Positions 1 to 34,617 of a stretch of 34,617 nt of DNA are shown one piece after another. Both the position numbers and the translations under genes were made by a program. The stretch lies in the IMG/VR virus record IMGVR_UViG_3300035126_000270, positions 1 to 34,617 of that record. One strand, 5' to 3'. The notes beneath the pieces are model-generated. The model did no database searches. It saw only the letters and a program-made list of their open reading frames with translations, and had not been told where the DNA came from. Origin of the DNA: a virus. How positions within the stretch are numbered: the stretch's first letter is position 1; each line of letters opens with the position of its first letter.

Positions 1-1006
1 GACGCACGGTCATGGTGGTTGCCACCGCAATGCTCGCGTGGCCTTGCGACCCGCCCGTCCCCATGCAATGCGTTGATCCGTCCGTGCTGCTGATCGGGTC
101 TTGCAACGGGTGAAACGCCACCGCCGCATGGGCCGCGTTGGGCTGCGCGATGACCGGGTGGTTCATCTCATGGAACCCGGAGCTGCCGGCCGATGCCCGC
201 AGCGCGGCCACGGCATCGTCCTGCCGCAAGCCAAGTTCATTGTTCTGCCAGCGGTAGGCGGTCGGCTGCGCGACCATCGTGAAGCCATCAGCGCGGCTGT
301 AGTCGTTGCTGGTCGTTTCAAGGCACGGCGCTACTCCGTGGCTTGTGAAGATGCCACCGCCTCTAGCGCCGCCTTCAGCATCGGGGGGAGCGACTTTCCG
401 CGCTTTTGGGCTCGCCTCAATATGCCTTCGCATGCCTTCGGGGATAAGGACAGCCTGGGCGGCAGCGGTCCAGTCTCCAGCACCTCGCTCAAGGAGGCGA
501 CCGACGACAAACACCCGGCGGCGGCGCTGCGGGACGGCTCGGGGCCATCGCCCCACTCGCACGTATTGAGCGTCCAGAACTCGGTAGGCCCACCCATACC
601 CGAGTTCGCCCAGCGCCCCGAGGAAGGTGCCAAAGTCCCGTCCTCCGTTCGAGGACAGAACACCGGGGACATTTTCCCAGACAATCCACCGAGGTCGGAG
701 CTGAGCAGCGATTGCCAGGTAGGTGAGCATGAGGTTCCCTCGAGGGTCTGTGAGTCCCTTGCGAAGCCCTGCGACTGAGAAGGACTGGCAGGGGGTTCCC
801 CCCACGAGAAGGTCGATTGCTCCTGGCTCAAGCGGCCACTCCTTGTGCTTGGTCATGTCCCCGTAGTTGGGGATGTTGGGATAGTGATGAGCCAACACGG
901 CTGCGGGAAACGGTTCAATCTCGCTGAAGGCGACGGGTGTCCACCCGAGGTGGTGCCACGCGACCGATGCGGCCTCGATGCCGCTGCACACGGACAGGTA
1001 TCTCAT
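1..1006 (-). CDS. C5-cytosine DNA methyltransferase, partial (3' end outside window)
   Basis: The reading frame opens at an ATG at 1006 and stays open for 335 codons to the window edge, so the C-terminus is missing. It carries the ordered C5-methyltransferase motifs: SAM-binding motif I SVCSGIEAA (residues 5-13), catalytic PCQ with Cys73 in GGTPCQSFSVAG, ENV (111-113) and QRRRRVFVVG (160-169). The enzyme should methylate the C5 of cytosine in a specific DNA sequence, which in phages usually protects against host restriction or modifies regulation; the target site cannot be read from the sequence. The ATG overlaps the stop of the upstream gene in an ATGA, so it is probably translationally coupled. 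A second gene (331-831) lies inside it in the +1 frame. The family call is secure; the target and role are inferred. Confidence 0.95.
   Translation of the reverse strand, partial: MRYLSVCSGIEAASVAWHHLGWTPVAFSEIEPFPAAVLAHHYPNIPNYGDMTKHKEWPLEPGAIDLLVGGTPCQSFSVAGLRKGLTDPRGNLMLTYLAIAAQLRPRWIVWENVPGVLSSNGGRDFGTFLGALGELGYGWAYRVLDAQYVRVGRWPRAVPQRRRRVFVVGRLLERGAGDWTAAAQAVLIPEGMRRHIEASPKARKVAPPDAEGGARGGGIFTSHGVAPCLETTSNDYSRADGFTMVAQPTAYRWQNNELGLRQDDAVAALRASAGSSGFHEMNHPVIAQPNAAHAAVAFHPLQDPISSTDGSTHCMGTGGSQGHASIAVATTMTVR
331..831 (-). CDS. Conserved phage protein encoded inside the methyltransferase gene (+1 frame)
   Basis: This 166-residue frame lies wholly within the cytosine methyltransferase gene on the same strand, shifted by +1. 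It starts at TTG (831-829) with a perfect AAGGAG (plus-strand 839-844) seven nucleotides upstream, which is unusually good for an internal start. The product matches from memory a recurrent phage protein family: residues 76-89 (NSGMGGPTEFWTLN), a stretch around SLSEVLETGPLPPR (113-126), and the C-terminal LSPKACEGILRRAQKRG (129-145). The family occurs beside or over phage dcm-type genes; its function is unknown to me. Because it shares DNA with a conserved enzyme, both frames must be under constraint. Recognition of the family and the ribosome-binding site make translation likely, although no expression evidence exists here. Confidence 0.72.
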   Translation of the reverse strand: MSQEQSTFSWGEPPASPSQSQGFARDSQTLEGTSCSPTWQSLLSSDLGGLSGKMSPVFCPRTEDGTLAPSSGRWANSGMGGPTEFWTLNTCEWGDGPEPSRSAAAGCLSSVASLSEVLETGPLPPRLSLSPKACEGILRRAQKRGKSLPPMLKAALEAVASSQATE

Positions 1007-1347
1007 TGCGTGATCCTCCGTGCCTTCGGGCCGACGAGTTCGATCTCGTTGCGGACCTCGCGCCGCATCATCGCGGCAAGCACCTCCGACATGGGGAAGT
1101 CGTTCGGCACCTCGGCGTCAAGCTTCAGGACCGTGCCGTTGAGCCGCAGCTCGAGCAGCACGGTGTCCTTCAGCTCCCAGTACCAGTGCTGCTGTGAGCC
1201 GTGGTAATGGTGCTGCTCGTAGTGGTCGCGCTCCCACCGCGCCTCGAACACCGCGATGATGTCGTTGCTTGACACGTACTCGGCAATGGCCTCATCCTTG
1301 AACAGGTCGCTCATCACGGCCACCTCGACGTTCACGTTGACATTCAT
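1003..1347 (-). CDS. Hypothetical protein (114 aa) in the methyltransferase operon
   Basis: Unrecognised protein. The start is placed at the ATG at 1347 because it overlaps the stop of the preceding gene in an ATGA. The frame is open upstream to 1419, but that would overlap the neighbour by 76 bases. A further ATG at 1314 (MSDLFKDEA) is an alternative. The N-terminus has a curious NVNVNVEVAV run; the middle is rich in His, Gln, Trp and Tyr (around YEQHHYHGSQQHWYW), and the C-terminal third looks like a short mixed alpha/beta domain. No catalytic motif is evident. It is coupled by another 4-base overlap to the methyltransferase downstream, so they are probably made together. Confidence 0.7.
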   Translation of the reverse strand: MNVNVNVEVAVMSDLFKDEAIAEYVSSNDIIAVFEARWERDHYEQHHYHGSQQHWYWELKDTVLLELRLNGTVLKLDAEVPNDFPMSEVLAAMMRREVRNEIELVGPKARRITQ

Positions 1348-1649
1348 GCGAGGCTCCAGACGCGGATCAGACGCCCGTGCGAGGAAGGACGTGCGCTCGG
1401 CACGACTCGGCCCGTCCATGCGAATCGGCCGTCGAACACGCTGCCGGCGGCGTTGCCGAGTTCAGCGTAGTCCAGGCCGTTCACGGCCATGATGGCCGCA
1501 ACGTCATCGCTGGTCACCTCGCCCTTGACGGTGGCGATGGCCGCCGCGAACCCGCGTGCGCTGTCAAGCAGGTGGACCTTCCCGTCAGCCGCCAGCATCA
1601 TCCCGATCCGCTTCCTGCGCTCGGCCTCGTTGGCATCGAAGAGGTTCAT
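1344..1649 (-). CDS. Small conserved-type phage protein (101 aa), function unknown
   Basis: The protein is 101 residues, starting at the ATG at 1649, which overlaps the upstream stop in an ATGA. The C-terminal part (around FAWTGRVVPSARPSSHGR followed by IRVW) resembles a motif I associate with small phage accessory proteins in which an aromatic/Gly-Arg stretch is followed by S-R-P-S-S-x-G-R and a final I-x-V-W. The N-terminal half contains a helical segment (residues about 45-65, EVTSDDVAAIMAVNGLDYAE) that could be a small DNA-binding or interaction helix pair. No enzymatic residues are evident. It lies in the middle of a tightly coupled minus-strand operon with a winged-helix-like regulator before it and the methyltransferase after it. 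Confidence 0.75.
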   Translation of the reverse strand: MNLFDANEAERRKRIGMMLAADGKVHLLDSARGFAAAIATVKGEVTSDDVAAIMAVNGLDYAELGNAAGSVFDGRFAWTGRVVPSARPSSHGRLIRVWSLA

Positions 1650-1891
1650 GCGACCTCCTTGACCCGCTCAAGGTCGAACACGCCTGGGCTGATGATCTCG
1701 TACCCGTCGCCGGTGTCGGCGAGGATGACTGCGTAGCGGTCGTGCGCTGCGGCGATGAGGTGGCTGACGGCGCGGGGGGTGACGTTCCACTTTCGGGCGA
1801 GGTCGCCGCGCTTGGGGCTGCCGCCAGCGTGAAGGACGGACAGCAGGTAGTACAGCCTCCGCAGCCCGGTATCGGTGTCGGAGCGGGTCAC
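1646..1891 (-). CDS. Small winged-helix/HTH DNA-binding protein (81 aa)
   Basis: Starts at GTG (1891-1889), overlapping the upstream stop as GTGA. Residues about 12-22 form a hydrophobic helix (RLYYLLSVLHA), followed by GSPKRGDLARKWNVTPRAVS (24-43), a helix-turn-helix of the DeoR/HTH_11 type, and a wing-like hairpin (VILADTGDGYEIISPG). The layout is that of a single compact winged-helix domain without an effector domain. It is therefore a plausible phage transcription regulator, perhaps of its own operon or of the divergent region at 2146-2307; the target is inferred from position only. The fold assignment is fairly good; the biological role is open. Confidence 0.78.
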   Translation of the reverse strand: MTRSDTDTGLRRLYYLLSVLHAGGSPKRGDLARKWNVTPRAVSHLIAAAHDRYAVILADTGDGYEIISPGVFDLERVKEVA

Positions 1892-2145
1892 AGCGCGACC
1901 TCCGTGTTCTCGTGCGTGCGGAGGAACTCGGCCTCGGCGTCCATCAGGTCGAGCGCGGCAGCGTCGAACTCGGCCTCGTTGTCGCGGTCGATCTCAGCAA
2001 GCCGGCGAGTCGCGGTGATGAGGCGGAACGAAACCGAATCCCCGAGTTCGCGGGCGGCGGCGAGCATGACGTCGCCGTTCTCGTATCGCTTCGCGACCTG
2101 CGGGTGGTGCAGCATGATCTGGCCCAGTGTTGCGCGGACTTTCAT
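1888..2145 (-). CDS. Hypothetical protein (85 aa), first gene of the minus-strand operon
   Basis: An 85-residue, mostly alpha-helical acidic protein starting at the ATG at 2145. A strong Shine-Dalgarno GAGGAGA (plus-strand 2151-2157) lies five bases upstream. The second half is very rich in Asp, Glu and Ala (AEIDRDNEAEFDAAALDLMD region) and probably forms a long helix or helical hairpin. No family was recognised. As the only gene of this operon with an independent, strong ribosome-binding site, it marks the operon start; the next genes follow with 4-base overlaps. Translation of the downstream genes likely depends on this one. Confidence 0.75.
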   Translation of the reverse strand: MKVRATLGQIMLHHPQVAKRYENGDVMLAAARELGDSVSFRLITATRRLAEIDRDNEAEFDAAALDLMDAEAEFLRTHENTEVAL

Positions 2146-2201
2146 GGTGATCTCCTCGAGTGCTTCGCCGATCTCGGCAACGCGCCTGCGTCGGCGGGAG
2201 C

Positions 2202-2231
2202 AGGGTACAGATGCGTATATCGTCCTGTCAA
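2202..2231 (-). promoter_or_regulatory. Candidate sigma70-type promoter for the minus-strand operon
   Basis: Read on the minus strand, a perfect -35 TTGACA (plus-strand 2226-2231) is followed after 18 bases by TACCCT (2202-2207), a weak -10. Transcription would start near 2195, about 50 bases ahead of the first start codon. The -35 match is exact and the position fits, but the -10 is poor, so confidence is moderate. Confidence 0.45.
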
Positions 2232-2241
2232 TGCAGGATCG

Positions 2242-2278
2242 TTAGAAAATCTGCAACATTTCTGTCACATTCTTCTAA
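2242..2278. promoter_or_regulatory. AT-rich operator-like block with TTAGAA/TTCTAA inverted repeat
   Basis: A 37-base AT-rich island stands out from GC-rich surroundings between the divergent genes. It is bounded by a perfect 6-bp inverted repeat, TTAGAA (2242-2247) and TTCTAA (2273-2278). It lies between the candidate minus-strand promoter and the -10-like box of the plus-strand phosphoesterase gene, the usual place for a divergent operator. No regulator can be assigned; the small winged-helix protein at 1646-1891 is a candidate. Confidence 0.35.
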
Positions 2279-2293
2279 GTGCAGGAGCGGGGC

Positions 2294-2299
2294 TACGCT
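2294..2299 (+). promoter_or_regulatory. -10-like box TACGCT, 8 nt before a GTG start (leaderless type)
   Basis: TACGCT lies eight bases before the GTG at 2308, so transcription from it would begin at or next to the start codon. No Shine-Dalgarno sequence lies at normal spacing before the GTG. No convincing -35 hexamer is visible. The same arrangement recurs at five other gene starts in this window. Confidence 0.4.
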
Positions 2300-2307
2300 G
2301 CGGCCGA

Positions 2308-3219
2308 GTGGCTGTCGCAATCACGCAACACCAGCCAGGATCGTTCACGGTCGAGATGACCGAGGACGGTGATTCGAACGTGCCAACCGCCGGGTGGGAG
2401 CAGTGGTTCCTCCTGGTTTCGGACGCGCACATCGACAACGCGCACGCTGACAGAAAGCTCTTCGACAAGCACATGCGCCAGTGCCGGGAGCGCCACGGGA
2501 AGTGGCTGTCGAACGGCGACTTCCTGTGCCTCATGCAGGGCAAGTGGGACATGAGATCCGACACCTCGGCTTGCCGTCCAGAGCATCAGCAGGGTCGTTA
2601 CCTCGACGCGGTCATCAACACGACCGCCGACTACGTCGCGCCGCACGCAGACATGGCCCTGCTCTTCGCGCCTGGAAACCACGAAACTGCCGTCAAGAAG
2701 CGGCACGAAACCGACATGAACGAGCGGTTGGTCGAGGCGCTGCGGCACCGCAGGGCGGCCGACTGCCAAGCCTATGCAGGCAGTTACGCGAACTGGGTGC
2801 GGTTCGTGGTCCGTTGCAAGGAGCGCCGGCAGCTCGCGGCAGGCAGCGTCGTGATGTACATGCACCACGGCTACGGCGGCGGCGGTCCTGTCACGAGGGG
2901 AACAATCCAGACCTCGCGAATGGCCGTCTACCTGCCGGATGCTGACATCATCTGGACGGGCCACACGCACGACGAATGGATCATGCCGATCCAGCGCGCA
3001 CGGCTTTCCCCGCACGGGAGGCCGTACCTGGACAGGGTCATGCACATCCGTTCGCCCGGGTACAAGGACGAGTTCAGCGAGCAGAACGGGTGGGCCGTCG
3101 AGAAGGGCATGCCGCCCAAGCCGAAGGGTGCGCTGTGGCTGCGGTTCTACATGGACAACCTGCGGCGCAACGGCAACCGCACGCGGGAACTACGATACGA
3201 GGTGCGCGAGGCGCAGTAA
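2308..3219 (+). CDS. Calcineurin-like metallophosphoesterase
   Basis: A phosphoesterase of about 303 residues. It has the metal-binding series of the family: SDAHIDN (38-44, Asp39 and His41), NGD (69-71), GNHE (123-126), MHHG (185-188) and GHTHD (218-222). Such enzymes hydrolyse phosphomono- or diesters with two metal ions; the phage substrate is unknown. The sequence around GDFLCLMQGKWDMRSD and GGGGPVTRGTIQT resembles a phage-borne subfamily I recognise. The frame is open far upstream (to 1912), but that extension overlaps the minus-strand gene at 1888-2145 and looks like shadow. GTG at 2308 keeps the N-terminal ITQHQPGSFTVEM segment that I believe is shared by relatives; ATG at 2356 is the alternative. 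The start is uncertain, the family is not. Confidence 0.9.
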   Translation: MAVAITQHQPGSFTVEMTEDGDSNVPTAGWEQWFLLVSDAHIDNAHADRKLFDKHMRQCRERHGKWLSNGDFLCLMQGKWDMRSDTSACRPEHQQGRYLDAVINTTADYVAPHADMALLFAPGNHETAVKKRHETDMNERLVEALRHRRAADCQAYAGSYANWVRFVVRCKERRQLAAGSVVMYMHHGYGGGGPVTRGTIQTSRMAVYLPDADIIWTGHTHDEWIMPIQRARLSPHGRPYLDRVMHIRSPGYKDEFSEQNGWAVEKGMPPKPKGALWLRFYMDNLRRNGNRTRELRYEVREAQ

Positions 3220-3240
3220 CTGGCCGTCTAGGAAGGACAC

Positions 3241-3510
3241 ATGATGCCGACACCAGCAAAGGGCAAGCGATTCGTGAAGGTGGTCCGCAACCCCAAGACC
3301 GGGCGGTCCAACACCGTGTCCTACGGTCAGGCAGGCAAGGCCAAGGGCGGCGGCGACCGCATCAAGCCCGGGACCGCGAAGGGTGACGCTTACTGCGCCC
3401 GCAGCTTCGCGCAGATGAAGTCGCACCCTGCGGCGGCGCGAAACCCGAACAGCCCGCTGCGGCTTTCGCGTGCGAAGTGGAAGTGCAGCGGCAAGACCTC
3501 GAGAGGATGA
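3241..3510 (+). CDS. Small basic conserved phage protein (89 aa)
   Basis: An 89-residue lysine/arginine-rich protein with an AGGAAGGA ribosome-binding site (about 3230-3237) and two adjacent ATG codons (3241 and 3244). The sequence has the signature KVVRNPKTGR...VSYGQAGKAK, then GDRIKPGT, GDAYCARS, and near the end LSRAKWKC. I recognise this from many phages as a conserved small protein of unknown function, often near packaging or head genes. Two cysteines (in YCARS and KWKC) are part of the conserved motifs and might bind metal, which is inference. It precedes another tiny basic protein. Confidence 0.82.
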   Translation: MMPTPAKGKRFVKVVRNPKTGRSNTVSYGQAGKAKGGGDRIKPGTAKGDAYCARSFAQMKSHPAAARNPNSPLRLSRAKWKCSGKTSRG

Positions 3511-3515
3511 CCAAC

Positions 3516-3647
3516 ATGGCGAAGAAGAAGGCACGCGGCCTGTACGCGAACATCAACGCACGGCGCAAGGCCGGAACCAGTCGGTCGAAGAGCCAGTCCA
3601 CCGTGAGCGCCGCCTCCTACGCGGCCATGCGCCGCGGGTTCAAGTGA
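3516..3647 (+). CDS. Very small basic phage protein (43 aa)
   Basis: ATG at 3516 to TGA at 3645-3647 encodes 43 residues starting MAKKKARGLYANINARRKAG. Over a quarter of the residues are Lys or Arg. The K-K-x-R-G-L-x-x-N-I-x-A-R-R-K pattern is one I know from small basic proteins common in phage genomes, usually near the protein type encoded just upstream. The function is unknown; nucleic-acid binding is a guess from charge. A GAGAGGA stretch lies about seven bases upstream of the ATG and can serve as a ribosome-binding site. The gene is packed between neighbours with gaps of only a few bases, which supports it being real. Confidence 0.7.
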   Translation: MAKKKARGLYANINARRKAGTSRSKSQSTVSAASYAAMRRGFK

Positions 3648-3651
3648 TGCC

Positions 3652-3915
3652 GTGCGCGTCCGCATCGGCGGCAAGTACTGGACGCTGCGGTTCTCGGGGA
3701 ACCTGAAGGACTACGGCAGCATGGTCGATCCGGGCCACGCCGAGGGCCGGATCATCCGCATCGGGACATGGCAAGGCGAGCAGGACACGCTCGACACCAT
3801 CGTCCACGAGGCGCTGCACTGCGCCCGCCCGGAGCTTGACGAGGCCGCCGTGGACGCGACCGCCCGCGACATCTCGCGCCTGCTGTGGCGTTTGGGATAC
3901 AGGCGAACGCCGTAA
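3652..3915 (+). CDS. Small HExxH-type zinc-metallopeptidase-like protein (87 aa)
   Basis: Starts at GTG 3652, four bases after the previous stop. Residues about 50-58 read TIVHEALHC, an HExxH zincin signature, followed by an acidic stretch (LDEAAVDATARDISRLLWRLGY) that could give the third zinc ligand. I associate this arrangement with small phage proteins related to SprT/zincin folds, in which the helix after HExxH ends in a Trp-x-Leu-Gly-Tyr. At 87 residues it is a minimal domain. A peptidase role is inferred from the motif alone; substrate and activity are unknown. Confidence 0.78.
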   Translation: MRVRIGGKYWTLRFSGNLKDYGSMVDPGHAEGRIIRIGTWQGEQDTLDTIVHEALHCARPELDEAAVDATARDISRLLWRLGYRRTP

Positions 3916-3935
3916 GAAAAAGGTGGAAGATAAAC

Positions 3936-4505
3936 TTACATCTCCCAGAACACGCGGTCGCCGCGACGGTAGTGCTTCAGGTCATCACTGCGGGTCAGGC
4001 TGCAGAAGTGCTTGTCGAGGAACCTGCAGTAGTTGTTCGGGTACAGCAGGTAACGGCCGTCCGACCGCTCGATGAGGTTCAGGGGCTTGTGTTCCTGGGG
4101 ATAGCGGCTGAACCCGTCTGACCAGTCCAACACGATCCCGGTGTGCGTGCCGCAGAATCCCGGCCCCTTGCCGCTGCCCATGACGGTCAACCCCTCAAGG
4201 TAATCCAATGACACCGCCTCGACGTGGTCGCCCATTGCGCCCCAAGGCTGCAGGTCGCACGGCGCATCGCCGTAGCCGAGCGGCTTCTGTTGGAAGGCGT
4301 TCGGGCTTGCGGCGAGCTGGTGGAGCGGCAGGCCGCACCAGTGCGCGCCTGTCTCGAGCAGGACGTGCGCCATCACGATTTGCCCGGGCCGGCAGTAGAC
4401 GGCGTGCCAGATGCCCTTGGTCGTGCCGGCTGGCATCGTTGGGCCGAGCGCGGCGTTGTTGATATGGACGTAGAGGTGGTGCGGAAGATTGGTGTGGCGC
4501 GGCAT
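3936..4505 (-). CDS. Phage protein of unknown function (189 aa) on the opposite strand
   Basis: A 189-residue protein transcribed against its neighbours. It is rich in His, Trp, Cys and aromatic residues and has no signal peptide or membrane segment. It resembles a phage protein type I have seen in environmental podoviruses, with an internal region around WGAMGDHVEAVSLDYLEGL followed by a C-terminal block HKPLNLIERSDGRYLLYPNN. No enzymatic motif is recognised. No Shine-Dalgarno is seen before the ATG; instead a TAGGAT box (plus-strand 4515-4520) sits nine bases upstream, suggesting its own near-leaderless promoter. Lone genes with their own promoter inside a phage genome are often expressed independently (morons), which is inference here. 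It ends 20 bases from the convergent gene end at 3915. Confidence 0.75.
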   Translation of the reverse strand: MPRHTNLPHHLYVHINNAALGPTMPAGTTKGIWHAVYCRPGQIVMAHVLLETGAHWCGLPLHQLAASPNAFQQKPLGYGDAPCDLQPWGAMGDHVEAVSLDYLEGLTVMGSGKGPGFCGTHTGIVLDWSDGFSRYPQEHKPLNLIERSDGRYLLYPNNYCRFLDKHFCSLTRSDDLKHYRRGDRVFWEM

Positions 4506-4514
4506 CGTGGCGGT

Positions 4515-4520
4515 ATCCTA
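4515..4520 (-). promoter_or_regulatory. -10-like box TAGGAT, 9 nt before the minus-strand gene
   Basis: On the minus strand TAGGAT precedes the ATG at 4505 by nine bases. No ribosome-binding site is present. No TTGACA-like -35 is seen at 16-18 bases. The same hexamer occurs six bases before the GTG at 12081. Confidence 0.4.
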
Positions 4521-4640
4521 CGGACGCGGAGATGCGGGGCTGAGGGGTCGGAGCCGATTCCCTGCATGGGGCGGGCCTGAAGGCCGCGAGGTACGCCGCC
4601 CGCCGGCGCAGCCATTGGGGTAAAGAGCAACCTACCGCCA

Positions 4641-4673
4641 GGGGCAGGCACGACTAAGTTCGTGCGCTGTCCC
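4641..4673. other. Hairpin, 13-bp imperfect stem
   Basis: GGGGCAG (4641-4647) plus GCACGA (4648-4653) pair with TCGTGC (4660-4665) and CTGTCCC (4667-4673), with a 6-nt loop, one bulged G (4666) and one G-U pair. No U-run follows on either strand, so it is not an obvious terminator. It may be a protein-binding or RNA structural element. Confidence 0.4.
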
Positions 4674-4740
4674 GCAGCTCATGGAGCGGAAGTACTACAC
4701 ATCGTCACAAGTGTGGCGGATTCGCTCACATACGAGCCGG

Positions 4741-4790
4741 GTCGGACAAGGTCGGACAAGGTCGGACAAGGTCGTTTCGGGTCGGACAAC
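4741..4790. repeat. Five-unit 10-bp tandem array (GTCGGACAAG)
   Basis: Three perfect copies of GTCGGACAAG lie at 4741-4770, then a degenerate unit GTCGTTTCGG (4771-4780), then GTCGGACAAC (4781-4790), all in the same 10-base phase. Ten-base phasing places each unit on the same face of the helix, as expected of binding sites for a regulator or initiator. The binding protein is unknown. Confidence 0.75.
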
Positions 4791-4801
4791 GACGAAAGAA
4801 A

Positions 4802-4833
4802 CGCCCCGCGGATCGTGAGATCAACGCGGGGCG
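4802..4833 (-). terminator. Terminator-like hairpin, minus-strand orientation
   Basis: A perfect 9-bp stem, CGCCCCGCG (4802-4810) with CGCGGGGCG (4825-4833), has a 14-nt loop. Read on the minus strand it is followed by TTTCTTTCG, resembling an intrinsic terminator tail. No minus-strand gene lies upstream of it, so it may instead insulate the left gene or be a structural site next to the repeat array. Confidence 0.4.
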
Positions 4834-4919
4834 CGTTCCGGGGGCAAAGTTCGGGAGCCGTCCGTGGCTTCCCGTTGTCAGTCGCGGCGCCGAACAGGCA
4901 ACAAGCCTGGGGCATCCCG

Positions 4920-4949
4920 GCGACACAACCGACGAGGAGATGATATACT
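4920..4949 (+). promoter_or_regulatory. Extended -10 promoter for the replication-type genes
   Basis: TATACT at 4944-4949 is preceded by TGA (4941-4943), giving an extended -10 (TGn). GCGACA at 4920-4925 matches four of six -35 positions, with an 18-base spacer. The predicted start at about 4956-4957 coincides with the first base of the leader's 12-bp stem. This is the best sigma70-type promoter near the replication-type genes. Confidence 0.6.
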
Positions 4950-4956
4950 GCGCGCA

Positions 4957-5036
4957 GAGCGGCTGCAACTGCTCGACATCTCAATGACCGAGGGCGGGAT
5001 AGGTTGCTTGCAGCCGCTCCCTGTCCCGCCCCGGTC
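4957..5036 (+). promoter_or_regulatory. Structured mRNA leader with two mutually exclusive stems
   Basis: Stem A is a perfect 12-bp pairing of GAGCGGCTGCAA (4957-4968) with TTGCAGCCGCTC (5008-5019). Stem B pairs GGGCGGGATAGG (4992-5003) with CCTGTCCCGCCC (5020-5031), with one G-U. It is extended by GACCG (4986-4990) with CGGTC (5032-5036) around a bulged A4991, about 17 bp in total. The 3' arm of A is the loop of B, and no nucleotide separates the two 3' arms, so both stems cannot form fully at once. The Shine-Dalgarno GGAG (5041-5044) begins four bases after stem B. This topology suggests a conformational switch or autoregulatory site for the DUF1376 gene; a small RNA is an alternative. Ligand or protein partner is unknown. 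Confidence 0.55.
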
Positions 5037-5050
5037 TGTTGGAGTTCACG

Positions 5051-5566
5051 ATGGCAACGGACCTGCCATGGTTTCCCCTGTACGTGCCGGATTTCATCGC
5101 CAGCACCATGTCGATGGCGCCTGAGGTGGTCGGCGCCTACACGCGACTGCTGTGCTATGCGTGGATAAACGGATGCATCCCGAGTGACAACAACGAGTTA
5201 CAGAGAATCACGGGAGGGATGACACCAGAGGCGTGGTCGCAGATCCGTGCGCGACTCGTTCCGCACGGTGACCGTGACGGTGACCGTGTGCAAGCATGGG
5301 TGCATCCGCGCATGGAACGTGAGCGCGCAAAGACCGAGAAGGTGCGTAAGGCGCGCCAGATGGCCGCTGAGGCCACAAATGCGAAGCGAAAGCACGGTCA
5401 GCGTGACGGTGACCGTGACGGTGACCGTAGCGGTGACCGTCCGTATCCACATCCACATTCACATATAGATCCCCCCATAGCCCCCCCTTCACGGAAGGGG
5501 GGGCGGCGGCGAAGGCTGAAGGAACTTGAAGAGAACCGATCCAACCCAACCTACACGCCATTCTGA
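5051..5566 (+). CDS. DUF1376/YdaU-like phage replication-type protein
   Basis: A 171-residue protein starting at ATG 5051, with GGAG six bases upstream; an in-frame TTG at 5039 lies before the ribosome-binding site and is unlikely to be used. Residues 1-95 have the DUF1376 (YdaU-like) pattern: PWFPLYVPDFIASTMSM, then VGAYTRLLCYAW and NPRLERER-like WVHPRMERERAK. Family members are found in phage replication modules, often in place of lambda O-type initiators. The basic C-terminal half is low complexity, with two GDRDGDR tracts encoded by tandem 12-bp repeats and a Pro-rich tail. Those repeats, DnaA-box-like sequences and a strong hairpin inside the gene suggest a possible origin, as lambda ori lies within gene O. 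The replication role is inferred from family and context. Confidence 0.82.
   Translation: MATDLPWFPLYVPDFIASTMSMAPEVVGAYTRLLCYAWINGCIPSDNNELQRITGGMTPEAWSQIRARLVPHGDRDGDRVQAWVHPRMERERAKTEKVRKARQMAAEATNAKRKHGQRDGDRDGDRSGDRPYPHPHSHIDPPIAPPSRKGGRRRRLKELEENRSNPTYTPF
5267..5290 (+). repeat. Two tandem 12-bp repeats (GGTGACCGTGAC)
   Basis: GGTGACCGTGAC at 5267-5278 is followed directly by GGTGACCGTGTG at 5279-5290. The same unit recurs four times at 5396-5443 in the same gene. Confidence 0.75.
5396..5457 (+). repeat. Four 12-bp iteron-like repeats followed by DnaA-box-like sites
   Basis: The units are GGTCAGCGTGAC (5396-5407), GGTGACCGTGAC (5408-5419), GGTGACCGTAGC (5420-5431) and GGTGACCGTCCG (5432-5443). 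Directly after them GTATCCACA (5443-5451) matches the DnaA box TTATCCACA at eight of nine bases and ACATCCACA (5449-5457) at seven of nine. The combination resembles an origin, though the units also encode a low-complexity protein tract. Confidence 0.5.
5481..5503. other. Perfect 10-bp hairpin with 3-nt loop
   Basis: CCCCCCCTTC (5481-5490) and GAAGGGGGGG (5494-5503) form a perfect stem around ACG. It sits inside the DUF1376 gene, 24 bases after the DnaA-box-like sites. No T-run follows. It could be part of an origin structure or affect translation elongation. Confidence 0.55.
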
Positions 5567-5577
5567 CGAGGACGAAC

Positions 5578-6024
5578 ATGGACGCCATCTCATGGATTGA
5601 CAACAAGAAACTCATGGTCGAACTCTGGCCGGGATGGAAGCCGTCCCAGGCCGAGGCCAACCTCCTGAACCGGCGCTGGGGACAGCTGCACCAGGACAAG
5701 CTGCGCGACTGCATCGAGCAGCACCGCCTCGAGCGAGACAAGGTGCCGGACCTCTCGAGCATCCACAAGGCGTACTGCAAGGTGACTTCGGCCAACAACG
5801 CCAGCAGCGAGGGCATCAACGAGGTGCAGCGCACGCGCCGCGAACACCTCGACTGCCAGCCGCCGCCGGCCCACGAACTCGCCGAATGGGAGGCAGACGC
5901 CGAGCGCATCCTCGCCACGGCTAGCCCGCACGAGATCGCCGCCGCGCAGGAGCGGATGGGCCTGCACGTCACGCAGCGGCGCATCATCGCGCTCATGGTC
6001 GAATGGTGCCGGCAGAACCCTTGA
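5578..6024 (+). CDS. Possible helicase-loader-like replication accessory protein (148 aa)
   Basis: A 148-residue helical protein starting 11 bases after the DUF1376 gene, with an ACGAGGA ribosome-binding site. Its N-terminal third (KKLMVELWPGWKPSQAEANL, about residues 10-29, then a helix and PDLSSIHKAY at about 57-66) resembles the pattern seen in phage helicase-loader/G39P-type N-domains: hydrophobic-W-P-x-W-x-P, a helix pair, a cluster of basic residues, then P-x-hydrophobic-x-x-I. The second half is a long amphipathic helical region. Position after a DUF1376 gene fits a replication accessory role such as recruiting the host helicase. This is inference from pattern and position, not a firm family call. 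Confidence 0.75.
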   Translation: MDAISWIDNKKLMVELWPGWKPSQAEANLLNRRWGQLHQDKLRDCIEQHRLERDKVPDLSSIHKAYCKVTSANNASSEGINEVQRTRREHLDCQPPPAHELAEWEADAERILATASPHEIAAAQERMGLHVTQRRIIALMVEWCRQNP

Positions 6025-6049
6025 CCGCGCCTACGAGGGCGTATACGAT
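6021..6049 (+). promoter_or_regulatory. Sigma70-type promoter TTGACC-N17-TACGAT
   Basis: TTGACC (6021-6026) matches five of six -35 bases and is followed after exactly 17 bases by TACGAT (6044-6049). The -35 overlaps the stop codon of the preceding gene. The expected start is near 6056, and a small GGCGGC/GCCGCC hairpin (6059-6075) would lie at the 5' end of the message for the gene at 6104. Confidence 0.6.
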
Positions 6050-6103
6050 CCACGCCAAGGCGGCGAGGTGCCGCCGATCTGAAACATCACCAAGGAGATT
6101 GAC

Positions 6104-6685
6104 ATGTGGTACGTGATTGCATGGCGCGACCAACACGACAGCACGATGACGCTCGACGTCCCTGGCTTTGAGAAGTGGTGCGATGACAACGCTTCCGTCC
6201 TGTCATCACGCATTAACTTCGGCCTGTGCCACGGGAACAGAATCACGCCAGAGCTGCTGATTGACACGTGGAACCTGAAGTGGCCCGGGACCGTCGCCTT
6301 CCGCTGGAACTCGCGCATGGGCGCAATCGAGTGCGACACGCTCGAGTTCGGCGCCCGCGTCGAGGTGCTGCCCGAGCGCATGGCACCGCACCTCGAGCTG
6401 ATGGACCCCGAGGATGACGAATGGTGGTGGTGGCACGGCGTTGACGCCAAAGGCACGCCGCAGTTCAGGATTGTCCTTGCCGTCCAGCAGCACGAACACG
6501 TCGGCGAAGCACGGCAGTCAGCGGAGAGGCTCATCGAGGACATGCACAACAAGGTCGAAGACTACGACACCCAGGAGTGGGCAAGCGAAAGCCGAAGCCT
6601 GCGCCGGCACTACGACGATTTCAGGAATTGGGTGATCTCGCAGACCCAGCACAACCCGCCCGACCCCGAGCGCGAACCCGCCTGA
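6104..6685 (+). CDS. Hypothetical protein (193 aa)
   Basis: No family recognised. The start at ATG 6104 is supported by AAGGAG (6091-6096) seven bases upstream. The protein is soluble and acidic with an unusual run of four tryptophans (DDEWWWWHG, about residues 104-112) and a helical, charged C-terminal third. The N-terminus (MWYVIAWRD) reads like a first beta strand. It stands alone between a promoter on its left (6021-6049) and a terminator-like hairpin on its right (6707-6743), so it is probably a separate transcription unit of an accessory gene. Confidence 0.75.
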   Translation: MWYVIAWRDQHDSTMTLDVPGFEKWCDDNASVLSSRINFGLCHGNRITPELLIDTWNLKWPGTVAFRWNSRMGAIECDTLEFGARVEVLPERMAPHLELMDPEDDEWWWWHGVDAKGTPQFRIVLAVQQHEHVGEARQSAERLIEDMHNKVEDYDTQEWASESRSLRRHYDDFRNWVISQTQHNPPDPEREPA

Positions 6686-6706
6686 CCGACAACCTCCGCA
6701 ACATTC

Positions 6707-6743
6707 GCAGACCCCGTGAGCAAATCATGTTCGCGGGGTCTGC
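6707..6743 (+). terminator. Intrinsic terminator-like hairpin
   Basis: GCAGACCCCG (6707-6716) pairs perfectly with CGGGGTCTGC (6734-6743) around a 17-nt loop. It lies 21 bases after the stop at 6685. The following CTCTGT is only weakly U-rich, so termination may be partial. Confidence 0.55.
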
Positions 6744-6748
6744 CTCTG

Positions 6749-6754
6749 TAGACT
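6749..6754 (+). promoter_or_regulatory. -10-like box TAGACT, 7 nt before an ATG (leaderless type)
   Basis: TAGACT directly follows the hairpin at 6707-6743 and precedes the ATG at 6762 by seven bases. No Shine-Dalgarno is visible. No good -35 is seen, since the hairpin occupies that place. Confidence 0.35.
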
Positions 6755-6761
6755 TCCACGC

Positions 6762-7043
6762 ATGGCACGGCGGAAAAAGTGCATGCCAATCCTCCTCGCG
6801 GGACTTGACGATTGCCTCCTCGGCAAGGTCTACCCGCTCCCCAACGAGGAGGGAATCCCCGTTGCGCTGTACTCCGGCGACATGATCGCAGCCCGCATCC
6901 GCGACCAGGAACACCTCTCGCACGCCGAAGCACTCGCGTTCGTCACCGACCGCATCGAACTCAACTACCTCGGACCAGGCACCCCGCGCATTTGCTGGGC
7001 AGCAACCTCCGAAGATTTCGGCGAGATCGTCAATTCCAAGTGA
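6762..7043 (+). CDS. Hypothetical protein (93 aa) upstream of a small HTH-like protein
   Basis: A 93-residue protein with no recognised family. The start at 6762 lacks a ribosome-binding site and follows a -10-like box by seven bases; ATG 6783 (MPILLAGLDD) is an alternative. It has a basic N-terminus, a short alpha/beta core and a C-terminal segment (YLGPGTPRICWAATSEDF). It ends 13 bases before the start of a small helical, DNA-binding-type protein. The pairing and size recall toxin-antitoxin pairs, but no toxin motif is visible, so no function is assigned. Confidence 0.65.
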   Translation: MARRKKCMPILLAGLDDCLLGKVYPLPNEEGIPVALYSGDMIAARIRDQEHLSHAEALAFVTDRIELNYLGPGTPRICWAATSEDFGEIVNSK

Positions 7044-7049
7044 TATGCT
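7041..7049 (+). promoter_or_regulatory. Extended -10 box TGATATGCT, 7 nt before an ATG (leaderless type)
   Basis: TGATATGCT (extended -10 with TATGCT at 7044-7049) overlaps the stop of the preceding gene and ends seven bases before ATG 7057. It closely matches TGATATACT at 4941-4949. Transcription would start at about 7056-7057, on the start codon itself. Confidence 0.5.
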
Positions 7050-7056
7050 CGGCCGT

Positions 7057-7302
7057 ATGCAGATTCGTTGCTACGACGATTTCAAGCGCGCCATCACCGA
7101 AGCAGTCGCCAGCCGCGGAAGCACGCGCTCCGCGCTCGCCAACGACATGGACAGCAAGGGAATCCTCCGCGCCCACACCGTCAAGAGCCTGCTCGGTTCG
7201 CCCGGTACCGTCATCGGGCGCCGAAAGCCCGCATTCGACTCCATCCTGAAGATCGCACATGCAGCAGGATTCAACCTCACCCTCACCCCGAAGGAACCGT
7301 GA
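7057..7302 (+). CDS. Small HTH-like regulatory protein (81 aa)
   Basis: The start is set at ATG 7057 (MQIRCYDDF); an in-frame ATG at 7045 would overlap the promoter-like box. The 81-residue protein is helical: DDFKRAITEAVASRGSTRSA, a central segment with HTVKSLLGSPGTV, and FDSILKIAHAAGFNLTLTP at the end. That ending (x-I-A-x-A-x-G-F-x-L-x-L-T) is typical of small XRE-like or antitoxin-like helix-turn-helix proteins in phages and plasmids. It therefore may bind DNA; the classical HTH is not perfect, and the target is unknown. No ribosome-binding site is present, consistent with a leaderless message. Confidence 0.7.
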   Translation: MQIRCYDDFKRAITEAVASRGSTRSALANDMDSKGILRAHTVKSLLGSPGTVIGRRKPAFDSILKIAHAAGFNLTLTPKEP

Positions 7303-7451
7303 TGCCAAGCAAGTCGCCGGCGCAGAAGCGCCTCATGCAGGCAGCAGCTCACAGCCGCTCGTTCGCCGCAAAGGTCGGAGTACCCATGTCGGTAGCCAAG
7401 AAGTTCGTCCGCGCCGACAAGGCAAAGGCAGCGAAGCGCCGAAAGAAGTGA
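7302..7451 (+). CDS. Small conserved phage protein (49 aa)
   Basis: ATG 7302 overlaps the preceding stop (TGATG). The product begins MPSKSPAQKRLMQAAAH, continues SRSFAAKVGVPMSVAKKF and ends in a Lys/Arg-rich tail. I recognise this as a widespread small phage protein, commonly next to terminase or head genes, with the motif P-S-K-S-x-x-Q-x-x-L-M-x-A-A-A-H and S-V-x-K-x-F-V-x-A-D-K. Its function is unknown. AAGGAACC (7291-7298) may act as a weak ribosome-binding site. Confidence 0.8.
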   Translation: MPSKSPAQKRLMQAAAHSRSFAAKVGVPMSVAKKFVRADKAKAAKRRKK

Positions 7452-7849
7452 AGCGCAAGTTTGGGCGGCCGCCGGAAATGACGCAAGCACTTGTGAATGA
7501 ACTCGTTGCGTGGATTTCGGAAGGCAAGCCCATGCGAGAGTGGTGCAGACTTCCGGGCAAGCCGCACTTCACTACGGTGTACGACTGGATGGACCGGGAC
7601 GAGGGACTTTCCCTACGCATCGCACGCGCCCGCGAGGAAGGCTACGACGAACTCGCCGACAAGTGCCTGCGGATTGCGTTTGATCCGTGCCAAGACCAGG
7701 TCGAGGTCACGCAGCGCAGGCTGCAGGTTGACACCATCCTCAAGCTCCTCGCGAAGTGGAACCCCAAGAAGTACGGTGACAGGCAGGCCGTCGCCCACGA
7801 GGGCGGCGTGATCCTGAACGTCATCACCGGCGTCCCGCATGCGGACTGA
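7448..7849 (+). CDS. Terminase small subunit-like protein
   Basis: 133 residues starting at GTG 7448, overlapping the previous stop by four bases (GTGA); ATG 7480 is an alternative. The N-terminal region carries KRKFGRPPEMTQALVNELVA and a helix-turn-helix-like stretch ending HFTTVYDWMDRDEGL (about residues 37-51), the pattern of terminase small-subunit-like proteins that bind packaging-site DNA. RIARAREEGYDELADKCLRI follows, typical of the same group. It overlaps the large subunit gene by 11 bases. It would recognise the concatemer and recruit the large subunit. The assignment rests on motif and position and is good. Confidence 0.87.
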   Translation: MKRKFGRPPEMTQALVNELVAWISEGKPMREWCRLPGKPHFTTVYDWMDRDEGLSLRIARAREEGYDELADKCLRIAFDPCQDQVEVTQRRLQVDTILKLLAKWNPKKYGDRQAVAHEGGVILNVITGVPHAD

Positions 7850-9164
7850 AACCGTTCGGATCGGATACGAGCCGCGGCCATGGCAGCGGCGATGCCACCT
7901 CGAGCGCAAGCGGTTCACTGTCCTCGCCCTGCACCGCCGTGCCGGCAAGACCGAGCTGGCGCTCATGGAACTGCTCCACCAGACGGCGAGGTTCAAGGAG
8001 CCGCTCGGCCTGTTCGTCTACGTGGCCCCCTTGCTCAAGCAGGCCAAGGCCATCGCCTGGGCGCGCCTGAAACAGAAGCTCGACCCGTTCCTGCGTACTG
8101 CCGCCGTGGACATCAACGAGGCAGACCTGTCCGTCACCTTCAAGCACAACAAGGCGACCATCCGCCTGTTCGGCGGCGACAACCCGGACGCCCTGCGCGG
8201 CGTTCGCCTCGACGGGTGCGTCATTGACGAGGTCGCCCAGATCAAGCCCGAGGTCTGGCAGGACATCCTGCAGCCGGCCCTGTCCGACCGCCGCGGCTGG
8301 GCCATGTTCATCGGGACGCCCAACGGCCTGAACCTGTTCAGCGAGCTGTTCTACCGCGCCTCGAGCCTCCCTGACTGGTGGGCCGCCCGATATACCGTTC
8401 ACGACACGGACGCCCTGGACGAGGACGAGGTCGCCCGCCTCAAGCGCGACATGCCCGAGCAGGCATTCGCTCGAGAGTATCTGTGCGACTTCGCCGCCGC
8501 CGGCGAGGACCAGCTCATCAGCCTGACCGATGCCACGGCCGCCGCCGAGCGCAAGATCGCGGACGGCGACGTCATTGAATCCCCGCTCGTGGTCGGCGTG
8601 GACCCGGCCCGGTTCGGCGATGACCGCAGCGTCATCGTGCTGCGGCAGGGGCTGAGGATGGAGCCGCCGCAGGTGTTCACCGGGATCGACAACATGACCC
8701 TGGCCTCGGCCGTCGCCAACGTCATCGAGGACCGCGACCCGGACGCCGTGTTCATTGACAGCGGCGCGGGCGCCGGCGTCATCGACCGACTGCGCCAGCT
8801 CGGCTACGACGTGATCGAGGTGCCGTTCGGCGGCAAGGCCACGAACCCGAACCTGTTCGTCAACAAGCGGACGGAAATGTGGTGGAGCGTCAAGGAATGG
8901 CTCGACATGGGCGGCTGCCTCCCCGACCGCACCGACCTGACGGCTGAACTGTCAACGCCAACCTACTGGTACGACGCGGTCGGCCGGCGGTGCCTTGAGT
9001 CGAAGGATGACATCAAGAAACGGCTGCAGGGCGGCGGCAGCCCGGACATCGCCGATGCCCTTGCGTTGACGTTCGCGTATCCCGTTGCCAAGCAATTGCC
9101 ACGCGAGGTGCGCGAGCGACTGTCGCCGCGCCAGCGCGACTACGACCCATACGAGGAAGTCTGA
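7839..9164 (+). CDS. Terminase large subunit (packaging ATPase/nuclease)
   Basis: A 441-residue protein with complete terminase motifs: Walker A RRAGKT (33-38), Walker B GCVIDE (126-131, catalytic Glu131), a coupling-type GTPNG (159-163), and an RNase H-like nuclease with Asp255 (VGVDPARFGDD), Asp307 (FIDSGAGAG) and acidic residues near 403-406 (SPDIADAL). It translocates DNA into the procapsid and cuts the concatemer, docking on the portal. The length is normal for podovirus large subunits. It overlaps the small subunit gene by 11 bases and shares a TGATG junction with the next gene. High confidence. Confidence 0.97.
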   Translation: MRTETVRIGYEPRPWQRRCHLERKRFTVLALHRRAGKTELALMELLHQTARFKEPLGLFVYVAPLLKQAKAIAWARLKQKLDPFLRTAAVDINEADLSVTFKHNKATIRLFGGDNPDALRGVRLDGCVIDEVAQIKPEVWQDILQPALSDRRGWAMFIGTPNGLNLFSELFYRASSLPDWWAARYTVHDTDALDEDEVARLKRDMPEQAFAREYLCDFAAAGEDQLISLTDATAAAERKIADGDVIESPLVVGVDPARFGDDRSVIVLRQGLRMEPPQVFTGIDNMTLASAVANVIEDRDPDAVFIDSGAGAGVIDRLRQLGYDVIEVPFGGKATNPNLFVNKRTEMWWSVKEWLDMGGCLPDRTDLTAELSTPTYWYDAVGRRCLESKDDIKKRLQGGGSPDIADALALTFAYPVAKQLPREVRERLSPRQRDYDPYEEV

Positions 9165-9613
9165 TGTCAATTCGCAGGGCGACCGTCGATGACCTGGACG
9201 CAATCGTTGACATGGGCCAGCGGTTCATCGCCTTCGGCCCGCACGGCAAGTACGTGACGGCCGACCGTGAGCAGCTCCGCGCCGGCGTGGCTGCGTTCCT
9301 GCAGGTCGGCGCGTGGTTCCTCGCCGAGATCGACGGCAGGACGGTGGGGATGCTTGCCTGCGCGGTCGCGCCGATGTGGTTCGCGCCGCACATCCTGGTC
9401 GCGCACGAACTGGCGTGGTGGGTTGACGAGGAGGCCCGCGGCTCGAGCGCGGCGATCCGGTTGGTGCGCGCATACGAGGAGTGGGCGCACGAGCAAGGCG
9501 CGCACGTGGTCGCGATGTCGCAACTCGTCGCGGAGAACGGGGAGCAGGTTGGTAGGATGCTGCGAAAGCTCGGGTACGAGCCGAGCGAGATGACCTACGT
9601 AAAGGGAGGCTAG
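9164..9613 (+). CDS. GNAT-family N-acetyltransferase
   Basis: A 149-residue protein beginning IRRATVDDLDAIVDM, a classic GNAT start. The core strand region ILVAHELAWWVDEEARG (about 88-104) contains the acetyl-CoA-binding-type beta4 strand and loop, followed by SSAAIRLVRAYEEWA and the C-terminal MLRKLGYEPSEMTYVKGG. The family transfers an acetyl group from acetyl-CoA to an amine; the phage substrate is unknown. It is inserted between terminase and portal genes with a TGATG junction, so it is expressed late. Phages quite often carry such an enzyme here, possibly to modify a host or virion protein. Confidence 0.88.
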   Translation: MSIRRATVDDLDAIVDMGQRFIAFGPHGKYVTADREQLRAGVAAFLQVGAWFLAEIDGRTVGMLACAVAPMWFAPHILVAHELAWWVDEEARGSSAAIRLVRAYEEWAHEQGAHVVAMSQLVAENGEQVGRMLRKLGYEPSEMTYVKGG

Positions 9614-10003
9614 ATGCCATTCTTCGCAGCACTCGGCACCGCTCTCGGTGCATCGGCGGCAGCGGCAGGGACTGTTGGTGCGCTTGCCACGGCGGGACTC
9701 GCGGCCACCGGCGCCGGACTCGGGTACACGATCTCGAGCGGCGAGGCTGGCAAGAAGGCCCAGAGCGAGGCCATGCGGCAGCAGGCCGCAGCGCAGCAGC
9801 AGCAGGTCGCGCAGGCCGCCATGCAGCAGCGCCGCAGCGAGCAGGCCATCGCAGGCGCACAGCGCCGCGAGCCGAACGTGCAGGCCATCATGGCGAGCGC
9901 GCAGGAGGCCGCAGGCGGCCCGTCCAGCACCATGCTCACCGGGCCGATGGGCGTGAACCCCGCCGACCTGCAGCTCGGACGATCCACCCTCCTCGGGGGC
10001 TGA
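9614..10003 (+). CDS. Small membrane-associated or virion-type protein (129 aa)
   Basis: The start codon directly follows the previous stop, with GGGAGG (9604-9609) as ribosome-binding site. Residues 1-40 are Ala/Gly-rich and hydrophobic, enough for one or two membrane segments. Residues about 48-85 are Gln/Ala-rich and probably coiled coil. The end reads TMLTGPMGVNPADLQLGRST then LLGG, a tail I recognise from small podovirus proteins located beside the portal. Its role may be as a minor virion or ejection-associated protein; this is inference. Confidence 0.8.
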   Translation: MPFFAALGTALGASAAAAGTVGALATAGLAATGAGLGYTISSGEAGKKAQSEAMRQQAAAQQQQVAQAAMQQRRSEQAIAGAQRREPNVQAIMASAQEAAGGPSSTMLTGPMGVNPADLQLGRSTLLGG

Positions 10004-10004
10004 C

Positions 10005-11717
10005 ATGAGCGAATACACAGGCGACAACCGTTCCTACCCGGACGCTCCCACGAGGGATCGCCTGTTCACGCGCTGGGGTCAGCTCAAGAGCGAGCGCGCA
10101 TCGTGGATGGCGCACTGGCAGGAGATCACCTCCTACCTCCTCCCGCGCAACGGCCGCTACTTCCGCGAGGACCGCAACCGCGGCTATCGCCGGCACAACA
10201 ACATCTACGACAACACCGGGACGCGGGCGCTCCGCACGCTCGGCGCCGGCCTGATGTCAGGTGCCACGTCACCCGCACGGCAGTGGTTCCGCCTCGCCAC
10301 GCCCGACCCCGAGCTGAACTCGTACCAGCCCGTCAAGCTCTGGCTCGATGACGTCACCAAGCGCATGCAGCGAGTGTTCCAGAAGTCGAACACCTACCGC
10401 TCCCTGCACCTGATGTACGAGGAACTCGGCGCGTTCGGGACGGCCTCGAGCATCGTGCTTCCCGACTTCGACCAGGTCATCCACCACTATCCGCTCACGG
10501 CCGGCGAGTACTGCATCTCGACCGACGCGCAGGGCCGCGTCTGCACGTTGTACCGCGAGTTCGACATGACCGTGTCGCAGCTCGTCAAGGAGTTCGGCCT
10601 CGAGAACTGCTCGACGTCCGTGCGGAACATGTACGAGACAGGCACGCTCGACACGTGGGTTCCGGTCGTGCATGCCATTGAGCCGCGCATGGACCGCGAC
10701 ATCACGAAGCGCGATGACAGGAACATGCCCTACGGGTCGTGGTACTTCGAGGTCGGCGGCGAGCAGGACAAGTTCCTGCGCGAGAGCGGTTTCATGTACT
10801 TCCCCGCGCTCTGCCCGCGCTGGTCGGTGGTCGGCGGCGACATCTACGGGAACAGCCCCGGCATGGAGGCGCTCGGCGACGTCAAGCAGCTCCAGCACGA
10901 GCAGCTCCGCAAGGCGCAGGCCATCGACTACCAGACGAAGCCGCCGCTGCAGGTGCCGACCTCGATGAAGAACCGGGACGTCGATTCGCTCCCGGGCGGG
11001 ATCACCTACGTCGATCCGGCCGGCAACGGCATCCGCAGCGCCTTCGACGTCAACCTGCGGCTCGACTACCTGCTGCAGGACATACAGGACTGCCGCGGCC
11101 GCGTCAGCGGCGCGTTCTACGCCGACCTGTTCCTGATGCTGGCGACCGCGCCCAACACGCGCATGACCGCCACAGAGGTCGCCGAGCGCCACGAGGAGAA
11201 GCTCCTGATGCTCGGCCCGGTCCTCGAGCGCCTGCACAACGAGCTGCTCGACCCGCTCATTGACATCACCTTCAACCGCATGATCCAGTCAGGGGTGCTG
11301 CCGCCCGCGCCCGAGGAACTGCAGGGCATGGACCTGAACGTCGAGTTCGTGTCAATGCTGGCGCAGGCGCAGCGCGCCATCGGGACGAACGCCGTTGACA
11401 GGTTCGTCGGCAACCTCGGCGCCATCGCGCAGATGAAGCCCGACATCCTCGACAAGTTCGATGCCGACCAGTGGGCCGACATCTACGCGGACATGCTCGG
11501 CGTGGACCCGTCGCTCATCGTCGCCGACAAGGAGGTCGCGCTGGTGCGCCAGACGCGCAACCAGGCGATGGCGACCAAGGAGCAGGCGGCCGCGATGCAG
11601 CAGCAGTCGCAGACCGTCAAGAACATGGCGCAGGCGCCGACCGGCGGCAACAACGCCCTGACCGACGTGATGAACATGTTCAGCGGCTACGGATCTCCGT
11701 CAGCCGTCGAAGTCTGA
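10005..11717 (+). CDS. Portal / head-to-tail connecting protein (T7 gp8-like)
   Basis: A 570-residue protein of the head-tail connector family (Head-tail_con type). The N-terminal region has the usual RWGQLKSERASWMAHWQEIT, YLLPRNGRYF and ALRTLGAGLMSGATSPARQW motifs; the middle contains EFDMTVSQLVKEFG and GDIYGNSPGMEALGDVKQLQ, and the stem region ends in TRMTATEVAERHEEKLLMLG. The C-terminus is Gln/Ala-rich. It forms the dodecameric channel at one capsid vertex through which DNA enters and leaves. The length is slightly above T7 gp8 (536). It starts two bases after the previous stop. High confidence. Confidence 0.96.
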   Translation: MSEYTGDNRSYPDAPTRDRLFTRWGQLKSERASWMAHWQEITSYLLPRNGRYFREDRNRGYRRHNNIYDNTGTRALRTLGAGLMSGATSPARQWFRLATPDPELNSYQPVKLWLDDVTKRMQRVFQKSNTYRSLHLMYEELGAFGTASSIVLPDFDQVIHHYPLTAGEYCISTDAQGRVCTLYREFDMTVSQLVKEFGLENCSTSVRNMYETGTLDTWVPVVHAIEPRMDRDITKRDDRNMPYGSWYFEVGGEQDKFLRESGFMYFPALCPRWSVVGGDIYGNSPGMEALGDVKQLQHEQLRKAQAIDYQTKPPLQVPTSMKNRDVDSLPGGITYVDPAGNGIRSAFDVNLRLDYLLQDIQDCRGRVSGAFYADLFLMLATAPNTRMTATEVAERHEEKLLMLGPVLERLHNELLDPLIDITFNRMIQSGVLPPAPEELQGMDLNVEFVSMLAQAQRAIGTNAVDRFVGNLGAIAQMKPDILDKFDADQWADIYADMLGVDPSLIVADKEVALVRQTRNQAMATKEQAAAMQQQSQTVKNMAQAPTGGNNALTDVMNMFSGYGSPSAVEV

Positions 11718-11728
11718 AAGGAAACCAC

Positions 11729-12040
11729 ATGGCGATGATTTCGATGAAGCGCGAACCAGAGCGCGAGGAGATGCCGGGTCAGGTCGAGATGGACGAGCCG
11801 ATGTACCCGGAGGGGCTTTGCCTCGAGCTGGAGTCGGATGAACTCGAGAAGCTGCGTATCACCGCGCCGCCGTCCATCGGCAGCGTCGTGACGATCACGG
11901 CCCGTGCCTATGTCAAGTCGGCGGGCGCGGAGCAGACCGCCGGCGGAACCGAGAAGAAGGTCGAGTTCCAGATCACCGACATGGAGATCGGCGGCGCCGG
12001 CAACTTCGGCGCGGCGGCGACGATGCTGTACGGCGGCTGA
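11729..12040 (+). CDS. Capsid-staple/head-stabilising-like protein (103 aa)
   Basis: The start is set at ATG 11729 with AAAGGA upstream. The pattern MISMKREP...YPEGLCLELESDELEKLRI, followed by PSIGSVVTITARAYVKS and FQITDMEIG, matches small proteins I know as capsid staple or head accessory proteins between portal and scaffold genes in many podoviruses. The core looks like a small beta barrel. It is followed by a separate promoter-like region at 12041-12080. Confidence 0.8.
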   Translation: MAMISMKREPEREEMPGQVEMDEPMYPEGLCLELESDELEKLRITAPPSIGSVVTITARAYVKSAGAEQTAGGTEKKVEFQITDMEIGGAGNFGAAATMLYGG

Positions 12041-12042
12041 TC

Positions 12043-12074
12043 TTCGCAATGCGAAACATCGCATTTGGTAGGAT
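12043..12074 (+). promoter_or_regulatory. Promoter/operator: overlapping TTCGCA/TGCGAA repeats and TAGGAT box
   Basis: TTCGCAATGCGAA (12043-12055) is a perfect 6+1+6 palindrome. Its right part also pairs with TCGCAT (ATGCGA 12049-12054, TCGCAT 12059-12064), giving three alternating TCGCA half-sites. TAGGAT (12069-12074) follows six bases before the GTG at 12081. The palindrome covers the -35 position, so a repressor or activator may act here. No Shine-Dalgarno is present. Confidence 0.5.
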
Positions 12075-12080
12075 GGCATC

Positions 12081-12428
12081 GTGAGCAACTATGACCCGCT
12101 CGACCTGCGGGGCCAGGAGAAGGCGAAGGCGCAGCGCGACCTCCGCGAACGACTGGACCGCGACAACGAGGAGGGCGACGTCAAGTGGCTCATGGGCAAC
12201 AAGAGGGGCCGCAGGGTCATCTGGCGGCTCCTCGACGCTGCCGGCATCTTCCGCTCGTCGTTCAACACCAACGCGATGGCAATGGCCTTCGCCGAGGGGA
12301 ACAGGAACTACGGGCTTCGGATGCTCGCAATCGTCCACGCCCAGTGTCCCGAGCTGTATCCAGTGATGATGAAGGAGAACACGAATGACAGAACCATCGA
12401 TGGTGGAAGCGGCAGCAACGACCACTAA
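12081..12428 (+). CDS. Bbp19-like phage protein (115 aa)
   Basis: Starts at GTG 12081 without a ribosome-binding site, six bases after a TAGGAT box. The helical sequence includes GRRVIWRLLDAAGIF, SSFNTNAMAMAFAEGNRNYG and LRMLAIVHAQCPELY, matching the Bbp19 family named after Bordetella phage BPP-1, whose members lie just before the scaffold gene. The function in the virion is not established to my knowledge. Its 3' end overlaps the scaffold gene by 44 bases, which implies coupled translation. Confidence 0.85.
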   Translation: MSNYDPLDLRGQEKAKAQRDLRERLDRDNEEGDVKWLMGNKRGRRVIWRLLDAAGIFRSSFNTNAMAMAFAEGNRNYGLRMLAIVHAQCPELYPVMMKENTNDRTIDGGSGSNDH

Positions 12429-13077
12429 TGCCGCCCCGTCATCTTCGGCCCCTGCAAGCACCTCGGCGACGGCCGAGAAGCTCTACGGGGACGGGCAGAA
12501 GCCGACTGCGACCCAGGAGCCGCAAGCCGCCAAGGCGGCCGCTGCGGAAACCGTCGCGGGCGACCAGCCGGCAGCCGAACCCGAGGCCAAGGCCGAGGTG
12601 AAGGCAGCGCCGGAGAAGTACGAGTTCAAGGTTCCCGAAGGCAAGCAGTTCGATGCCGAGGTCTTGACCACGTACTCCGAGGTCGCACGCGAACTCAACC
12701 TGTCGCAGGAGGCCGCGCAGCGTGTCCTCGACGCCATGGCACCCAAGATGGCCGAGCGTCAGATGGCACAGATCGAGGCGGTTCGCACGGGATGGGCCGA
12801 GTCATCGAAGGGTGACAAGGAGTTCGGCGGCGAGAAGCTGCCGGAGAACCTTTCCGTCGCGAAGAAGGCGCTCGATGCGTTCGGCACGACCGAACTCCGC
12901 TCTCTGCTCAACGAGTCTGGCCTGGGGAACCACCCGGAGGTGATCCGGTTCATGTTCCGCGCAGGCAAGGCAATCAGTGAGGATCGGATGGTCACTGGAA
13001 CGAAGGGTGCGGCGAAGCCCGCCGGCCCGCGCTCGTTCAATGACTTCGCCGATGCTCTGTACGCAAGTCAGTCCTAA
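12385..13077 (+). CDS. Capsid scaffolding protein
   Basis: A 230-residue protein with AAGGAG (12372-12377) seven bases before its ATG. Residues 1-75 are Ala/Ser/Thr/Pro/Glu-rich and disordered; the rest is charged and helical (EVARELNLSQEAAQRVLDAM, MAERQMAQIEAVRTGW). This is the usual build of podovirus scaffold proteins, and it lies immediately before the major capsid gene as in BPP-1 and T7. It should guide procapsid assembly and then leave. No protease motif is visible. Confidence 0.87.
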   Translation: MTEPSMVEAAATTTNAAPSSSAPASTSATAEKLYGDGQKPTATQEPQAAKAAAAETVAGDQPAAEPEAKAEVKAAPEKYEFKVPEGKQFDAEVLTTYSEVARELNLSQEAAQRVLDAMAPKMAERQMAQIEAVRTGWAESSKGDKEFGGEKLPENLSVAKKALDAFGTTELRSLLNESGLGNHPEVIRFMFRAGKAISEDRMVTGTKGAAKPAGPRSFNDFADALYASQS

Positions 13078-13098
13078 CCAACACAAGGAGCCATTCCA

Positions 13099-14130
13099 AT
13101 GGCAGCACTTTCTACCAACAACCTGTCGCTGGCCGAGTGGGCCAAGCGCATTGATCCCGAGGGCCGCATCCCGGTCATCGCGGAACTCCTGTCCCAGACC
13201 AACGAAGTCCTCGAGGACTGCGTGTTCAAGGAGGGCAATCTGCCCACCGGCGAGCGCGTCGTGATCCGCACGGGCCTTCCCACCGTCTACTGGCGCGCCC
13301 TCAACCAGGGCATCCCGAACAGCAAGTCCACGACCGCACAGGTCGATGAGGCTTGCGGCATCCTCGAAGCCCGCAGCGAGGTTGACAAGGATCTCGCCAT
13401 GCTCAACGGCAACACGGCGCAGTTCCGCCTGTCCGAAGACGTGGCCTTCCTCGAAGCCATGAACAAGACGATGGCGACCACGCTGTTCTACGGCAACCCC
13501 TCGACCGACCCGAAGCAGTTCCTCGGGCTGGCGCCGCGTTACTCTGCGCTGTCCGGCTCGAACAACTCGCAGAACGTCCTGAACGCTCTCACGGGAAGCA
13601 GCTATTCGGCGACCGCCAACACGTCGATCTACCTCGTCGTGTGGGGCGACAACACCGTCTACTGCCCGTTCCCGAAGGGCAGCAGCGCCGGCCTCATGCA
13701 CGAGGATCTCGGCGAGCAGACCGTGTATGACGGCTCAAACCGCATGCAGGCCTACGCCACTCGTTACCAGTGGAAGAACGGCCTCGTCGTGAAGGATTGG
13801 CGCTACGTGGTCCGCATCGCCAACATCAACACGACCGCTCTGCTTGGGCAGGTGGACAGTCAGTCTTCCAGCTCCGCAAACGCGATCATGAAGCTCATGA
13901 GCCGTGCGCTCTACCGCGTCCCCAACATGGCGATGGGTCGCGCTGCGTTCTACATGAACCGCACCGTCCACTCCGGCCTTGCGATTGCTGCGCTCGACAA
14001 GAGCCAGTACGTCCTCAAGGTCAACGAGGGTCTGTCGCAGTTCGGCACCCCGTACAGCTGGCTGACCTTCCAGGGCGTCCCCCTGCGCTGCGTCGATGCC
14101 ATCGTCAACACCGAAGATCAGGTTTCCTGA
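13099..14130 (+). CDS. Major capsid protein (BPP-1 Bbp17-like, HK97 fold)
   Basis: 343 residues, with a strong AAGGAG (13085-13090) eight bases before ATG. The sequence is of the BPP-1 Bbp17 type: LSLAEWAKRIDPEGRIPVI, LSQTNEVLEDCVFKEGNLPT, RVVIRTGLPTVYWR, EVDKDLAMLNGNTAQFRLSE, FLEAMNKTMATTLFYGN and YLVVWGDNTVYCPFPKG. These form the HK97-fold shell subunit. It is flanked by a scaffold gene before and a cement-protein gene after, the same set as in BPP-1. A perfect 7-bp hairpin spans the stop codon (14116-14132). High confidence. Confidence 0.95.
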   Translation: MAALSTNNLSLAEWAKRIDPEGRIPVIAELLSQTNEVLEDCVFKEGNLPTGERVVIRTGLPTVYWRALNQGIPNSKSTTAQVDEACGILEARSEVDKDLAMLNGNTAQFRLSEDVAFLEAMNKTMATTLFYGNPSTDPKQFLGLAPRYSALSGSNNSQNVLNALTGSSYSATANTSIYLVVWGDNTVYCPFPKGSSAGLMHEDLGEQTVYDGSNRMQAYATRYQWKNGLVVKDWRYVVRIANINTTALLGQVDSQSSSSANAIMKLMSRALYRVPNMAMGRAAFYMNRTVHSGLAIAALDKSQYVLKVNEGLSQFGTPYSWLTFQGVPLRCVDAIVNTEDQVS

Positions 14131-14132
14131 TC
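14116..14132 (+). other. Hairpin spanning the capsid gene stop codon
   Basis: GATCAGG (14116-14122) and CCTGATC (14126-14132) pair perfectly around TTT, with the stop codon TGA (14128-14130) in the stem. No U-run follows. It could stabilise the capsid message 3' end or lower read-through into the cement gene. Confidence 0.45.
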
Positions 14133-14161
14133 CACGCAACTCCTGAAGGGAGAACAACACA

Positions 14162-14674
14162 ATGATTTTCGACGTCTTTAGCAGCAATGCAGTCATCAGC
14201 GGGACCGTCCCGCAGTCTGGTGCCATCACTGGGCAGACGGCTCGGCCCGTTGCCGGTACGGCTGTCGTTTCCACCAATGCCATCGACCTGGTTCAGGCTC
14301 GTGACATCGGTGAAGGCGGCGACCTGTACGTGTGCTTCACCATCGTCGCGGCCTACAACACCCTGACCTCGCTTGAGATGGAGGTCATCGTGGCTGACGA
14401 TGATGCGCTCACCACGAACCCGACCGCGGTCGGATCGTCCGGCCGCATCCTCCTCGCGGACGGCCTGTCCACGGCGAACAGCCAGTTCTATGTTCGCATC
14501 AACCCGTCGGCCCTCAAGCCTACGGCGTTCGGTGGCGCACTCGGTCGCCGTTACCTCGGCGCCCGTTACCACACGACCGGAACGACCCCGACCACCGGCA
14601 GCATCTGCGCGTACCTGACGATGGACATTCAGGACGGCCGCAAGGCTTACGCTTCCGGCTTCGCCGTTCAGTAA
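14162..14674 (+). CDS. Capsid cement/decoration protein (Bbp16-like)
   Basis: 170 residues beginning MIFDVFSSNAVISGTVPQ, then VSTNAIDLVQARDIGEGG and LYVCFTIVAAY, the pattern of Bbp16-type capsid cement proteins that bind and stabilise the BPP-1 shell. The remaining sequence is beta-rich with Thr/Ser/Gly turns (TTGTTPTTGSI), in keeping with a jelly-roll. It follows the major capsid gene, as expected. A GAAGGGAG ribosome-binding site lies about a dozen bases upstream of the ATG. Confidence 0.9.
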   Translation: MIFDVFSSNAVISGTVPQSGAITGQTARPVAGTAVVSTNAIDLVQARDIGEGGDLYVCFTIVAAYNTLTSLEMEVIVADDDALTTNPTAVGSSGRILLADGLSTANSQFYVRINPSALKPTAFGGALGRRYLGARYHTTGTTPTTGSICAYLTMDIQDGRKAYASGFAVQ

Positions 14675-14685
14675 GGATCAACGAC

Positions 14686-14880
14686 ATGCAGGTCAAGGCA
14701 CTAATGGATTGTTTCATCAACAACGGCTACCGCCGCGAAGGCGAAATCTTCGACTGCGGCAGCAAGTTCATCCCCGAACTGATGGAACCGCTCGAGGCGG
14801 TTGCACTGGACGAGGAGTCCGCGCCCGAAGCCCCGAAGCTTCGCAAGCGTGGAAGGGCTGCGACCGAAGTGTCGGAATGA
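14686..14880 (+). CDS. Small head-module protein (64 aa)
   Basis: 64 residues, starting MQVKALMDCFINNGYRREGE, with AAGGA upstream. The first half resembles a small beta-barrel-like module (x-x-R-x-G-E-x-F-D-x) found in small proteins between capsid and tail adaptor genes of tailed phages; the second half is acidic, then basic. A precise role (completion or connector-related) cannot be assigned. It is followed by an intrinsic terminator, so it ends the head transcription unit. Confidence 0.72.
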   Translation: MQVKALMDCFINNGYRREGEIFDCGSKFIPELMEPLEAVALDEESAPEAPKLRKRGRAATEVSE

Positions 14881-14901
14881 TCCGAGCATGACGTGACTTA
14901 T

Positions 14902-14936
14902 GGGGGGGTCGGAGGGAAACCCCGACCCCCCTCTTT
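14902..14936 (+). terminator. Intrinsic terminator after the head genes
   Basis: GGGGGGTCGG (14903-14912) pairs perfectly with CCGACCCCCC (14922-14931), with a 9-nt loop, followed by TCTTT. This is the clearest intrinsic terminator in the window. It would lower transcription from the highly expressed head genes into the tail genes. Confidence 0.8.
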
Positions 14937-14953
14937 CGGAACGGGAGGCGCCC

Positions 14954-15634
14954 ATGCCGTCAGTCGTGGAAATCTGCAACCTCGCGCTGGCGCACCTCGG
15001 CGACGATGCGACCGTCGCAAGCATCGACCCGCCGGAGGGGTCGGCGCAATCCGAGCATTGCGCCCGCTTCTACCCCATCGCACGGGACACCCTGCTCCAG
15101 ATGCACAACTGGTCGTTCGCCTCGAGGCGCGTCAGCCTCGCGCAGGTGACGATGCCGTACACCATGTGGAAGTACGCATACGCGGCGCCGGCAGACATGC
15201 TGACCGCGGTGGCAATCCTGCCGCCGGAGGCCGAGAGCGACTACTCGATCCGCGCATACCCGGCCGACAAGTACGGGTACGGGTGGATCACGCCGCCGCT
15301 CCCGGGCGCAGGCGTGTACGTGCCGCAGGAGTACCAGATCGAGACAGACACGCTCGGGAACAAGGTGATCTACACGAACCAGGAGAACGCGCTCCTGCGC
15401 TACCAGGCGCTTGTGACCGACCCGACGAAGTTCGACCCGCTGTTCGCGATTGCGCTTTCGCACTACCTCGCGTCGATGCTCGCAGGCCCGGTCGTGAAGG
15501 GTACGGAGGGAGCCGCCGAGGGCAACCGCCAGCGTCAGGTGGCGATGGGCTTCCTCGCGCAGGCGCGTGCGTCCGACTCCAACCAGCGCGAAGTGAAGCC
15601 GCAGCAGGTCACCTCTTGGATCTCGGGGCGCTGA
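14954..15634 (+). CDS. Tail tubular protein A-like adaptor (T7 gp11-like)
   Basis: The start is placed at ATG 14954 (MPSVVEICNLALAHLGD); the open frame to 14900 runs back into the terminator and is unlikely. The 226 residues have the gp11/tail tube A pattern: N-terminal EICNLALAHLGDDATVASID, RFYPIARDTLLQMHNWSFAS, a middle YAYAAPADMLTAVAI and a C-terminal helix FDPLFAIALSHYLASMLAGP. The dodecameric adaptor joins the portal to the nozzle. GGGAGG lies upstream. High confidence. Confidence 0.93.
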   Translation: MPSVVEICNLALAHLGDDATVASIDPPEGSAQSEHCARFYPIARDTLLQMHNWSFASRRVSLAQVTMPYTMWKYAYAAPADMLTAVAILPPEAESDYSIRAYPADKYGYGWITPPLPGAGVYVPQEYQIETDTLGNKVIYTNQENALLRYQALVTDPTKFDPLFAIALSHYLASMLAGPVVKGTEGAAEGNRQRQVAMGFLAQARASDSNQREVKPQQVTSWISGR

Positions 15635-15637
15635 ACC

Positions 15638-18229
15638 ATGGCAAGCACCCGCTCATACTTCCGTTCCTTCGCGGGCGGCGAGATATCGCCGGAGATGTTC
15701 GGCCGAATTGATGACGCCAAGTTCCAGACGGGGGCGGCCAAGCTGCGGAACTTCATCGCGATGCCGCAGGGGCCGGCCGAGAACCGACCGGGCTTGGCGT
15801 TCGTCCGCGAGGTGAAGGACAGCACCAAGAAGGTGCGCCTGCTGCCGTTCACGTACAGCACGACGCAGACGATGGTGATCGAGCTTGGCGCCGGGTACAT
15901 CCGGTTCCACACGCAGGGAGCAACGCTGCTGTCCGGTGGCTCGCCATACGAGATCGCGAACCCGTATGCCGAGGCCGACCTGTTCGACATCCACTACGTG
16001 CAGTCGGCCGACGTGCTGACGCTCGTCCACCCGAACTACGCGCCACGCGAGCTGCGCCGGCTCGGAGCGACGAGCTGGACGCTGACGTCGATCACGTTCG
16101 GAGCGGACATCGACACGCCGGGTGCGCCGACCGTCACGCCGACCAAGAGCGTCGGCGCGAACATCACCGGAATCAACGTCGGCACTGGTCACATCACCGT
16201 CAGCGCGGATGTCAAGGACGTCATAATTTCAGCAGGCGACACCATCTACATCAGCGGAATCACATGGACTACGCCACCCACGGGCGGCGAACTGCTGAAC
16301 AACAAGTTCTGGATCATCGACAAGTTCCACGGCTCTGGCGGAAACGTGTTCTCCGTCCTGTCCGTGCAGAACGCGCTGGCCCCGACGCTCACCGGCGGCG
16401 TGTACGGAAGCGGCGGAATCATCCAGCCGATGACGCAGACCGCTGATCTCACGAACTACTACGTCATCACGGCCATCCCTGCGAACGGCGTTGACGAGAC
16501 ACCGCCGTCTAGCGCAGGCAACGCGACGAACAATCTGGCGATGAACGGCGCGTACAACACAATTACCTGGTCGGCCGTGTCTGACGCCGTTCGCTACAAC
16601 GTCTACAAGCGGCAGAGCGGGCTTTACGGGTACATCGGCCAGACCGAGACAACCTCGTTCGTGGACAACAACATCGCTCCCGACATGGGGATCTCTCCAC
16701 CGACCGTTGACACGGTGTTCTCGAGCAGCGGCAACTACCCCGGCGCGGTGTCGTACTTCGAGCAGCGCCGCATCTTCGCCGGCACGACGAATGCCCCGCA
16801 GACGCTGTGGATGACGCGAACCGGGACCGAGTCTGACATGTCGTACCACATCCCGCTGCAGGACACCGACCGGGTGAACTTCCGGGTCGCTGCGCGGGAG
16901 GCGAACACGATCCGGCACATCGTCCCGCTCACGCAGCTCCTGCTGCTCACCAGCGGAGCGGAATGGCGCGTGTCCCCGGTCAACAGCGACGTTATCACCC
17001 CGACCACGATCTCCGTCCGTCCGCAGTCGTACATCGGCGCAAGCAACGTCCAGCCGTCCATTGTCAACAACACGGTGGTCTACTGCTCGGCCCGCGGCGG
17101 CCACGTGCGCGAACTCGGGTACTCCTGGCAGGCAAGCGGGTTCGTGACGGGCGACCTATCGCTGCGCGCATCGCACCTGTTCGACAACTACGACATCAGC
17201 GACATGTGCTACAGCAAGTCGCCGCAGCCTCTGCTGTGGTTCGTGTCATCGACGGGATACCTGCTCGGCCTGACGTACATCCCGGAGCAGCAGATCGGTG
17301 CATGGCACTGGCACGACACGGACGGCACGTTCGAGTCATGCACGGCCGTGGCTGAGGGTACGGAGGATCGCCTGTACGTCGTTGTCAAGCGCACCATCGG
17401 CGGCGTGACGAAGCGGTACGTGGAGCGCATGGCGAGCCGGCAGATCGGCGACCTCGAGGACTGCTTCTTCGTGGACAGCGGGCTGACCTACGACGGCACG
17501 AACACCGGAGCCACGACCGTGACGGTGACAGGAGGAACGAGCTGGGGTCCGAGCGACGTCCTGACCATCACCTCGTCCTCACCGATCTTCGCGTTTCCTG
17601 CGACGTCGGATGTCGGCGACGTCATAGTCCTCACGTCATCGGCAGGCACCAAGTACCGGCTGACCGTCCTTTCGACAACATCGACCACGGCGGCGACCGC
17701 CAAGGCAGACAAGGTCATCGAGGTTCCTCTGCGAAACAGTCCCGTGACGGCATGGTCCTGGGCAAGGGATTCCATATCCGGCTTGGATCACATCGAGGGC
17801 AAGACGGTCAGCATCCTCGGCGATGGTGCCGTGCTTCCGCAGGCGACGGTGAGCGGAGGGTCAGTCACGCTCCAGCGCGCATGCTCGGTTGTGCATGTCG
17901 GTCTGCCATACGAGAGTGACCTGCAGACGCTTCCGATCACCATGAACGTGGATGGCTACGGGCAGGGCCGCTTCAAGAACGTCAACAAGGCGTGGCTGCG
18001 CGTGTTCAAGTCGAGCGGCATCTTCGTTGGGCCGACCGAGGACAAGCTGGTCGAGGTCAAGCAGCGAACGACCGAGCCGTATGGCTCGCCTCCCGGCCTG
18101 AAGTCCGACGAGGTTGACGTTGATCTCACGCCTTCGTGGAAGGCGAGCGGGCAGGTGTATGTCCGTCAGGCCGACCCACTTCCGCTCACCATCGTTGGCA
18201 TGACCCTCGAGGTCGTGCTGGGAGGCTGA
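15638..18229 (+). CDS. Tail nozzle/tail tubular protein B-like (863 aa)
   Basis: An 863-residue protein starting three bases after the adaptor stop. The N-terminal segment FRSFAGGEISPEMFGRIDDA then AKLRNFIAMPQGPAENRPG is typical of podovirus nozzle (gp12-like) proteins. Residues about 170-230 resemble a small E1_FCCH-type beta domain (GTGHITVSADVKDVIISAGD then TIYISGI), and about 310-345 a fibronectin-like strand set (VRYNVYKRQSGLYGYIGQTE). The C-terminal half returns to nozzle-like sequence. It would form the distal tail tube and carry the spikes. The inserted beta domains are likely surface decorations. Confidence 0.9.
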   Translation: MASTRSYFRSFAGGEISPEMFGRIDDAKFQTGAAKLRNFIAMPQGPAENRPGLAFVREVKDSTKKVRLLPFTYSTTQTMVIELGAGYIRFHTQGATLLSGGSPYEIANPYAEADLFDIHYVQSADVLTLVHPNYAPRELRRLGATSWTLTSITFGADIDTPGAPTVTPTKSVGANITGINVGTGHITVSADVKDVIISAGDTIYISGITWTTPPTGGELLNNKFWIIDKFHGSGGNVFSVLSVQNALAPTLTGGVYGSGGIIQPMTQTADLTNYYVITAIPANGVDETPPSSAGNATNNLAMNGAYNTITWSAVSDAVRYNVYKRQSGLYGYIGQTETTSFVDNNIAPDMGISPPTVDTVFSSSGNYPGAVSYFEQRRIFAGTTNAPQTLWMTRTGTESDMSYHIPLQDTDRVNFRVAAREANTIRHIVPLTQLLLLTSGAEWRVSPVNSDVITPTTISVRPQSYIGASNVQPSIVNNTVVYCSARGGHVRELGYSWQASGFVTGDLSLRASHLFDNYDISDMCYSKSPQPLLWFVSSTGYLLGLTYIPEQQIGAWHWHDTDGTFESCTAVAEGTEDRLYVVVKRTIGGVTKRYVERMASRQIGDLEDCFFVDSGLTYDGTNTGATTVTVTGGTSWGPSDVLTITSSSPIFAFPATSDVGDVIVLTSSAGTKYRLTVLSTTSTTAATAKADKVIEVPLRNSPVTAWSWARDSISGLDHIEGKTVSILGDGAVLPQATVSGGSVTLQRACSVVHVGLPYESDLQTLPITMNVDGYGQGRFKNVNKAWLRVFKSSGIFVGPTEDKLVEVKQRTTEPYGSPPGLKSDEVDVDLTPSWKASGQVYVRQADPLPLTIVGMTLEVVLGG

Positions 18230-18230
18230 C

Positions 18231-18926
18231 ATGTCAGTATTCGCGACGGCATCGACAATACCGCTCCAGACGTCGCCGACGTATGCGTCCACGCTCCTGA
18301 CCGGCCAGCAGCCGCAGATGGCGACGTCGGGTTTCGCGGAGGGGATGCTCGCGCTCGGCCCAATCGTGTCGATCTTCGGCGCGGTGAACAGCGCCATTGG
18401 CGGCTATTACACGGCACAGAACCAGAAGAACCAGCTCGCCATGCAGGCGCAGAACCAGCGGTTCGCGGCGCAGATGGCCCGTGTCAACCAGCGCGGCGCA
18501 GCCTTCACGGCCGGCCAGATCGGGCTGCAGGGGCAGCGCCAGATCGGGCGGTACACGATGGGCGCGGGCCAGCAGCGTGCAAGCGCCCGCGCAGCACTCG
18601 CCGGCCGCGGCGCCGTCCTGGGGCAGGGAACCGCCGCCGAGGTCGTGGGAAGCATGGACGTCATCAAGGAGATCGACATGCTCTCCATGAGCGCGGCGAC
18701 CGTGCGGGCGCAGGAGGCCGCCAAGCTGCAGGCGTTCAACATCGGGACGCAGGCGCTGATGGGCGATCTGTCCGCTGCCAACCTGCAGGCCAGCGCAGGC
18801 ACGATCTACCCGGGCCTCGCGCTCGGGACGAGTCTGCTCGGGAGCGCAGCCGACATCGGCAGCACGTGGGCGCGCAACCGCCGCATCGAGGAACTGCTCG
18901 CCGGCGTGTCAACCCAGAGGACTTGA
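18231..18926 (+). CDS. Internal virion / ejection protein (T7 gp14-like position)
   Basis: 231 residues, with GGGAGG (18220-18225) before the ATG. A hydrophobic Gly/Ala segment (MLALGPIVSIFGAVNSAIGG, about residues 40-59) is followed by a long Gln/Ala/Arg-rich helical region (NQKNQLAMQAQNQRFAAQ) and a Gly-Ala-rich centre. Size, composition and place between nozzle and large ejection proteins fit a T7 gp14-type core protein ejected into the outer membrane. Sequence identity to a named family was not established by me. Confidence 0.82.
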   Translation: MSVFATASTIPLQTSPTYASTLLTGQQPQMATSGFAEGMLALGPIVSIFGAVNSAIGGYYTAQNQKNQLAMQAQNQRFAAQMARVNQRGAAFTAGQIGLQGQRQIGRYTMGAGQQRASARAALAGRGAVLGQGTAAEVVGSMDVIKEIDMLSMSAATVRAQEAAKLQAFNIGTQALMGDLSAANLQASAGTIYPGLALGTSLLGSAADIGSTWARNRRIEELLAGVSTQRT

Positions 18927-18929
18927 TCC

Positions 18930-20786
18930 ATGCCGACCGTACCGACAACCTTCGTGCCGCAGGTCGCACCGCCGGAAGGCGGCGACATCGGGAACTTCGT
19001 CGCCCCGGGCGTCCAGCCCATGGAGGACTTCACGGGTCGCCAGGTGGAGCGGCTAGGCCAGACGATGGTCCAGGCCGGAAACGTGGCCTTCCGGGTCGGC
19101 AGCGCGATGCAGGACGCGATTGACGAGGCGAACGCGAAGGCGGCCGACGTCCTCGGAATCCGCGGCGCCACGCCGCTGATGCAGCAGTACCTCAACACCT
19201 CTGGCCGCGATGCCGAGGCGCAGTACGAGGCCACGCTCAACGGCGTGCGTGGCGCGCTGATGGCACCTGCTGATGGGATGCCGAACAAGACCTCGAGGGC
19301 GATGTACGAGCAGGTCGCCGCCCGCAACATGGCGCAGTTCGAGGCGCAGCTCAACAGCCACCGACTGCGGCAGTCCAAGGTCTACGCGGCGACCGAGGCC
19401 GCGGCCCGCGCCGATGCCAGGTCCGACATGGCGATCATGGCCCACATGCAGCGGGACGAGATCGATCCCATGACCGGGCAGAAGATCGGGATGACCGCCT
19501 ACGAGGCGAACCTCGGCGTGGCCCTGCGCGAGGTGGAGAACGCGGCGCGACTGAACGGCATTCCCGATGACAGCGCCCAGATGGCCGCCGCACGGCAGGC
19601 CGTCTACGACAAGGTCACGCAGGGCGTCGTGGGCCAGTACCTCGAGAGCAAGGACTACGCTGGCGCCGAGGCTTTCCTCAACGACATGGCCGAGCGTCAG
19701 GCGGTCAACCCCAAGGTCCGCGATGCGATGTCAACGAGCATCGACCGGAACCGCCAGATGTCGGTGATGCAGGAGCTGACGGCCTCCATCCGTGCCGGGG
19801 GCGCTTTGACGGCCAAGAGCGACCCCAAGGCGTACCCCGAGCAGGAAGGCCCAGGGAAGGCGCCTGAGAGCCTCAGGGAGGCGCTCGAGGCAGCGGACGG
19901 GATTCAGGACGCCGAGATGCGCCGGCTCGTCCAGGGCAACTTGCGGCAGCAGTACGCGCAGGAGGACGCCATCGCCAAGGACGAATACAACACCGTCCTC
20001 GACTCGGTGGAGCAGGCGCAGGCAGCCGGACAGCAGATCGGCCCGGAAATGCTCGGGCGCCTGAAGCCGAAGGATGCCGAGCGCGTGATGCGGAACGAAA
20101 CGATCCGCACGGACGCCAGGATAGAGTACGACCTCGCCGACAACCCGGGCGTCGTGTCCGACCCGGCATGGGTTCGCCAGCACTGGTCGAAGATGTCGCT
20201 CGAGCTGCGGACGAAGATCCGCCAGATGCAGAACGCGCCCGAGAAGATCCTCGAGGCGTCATACGACACGGACATGCTGAAGAACACGCTGTACGAGGCC
20301 GGCCTCGGCGACCTGCTCGAGAAGCCCGGGGACGCGGAGAAGCAGCAGTACGTGACGCTGTCAAACAACGTCAAGTCCCAGATCGACTTCCTGCAGCGCC
20401 AGAAGGGCGGCAAGCTGACGCGCACCGAGACTCAGGACGTCATCGACCGTGCCATCATGGTGTTCGGCAAGGGCGCCGAGGAGAAGCCGTGGTGGTTCGA
20501 CCGATCTTTCGATCAGCCTCTTGCGACCATGGCGTCCGAGGATCTTGAGCGCCTGTCCGAAACCTACGTCAAGTTCCGGGGCAAGGCCATCAAGACGTCC
20601 GAGATGGAGCGCGCACAGCGCGCACTCGAGGCGGGCGGCGTGCAGAACCCGACGCTGCGCGAGATCATCAAGTACCACGAGATATCGCAGCAGAACATGG
20701 CGCCGCGAGGGACGCCGCAGCCTGTTCCCGCGGAACGGCTGGCGCCGACGCAGCGGGCGCAGCAGCGGCTGAGAAGCATGTTCTGA
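18930..20786 (+). CDS. Ejection / internal virion protein (618 aa, helical)
   Basis: A 618-residue, almost entirely alpha-helical protein rich in Ala, Glu, Gln and Met. It starts three bases after the previous stop with GAGGA upstream. The N-terminal 20 residues have the proline-rich start seen in several podovirus core proteins (VPTTFVPQVAPPEGG), followed by helices such as QVERLGQTMVQAGNVAFRVG. It lies in the place of T7 gp15-like core proteins, which line the ejection channel. No enzymatic motif is apparent. The role is inferred from size, composition and gene order. Confidence 0.8.
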   Translation: MPTVPTTFVPQVAPPEGGDIGNFVAPGVQPMEDFTGRQVERLGQTMVQAGNVAFRVGSAMQDAIDEANAKAADVLGIRGATPLMQQYLNTSGRDAEAQYEATLNGVRGALMAPADGMPNKTSRAMYEQVAARNMAQFEAQLNSHRLRQSKVYAATEAAARADARSDMAIMAHMQRDEIDPMTGQKIGMTAYEANLGVALREVENAARLNGIPDDSAQMAAARQAVYDKVTQGVVGQYLESKDYAGAEAFLNDMAERQAVNPKVRDAMSTSIDRNRQMSVMQELTASIRAGGALTAKSDPKAYPEQEGPGKAPESLREALEAADGIQDAEMRRLVQGNLRQQYAQEDAIAKDEYNTVLDSVEQAQAAGQQIGPEMLGRLKPKDAERVMRNETIRTDARIEYDLADNPGVVSDPAWVRQHWSKMSLELRTKIRQMQNAPEKILEASYDTDMLKNTLYEAGLGDLLEKPGDAEKQQYVTLSNNVKSQIDFLQRQKGGKLTRTETQDVIDRAIMVFGKGAEEKPWWFDRSFDQPLATMASEDLERLSETYVKFRGKAIKTSEMERAQRALEAGGVQNPTLREIIKYHEISQQNMAPRGTPQPVPAERLAPTQRAQQRLRSMF

Positions 20787-20822
20787 TCGATTCGGAAGCA
20801 AGCAACGCGCAGGAGCGACACA

Positions 20823-23800
20823 TTGATCGAGCAGGACATCAACGAGCGCATGGCCGGAATCGCACCCTCGCAGAACGTGGGTGAAGATCCGGCGATCCTC
20901 GCCATCAAGCGCAACCGCGGGATGCTTCTCCCCACGGAGAACCAGGCGCCGATGTCCGACGTCGCCCAGCCGACCGTTGAACTTCCGCAGGAACCCGACT
21001 ATGCGGCCCGAGCCATCCTTGAGGATCGCCGGAACCGGATGATGTCATCGGTCTACACGGCGTCCAAGGTGGACCCGGAGCGGGCAGCGAAGGCGCAGAA
21101 GCTCTCGGCAGAGACAGGTATCGGGAGCGGTATCGCGCTGCGGCATCTTGACGAGATGATGGTCGATGCGCGGATGCGGGAGATCGAGCGCAAGAACTAC
21201 TTCGCCGAGAACCATGTCCTCGCCAACAGCCTGTCGGACCCCGAGTTCGCGGCGGTCGCGCAGGATGACCTCGGCACGCTCGACAGGATCGGCGGGTTCT
21301 TCGGCGAGTTGGCGATGTTCAGCAGGTACGGGTTCAGCCCAAGCACGCTGAAGGGAACCGCACGCGGCATGGCGATGGTCGAGCGCGGGCAGATCGGCGC
21401 GGCGGCCGCAGCCGCTCTTGCCACGCCGCAGGACATCGACCGTGCCGAGCAGTTGCGGCAGGACATGACCAAGCTCCAGGGCGGCGGCCTGCTCGCTGCC
21501 ACGGCCGAGGTCGTGACCCAGCAGATCGCGAACCTGAAGCAGACCGCAACGATGGCCGCCGGCGGCGCAGCGGTCGGCAGTGCGGTCCCTGGCGTCGGCA
21601 CGGTTGCCGGCGGTGCGCTCGGCTTCGCGGCCGGGACGATCACCTCGACGGCGCAGATGGAGGGCGGAAACGCCTACCTCGACATGCGCGCCGATGGCGT
21701 GCCTGATGACGTCGCGATCCCCGCCGCCATCGCCATTGGCTTCCTGAACGGCGCCATTGAGGTGTACGGCCTGAAGCTCGCGGCATCGCCGTTCAAGGGT
21801 CTTGCCAAGAAGGCCATGGCCGAGGCGACTGCGGAGGCGCTTGCCAAGCCGAGCGTCCGGTCGGCGCTTGCCATCGCTGGCAAGGAATACGTCAAGCAGG
21901 TCGGCGGCGAGGGCGTCGAGGAGGCGCTGCAGCAGACCGTGTCCGTGATCGGCGACCGAATCGCCAAGGCCGCATCGGGCATGGAGTACGAGGGGTCGCT
22001 CAAGAAGGATCTCGGCCAGATCATCGAGTCGTTCGGACAGGGCGCGCTGGCGTCGGTGCTGCTCGGCGGCATCGGCCCGGGCGCGAACCTCGTCTACGAC
22101 CTGAACCGCGCCGAGGCCGCGGTCGGGACGCAGCAGTTCCTGCAGAACCTCACGACCGCCGTCAAGGAAGGCACGCTCAAGCCGCGAAGCCCCATGATGC
22201 TCGAGCGGTACATCCAGGCGCAGGCCGAGCGGTACGGGGTCGGTGACTTCTACATCGCAGGCACGGTGATGCGCGATGTCATCAATGCCAGCGGCATCAC
22301 TCCTGAGCAGCTCGAGCAGGTGCTTCCCGGCATGGGAGGGCAGGTGCGCGGCGCGCTGCTGAACAACGGCGACGTGAACCTGACTCCCGGCCAGTACGCG
22401 GCGACGATTGCCGGCACGAAGTTCGGCGATGCCCTGATGCCGCACATCCGCGTCGGCGACCCGCGTGCGGTCAGCTACGCGCAGGCGCAGCAGATCAACG
22501 CCAACCGCGAGCAGATGCGCGAGGATGCCACGAAGATCATCGGGGAGATGGAGCGGACGGACACGGCATTCGTGGAGTCGGCGCGGAACGTGGAGAACGC
22601 ATACCGCGACCAGATCGAGCGGACGGGCCGGCCGCGTGAGGAGGCAGAGGCGGCTGCCACGTTCGTGCGCGATTTCTACGTGGTCCTCGGAGCGTCCATG
22701 GGACAGACGCCTGAGCAGGTGCAGCAGCGGTTCCCGTACCGATTCGAGGGGCAGGCAGCGGCGGTCGCTGAACCGCTCGAGCAGGCGGCTCGCCAAAAAT
22801 ATCCGTCACTTGCCAAGGCGTGGGATCGTTACAACAGCGGCGAAATCTTGATGACGATTGGGGATTTGGCTGACAAAATTGACAGTTTGGATCTTGCAGG
22901 AAAGCGCATTCCGCAGTCCGTGCTTGATGCTGTGCAAGAGTTCCGTAACGCGCAACGTGAGGAACGCGAGGTTTATGGCGAACGCGGTGGAACAGAAGAT
23001 GATGCTGGAAACGCTTTGGAAATTGCAGTTCAGAACGCTGCAGAACAGCTGCGCGAAGCATCGCCCAACATCATGGAGCAGGCGGCGACGATGGACGCCG
23101 AGTACATGGCCGCCGTCGAGCGCGGCGACATGGACGCGGCGCAGCGCATGGTGGACGAGGCGGCGAAGGCGGCTGGGTACAACGTTGTCGCGTATCACGG
23201 AACGGATGCAGAGCCATTCACAATCTTTGGCGATTACGACTCTTACTATTGGGGGAAGGCATCGTATTTCTCCCCAAATCGTGAATACGCCGAAATGTAT
23301 TCATACGAAAGGACTGGCAAGGGTTTCTCACGGGTAATGAGGGTCAACTTGAAACTCGGCCGCGTGTTCTCTCCAGAAACAAATCCAGAACACCTGGCGA
23401 TGTATCGCAAATGGACGAGGGAACAGCGCAAGAGTGGAAGAGGAGGCCCGTTCTTTGTTGGCGGCCCAATGAAGGGGAAGTATGGCCCAGACAAAGTAAA
23501 AAATGTCATTGATTATGAGGATCAGTGGTGGCTTGTTGGACGCATTTGGGATGCTGGATTTGATGCATTTACGACATCAGAATCTGATGGACAAACAATC
23601 GCGTGGGGATTGAAAAATCCAAATCAAGTAAAGCTCGCCGACCCCGTCACCTACGACGAGGCCGGCAACGTCGTCCCGCTCTCGCGCCGCTTCGACATCA
23701 CCAGCCCGAGGATCTTCGAGCAGGCGGCGGTGCCGGCACAAGCGGGAGCTGATGCTCCAGGCATTGGAGTTTCCAACGAGAACAGGCTCGGATTTTGGCC

Positions 23801-26800
23801 GGCATTGCGAGTGCGAATCCAGCCTAATGCCGCACTACCTGAAAAGCCGCTGATCCTGACAGGAACGACTAACAAGAATGCGACCAAGCAACTTGCGAAT
23901 CTTGATGACATTCTTGGTCGGTTTCCAAATGCAGCAGAGTCTCCTGAAGCATGGGCGCAAATGTTGGCATATGCGTTTGGAACTGATGATGTTCCGGTTC
24001 CGCCGTATGCGTTCATCAACGACACAAACGGAAATGGGTCGTTTGATCGCCTGTCAACGCTGACGCAAGGACAGATCGCTGATGCCACGCATGGTTTCGA
24101 CAACGCCCGCGAGTTCCGCAGGGCGTACATCAACAACGAACTGGATGTAATCACCACCGGGAAACTGTTCCTGTGGTCGTTCCTGTCGCGTGGTGTCAGC
24201 CCGTACACGCAGGAATCGCTGTTCATTGATGCATTCGATGGTGCAAACGAGTGGATCAAGAAGGCTGCTTCCGGCAAGTTCACGGAAGCCGATTTCGATG
24301 ACTACACGGCGTGGGCAAAGTCAGTCGCAAAGAAGGGAAGCGGCCAGCCAGGAGCAGGGGCAACCCACAACCTGAATGCCTTCGGTAAGAACTTCCTGTT
24401 CAAGATGGGCGCAATCGGCGAGGACGGGAAGTCCAACCTTCAGCGACTGCACGACATGATGTCAGACCCGGAGCAGACGGGCCGCATGATCCGCAGGGAG
24501 TTTGCAAAGTTTGGCGAAGGCGTCGGAATTGACAACAAGGTCGTTTCGTTCACGCTGTTGGTCGCCGGGTTCAACGACGTGATGGTGCTTGACCGCGTGC
24601 AGGTTCGCCAGCTCTGGGATGACGGACGATTCAGCGGCACAAACCTGTATGACGGTGTGATGGATGCAGAAGGGCAAAAGATCGCCGGATCGTCGCTGAA
24701 TGCACTGACGGAAGGCGTTCGCGGAATCCTCGTCTATGAGGCCATTGAGCGACAGCTCGCCGCCAAAATCAATGACCTGTACGCGAAGCTTGGCCGGCCG
24801 CAGGACGCGAGCATCGGACGGTATCACTGGGAAACATGGGTCGCATACAGCCAGCAGGAAGCAGCCCACGCAACATTGGATGCCATCCTGCTTGATGCCA
24901 AGGGAGATGACCAGGCAATCTCCAAGGTGTCCGGTAAGCAAGGGGAATACGGCGCCTACGAATATGGGGCGCAATACAACCGCGACACGAATAAGACTCC
25001 GTGGTTCAGGTATACGACGCCGCTCGGCGGAACGTATGATTTCAGCGTCCCGGCGTTCAGGCAGTTCCTGGCGGAAATCAAGAAGGTTGGCAACGGCGTC
25101 GTGCCGGCCAAGTTCAAGGTAACGGAGAGTGGCAATGCCCCGTGGTACACGCGCCCAGAAGTCAACCAGCAGCGACTCGAAGAGCAGGCCGCAAAGTGGT
25201 CCGACCGAGGCGGCGGCACGGGAGAAGGAACGCGCCTTGTTCGGCAGGCTGCTGCGAACGCCGATGCCATTCGTGCAAGATCCGGCACCGGAGTTCAACC
25301 CGCAGGACGGGGTGCGGGCTTAGAGCAGGCAGCCCGAGGCCCAGCCCGAGGCTTCATCGACCCCAAGACCCTGATCGCGACGATCACGCAGGGCGGCGAC
25401 CTCGCGACCCTGATCCACGAGTCGGCGCACGCCTTCCTCGTCATCTACGGGCGAATCGCCCAGCAGCCCGACGCGCCGGCGTTCATCAAGGCAGACATGG
25501 ACACCGTGCTGCGCTGGGGCAACGTCCCGGGCGACACGCCGGAGGCGCGCCTCGCGACATGGTCGAACATGACCGTGGACGAGCAGCGCACGCTGCACGA
25601 GTCGTTTGCATACAACTTTGAGATTTATGCATGGGAAGGGAAGGCGCCGAGCGCCGAGCTGCGCGGCGTGTTCCAGCGGTTCCGCGCATACCTGACCCGG
25701 ATCTACAAGTCGATCCGCGATGACCTGAACGCCATCTACCGCCGCGAGTTCGGGACGGACCTGCCGATTCTCACCCCGGAGGTCCGGGCCGTGATGGACC
25801 GCATGCTCGCGAGCGAGCGCCAGATCAAGCAGTACCAGGCTATCAACTCCATGGCGCCCTACTTCCAGACGCAGGAGGAGGCGCAGATGGACGATGCCAC
25901 GTGGGCCGCCTACGTGGCGATGAACCAGGAGGCCGAGGACCAGGCAATCGCCGACCTGACGAAGGCGAGTCTGGGGCAGGTGGACTGGATTCGCCGTGCG
26001 CGGATCTCGGCCGAGCGCGAGGAGGAGCGCGGCATGGCCGCCCGCCGGCGCGAGGTCAAGGACGAGGCAACGCAGGAGGTGCGCGGCCGGCTCGTCTACC
26101 GCCTGCAGGACTACCTGCGGACGGGCCGCTACCGCGACGAGGCCGGGGAGGAGATCACGGTCGAGGGGCCGCACAGGCTGTCCGTGGACCGCATCGAGGC
26201 GCTGTACACGGGCATCCCCACGGCCGAGTCGGTGGAGGCCATCCGTGCCACGGGCATGGCCGTGCCGGCCGTCCTGCAGCCCGAGTGGCGCAGGCTCGGG
26301 TTCGGGAAGTCCGGGATGCTCGTCAAGGAGGGCGGCGTGGACCCCGAGATGGTCGCCGAGACCTTTGGCTATCCCGGCGGCGATGCCATGATCCGGGCGC
26401 TGGTCGATGCCCCGAAGTTCTCGGAGGCCGTGGAGGCCCGCACCAACGAGCTGATGCAGGAACGCTACGGGGAGATGGACTCGCCCGAGGCACGCGAGCA
26501 GCGGATCTCCGAGGCCATCCACAACGAGGCCCGAGCGCGGTTGGTGGCCGTGGAACTGCGGCACGTTTCCCGCGCCACGGAACCCGTGGCCGTCATGCTC
26601 GAGGCCGCCAGAATCGCCGCGCAGGACATCCTCGCCCGCAAGCGCCTGCGCGACATCCGCCCGCAGGACCACGAGGCAGCTGAGGCGCGGGCGGCACGGG
26701 ACGCCATCAACGCCCGCCGAGCCGCCGGCAACCCGGCCGCCGCTGCCCAGGCCGCCTACACGCGGGCCAAGAACGCCGTCCTGGAGGCGCCCCGCGAGGA

Positions 26801-29393
26801 CACGGTCGAGGCGCTGCTCGCGGCCACGGATGCCGCTGAGGTCGCCGGAGAGGCCGCACGGGCCGAATCCATGGCACGGTCAGCCGAGCGCATCGGTCGC
26901 TTCGTGGAAGAGTACGGCAACGTCCAGCCAGACCTGCTGGTAATCCGCGCCAAGCGGGCGCAGCTCTACCAGAACCAGCTTGCCGCCGAGGCGCGCAAGG
27001 CGAAGGCATACGTGGAGAAGCAGGTCAAGTACCTGCGGAAGGTGCTTCGCGACGAGAACCGCAAGCGGATGGGCGCGGGGTACGCGGACCAGATTGAGGC
27101 GCTGCTCGCGAACGTCAACCTGGTCGCCATGTCGGCGGCGCAGCGGCAGCAGCTTGCCGACCTGGGTGAATGGCTGAAGAAGATGGAGGCTGACGGCGTC
27201 AAGCCCGACATCTCCGAGGATCTCGCCAAGGCAGCGTTCCGCGTCCCCTACAAGGACTTGACGCTCGACCAGTTCCGCGAGTTGGTGGAGGCCGTGCGGA
27301 CCATTGAGTACATGGGCAAGAACGAGCAGAAGGTGCTGCTCGAGAAGCAGAAGGCCGAGTTCAAGGAGAAGGAAGCGGCCATCGTCAAGAACGCGGAGGC
27401 GGTCGCACGGTCGCGTGGCCGCATCGAGAAGCTGCGCCGATCCGGCCAGACGAGGGCGGCGAAGGCGTCTGCCAAGCTGAGAGGATTCTTCGCGGCTGGG
27501 CTGAAGGCATGGGCCATCGTGGAGGTCATCGACGGCGGCCCGGGCGGCCCGCTGTGGGAGTACCTGATCCGCACGGCCAACGACCGCGCCGACATGGAAA
27601 CGGAGATGAACGCGGCGGCCACGAAGCGGCTGACCGAGATCCTCGAGCCGTGGTACAGGGTCGGCAACATGATGGCCGGCAAGGTCGAGTTCCCGTCCAT
27701 CGGTCGGTCGATGACGCGGGAGGCGCGGCTTGCCATCGCCCTGAACTACGGCAACGCCGGCAACATCCAGCGCCTGCTCGACGGCGAGGGCTGGACGCAG
27801 GAGCAGGTGCAGCCCATCCTCGAGTCGCTGACGGCCGAGGAGTGGGACGCTGTGCAGCAGGTGTGGGACTTCATGGACGAGTACCGCCCGCTGATCGCGG
27901 CCAAGGAGCGCAAGCTCTTCGGCAAGGAACCGAACTGGGTCGAGCCGCAGGAGCTGACCGTGCGGACGGTGGACGGCAAGGTAAAGACGCTGCTCGGCGG
28001 CTACTACCCCATCGTCTACGACCCGGTCGCCGCGTTCCGGTCGGAGAAGCAGAGCGAGGTTGACACGGCCGAGGCGCAGCTCAAGGGCGCGTTCACGGCC
28101 GCCACGACCAGGCGCACGTTCACGAAGGAGCGCGCCGCCAAGGTCGAGGACAGGCCGCTGCTGTACAGCCTGCAGGGACTTTGGAGCGGAGTGACGGACG
28201 TCATCCACGACCTGTCCTGGCACGAGTGGCTGATCGACGCGAACCGCCTGATGCGGAGCGAGGAGTTCGACCGGGTCGTTCGCGCCCGCTACGGCGAGCA
28301 GCCGAAGCTCGAGCTGCGCCGCTGGATCGAGGACGTCGCCGCCGGCGGTCGCGGTGCGCTGACACCCGGCATGATGGCCGCGGCATTCATGCGGCAGAAC
28401 GTGAGCGTGGCGGGACTTGGGTACTCCATCCGCGGTGCGCTCCTACAGCTCACGGGTTTCTCGATGTCAGTCACCCGGGTCGGCTGGGGTCCGCTGCTGC
28501 GCGGAATCAGCGCGTTCGCCGTCAACCCGCTCCAGACCATGCGGCGTGTCAACGACATGAGCAAGTTCATGGAGATGCGCTCGAGGACGCAGTTCAAGGA
28601 ACTGAATGAGATCCGCAACCGCGTCGAGGGCCAGCGCGGCTGGGAGCGCGGCATCCGCTCGCACGCATACACCATGATGCTGTCAATGCAGCGGCTCGTT
28701 GACATCCCGACATGGCTGGCCGGGTACGAGAACGCAATCGCAGACGGCAAGGACGAGGACACGGCAATCGCTCTCGCCGACCAGGGCGTGATCGCCACGC
28801 AGGGCAGCGGCCTCCTCAAGGATCTGTCCCGCGTCGAGCGTGAGAAGGGGCTTGCCAGCCTGTTCACCGTGTTCTACTCGTACTTCAACACGGTGTTCAA
28901 CCTCGCCACGGTGCAGACGATGACGGCCCGCAGCAGGGGCAAGGCGGCCCACGACCTGCTGATGATCCTCGTCGTGCCTGTCATGGTCGAGCAGCTCCTC
29001 AAGGAAGTCCTCACCCCGGACGGCGAGGACAAGGAGGAGAAGGATCTCGGCAAGGTCGCGGCGCAATTGACACGCGCCGAGGTTGAGTACCTGCTCGGGA
29101 TGTTCGTGTACGTGCGCGAGCTGCAGGGCGTGTCGGGCATGATTGACGGCGGCATGCGCGGATACGAGGGTCCGGCCGGCCTGCGAGGGATCGTGACGAT
29201 CCAGCGTGCCGCGCAGCAGGCAGGGCAGGGCGAGTTCGACCGCGGCTTCCGCCGCTCGGCCGTGGACCTGCTCGGCATCGGCCTGGGCCTGCCGAGCGCG
29301 CAGATCAACCGCACCATCGACGGCCTTGAGGCGCTGTCGGAGGGAGAGACTGAGAATCCGCTTTCCGCCGTGATGGGCGTTCAGCGAAGGTAG
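20823..29393 (+). CDS. Giant polyvalent ejection protein (2856 aa) with ART-, HhH-glycosylase- and zincin-like domains
   Basis: Starts at TTG 20823 with AGGAG (20811-20815) seven bases upstream; ATG 20850 is less well supported. Order of regions: helical N-terminus with a Gly/Ala hydrophobic stretch (about 221-300); helical region to about 780; an ADP-ribosyltransferase-like domain (about 786-960; VAYHGTD with His792, then YFSPNREYAEMYS and NPNQVK); a domain (about 985-1455) with a helix-hairpin-helix glycosylase-like signature, Lys1239 and Asp1257; a zincin domain with HESAH (1532-1536) and HESFAYNFEIYAWEGKAPS near 1590; long coiled coils to about 2230; and a C-terminal ejection-type region with a hydrophobic segment (LLMILVVPVMVEQLL, about 2710). 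EQAA linkers separate the middle domains, two of which lie in lower-GC DNA. It is probably packed in the virion and delivered with DNA, as T7 gp16 is; the domain activities are inferred. Confidence 0.93.
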   Translation: MIEQDINERMAGIAPSQNVGEDPAILAIKRNRGMLLPTENQAPMSDVAQPTVELPQEPDYAARAILEDRRNRMMSSVYTASKVDPERAAKAQKLSAETGIGSGIALRHLDEMMVDARMREIERKNYFAENHVLANSLSDPEFAAVAQDDLGTLDRIGGFFGELAMFSRYGFSPSTLKGTARGMAMVERGQIGAAAAAALATPQDIDRAEQLRQDMTKLQGGGLLAATAEVVTQQIANLKQTATMAAGGAAVGSAVPGVGTVAGGALGFAAGTITSTAQMEGGNAYLDMRADGVPDDVAIPAAIAIGFLNGAIEVYGLKLAASPFKGLAKKAMAEATAEALAKPSVRSALAIAGKEYVKQVGGEGVEEALQQTVSVIGDRIAKAASGMEYEGSLKKDLGQIIESFGQGALASVLLGGIGPGANLVYDLNRAEAAVGTQQFLQNLTTAVKEGTLKPRSPMMLERYIQAQAERYGVGDFYIAGTVMRDVINASGITPEQLEQVLPGMGGQVRGALLNNGDVNLTPGQYAATIAGTKFGDALMPHIRVGDPRAVSYAQAQQINANREQMREDATKIIGEMERTDTAFVESARNVENAYRDQIERTGRPREEAEAAATFVRDFYVVLGASMGQTPEQVQQRFPYRFEGQAAAVAEPLEQAARQKYPSLAKAWDRYNSGEILMTIGDLADKIDSLDLAGKRIPQSVLDAVQEFRNAQREEREVYGERGGTEDDAGNALEIAVQNAAEQLREASPNIMEQAATMDAEYMAAVERGDMDAAQRMVDEAAKAAGYNVVAYHGTDAEPFTIFGDYDSYYWGKASYFSPNREYAEMYSYERTGKGFSRVMRVNLKLGRVFSPETNPEHLAMYRKWTREQRKSGRGGPFFVGGPMKGKYGPDKVKNVIDYEDQWWLVGRIWDAGFDAFTTSESDGQTIAWGLKNPNQVKLADPVTYDEAGNVVPLSRRFDITSPRIFEQAAVPAQAGADAPGIGVSNENRLGFWPALRVRIQPNAALPEKPLILTGTTNKNATKQLANLDDILGRFPNAAESPEAWAQMLAYAFGTDDVPVPPYAFINDTNGNGSFDRLSTLTQGQIADATHGFDNAREFRRAYINNELDVITTGKLFLWSFLSRGVSPYTQESLFIDAFDGANEWIKKAASGKFTEADFDDYTAWAKSVAKKGSGQPGAGATHNLNAFGKNFLFKMGAIGEDGKSNLQRLHDMMSDPEQTGRMIRREFAKFGEGVGIDNKVVSFTLLVAGFNDVMVLDRVQVRQLWDDGRFSGTNLYDGVMDAEGQKIAGSSLNALTEGVRGILVYEAIERQLAAKINDLYAKLGRPQDASIGRYHWETWVAYSQQEAAHATLDAILLDAKGDDQAISKVSGKQGEYGAYEYGAQYNRDTNKTPWFRYTTPLGGTYDFSVPAFRQFLAEIKKVGNGVVPAKFKVTESGNAPWYTRPEVNQQRLEEQAAKWSDRGGGTGEGTRLVRQAAANADAIRARSGTGVQPAGRGAGLEQAARGPARGFIDPKTLIATITQGGDLATLIHESAHAFLVIYGRIAQQPDAPAFIKADMDTVLRWGNVPGDTPEARLATWSNMTVDEQRTLHESFAYNFEIYAWEGKAPSAELRGVFQRFRAYLTRIYKSIRDDLNAIYRREFGTDLPILTPEVRAVMDRMLASERQIKQYQAINSMAPYFQTQEEAQMDDATWAAYVAMNQEAEDQAIADLTKASLGQVDWIRRARISAEREEERGMAARRREVKDEATQEVRGRLVYRLQDYLRTGRYRDEAGEEITVEGPHRLSVDRIEALYTGIPTAESVEAIRATGMAVPAVLQPEWRRLGFGKSGMLVKEGGVDPEMVAETFGYPGGDAMIRALVDAPKFSEAVEARTNELMQERYGEMDSPEAREQRISEAIHNEARARLVAVELRHVSRATEPVAVMLEAARIAAQDILARKRLRDIRPQDHEAAEARAARDAINARRAAGNPAAAAQAAYTRAKNAVLEAPREDTVEALLAATDAAEVAGEAARAESMARSAERIGRFVEEYGNVQPDLLVIRAKRAQLYQNQLAAEARKAKAYVEKQVKYLRKVLRDENRKRMGAGYADQIEALLANVNLVAMSAAQRQQLADLGEWLKKMEADGVKPDISEDLAKAAFRVPYKDLTLDQFRELVEAVRTIEYMGKNEQKVLLEKQKAEFKEKEAAIVKNAEAVARSRGRIEKLRRSGQTRAAKASAKLRGFFAAGLKAWAIVEVIDGGPGGPLWEYLIRTANDRADMETEMNAAATKRLTEILEPWYRVGNMMAGKVEFPSIGRSMTREARLAIALNYGNAGNIQRLLDGEGWTQEQVQPILESLTAEEWDAVQQVWDFMDEYRPLIAAKERKLFGKEPNWVEPQELTVRTVDGKVKTLLGGYYPIVYDPVAAFRSEKQSEVDTAEAQLKGAFTAATTRRTFTKERAAKVEDRPLLYSLQGLWSGVTDVIHDLSWHEWLIDANRLMRSEEFDRVVRARYGEQPKLELRRWIEDVAAGGRGALTPGMMAAAFMRQNVSVAGLGYSIRGALLQLTGFSMSVTRVGWGPLLRGISAFAVNPLQTMRRVNDMSKFMEMRSRTQFKELNEIRNRVEGQRGWERGIRSHAYTMMLSMQRLVDIPTWLAGYENAIADGKDEDTAIALADQGVIATQGSGLLKDLSRVEREKGLASLFTVFYSYFNTVFNLATVQTMTARSRGKAAHDLLMILVVPVMVEQLLKEVLTPDGEDKEEKDLGKVAAQLTRAEVEYLLGMFVYVRELQGVSGMIDGGMRGYEGPAGLRGIVTIQRAAQQAGQGEFDRGFRRSAVDLLGIGLGLPSAQINRTIDGLEALSEGETENPLSAVMGVQRR
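22779..25333 (+). repeat. Five dispersed copies of a GAGCAGGCGGC linker sequence
   Basis: Within the giant gene the 11-mer GAGCAGGCGGC occurs identically at 22779-22789, 23076-23086 and 23718-23728, with one-base variants at 25182-25192 and 25323-25333. Each encodes the EQAA of a hydrophobic/charged-EQAA linker (PLEQAAR, IMEQAAT, IFEQAAV, LEEQAAK, LEQAARG) at a domain boundary. Confidence 0.7.
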
Positions 29394-29396
29394 AAT
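29391..29396 (+). promoter_or_regulatory. -10-like box TAGAAT before the tailspike gene
   Basis: TAGAAT matches five of six -10 bases and overlaps the stop of the giant gene (TAG 29391-29393). An ATG (29405) begins eight bases after it. No clear -35 is visible. It could give the tailspike gene a separate late message. Confidence 0.45.
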
Positions 29397-29404
29397 CACC
29401 CCCA

Positions 29405-29428
29405 ATGTCGAGGGAGCCGAAGAGATGA
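29405..29428 (+). CDS. Possible 7-codon leader peptide overlapping the tailspike start
   Basis: ATG at 29405 opens a seven-codon frame (MSREPKR) whose TGA overlaps the tailspike ATG (ATGA, 29425-29428). It starts eight bases after the TAGAAT box. Such an arrangement could couple a leaderless start to tailspike translation. The frame is too short to judge by sequence alone, so confidence is low. Confidence 0.25.
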   Translation: MSREPKR

Positions 29429-31995
29429 CGATTTCCAGCACGACCAGAATCGCAGGCCCGTACACGAGTGGATCGTCGTTCGCGTTTGCGTTCAAGGTGT
29501 TCGCTGCGGCCGATCTAGACGTCGTTCGCTTCGACTCATCGACGGGCGTCGAGTCCGTTCTTTTTCTCACGACCGACTACACGGTTTCGCTGAATGGCGA
29601 TCAGAACTCGAATCCGGGCGGAACGGTGACGCTGGTCGCCGGCGCGCTGACTGCAACGCAGACGCTGACAATCACCTCGAGCATCGCGAACCTGCAGCCG
29701 ACCGACCTGACGAACCAAGGCGGCTTCTACCCGGAGGTCATCACGGACAGCCTTGACCGTGCGACCATCCAGATCCAGCAGATCAGCGACATCGGCGACC
29801 GCACCGTCAAGATCCCGATCTCGGACGGCATCGGACTTGACATGACGCTTCCGACAGCGTCGGCTCGGCAAGGCAAGTACCTGATCTTCGACGCCAGCGG
29901 ACAGCCGAGCGTTTCAAGCGGAACAGGCACGGACACGGCGCTCCGCACGGATCTCGCCGTCAACACGTTCGCTTCCGCCGGCGCAGGACTCGTCGGGTTC
30001 CGTCAGTCCGGTGCGAGCGCGACTGGACGTACCGTCCTGTCCAAGTTGCGCGACTCCGTCAGCGTCAAGGACTTCGGTGCCGCTGGCGACGGCGTAACGA
30101 ATGACGTCGCGGCCGTGCAGGCGGCAGTGAACGTCGGCGGGACCATCTACTTCCCTCCCGGTACGTATGTCATCGACAGCACGATCACGGTCGGGTCGAA
30201 TACCAACATCCTGCTCGATGACGATGCGGTGATTGACATGTCATCGACAGCTTCCGGGTCGCCGTCCACTGCTTTCTACGCGGCCGGGACGATGGGTACC
30301 TGGTACAGCCTGACGGCGAATGCGGTCGTTGGTGCGACCACCCTGACCGTATCGACTGCGAACAGCCTGTTCTTCGCCGCCGGCGATTGGGTGCAGGTTT
30401 CTTCCTCGACCGTGTACGACACCGGATGGACGGATGCACCCATCGCGGAGATCGCGCAGGTCGCATCGGTGAACACCGGAACCGGCGTCATCACGCTCCG
30501 CACTCCGCTGGTCGGTGGGGCATACAACACGGCGCAGTCAGCGCAGGTCCGCAAGGTCACGTTCGTTGAGAACGTGATCGTTGAGGGCGGTCAGTTCCTC
30601 GGTCCATCGCTCGCGACGAACCTGCAGACCGCGGTTCGGTTCGACCAAGCCATAAATAGCCGAATCCACCGCATCCGTGCGCGGTACTTCAACGGCAACA
30701 CGATTCGGCTCACGAGCTGCCTCTTCTGCGTCATCGATGATGTGTACGTCGAGGATGCCTTGGCAACGACCACGGGATACGGCGTCAACATCGTTGACTG
30801 CTGCCAGGACTGCATCGTCGCGAACAGCTCGTTCCTGCGCTGCCGGCATGCTGTGACGAACACCAAGGCGACTGGAAGCGTCGGCATCAACCGCCGCATC
30901 ACGTACTCGAACTGCAGGTCGTTCGGGACGATCAACACCGGGGATGCATTCGACACGCACGCGAACGCCGAAGGCATCCTCTTCTCGAACTGCATGTCTG
31001 TTGGTTCTGCCGCAAGCGGGTTTAACCTCGAGTGCGGGTCCGGGCAGGTCATCGGATGCACCGTGACGTCGCCGGCAACCAACGGCATCACGCTTGCGAC
31101 CCACACGACGATCACGGAGAACGAGTTCATTGTCGATGGGTCAAGCACCTTCGGCGGATCGACCGGGCTTTCCATCGCATCCGGCAGCACGCAGAACAGC
31201 ACCGACACGCTGCTGATCCGCGTAAGCAACAGCTCGTTCCGCGATGCCTCGAGCAGCGGAATCGAGATCAATCCAGCTGCGACGAGGTTCATCAGCAACG
31301 TGAGCGTCGATGGCTGCTACGTTTCAGGCGCATCAACAAGCGGAGCATTCTACATCGATACCGATGTCAGGCGCTTCGTCGTGAGCGACTGCAACATCGT
31401 GCAGACCACGGCTGTCGCAGGCAGCATTCTGCAGTGCCGAGGCACCTACGGCGTCATCAACGGAAACGTTGTCCAGTACGGCGTCAACGGCGCGAATGGA
31501 ACAAGCAGCAGCGCCTGCATCAGGATCACGGATGCGTCGAACGTGACGGTGTCGAACAACGTGGCACGAATGCCATCGCCAGCAGGCGGCTGGGGCATCC
31601 GCATCACAGGAACGACGTCGAACGTGGTGATCGGCAACGGCAACAACATGCTGGACTGCACGGTCACAGGCATCTCGTATGTCCAGGGAACGCAGTATCC
31701 AGCCCTAGTGATCGCTTCAGGCGTCGTGACGCTTCCGCACGGCGGCAATGGCGTGTACATCATCGATACCGAGGGTGGTGCCGGAACGGATGATCTTGAC
31801 ACCATCAACGGCGGAATCCTTGGACAGCAGATCACCATCGGCCAGACGGCAAGCACCAAGGACATCGTCGTGAAGGACAACACCGGGAACCTTCGTTTAG
31901 CAGGTGATTTCACGATGAATAACCTGCAGGACAACATCACGCTTTACTACAACGGCGGCGATTGGGTCGAAATCGCACGCGCCGACATCGCATAA
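29425..31995 (+). CDS. Tailspike with T7-fibre-type N-terminus and pectate-lyase-like beta helix
   Basis: 856 residues. Residues 1 to about 140 match the T7 tail fibre N-terminal attachment domain pattern: SSTTRIAGPYTSGSSFAFAF, FLTTDYTVSLNGDQNSNPGG, GGFYPEVITDSLDRATIQIQ. From about 211, SVKDFGAAGDGVTNDVAAVQ followed by IYFPPGTYVI opens a pectate-lyase-3-type right-handed beta helix, continuing with repeated N/S/G-rich rungs to about 760. The C-terminus is a small beta domain. The N-terminal part docks on the tail; the helix probably binds and may cleave a host surface polysaccharide. Catalytic residues cannot be identified by eye. It is preceded by a possible promoter and mini-ORF. Confidence 0.92.
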   Translation: MTISSTTRIAGPYTSGSSFAFAFKVFAAADLDVVRFDSSTGVESVLFLTTDYTVSLNGDQNSNPGGTVTLVAGALTATQTLTITSSIANLQPTDLTNQGGFYPEVITDSLDRATIQIQQISDIGDRTVKIPISDGIGLDMTLPTASARQGKYLIFDASGQPSVSSGTGTDTALRTDLAVNTFASAGAGLVGFRQSGASATGRTVLSKLRDSVSVKDFGAAGDGVTNDVAAVQAAVNVGGTIYFPPGTYVIDSTITVGSNTNILLDDDAVIDMSSTASGSPSTAFYAAGTMGTWYSLTANAVVGATTLTVSTANSLFFAAGDWVQVSSSTVYDTGWTDAPIAEIAQVASVNTGTGVITLRTPLVGGAYNTAQSAQVRKVTFVENVIVEGGQFLGPSLATNLQTAVRFDQAINSRIHRIRARYFNGNTIRLTSCLFCVIDDVYVEDALATTTGYGVNIVDCCQDCIVANSSFLRCRHAVTNTKATGSVGINRRITYSNCRSFGTINTGDAFDTHANAEGILFSNCMSVGSAASGFNLECGSGQVIGCTVTSPATNGITLATHTTITENEFIVDGSSTFGGSTGLSIASGSTQNSTDTLLIRVSNSSFRDASSSGIEINPAATRFISNVSVDGCYVSGASTSGAFYIDTDVRRFVVSDCNIVQTTAVAGSILQCRGTYGVINGNVVQYGVNGANGTSSSACIRITDASNVTVSNNVARMPSPAGGWGIRITGTTSNVVIGNGNNMLDCTVTGISYVQGTQYPALVIASGVVTLPHGGNGVYIIDTEGGAGTDDLDTINGGILGQQITIGQTASTKDIVVKDNTGNLRLAGDFTMNNLQDNITLYYNGGDWVEIARADIA

Positions 31996-31998
31996 GAG

Positions 31999-32223
31999 AT
32001 GACCATGCAGCACCACGACGAACTCTTCCTCGCCATCGGTCGCCTCGAGGGGAAGATCGACTCGATCCTCGCCCAGCAGTCGCGGCAGAACGACGAGATC
32101 AAGTCGCACGACGAGCGCATTCGTCACCTCGAGCAGTCGAAGAGCCACATCCTGGGATACGCGGCCGCCGCCGGCGGCATCCTAGGGCTGGTCGCCAACT
32201 ACGTCATCAAGGCATTCGCCTAA
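31999..32223 (+). CDS. Holin-like protein with coiled coil and C-terminal membrane segment (74 aa)
   Basis: 74 residues; ATG at 31999 or 32005. Residues about 5-48 form an amphipathic coiled coil (LFLAIGRLEGKIDSILAQQS then RIRHLEQ), and about 51-70 a hydrophobic segment (ILGYAAAAGGILGLVANYVI) ending in a short basic tail. This build is that of XhlA-like or small single-span holin/holin-accessory proteins. Its place after the tailspike fits the start of a lysis cassette, but no endolysin is visible in the window, so the lysis role is inferred. Confidence 0.72.
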   Translation: MTMQHHDELFLAIGRLEGKIDSILAQQSRQNDEIKSHDERIRHLEQSKSHILGYAAAAGGILGLVANYVIKAFA

Positions 32224-32232
32224 AGGAACACC

Positions 32233-32775
32233 ATGCCTACCGACATCGTCATCGCCACCGACAAGCCGGAGTACCGAACCAGCGGACTCGTCACCGCCTC
32301 GAGCGGAACCTACGACGCCGCCGTCCCGACCGCCACGATCCCGTCCACGACCGGGCAGACGTTCCTGGTGCCGACGAACCTCGGCGACAAGCCGAGCCTG
32401 CTGCGGATCGTCCCGTTCCACAGCGCCAACAACGCGACCACGCCGAGCGTGCGCGTGATCGGCTGGTCAACCTACACGCAGACGAGCGGCACCCCGGTGT
32501 ACGTCCCGACGCTGCTGTGCGACCTGGCGTGCGCGTACAACGGCACCTCCGGCAGCATCCCGAACCTGACGGTGAACGGCACGGCGCAGTACTTCTTCCA
32601 CGCGATCACCGCTGCGACCGGCGTTCCCACCGTGAACCTGTACAGCCCCGGCACGGCCGCCGCAATTGGCACCCCGCCTGCCGGCGCGTTGATTGACACG
32701 GTCGGCCTGCAGTACATCACCCTGCAGTTTGAGTCCTCGACGGGAACGATGGGCTGCTTCTACTCCTTCCTTTGA
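32233..32775 (+). CDS. Beta-rich virion-type protein (180 aa), function unknown
   Basis: Start ATG 32233 with AAAGGAA upstream. The protein is rich in Thr, Ser, Gly, Val and Pro, with few charges, as in beta-structured virion components. It contains TIPSTTGQTFLVPTNLGD and a C-terminal AGALIDTVGLQYITLQFESS. No domain is recognised and no signal peptide is present. It lies between a holin-like gene and a spike-like gene, so it may be a tail-tip, spike-associated or decoration protein. Confidence 0.75.
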   Translation: MPTDIVIATDKPEYRTSGLVTASSGTYDAAVPTATIPSTTGQTFLVPTNLGDKPSLLRIVPFHSANNATTPSVRVIGWSTYTQTSGTPVYVPTLLCDLACAYNGTSGSIPNLTVNGTAQYFFHAITAATGVPTVNLYSPGTAAAIGTPPAGALIDTVGLQYITLQFESSTGTMGCFYSFL

Positions 32776-32787
32776 CGGGAGCGCATC

Positions 32788-34584
32788 ATGCGTAGCCTCC
32801 TCGGCCGATTCCATCGCCCGTTCGCCAGGAGCGCGGACGAGCAGCTGCTGCTGATGAACAACCTCGGCGACGGCAGCACGTTGTCGTTGGACTTCACGAC
32901 GATGGGCAACACGCTCGACCCGCGCCTGACGTTGACCCGCGCCAGTAACGCCACGTTCATCAACGCTAGCGGGCTGGTGAAGTACGCCGAACAAAACCTG
33001 TTTTTCAATACCAACTTTGCGGGTATTTCTGGAAGCAACCCAACACTATCGAATGTCGGATGGTCGTATGGGTTTACGGCTGGAACCGCCACATTCAATG
33101 GCGATGGCTCGGTCACCATGTCTGCATCTGGTGGCCGTTGCACCATAAACAGGATTACGAGTTTCGCTGGATCTGGACGCCGCATTATTGTGTCGGTTGA
33201 CATAACCAGCAACGGGGACACCGGGCTTATTCCAACGCAATTGCTTCGTGATGGAACGCTGACAAACAGCGTGTACTACATCAACAGCAATCTGTATACG
33301 AGCGGCACTGTAGTAGGGCCATGCACGCTGACATTCGTTGCGGACTCTCCGACAGCAGCAAACTCCACTCCATTCTTTGGTGTTGGAACATCTGGAAATG
33401 TAACGGCGACAGTGACATTTGCGCGTCCGCGCTTTGGACTGTGGGACGGCACATTTCCTCTTCCGTATGTTGTCAATACTTCTTCTGGTGCAAGCCCTTC
33501 TGAATACCACGGCCCCCGCTTCGACTACGACCCGACCTCCATCGGCACTCCGCGAGGACTGCTGATTGAGGGAAGCGCGAACAACCTAGTCTTTAGTAGT
33601 GTTGATTTATCGAATGCAACCTACTGGTCGCAAATTGGAACTGGAATTGTTGTTCAGGGTTCTCAAGGCCCATCTCCAGATGGTCTAAATAATGCGACCA
33701 AAATTGCCATTGGTACTACTGGCAATTACATCGAAACTGCGCTTGGTTTGGCGGCAAACACCGTCTACACCTTGTCGTGCTTTGTCAAGAAGGTGGGAAC
33801 AAATCAGTATGCAAGTCTTGCGACTGGAACTGGTTCGGCTTGGGTAGGAACTGGAGGAGGAGTAAATTTCGATTTCAACAATCCAAATGCGTCAACTACT
33901 AGTGGTACAACAGTTGGCTGGGGATACACCGCATTTCGTGATGGTTGGTATCGTGTCACATACACCGTAACCACATCCGCAACGCCAGCAAATGCGAGAA
34001 TGCGTCTGCGTGTAGATACTGTTGTTGGGGCAGACGGGTATTTGGTGTATGGCGCACAGGCCGAGGCAGGAAACGGGGCCAGTTCTTATATCCCGACCGG
34101 GGCAAGCACGGGGAGCAGGAGTGCGGATGAATGCCTCATGGATGCAACGAACTTCGCAATAGGATCGTGGTACACGGCTGCACAGGGAACCTTTTACACG
34201 GATGTCGAATACACCGCGCTGTCTGGGAACCAATCTGGGATTCAACTTGCGGACAACTCAGGCGGAAGCGAAACGAACAGGCTTTCGATTCGTCGGGGCA
34301 TTGCGATTGCGACTCGGGGCGGAACAACCGCAAGGCAGTTCACTCCGACAGCAACGGCACGGGCCAAGTCTGCGTTCGCGTATGGAACTGCTGATTACAG
34401 ATTTTCGCAGAACGGTGCGACATTCAGTGGCATTGCAGGCGACAACGGCGCATCTCCGAGCAGCATTGATCGAATCAGGATGTTTGCTCCCGGCCCGACG
34501 CAGATATACGGATGGCTTCGAGCGATCAAGTTCTGGCCTATTTCGCAGTCACAGTCATTTATCAACGCCCTGACCACCCTGTAA
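32788..34584 (+). CDS. Modular tail/head-spike-like fibre protein (598 aa)
   Basis: Starts at ATG 32788 with GGGAG upstream. The conserved N-terminal part (to about residue 70) contains DFTTMGNTLDPRLTLTRASN, a motif known to me from marine and other phage spike proteins. Two jelly-roll/CBM-like modules follow: about 70-235 and about 265-440 (the second begins NLVFSSVDLSNATYWSQIG, like the phage head spike fibre domain). The C-terminal part (about 446-598; FAIGSWYTAAQGTFYTDVEY) resembles a concanavalin/LamG fold. The two modules are encoded in DNA clearly richer in A and T than the linking region around 33505-33590 (GPRFDYDPTSIGTPRGLLIE), suggesting domain exchange. It probably binds host surface sugars. 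Confidence 0.82.
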   Translation: MRSLLGRFHRPFARSADEQLLLMNNLGDGSTLSLDFTTMGNTLDPRLTLTRASNATFINASGLVKYAEQNLFFNTNFAGISGSNPTLSNVGWSYGFTAGTATFNGDGSVTMSASGGRCTINRITSFAGSGRRIIVSVDITSNGDTGLIPTQLLRDGTLTNSVYYINSNLYTSGTVVGPCTLTFVADSPTAANSTPFFGVGTSGNVTATVTFARPRFGLWDGTFPLPYVVNTSSGASPSEYHGPRFDYDPTSIGTPRGLLIEGSANNLVFSSVDLSNATYWSQIGTGIVVQGSQGPSPDGLNNATKIAIGTTGNYIETALGLAANTVYTLSCFVKKVGTNQYASLATGTGSAWVGTGGGVNFDFNNPNASTTSGTTVGWGYTAFRDGWYRVTYTVTTSATPANARMRLRVDTVVGADGYLVYGAQAEAGNGASSYIPTGASTGSRSADECLMDATNFAIGSWYTAAQGTFYTDVEYTALSGNQSGIQLADNSGGSETNRLSIRRGIAIATRGGTTARQFTPTATARAKSAFAYGTADYRFSQNGATFSGIAGDNGASPSSIDRIRMFAPGPTQIYGWLRAIKFWPISQSQSFINALTTL

Positions 34585-34588
34585 TCAC

Positions 34589-34617
34589 ATGGACTACCTC
34601 CTCCGCACCGCCACCGA
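34589..34617 (+). CDS. Start of a further gene, cut by the window edge
   Basis: ATG 34589, four bases after the previous stop, opens a frame reading MDYLLRTAT to the edge. The tight spacing suggests a real gene in the same operon. Too little is present to identify it. Confidence 0.45.

Follow-up and report, generated by a model that had tools for sequence, protein, structure and literature searches.

A Putative Ogg2-Related DNA Glycosylase Domain in an Exchangeable Cassette of a Giant Podoviral Ejection-Type Protein

Within a giant protein encoded by the window (the whole 34,617-nucleotide stretch of viral DNA analyzed here), we identified a domain with putative base-excision activity. It is probably a divergent member of the HhH-GPD DNA glycosylases, nearest to the Ogg2 type, and carried as an exchangeable, co-injected payload of a podoviral ejection protein. 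Its approximate core comprises residues 1112–1350 (positions 24156..24872, plus strand, as for all features below), with boundaries estimated from a colinear profile alignment to Ogg2. The core lies in a larger modeled and conserved unit of residues 993–1462 (23799..25208) that includes N- and C-terminal extensions and was delimited by the family alignment A1, AlphaFold2, and Foldseek.

Results

Context and layout of the giant protein

The domain is part of a polypeptide of 2856 residues (20823..29393) that is read from a TTG start codon following AGGAG and matches phrog_9880. The gene order is podoviral, with the giant protein at the position of an internal virion protein. The virus is probably a podovirus of bacteria, and because the gene adjoins those of internal virion proteins, we infer that the giant protein is probably injected together with the genome.

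Residues 1–669 (20823..22829) form a conserved N-terminal scaffold that contains an LPD22 domain at residues 78–162 (Pfam E = 3.6e-11, above cut-off) and is 90% identical to that of a related contig, L241, despite the swapped center of the two proteins. The central cassette that follows (residues 670–1499; 22830..25319) is exchangeable, with unrelated sequence at the same place in L241. In addition to the glycosylase-like unit, it holds an ART-PolyVal-like ADP-ribosyltransferase domain at residues 785–939 (23175..23639; Pfam PF18760, E = 1.6e-5, under the curated cut-off). Directly behind the cassette, the sequence HESAH (residues 1532–1536; 25416..25430) is a zincin-type metallopeptidase motif, and every full-length relative that was examined has an HExxH where the common C-terminal part begins. 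With its size, LPD22 domain, sub-cut-off ART-PolyVal-like match, and HESAH, the protein shows the combination of LPD, ART, and peptidase-type domains that characterizes large polyvalent proteins.

Predicted fold and hairpin

The AlphaFold2 model of residues 993–1462 has a pLDDT of 90.3 and a pTM of 0.87, with a shallow underlying alignment (Neff 2.3). It contains a helix (1220–1230), a hairpin (1231–1237), a second helix (1238–1247) with Lys1239 (24537..24539) as its second residue, a linker, Asp1257 (24591..24593), and a further helix (1258–1265); as modeled, this secondary structure is the HhH-GPD layout. The helix-hairpin-helix (residues 1220–1247; 24480..24563), the linker, and the predicted catalytic aspartate are thus found both in the model and in the profile alignment to Ogg2 (3fhf), with a non-canonical hairpin sequence.

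The original prediction had read GEGVGIDNKVVSF, starting at residue 1231, and DVMVLDRVQ, starting at 1252, as the G-V-G-x-K hairpin and aspartate segment of an endonuclease III/OGG1-type glycosylase, with GKLFLWSFLSRG (from 1113) and LNAFGKNFLFK (from 1184) as possible core helices. Lys1239 and Asp1257 are at the positions claimed, 18 residues apart, and the hairpin and its lysine are present, but the literal spacing is not: the sequence is GVGIDNK, which places the lysine four positions rather than two after the last glycine of GVG. In the profile alignments G1235-I-D-N-K1239 matches G-I-G-Y-K of Ogg2, and the strict endonuclease III pattern was not found in the giant protein.

On its own the motif is weak. 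A relaxed pattern, G-h-G-x(1-4)-K-x17-D, occurred in approximately 8% of shuffles of the giant protein, and K-x17-D alone is common. This weakness, together with the fact that no single database match passed a strict threshold (all PDB matches by Foldseek had E > 0.001, and those to Pfam were sub-cut-off), is what would favor a chance resemblance, in which an unrelated helical phage domain contains a coincidental K-x17-D. Such a coincidence is most improbable given that structure, sequence-profile, and profile-profile searches agree on the enzyme family and align the same catalytic residues; it is conservation, fold, and profile similarity that raise the motif above chance.

Similarity to Ogg2 glycosylases

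When the model was compared with the PDB by Foldseek, the first five matches were all Ogg2 structures (3knt, 3n0u, 3fhf), with E values of 0.018–0.057, a probability of 1.00, and target TM scores of 0.60–0.69 (best match, E = 0.018 and TM = 0.69). Ranks 6 and 7 were MagIII, so that the top seven were all HhH-GPD glycosylases, as befits a six-helix HhH-GPD core; MutY, endonuclease III, and OGG1 ranked lower. The predicted fold is therefore related to HhH-GPD, as had been anticipated. The general resemblance to this class of glycosylase is upheld, but the nearest type is Ogg2, and on the Foldseek ranking we rejected endonuclease III as the nearest relative.

Ogg2 of M. jannaschii was also first in a profile search of all PDB sequences (E = 0.017), which paired Lys1239, the predicted Schiff-base lysine, with catalytic Lys129 and Asp1257 with Asp147. 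The profile alignment further pairs His1335 (24825..24827), a predicted base contact, and Trp1339 (24837..24839), a predicted base-stacking residue, with the base-contacting Asp194 and Trp198 of Ogg2. The profile-profile score against Ogg2 was 36.0, which was equalled by none of 100 column permutations (z = 9.2). Three of the 36 family members were matched by Pfam Ogg-HhH (best E = 0.0027, under cut-off), and three family members were matched by the NCBIfam N-glycosylase/DNA lyase entry. The family profile was needed for this: in the domain region, the window protein alone had no Pfam match and reached no curated family cut-off, and single-sequence Pfam and PDB searches with its domain returned nothing useful. 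PADLOC gave no match.

The Foldseek matches also included a phage PUGT (8z2n; E = 2.6), an amino acid:DNA transferase that loads an amino acid onto phosphomethyl-uracil, and PUGT relatives retain a lysine in a similar hairpin. It is nevertheless very unlikely that the domain is a DNA-modifying, non-excising enzyme of HhH-GPD fold such as these. The target TM score of 0.28 is far below the 0.69 for Ogg2, and the aspartate position varies within the PUGT family. Moreover, the profile compared with eight PUGT-family proteins gave a z of −1.2, no better than permuted controls, as opposed to 9.2 for Ogg2, which disfavors membership of that family.

Conservation and distribution

Lys1239, Asp1257, His1335, and Trp1339 are invariant in all 36 non-redundant relatives (54–85% identity) and in all 78 distinct family sequences that cover the site. 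The conservation in homologs expected of the Lys–Asp pair was thus observed, in keeping with the invariant catalytic aspartate of the HhH-GPD superfamily and the lysine of its bifunctional members. The domain, previously unannotated, occurs in roughly 190 viral contigs, for which the glycosylase reading, if true, would provide a function; the four invariant residues make that reading directly testable. It is also present in many other large ORFs (629–3528 residues), and of 10 other architectures that were sampled, 5 have ART-PolyVal ahead of it. No cultured phage in a collection of 50,697 records encodes it. In a scan of bacterial genomes, a single fragment (L081) was recovered that spans the C-terminal extension only, and hence no host source was found.

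Since HhH domains bind the DNA backbone without sequence specificity (PMC3397491) and this one resides in a large virion-type protein, it could be a relic of a glycosylase that only binds DNA for genome packing or translocation during ejection. We consider this unlikely: the catalytic and base-pocket residues are all invariant, and among full-length relatives with the common C-terminal module, only the window protein and one other (L276) contain the domain. Most full-length proteins built on this scaffold lack it, which indicates that it is dispensable for ejection.

Exchange of the central cassette

In L241, the flanking DNA is 97–98% identical to the window, and the central cassette is wholly replaced (L241 residues 689–1742). 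The glycosylase-like domain thus has the look of an interchangeable tool that the phage brings in as infection begins. The replacement includes a DUF7178-related domain (family A4) with an invariant lysine and aspartate 18 residues apart. Its profile similarity to the window family was above all 60 permutations, but that to Ogg2 was marginal (reached by 3 of 100 permutations), and a Foldseek search with the modeled A4 domain of L241 gave no glycosylase; for these reasons, kinship of A4 to the glycosylase-like family is suggestive only. A speculative extension, which we consider doubtful, is that various base-excision enzymes are swapped in and out of the cassette, Ogg2-like in the window and DUF7178-related in L241. 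Each would attack its own modified base in DNA of the host or DNA altered by it, in some cases beside the ADP-ribosyltransferase that often precedes it. If so, the slot would carry an injected, exchangeable base-excision weapon or counter-defense.

Discussion

DNA glycosylases are familiar from DNA repair and have lately come to be known as bacterial defenses against modified phage DNA as well. In the mechanism we propose, the giant protein would enter the cell together with the phage DNA, and the adjacent zincin may free the payload domains. The glycosylase-like domain would grip DNA via its hairpin, flip a base into a pocket whose walls include His1335 and Trp1339, and remove it by means of Asp1257. 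Lys1239 is predicted to participate and might, in addition, act as a lyase that cleaves the DNA strand where the base has been lost.

The base removed is probably not 8-oxoguanine but some other damaged or modified one. In Ogg2, the carboxylate of the C-terminal lysine senses the N7-H of 8-oxoguanine (PMC3397491), and in the window chain more than 1500 further residues follow the equivalent helix. As judged from its sequence, the domain is not a true Ogg2, and the missing sensor lysine and the exchange of aspartate for histidine suggest that the base is a different one. This bears on the possibility that, like other phage-borne repair glycosylases, the enzyme repairs the DNA with which the phage itself enters the cell, acting on lesions such as oxidized purines. 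That the closest family is the Ogg2 8-oxoguanine glycosylases and that delivery alongside DNA would place the enzyme early are consistent with such a role, but the free C-terminal carboxylate is impossible in mid-chain, and exchange of the cassette among near-identical phages would be unusual for a universally shared repair need. We regard repair of incoming DNA as possible but the lesser prospect. Because near-identical phages exchange the cassette, the most likely role of the putative glycosylase would be not general housekeeping repair but early-infection conflict, with modified DNA or DNA altered by the host as its target.

Comparison with known systems

Ogg2 proteins (M. jannaschii 3fhf/3knt, T. 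maritima 3n0u; Pfam PF22175) share with the window domain the HhH-GPD core, the Lys–Asp spacing of 18, the base-stacking tryptophan, and colinear helices. The window domain differs in being embedded in a 2856-residue protein with large N- and C-terminal extensions, in its GVGIDNK hairpin, in having phenylalanine for histidine four residues after the lysine, and in its invariant His1335 in place of Asp194, with Trp1339 kept. PUGT-type transferases (8z2n) have a distantly similar fold and the hairpin lysine, but profile similarity not above shuffled controls.

The polyvalent proteins of phages and conjugative elements resemble the window protein in their giant size, LPD22, ART-PolyVal-like, and zincin-type motifs, and predicted injection, as described in the main text of a survey that there names no glycosylase, whereas the window protein has a glycosylase-like domain (Iyer et al. 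2017, PMC5512222). The phage-encoded gp35 of Streptomyces phage Sf3 belongs to the same HhH-GPD superfamily, but is a stand-alone protein of 280 residues outside any ejected polypeptide (PMC5336643). The anti-phage glycosylases Brig1 and Brig3 likewise make base excision a weapon in the phage–bacterium conflict, but belong to the uracil-DNA-glycosylase superfamily and are encoded by the bacterium against the phage (PMC11078745, PMC13160076); a swappable glycosylase that a phage delivers alongside its genome would, if the present reading is correct, be the reverse of that defense.

Conserved residues and predicted fold

The 2856-residue giant protein encoded at 20823-29393 (+) contains Lys1239 and Asp1257, which the original prediction had proposed as the catalytic pair of an HhH-GPD DNA glycosylase; the sequence confirms both positions and their spacing of 18 residues. 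A hairpin motif is also present but reads GVGIDNK instead of the textbook G-V-G-x-K described for it, and because a relaxed version arises in about 8% of shuffles of the giant protein, the motif by itself would not convince. A scan of viral contigs identified at least 80 relatives (79 distinct loci; 48-97% identity), and later scans yielded 186 and 198 confirmed stretches. Among 36 non-redundant members, 54-85% identical to the window, both predicted catalytic residues are invariant (36/36), as are Gly1235, Asp1237, Asn1238, Arg1258, His1335, and Trp1339, and the same residues were found in 78/78 distinct sequences covering them among all fetched loci.

The AlphaFold2 model calculated from the 36-sequence alignment (pLDDT 90.3, pTM 0.87) contains at the motif a helix, a hairpin, a helix with Lys1239 as its second residue, a linker, Asp1257, and a further helix, in agreement with the HhH-GPD layout originally proposed. 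When the model was compared with the PDB, the top seven matches were all HhH-GPD glycosylases, led by DNA-bound M. jannaschii Ogg2 (MjOgg; E 0.018, probability 1.00, target TM 0.69). T. maritima Ogg2, apo MjOgg, and H. pylori MagIII were also among the seven, and weaker scores placed MutY, endonuclease III, and OGG1 further down. As no PDB match had E < 0.001, the fold evidence is strong only in combination with the sequence evidence.

Relationship to Ogg2 glycosylases

The family profile, searched against all PDB sequences, ranked MjOgg first (E 0.017) and its K129Q variant second (E 0.05), with Asp1257 aligned to Asp147 and Lys1239 to Lys129, the position changed to Gln in the variant. Pfam Ogg-HhH was weakly matched by 3/36 members (best E 0.0027) and NCBIfam N-glycosylase/DNA lyase by three (E 0.014, also weak). 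Alignment to a small Ogg2 set by hhalign was colinear across residues 1072-1343, matched His1335 to Asp194 and Trp1339 to Trp198 in MjOgg, and scored 36.0, a value reached by none of 100 column permutations (maximum 21.6). Phage amino acid:DNA transferases, which share the fold, appear low in the fold search; compared with the PUGT protein of phage PaMx11 (recognised through its PDB match) and seven relatives, the window family scored below permuted controls (z -1.2), which disfavours kinship to these transferases, whereas against Ogg2 it scored far above controls (z 9.2). The assignment of the domain to the HhH-GPD superfamily is thus good.

Ogg2 enzymes discriminate 8-oxoG from G via the carboxylate of the C-terminal lysine, with Asp194 at the base-contact position and Trp198 stacking on the base (PMC3397491). 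In contrast, the giant protein continues for >1500 residues beyond the equivalent helix, so that no such carboxylate is possible; the window family has an invariant His in place of Asp194; and four positions after the predicted catalytic lysine it has the Phe of AGOG instead of the His of Ogg2. Lacking these features, the domain probably does not act on 8-oxoG.

An exchangeable cassette

Using the C-terminal 696 residues of the giant protein as query, 57 loci were found; among 42 full-length ORFs classified, one (L276) carries the window-type domain, three carry a second family, A4, and 38 carry neither. The most telling case for an exchangeable payload is the phage contig L241, 96.6-98.2% identical in DNA to the window across 18014-22682 and 25321-32978, in which an unrelated 1054-residue stretch replaces residues 670-1499. 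The cassette ends shortly before an HExxH motif common to all full-length relatives at the same relative place. The replacement stretch in L241 includes a DUF7178-related A4 domain (L241:5555-6820), which belongs to a family of 37 members, all matching Pfam DUF7178 (best E 1.6e-6), with invariant Lys and Asp 18 residues apart. In profile comparisons A4 scored higher against the window family than any of 60 permutations, but its similarity to Ogg2 was marginal and its model matched no glycosylase in the PDB; A4 is possibly a second glycosylase-like type, as a lead only.

Other ORFs, 629 to 3528 residues long, contain the window-type domain as well, in differing surroundings. Across ten sampled architectures, ART-PolyVal precedes it in five and a PBECR5 nuclease domain lies upstream in one (giant protein L079:3762-4961); in L030:1875-7562, an FtsK-gamma DNA-binding domain is directly upstream (residues 924-979, E 5.4e-14).

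Two observations concern bacterial genomes. In a Gemmatimonadetes MAG, the match of ORF L081:5992-7338 to the domain is confined to the C-terminal extension, which is joined there to unrelated sequence; the ORF is either the remnant of a gene or a chimera created in assembly. Two genomes of that phylum encode an Ogg-HhH glycosylase (L159:824-3089 and L160:357-3323), unmatched in PADLOC, beside what we take from their sequences to be tRNA-guanine-transglycosylase-like, QueC-like, and TIR-like proteins; the gene row looks like an uncharacterised defence island.

Phage setting and proposed role

By gene content the window is a podovirus contig, with an Sf6-like small terminase, large terminase, portal, major head protein, and Bbp16 followed by tail tubular and nozzle-type proteins, a weak internal-virion-protein match, an endolysin-like protein, the giant protein, and tail spikes. 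A GNAT acetyltransferase gene (9164-9613) lies between the large terminase and portal genes, and a calcineurin-like phosphoesterase (1912-3219) matches the PHROG 'DNA repair exonuclease'. T7-type phages place ejected internal proteins at the position of the giant protein, which contains LPD22 and more weakly matches ART-PolyVal; we infer that it is ejected.

The analysis thus establishes a homologous HhH-GPD core, invariance of the residues at the catalytic and pocket positions, and exchange of the cassette. The giant protein would be injected along with phage DNA, and the neighbouring zincin may release the payload domain, as peptidase-mediated release has been proposed for polyvalent proteins (PMC5512222). 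A base other than 8-oxoG would then be flipped and excised by Asp1257 with Lys1239. Because the cassette is swapped among near-identical phages, a role in early host conflict appears likelier than shared housekeeping repair. We found no published description of a glycosylase within an ejected phage protein, and the main text of the polyvalent-protein survey (PMC5512222) does not mention glycosylases. Stand-alone HhH-GPD proteins encoded by phages are already known (PMC5336643), and the anti-phage glycosylases of bacteria belong to a different superfamily (PMC11078745, PMC13160076).

Follow-up and report, generated by a model that had tools for sequence, protein, structure and literature searches.

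The locus and the giant protein

The window, by which we mean the whole 34,617-nt stretch of viral DNA analysed here, carries a giant ORF within a structural module, with an endolysin-like gene on one side and a tail gene on the other (Table 1). At the sequence level, the encoded protein is similar to Bbp10 from the Bordetella phage BPP-1 (tblastn against BPP-1 bbp10, 41% over half of the query), and the phage is a BPP-1-like podovirus. The giant protein is probably an ejected virion protein, which would be delivered into the host along with the DNA. Polyvalent proteins hold at least two effector or associated domains in one chain, and here we found an LPD22 domain, an ADP-ribosyltransferase (ART-PolyVal) domain, an Ogg-like fold and an HExxH domain. 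The match to the ART family PF18760 was under the gathering cut-off of 31.2 bits when the whole protein was scanned (26.1 bits) and above it for positions 23061-23760 (31.4 bits, E 3.8e-07), while a Pfam scan of the first low-GC segment gave no match. The metallopeptidase region is homologous to that of BPP-1 (L008) and retains the HExxH motif as HESAH. By these similarities it belongs to the CLCA_X zincins, with predicted peptidase activity. The seed of that family is residues 700-1000 of Bbp10 of BPP-1 (PMC3650047), so that the domain and the protein family are the same, with HExxH kept; unlike here, assigned cleavage sites for CLCA_X zincins were not found in the accessible portion of that paper.

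Table 1. Features of the giant ORF, with positions in the window
Feature	Positions	Strand	Remarks
Giant ORF	20823..29393	+	2856 aa, TTG start; Bbp10-like polyvalent protein
LPD22 (large polyvalent protein associated domain)	21054..21308	+	Pfam PF18834, E 3.6e-11
Linker 1, LEQAA	22776..22790	+	
First low-GC segment, 94 aa	22791..23072	+	GC3 0.489; family unassigned
Linker 2, MEQAA	23073..23087	+	DNA identity with L001 begins here
GC-rich arm 1, N-terminal hairpin of ART cassette	23088..23183	+	near-identical in L001
ADP-ribosyltransferase core (ART-PolyVal)	23184..23621	+	PF18760; GC3 0.479; differs in L001
GC-rich arm 2, C-terminal strand of ART	23622..23714	+	near-identical in L001
Linker 3, FEQAA	23715..23729	+	
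Domain U	23745..25244	+	Ogg-like fold by AF2 model
Predicted catalytic Lys of domain U, aa 1239	24537..24539	+	invariant 37/37; aligns with GIGYK of MjOgg
Predicted catalytic Asp of domain U, aa 1257	24591..24593	+	invariant 37/37; aligns with AIIDRH of MjOgg
EEQAA within predicted helix of domain U	25179..25193	+	non-linker
Linker 5, LEQAA	25320..25334	+	few residues upstream of metallopeptidase; exchange border with L001, L002
CLCA_X-type zincin metallopeptidase	25344..25530 (end approximate)	+	start ARGFIDP; HESAH 25416-25430 (aa 1532)
Conserved C-terminal part (phrog_9880)	26943..29372	+	common to Bbp10-like carriers; 1146.5 bits

EQAA linkers, base composition and cassette exchange

EQAA occurs five times in frame (nt 22779, 23076, 23718, 25182 and 25323; aa 653, 752, 966, 1454 and 1501), and shuffling the protein 5000 times never gave four or more copies. 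The sequence-only reading had described five near-identical 11-base linkers, standing at domain borders where base composition changes. Three of the 11-base copies are identical and the remaining two differ at wobble positions. Four of the five lie at domain borders, but the copy at 25182 (LEEQAAKW) falls inside a helix that is predicted with confidence in domain U (model residues 475-485) and is therefore not a linker. A further identical 11-mer is found at 11580, inside a different gene. Composition does shift at linkers 1, 2 and 5, whereas the shifts that bound the ART core lie ~95 bases inward of linkers 2 and 3. GC3 is high upstream of linker 1 (0.87), in 23073-23183 (0.97), in 23622-23744 (0.88) and past linker 5 (0.905), and lower in 22791-23072 (0.49), 23184-23621 (0.48), 23745-25151 (0.66) and 25152-25319 (0.57). 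The low GC3 of the cassettes is unusual, not unique, since equally low stretches are present elsewhere in the 34,617 nt (minimum 0.34-0.48 depending on the size of the scanning window; ten stretches compared).

Cassettes have been swapped between related phages, as the sequence-only reading had suggested. The DNA of one relative, L002, is ~98% identical on both flanks with an unrelated cassette block between them, and a second relative, L001, shares two blocks at 90-95% DNA identity (95% in the arm 1 region, 23062-23181) while its flanks are far more divergent. Three of the six mapped junctions fall on linkers, namely one on linker 2, with L001, and two on linker 5, with L001 and with L002. 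The other three do not: both ends of the ART core lie ~95 nt inside the linkers, and the left junction of L002 is ~250 nt upstream of linker 1. The homology shared at the ART exchange consists of the arms of ~120 nt. The proposal that the linkers serve as recombination points is not supported for the 11-base DNA itself, which was rejected as a recombination signal because EQAA linkers have many DNA spellings (34 among 136 contexts). The linkers are conserved at the protein level, not at the DNA level.

Domain U resembles an archaeal 8-oxoguanine DNA glycosylase

An AlphaFold model of domain U built with five sequences reached a pLDDT of only 53.9, and we used an AF2 model from 37 sequences (pLDDT 91.7). 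Residues 97-375 of this model (nt 24033-24869) have the fold of archaeal 8-oxoguanine DNA glycosylase (HhH-GPD), and 204 of 207 residues align with MjOgg (3knt; Z 14.7, rmsd 2.9). The sequence match to Ogg2-type glycosylases is weak (E 0.014), and the structural search with Foldseek gave E 0.03. The invariant Lys and Asp of domain U align with residues of MjOgg that we take to be catalytic in that enzyme. On the model, domain U has the HhH-GPD fold as a whole domain, with the predicted catalytic Lys and Asp of an Ogg2-type enzyme in place.

A Gln motif precedes the metallopeptidase

Upstream of the metallopeptidase, hydrophobic-x-Gln was found in 68 of 73 contexts, compared with 0.344 of control windows, while x-Glu in the same position was present in 27/73 versus 0.396 of control windows. 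In a larger set, 149 of 158 non-redundant relatives had hydrophobic-x-Gln (control 0.474). Judged by these counts, the enrichment is specific to Gln and to no other residue. Among 152 contexts, P3 was most often Leu (84), Phe (30) or Tyr (19), and P1´ was Gly in 62 and Ala in 34; in 13 contexts Pro directly follows Gln, and cutting would be unlikely there. The motif is missing from nine of the 158 relatives and also from L268, L279, L282 and L007. It lies mostly 3 to 22 residues from the metallopeptidase, after upstream sequences that are unrelated to each other, reading FYQ in L008 and RFQ in a phage whose assigned host is a methanogen. When relatives were sampled by the C-terminal part alone, the motif was detected in 88/91 and HExxH in 91/91. 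A test that located homology borders blind to the motif, run with collinear gaps filtered given that the unfiltered version was too noisy, gave a 5.7-fold enrichment, with only 1.5- to 2.1-fold once the metallopeptidase border was excluded.

No visible metallopeptidase was seen for eight of 99 non-redundant C-terminal sequences. Six of these are the first segment of their locus and are truncated by its edge, and two (L244 and L303) are split genes; the other half of the L244 gene encodes the peptidase, preceded by TFNQ. A carrier with a dead metallopeptidase, which would be a natural knock-out, was not found among the 99.

The border motif goes with the carrier

We compared the same domains in carriers with and without the metallopeptidase. 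The ART domain ends in hydrophobic-x-Gln in 50/50 contexts with the metallopeptidase. Among complete carriers that lack it the figure is 3/28, and the end there is often of an Arg/Lys-Phe/Tyr-Ser type. Likewise, the motif at the start of the ART was present in 18/18 metallopeptidase carriers versus 7/49 others, and that at the start of domain U in 20/20 versus 9/18. In wide windows from carriers lacking the metallopeptidase, hydrophobic-x-Gln occurred before domain U in 13/26 and after it in 14/26. A domain U that is 62% identical, in L004, is flanked by KFSP and AFSP, and a third domain family ends in PLFQ in Bbp10-like proteins, but two other phages have PLFA and PAFK at this end. The motif counts are not independent because the carriers share descent. 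The Q label needs 12 changes on the ART tree, which was built with a quick method, and the carrier label five on the U tree, of which the starred branches force only one and two changes, respectively. Collectively, these sequence comparisons indicate that the border motif goes with the carrier and not with the cassette. The LxQ-A pattern mentioned in the sequence-only reading does exist in Bbp10-like carriers, but polyvalent proteins as a whole do not share it.

A possible self-cutting polyprotein

We favour, at a probability of roughly 0.6, the reading that the hydrophobic-x-Gln linkers are sites at which the chain's own CLCA_X zincin frees the exchangeable effector domains. Human CLCA1, for comparison, cuts itself. 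The N-terminal part, the metallopeptidase and the long C-terminal part would form a scaffold that carries the cassettes, the zincin would cut after Gln either during assembly or after ejection, and the freed ADP-ribosyltransferase and glycosylase-like domains would act separately inside the host. An incoming cassette would have to end with the motif of its carrier, and this would explain junctions at, or ~95 nt inside, most linkers. The earlier suggestion of protease-processing sites gains indirect support from a motif that is Gln-specific, located at non-homologous borders and carrier-dependent, with the cutting itself a prediction.

Cleavage of the motif by another protease, whether encoded separately by the phage or encountered in the host during assembly or entry, appears unlikely. 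Phage head proteases do use similarly built sites, as SPN3US gp245 cuts after A-x-E (PMC10052503) and the cleavage of P1 gp23 follows a Glu (PMC9024508). An ORF upstream of the capsid gene matches phrog_458 (labelled protease), but was rejected as a capsid-maturation protease, as it has no Pfam peptidase family and is scaffold-like by eye. The RFQ in the phage assigned to a methanogen disfavours a single host protease, and the motif tracks the presence of the metallopeptidase. Somewhat less probable still is that the linkers are mere recombination seams, with cassette ends carried along by exchange and no processing. The established exchange, the junctions on linkers and the conserved ART arms are consistent with seams, but the diversity of DNA spellings, the occurrence of the motif at varied distances after unrelated sequence and the different ends of the same domain in other carriers argue against them. 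It is improbable that the motif binds a partner, as a signal for docking or packaging by which the domains are threaded into the head or pass through the tail: ejected proteins can bear short signals, such as the first 30 residues of P1 DarB that direct packaging (PMC9024508), but this motif has just two or three fixed positions, stands between domains and is repeated at several borders of a single chain, and its Gln specificity would be typical of a P1 residue.

Sites of 3C-like proteases in RNA virus polyproteins read Leu/Phe-x-Gln followed by Gly/Ala and lie between domains that act separately. The borders described here have the same Leu/Phe-x-Gln with Gly/Ala, though the candidate enzyme is a zincin and no chymotrypsin-like protease was seen. 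As in the SPN3US gp245 prohead protease sites (PMC10052503), fixed P3 and P1 residues would mark the cuts; unlike giant-phage prohead sites, P1 is Gln, the sites are between effector domains and the candidate enzyme is of another class. The closest comparison is with the polyvalent proteins of Iyer et al. 2017 (PMC5512222), large multidomain chains with LPD22, ART-PolyVal and a zincin metallopeptidase, for which autoproteolytic domain release was already proposed, although N4 virion RNA polymerase has such a domain and yet is packaged uncut (PMC5512222). The present analysis adds the border Gln motif, the carrier dialects and the Ogg-like domain. The accessible part of PMC5512222 yielded no mention of a linker or inter-domain motif, and the literature searched, including the portions of PMC5512222 and PMC9503650 available to us, yielded neither the Gln site code nor its dialects. 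Similarly, virion proteomics of a Bbp10-like protein was not found in the literature searched, including the available portions of PMC3974807 and PMC9239159.

More tentatively, and with the odds somewhat against it, ejected polyvalent proteins in general may be self-cutting polyproteins with site dialects particular to each lineage, hydrophobic-x-Gln with the CLCA_X zincin and Arg/Lys-Phe/Tyr-Ser in other carriers, such that a moving cassette would have to switch its end motif to be released.

The switching of the border motif with the carrier bears on the long-standing question of whether polyvalent proteins act whole or cut, which is now testable by one mass-spectrometry experiment on BPP-1 and relatives. 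The motif also allows polyvalent proteins to be parsed into effector units from sequence alone. Self-cutting, if true, would be a phage counterpart of RNA-virus polyproteins, in which a single delivered chain gives rise to several weapons, including a DNA glycosylase-like enzyme.

An exchangeable set of cassettes in a Bbp10-like protein

The window (34617 bases, IMG/VR) has its genes ordered like a BPP-1/epsilon15-type podovirus. Genes for terminase, head-tail connector, GP7-type capsid protein, nozzle-like tail protein and endolysin-like protein precede the giant ORF, in this order; tail spike and tail genes follow it. The giant protein is 41% identical to Bbp10 of Bordetella phage BPP-1 over half of the query (GenBank), and its 42 GenBank relatives comprise Bbp10 plus records from Caulobacter, Xanthomonas, Pseudomonas, Vibrio and other phages. 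Pfam detected LPD22 and ART-PolyVal, the latter an ADP-ribosyltransferase (ART), in the protein. In the relative L244 (~4695-11700), the Bbp10-like gene is divided over two frames, with domains kept in each half.

Features of the giant ORF and its surroundings
Feature	Position (nt)	Protein	Remark
Giant ORF (+)	20823-29393	2856 aa	TTG start
EQAA linkers 1, 2, 3, 5	22779, 23076, 23718, 25323		
ART core	23184-23621		
Domain U, third cassette	23745-25244	aa 975-1474	
Glycosylase-like part of U	24033-24869	model residues 97-375	
Metallopeptidase	from 25344		HESAH 25416-25430
PHROG 458 ORF	12385-13077		labeled protease

EQAA occurs five times in the giant protein, while four or more copies arose in 0 of 5000 shuffles of the protein. 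The sequence-only reading placed these copies at domain borders, which holds for four of the five; the copy at 25182 lies inside a predicted helix of domain U and does not count as a linker. The proposed lower-GC cassettes with GC-rich linker surroundings were recovered by GC3 (scaffold 0.87-0.91; the three segments 0.49, 0.48 and 0.66; pieces adjoining linkers 2 and 3, 0.97 and 0.88), but are not unique, as other window genes have equally low GC3. Relatives behave likewise, with the ART core of L001 and the cassettes of L002 lower in GC than their flanks. A fourth exact GAGCAGGCGGC, at 11580 in the head-tail connector gene (KEQAAAM), is probably a chance match.

Comparison with these two relatives revealed exchange. 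DNA identity to L002 is ~98% up to 22642 and resumes from 25321; the block separating the two stretches is unrelated. By sliding identity the right end of this block falls on linker 5, while identity drops on the left from ~22530, ~250 nt upstream of linker 1. The replacing block (L002 aa ~665-1740), without a match in a Pfam search, holds by eye an ART-like domain ending NIMEQAA and a ~900-aa stretch. The L001 protein is ~50% identical overall, and DNA blocks at 23062-23181 (95%) and 23625-25352 (90%) stand out, starting at linker 2, ending at linker 5 and enclosing a divergent ART core. Given these block ends, three of the six mapped junctions lie on linkers, two inside the ART domain and one upstream.

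A glutamine motif marks borders in peptidase carriers

Hydrophobic-x-Gln was found within the 26 residues before the metallopeptidase in 68 of 73 distinct contexts, versus 0.344 of control windows. Across the 73 contexts, substituting Glu, Asp, Asn, Lys, Arg, Ser or Thr for Gln gave no enrichment, and Pro a slight one (29/73 versus 0.300). In a larger set the motif was present in 149/158 non-redundant proteins (control 0.474). Relative to the putative cut after Gln (P1), P3 is mainly Leu, Phe or Tyr; in 96/152 contexts a Gly or Ala occupies P1'. Sampling by the C-terminal part only (80 of at least 563 viral loci plus 43 genome loci, yielding 99 non-redundant ORFs) brought the peptidase into view in 91, with HExxH in 91/91 and hydrophobic-x-Gln in 88/91. 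The motif was likewise seen in phages retrieved by name, one of which has an assigned methanogen host; L007 is an exception. EQAA linkers have 34 DNA spellings over 136 contexts, contrary to the idea of a linker conserved as DNA; in the sequences compared, what is conserved at the borders is the amino acid pattern rather than the nucleotides.

The motif also depends on the carrier. Scored over the 14 residues following the fixed ART landmark PLSxRF, hydrophobic-x-Gln is present in 50/50 distinct contexts of carriers with the metallopeptidase, typically as DITSPKLFEQAA, versus 3/28 in complete carriers without it (all three also S-type, e.g. DIRYSQ) and 3/29 contexts in truncated ORFs. Other sequences have DIRYS, DIRFS, SILYS, DIRRM or DIRYM at this position. 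Before domain U the motif occurs in 20/20 contexts with the peptidase and 9/18 without, and in wider windows carriers without it match about half the time, the chance level; U flanks in L004, L353, L357, L395 and L407 have KFS-, QFS-, RYS- or KYS/KYA-type motifs. A third domain, besides ART and U, ends PLFQ in 25/28 hits in Bbp10-like proteins (the remaining three rows were either unresolved or matched at a different site); two other phages have PLFA or PAFK there. In the ART phylogeny 12 changes of the Q label are required, of which well-supported branches force only one; the ART cores of the window and L001 are far apart in it yet have arms and linker in common. The U phylogeny requires five changes of the carrier label, at least two of them forced, and the motif is present in 21/21 of its rows with the peptidase.

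In a motif-blind test, ends of homology were located by all-against-all BLAST (starts with at least eight supporting relatives). Hydrophobic-x-Gln-[AGS] was enriched 5.7-fold in the 10 residues before such starts in Bbp10-like proteins, but only 1.5- to 2.1-fold with the metallopeptidase border excluded; in other carriers [KRA][FY]S was enriched 11.3-fold (9 hits). A second border motif, of the type [RKQ][FY]S[RLI], was seen in other polyvalent carriers, namely L353, L357, L395, L407 and L004, and in ART loci (for example L117, L136 and L154); no CLCA_X peptidase was found in these carriers, of which L395, L004 and L154 are truncated.

Domain U resembles a DNA glycosylase

A Pfam search with domain U gave no match. 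Residues 97-375 of its AlphaFold model from 37 homologues (pLDDT 91.7) align with archaeal 8-oxoguanine DNA glycosylase 3knt (Z 14.7, rmsd 2.9 Å, 204/207 residues of 3knt), with human OGG1 ranking lower (Z ~10). Lys 1239 and Asp 1257, invariant in 37/37 homologues, both align with the solved archaeal enzyme. As modeled, domain U may thus be an injected base-excision enzyme. This Ogg-like cassette sits inside a probably injected phage protein.

Possible self-processing

Metallopeptidases in polyvalent proteins were proposed by Iyer and colleagues to act on the chain that carries them (PMC5512222), and Bbp10 served as a seed of the CLCA_X zincin family (PMC3650047); both the protein family and the self-processing idea were known. 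The border motif is best read as a cut site for the zincin of the same chain. The domains, their exchange, the motif and its dependence on the carrier are shown by the comparisons above; we infer the cutting and its timing, the enzyme and delivery. With P3 and P1 fixed, the motif matches the build of phage processing sites such as A-x-E of SPN3US gp245 (PMC10052503), although P1 here is Gln.

Three points weaken the case for self-cutting. Pro occupies P1' in 13/152 contexts, no natural peptidase mutant was found among the sampled carriers, and the carriers share ancestry. The PHROG 458 ORF resembles a scaffolding protein, and a Pfam search of it found no peptidase.

The literature searched, including the available text of PMC5512222, yielded no mention of the Gln border motif, of its dialects or of the Ogg-like cassette. 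L177, a phage assigned to Methanomicrobiales, encodes a Bbp10-like protein with HExxH; if that host assignment is right, the Bbp10-like family extends to viruses of archaea.
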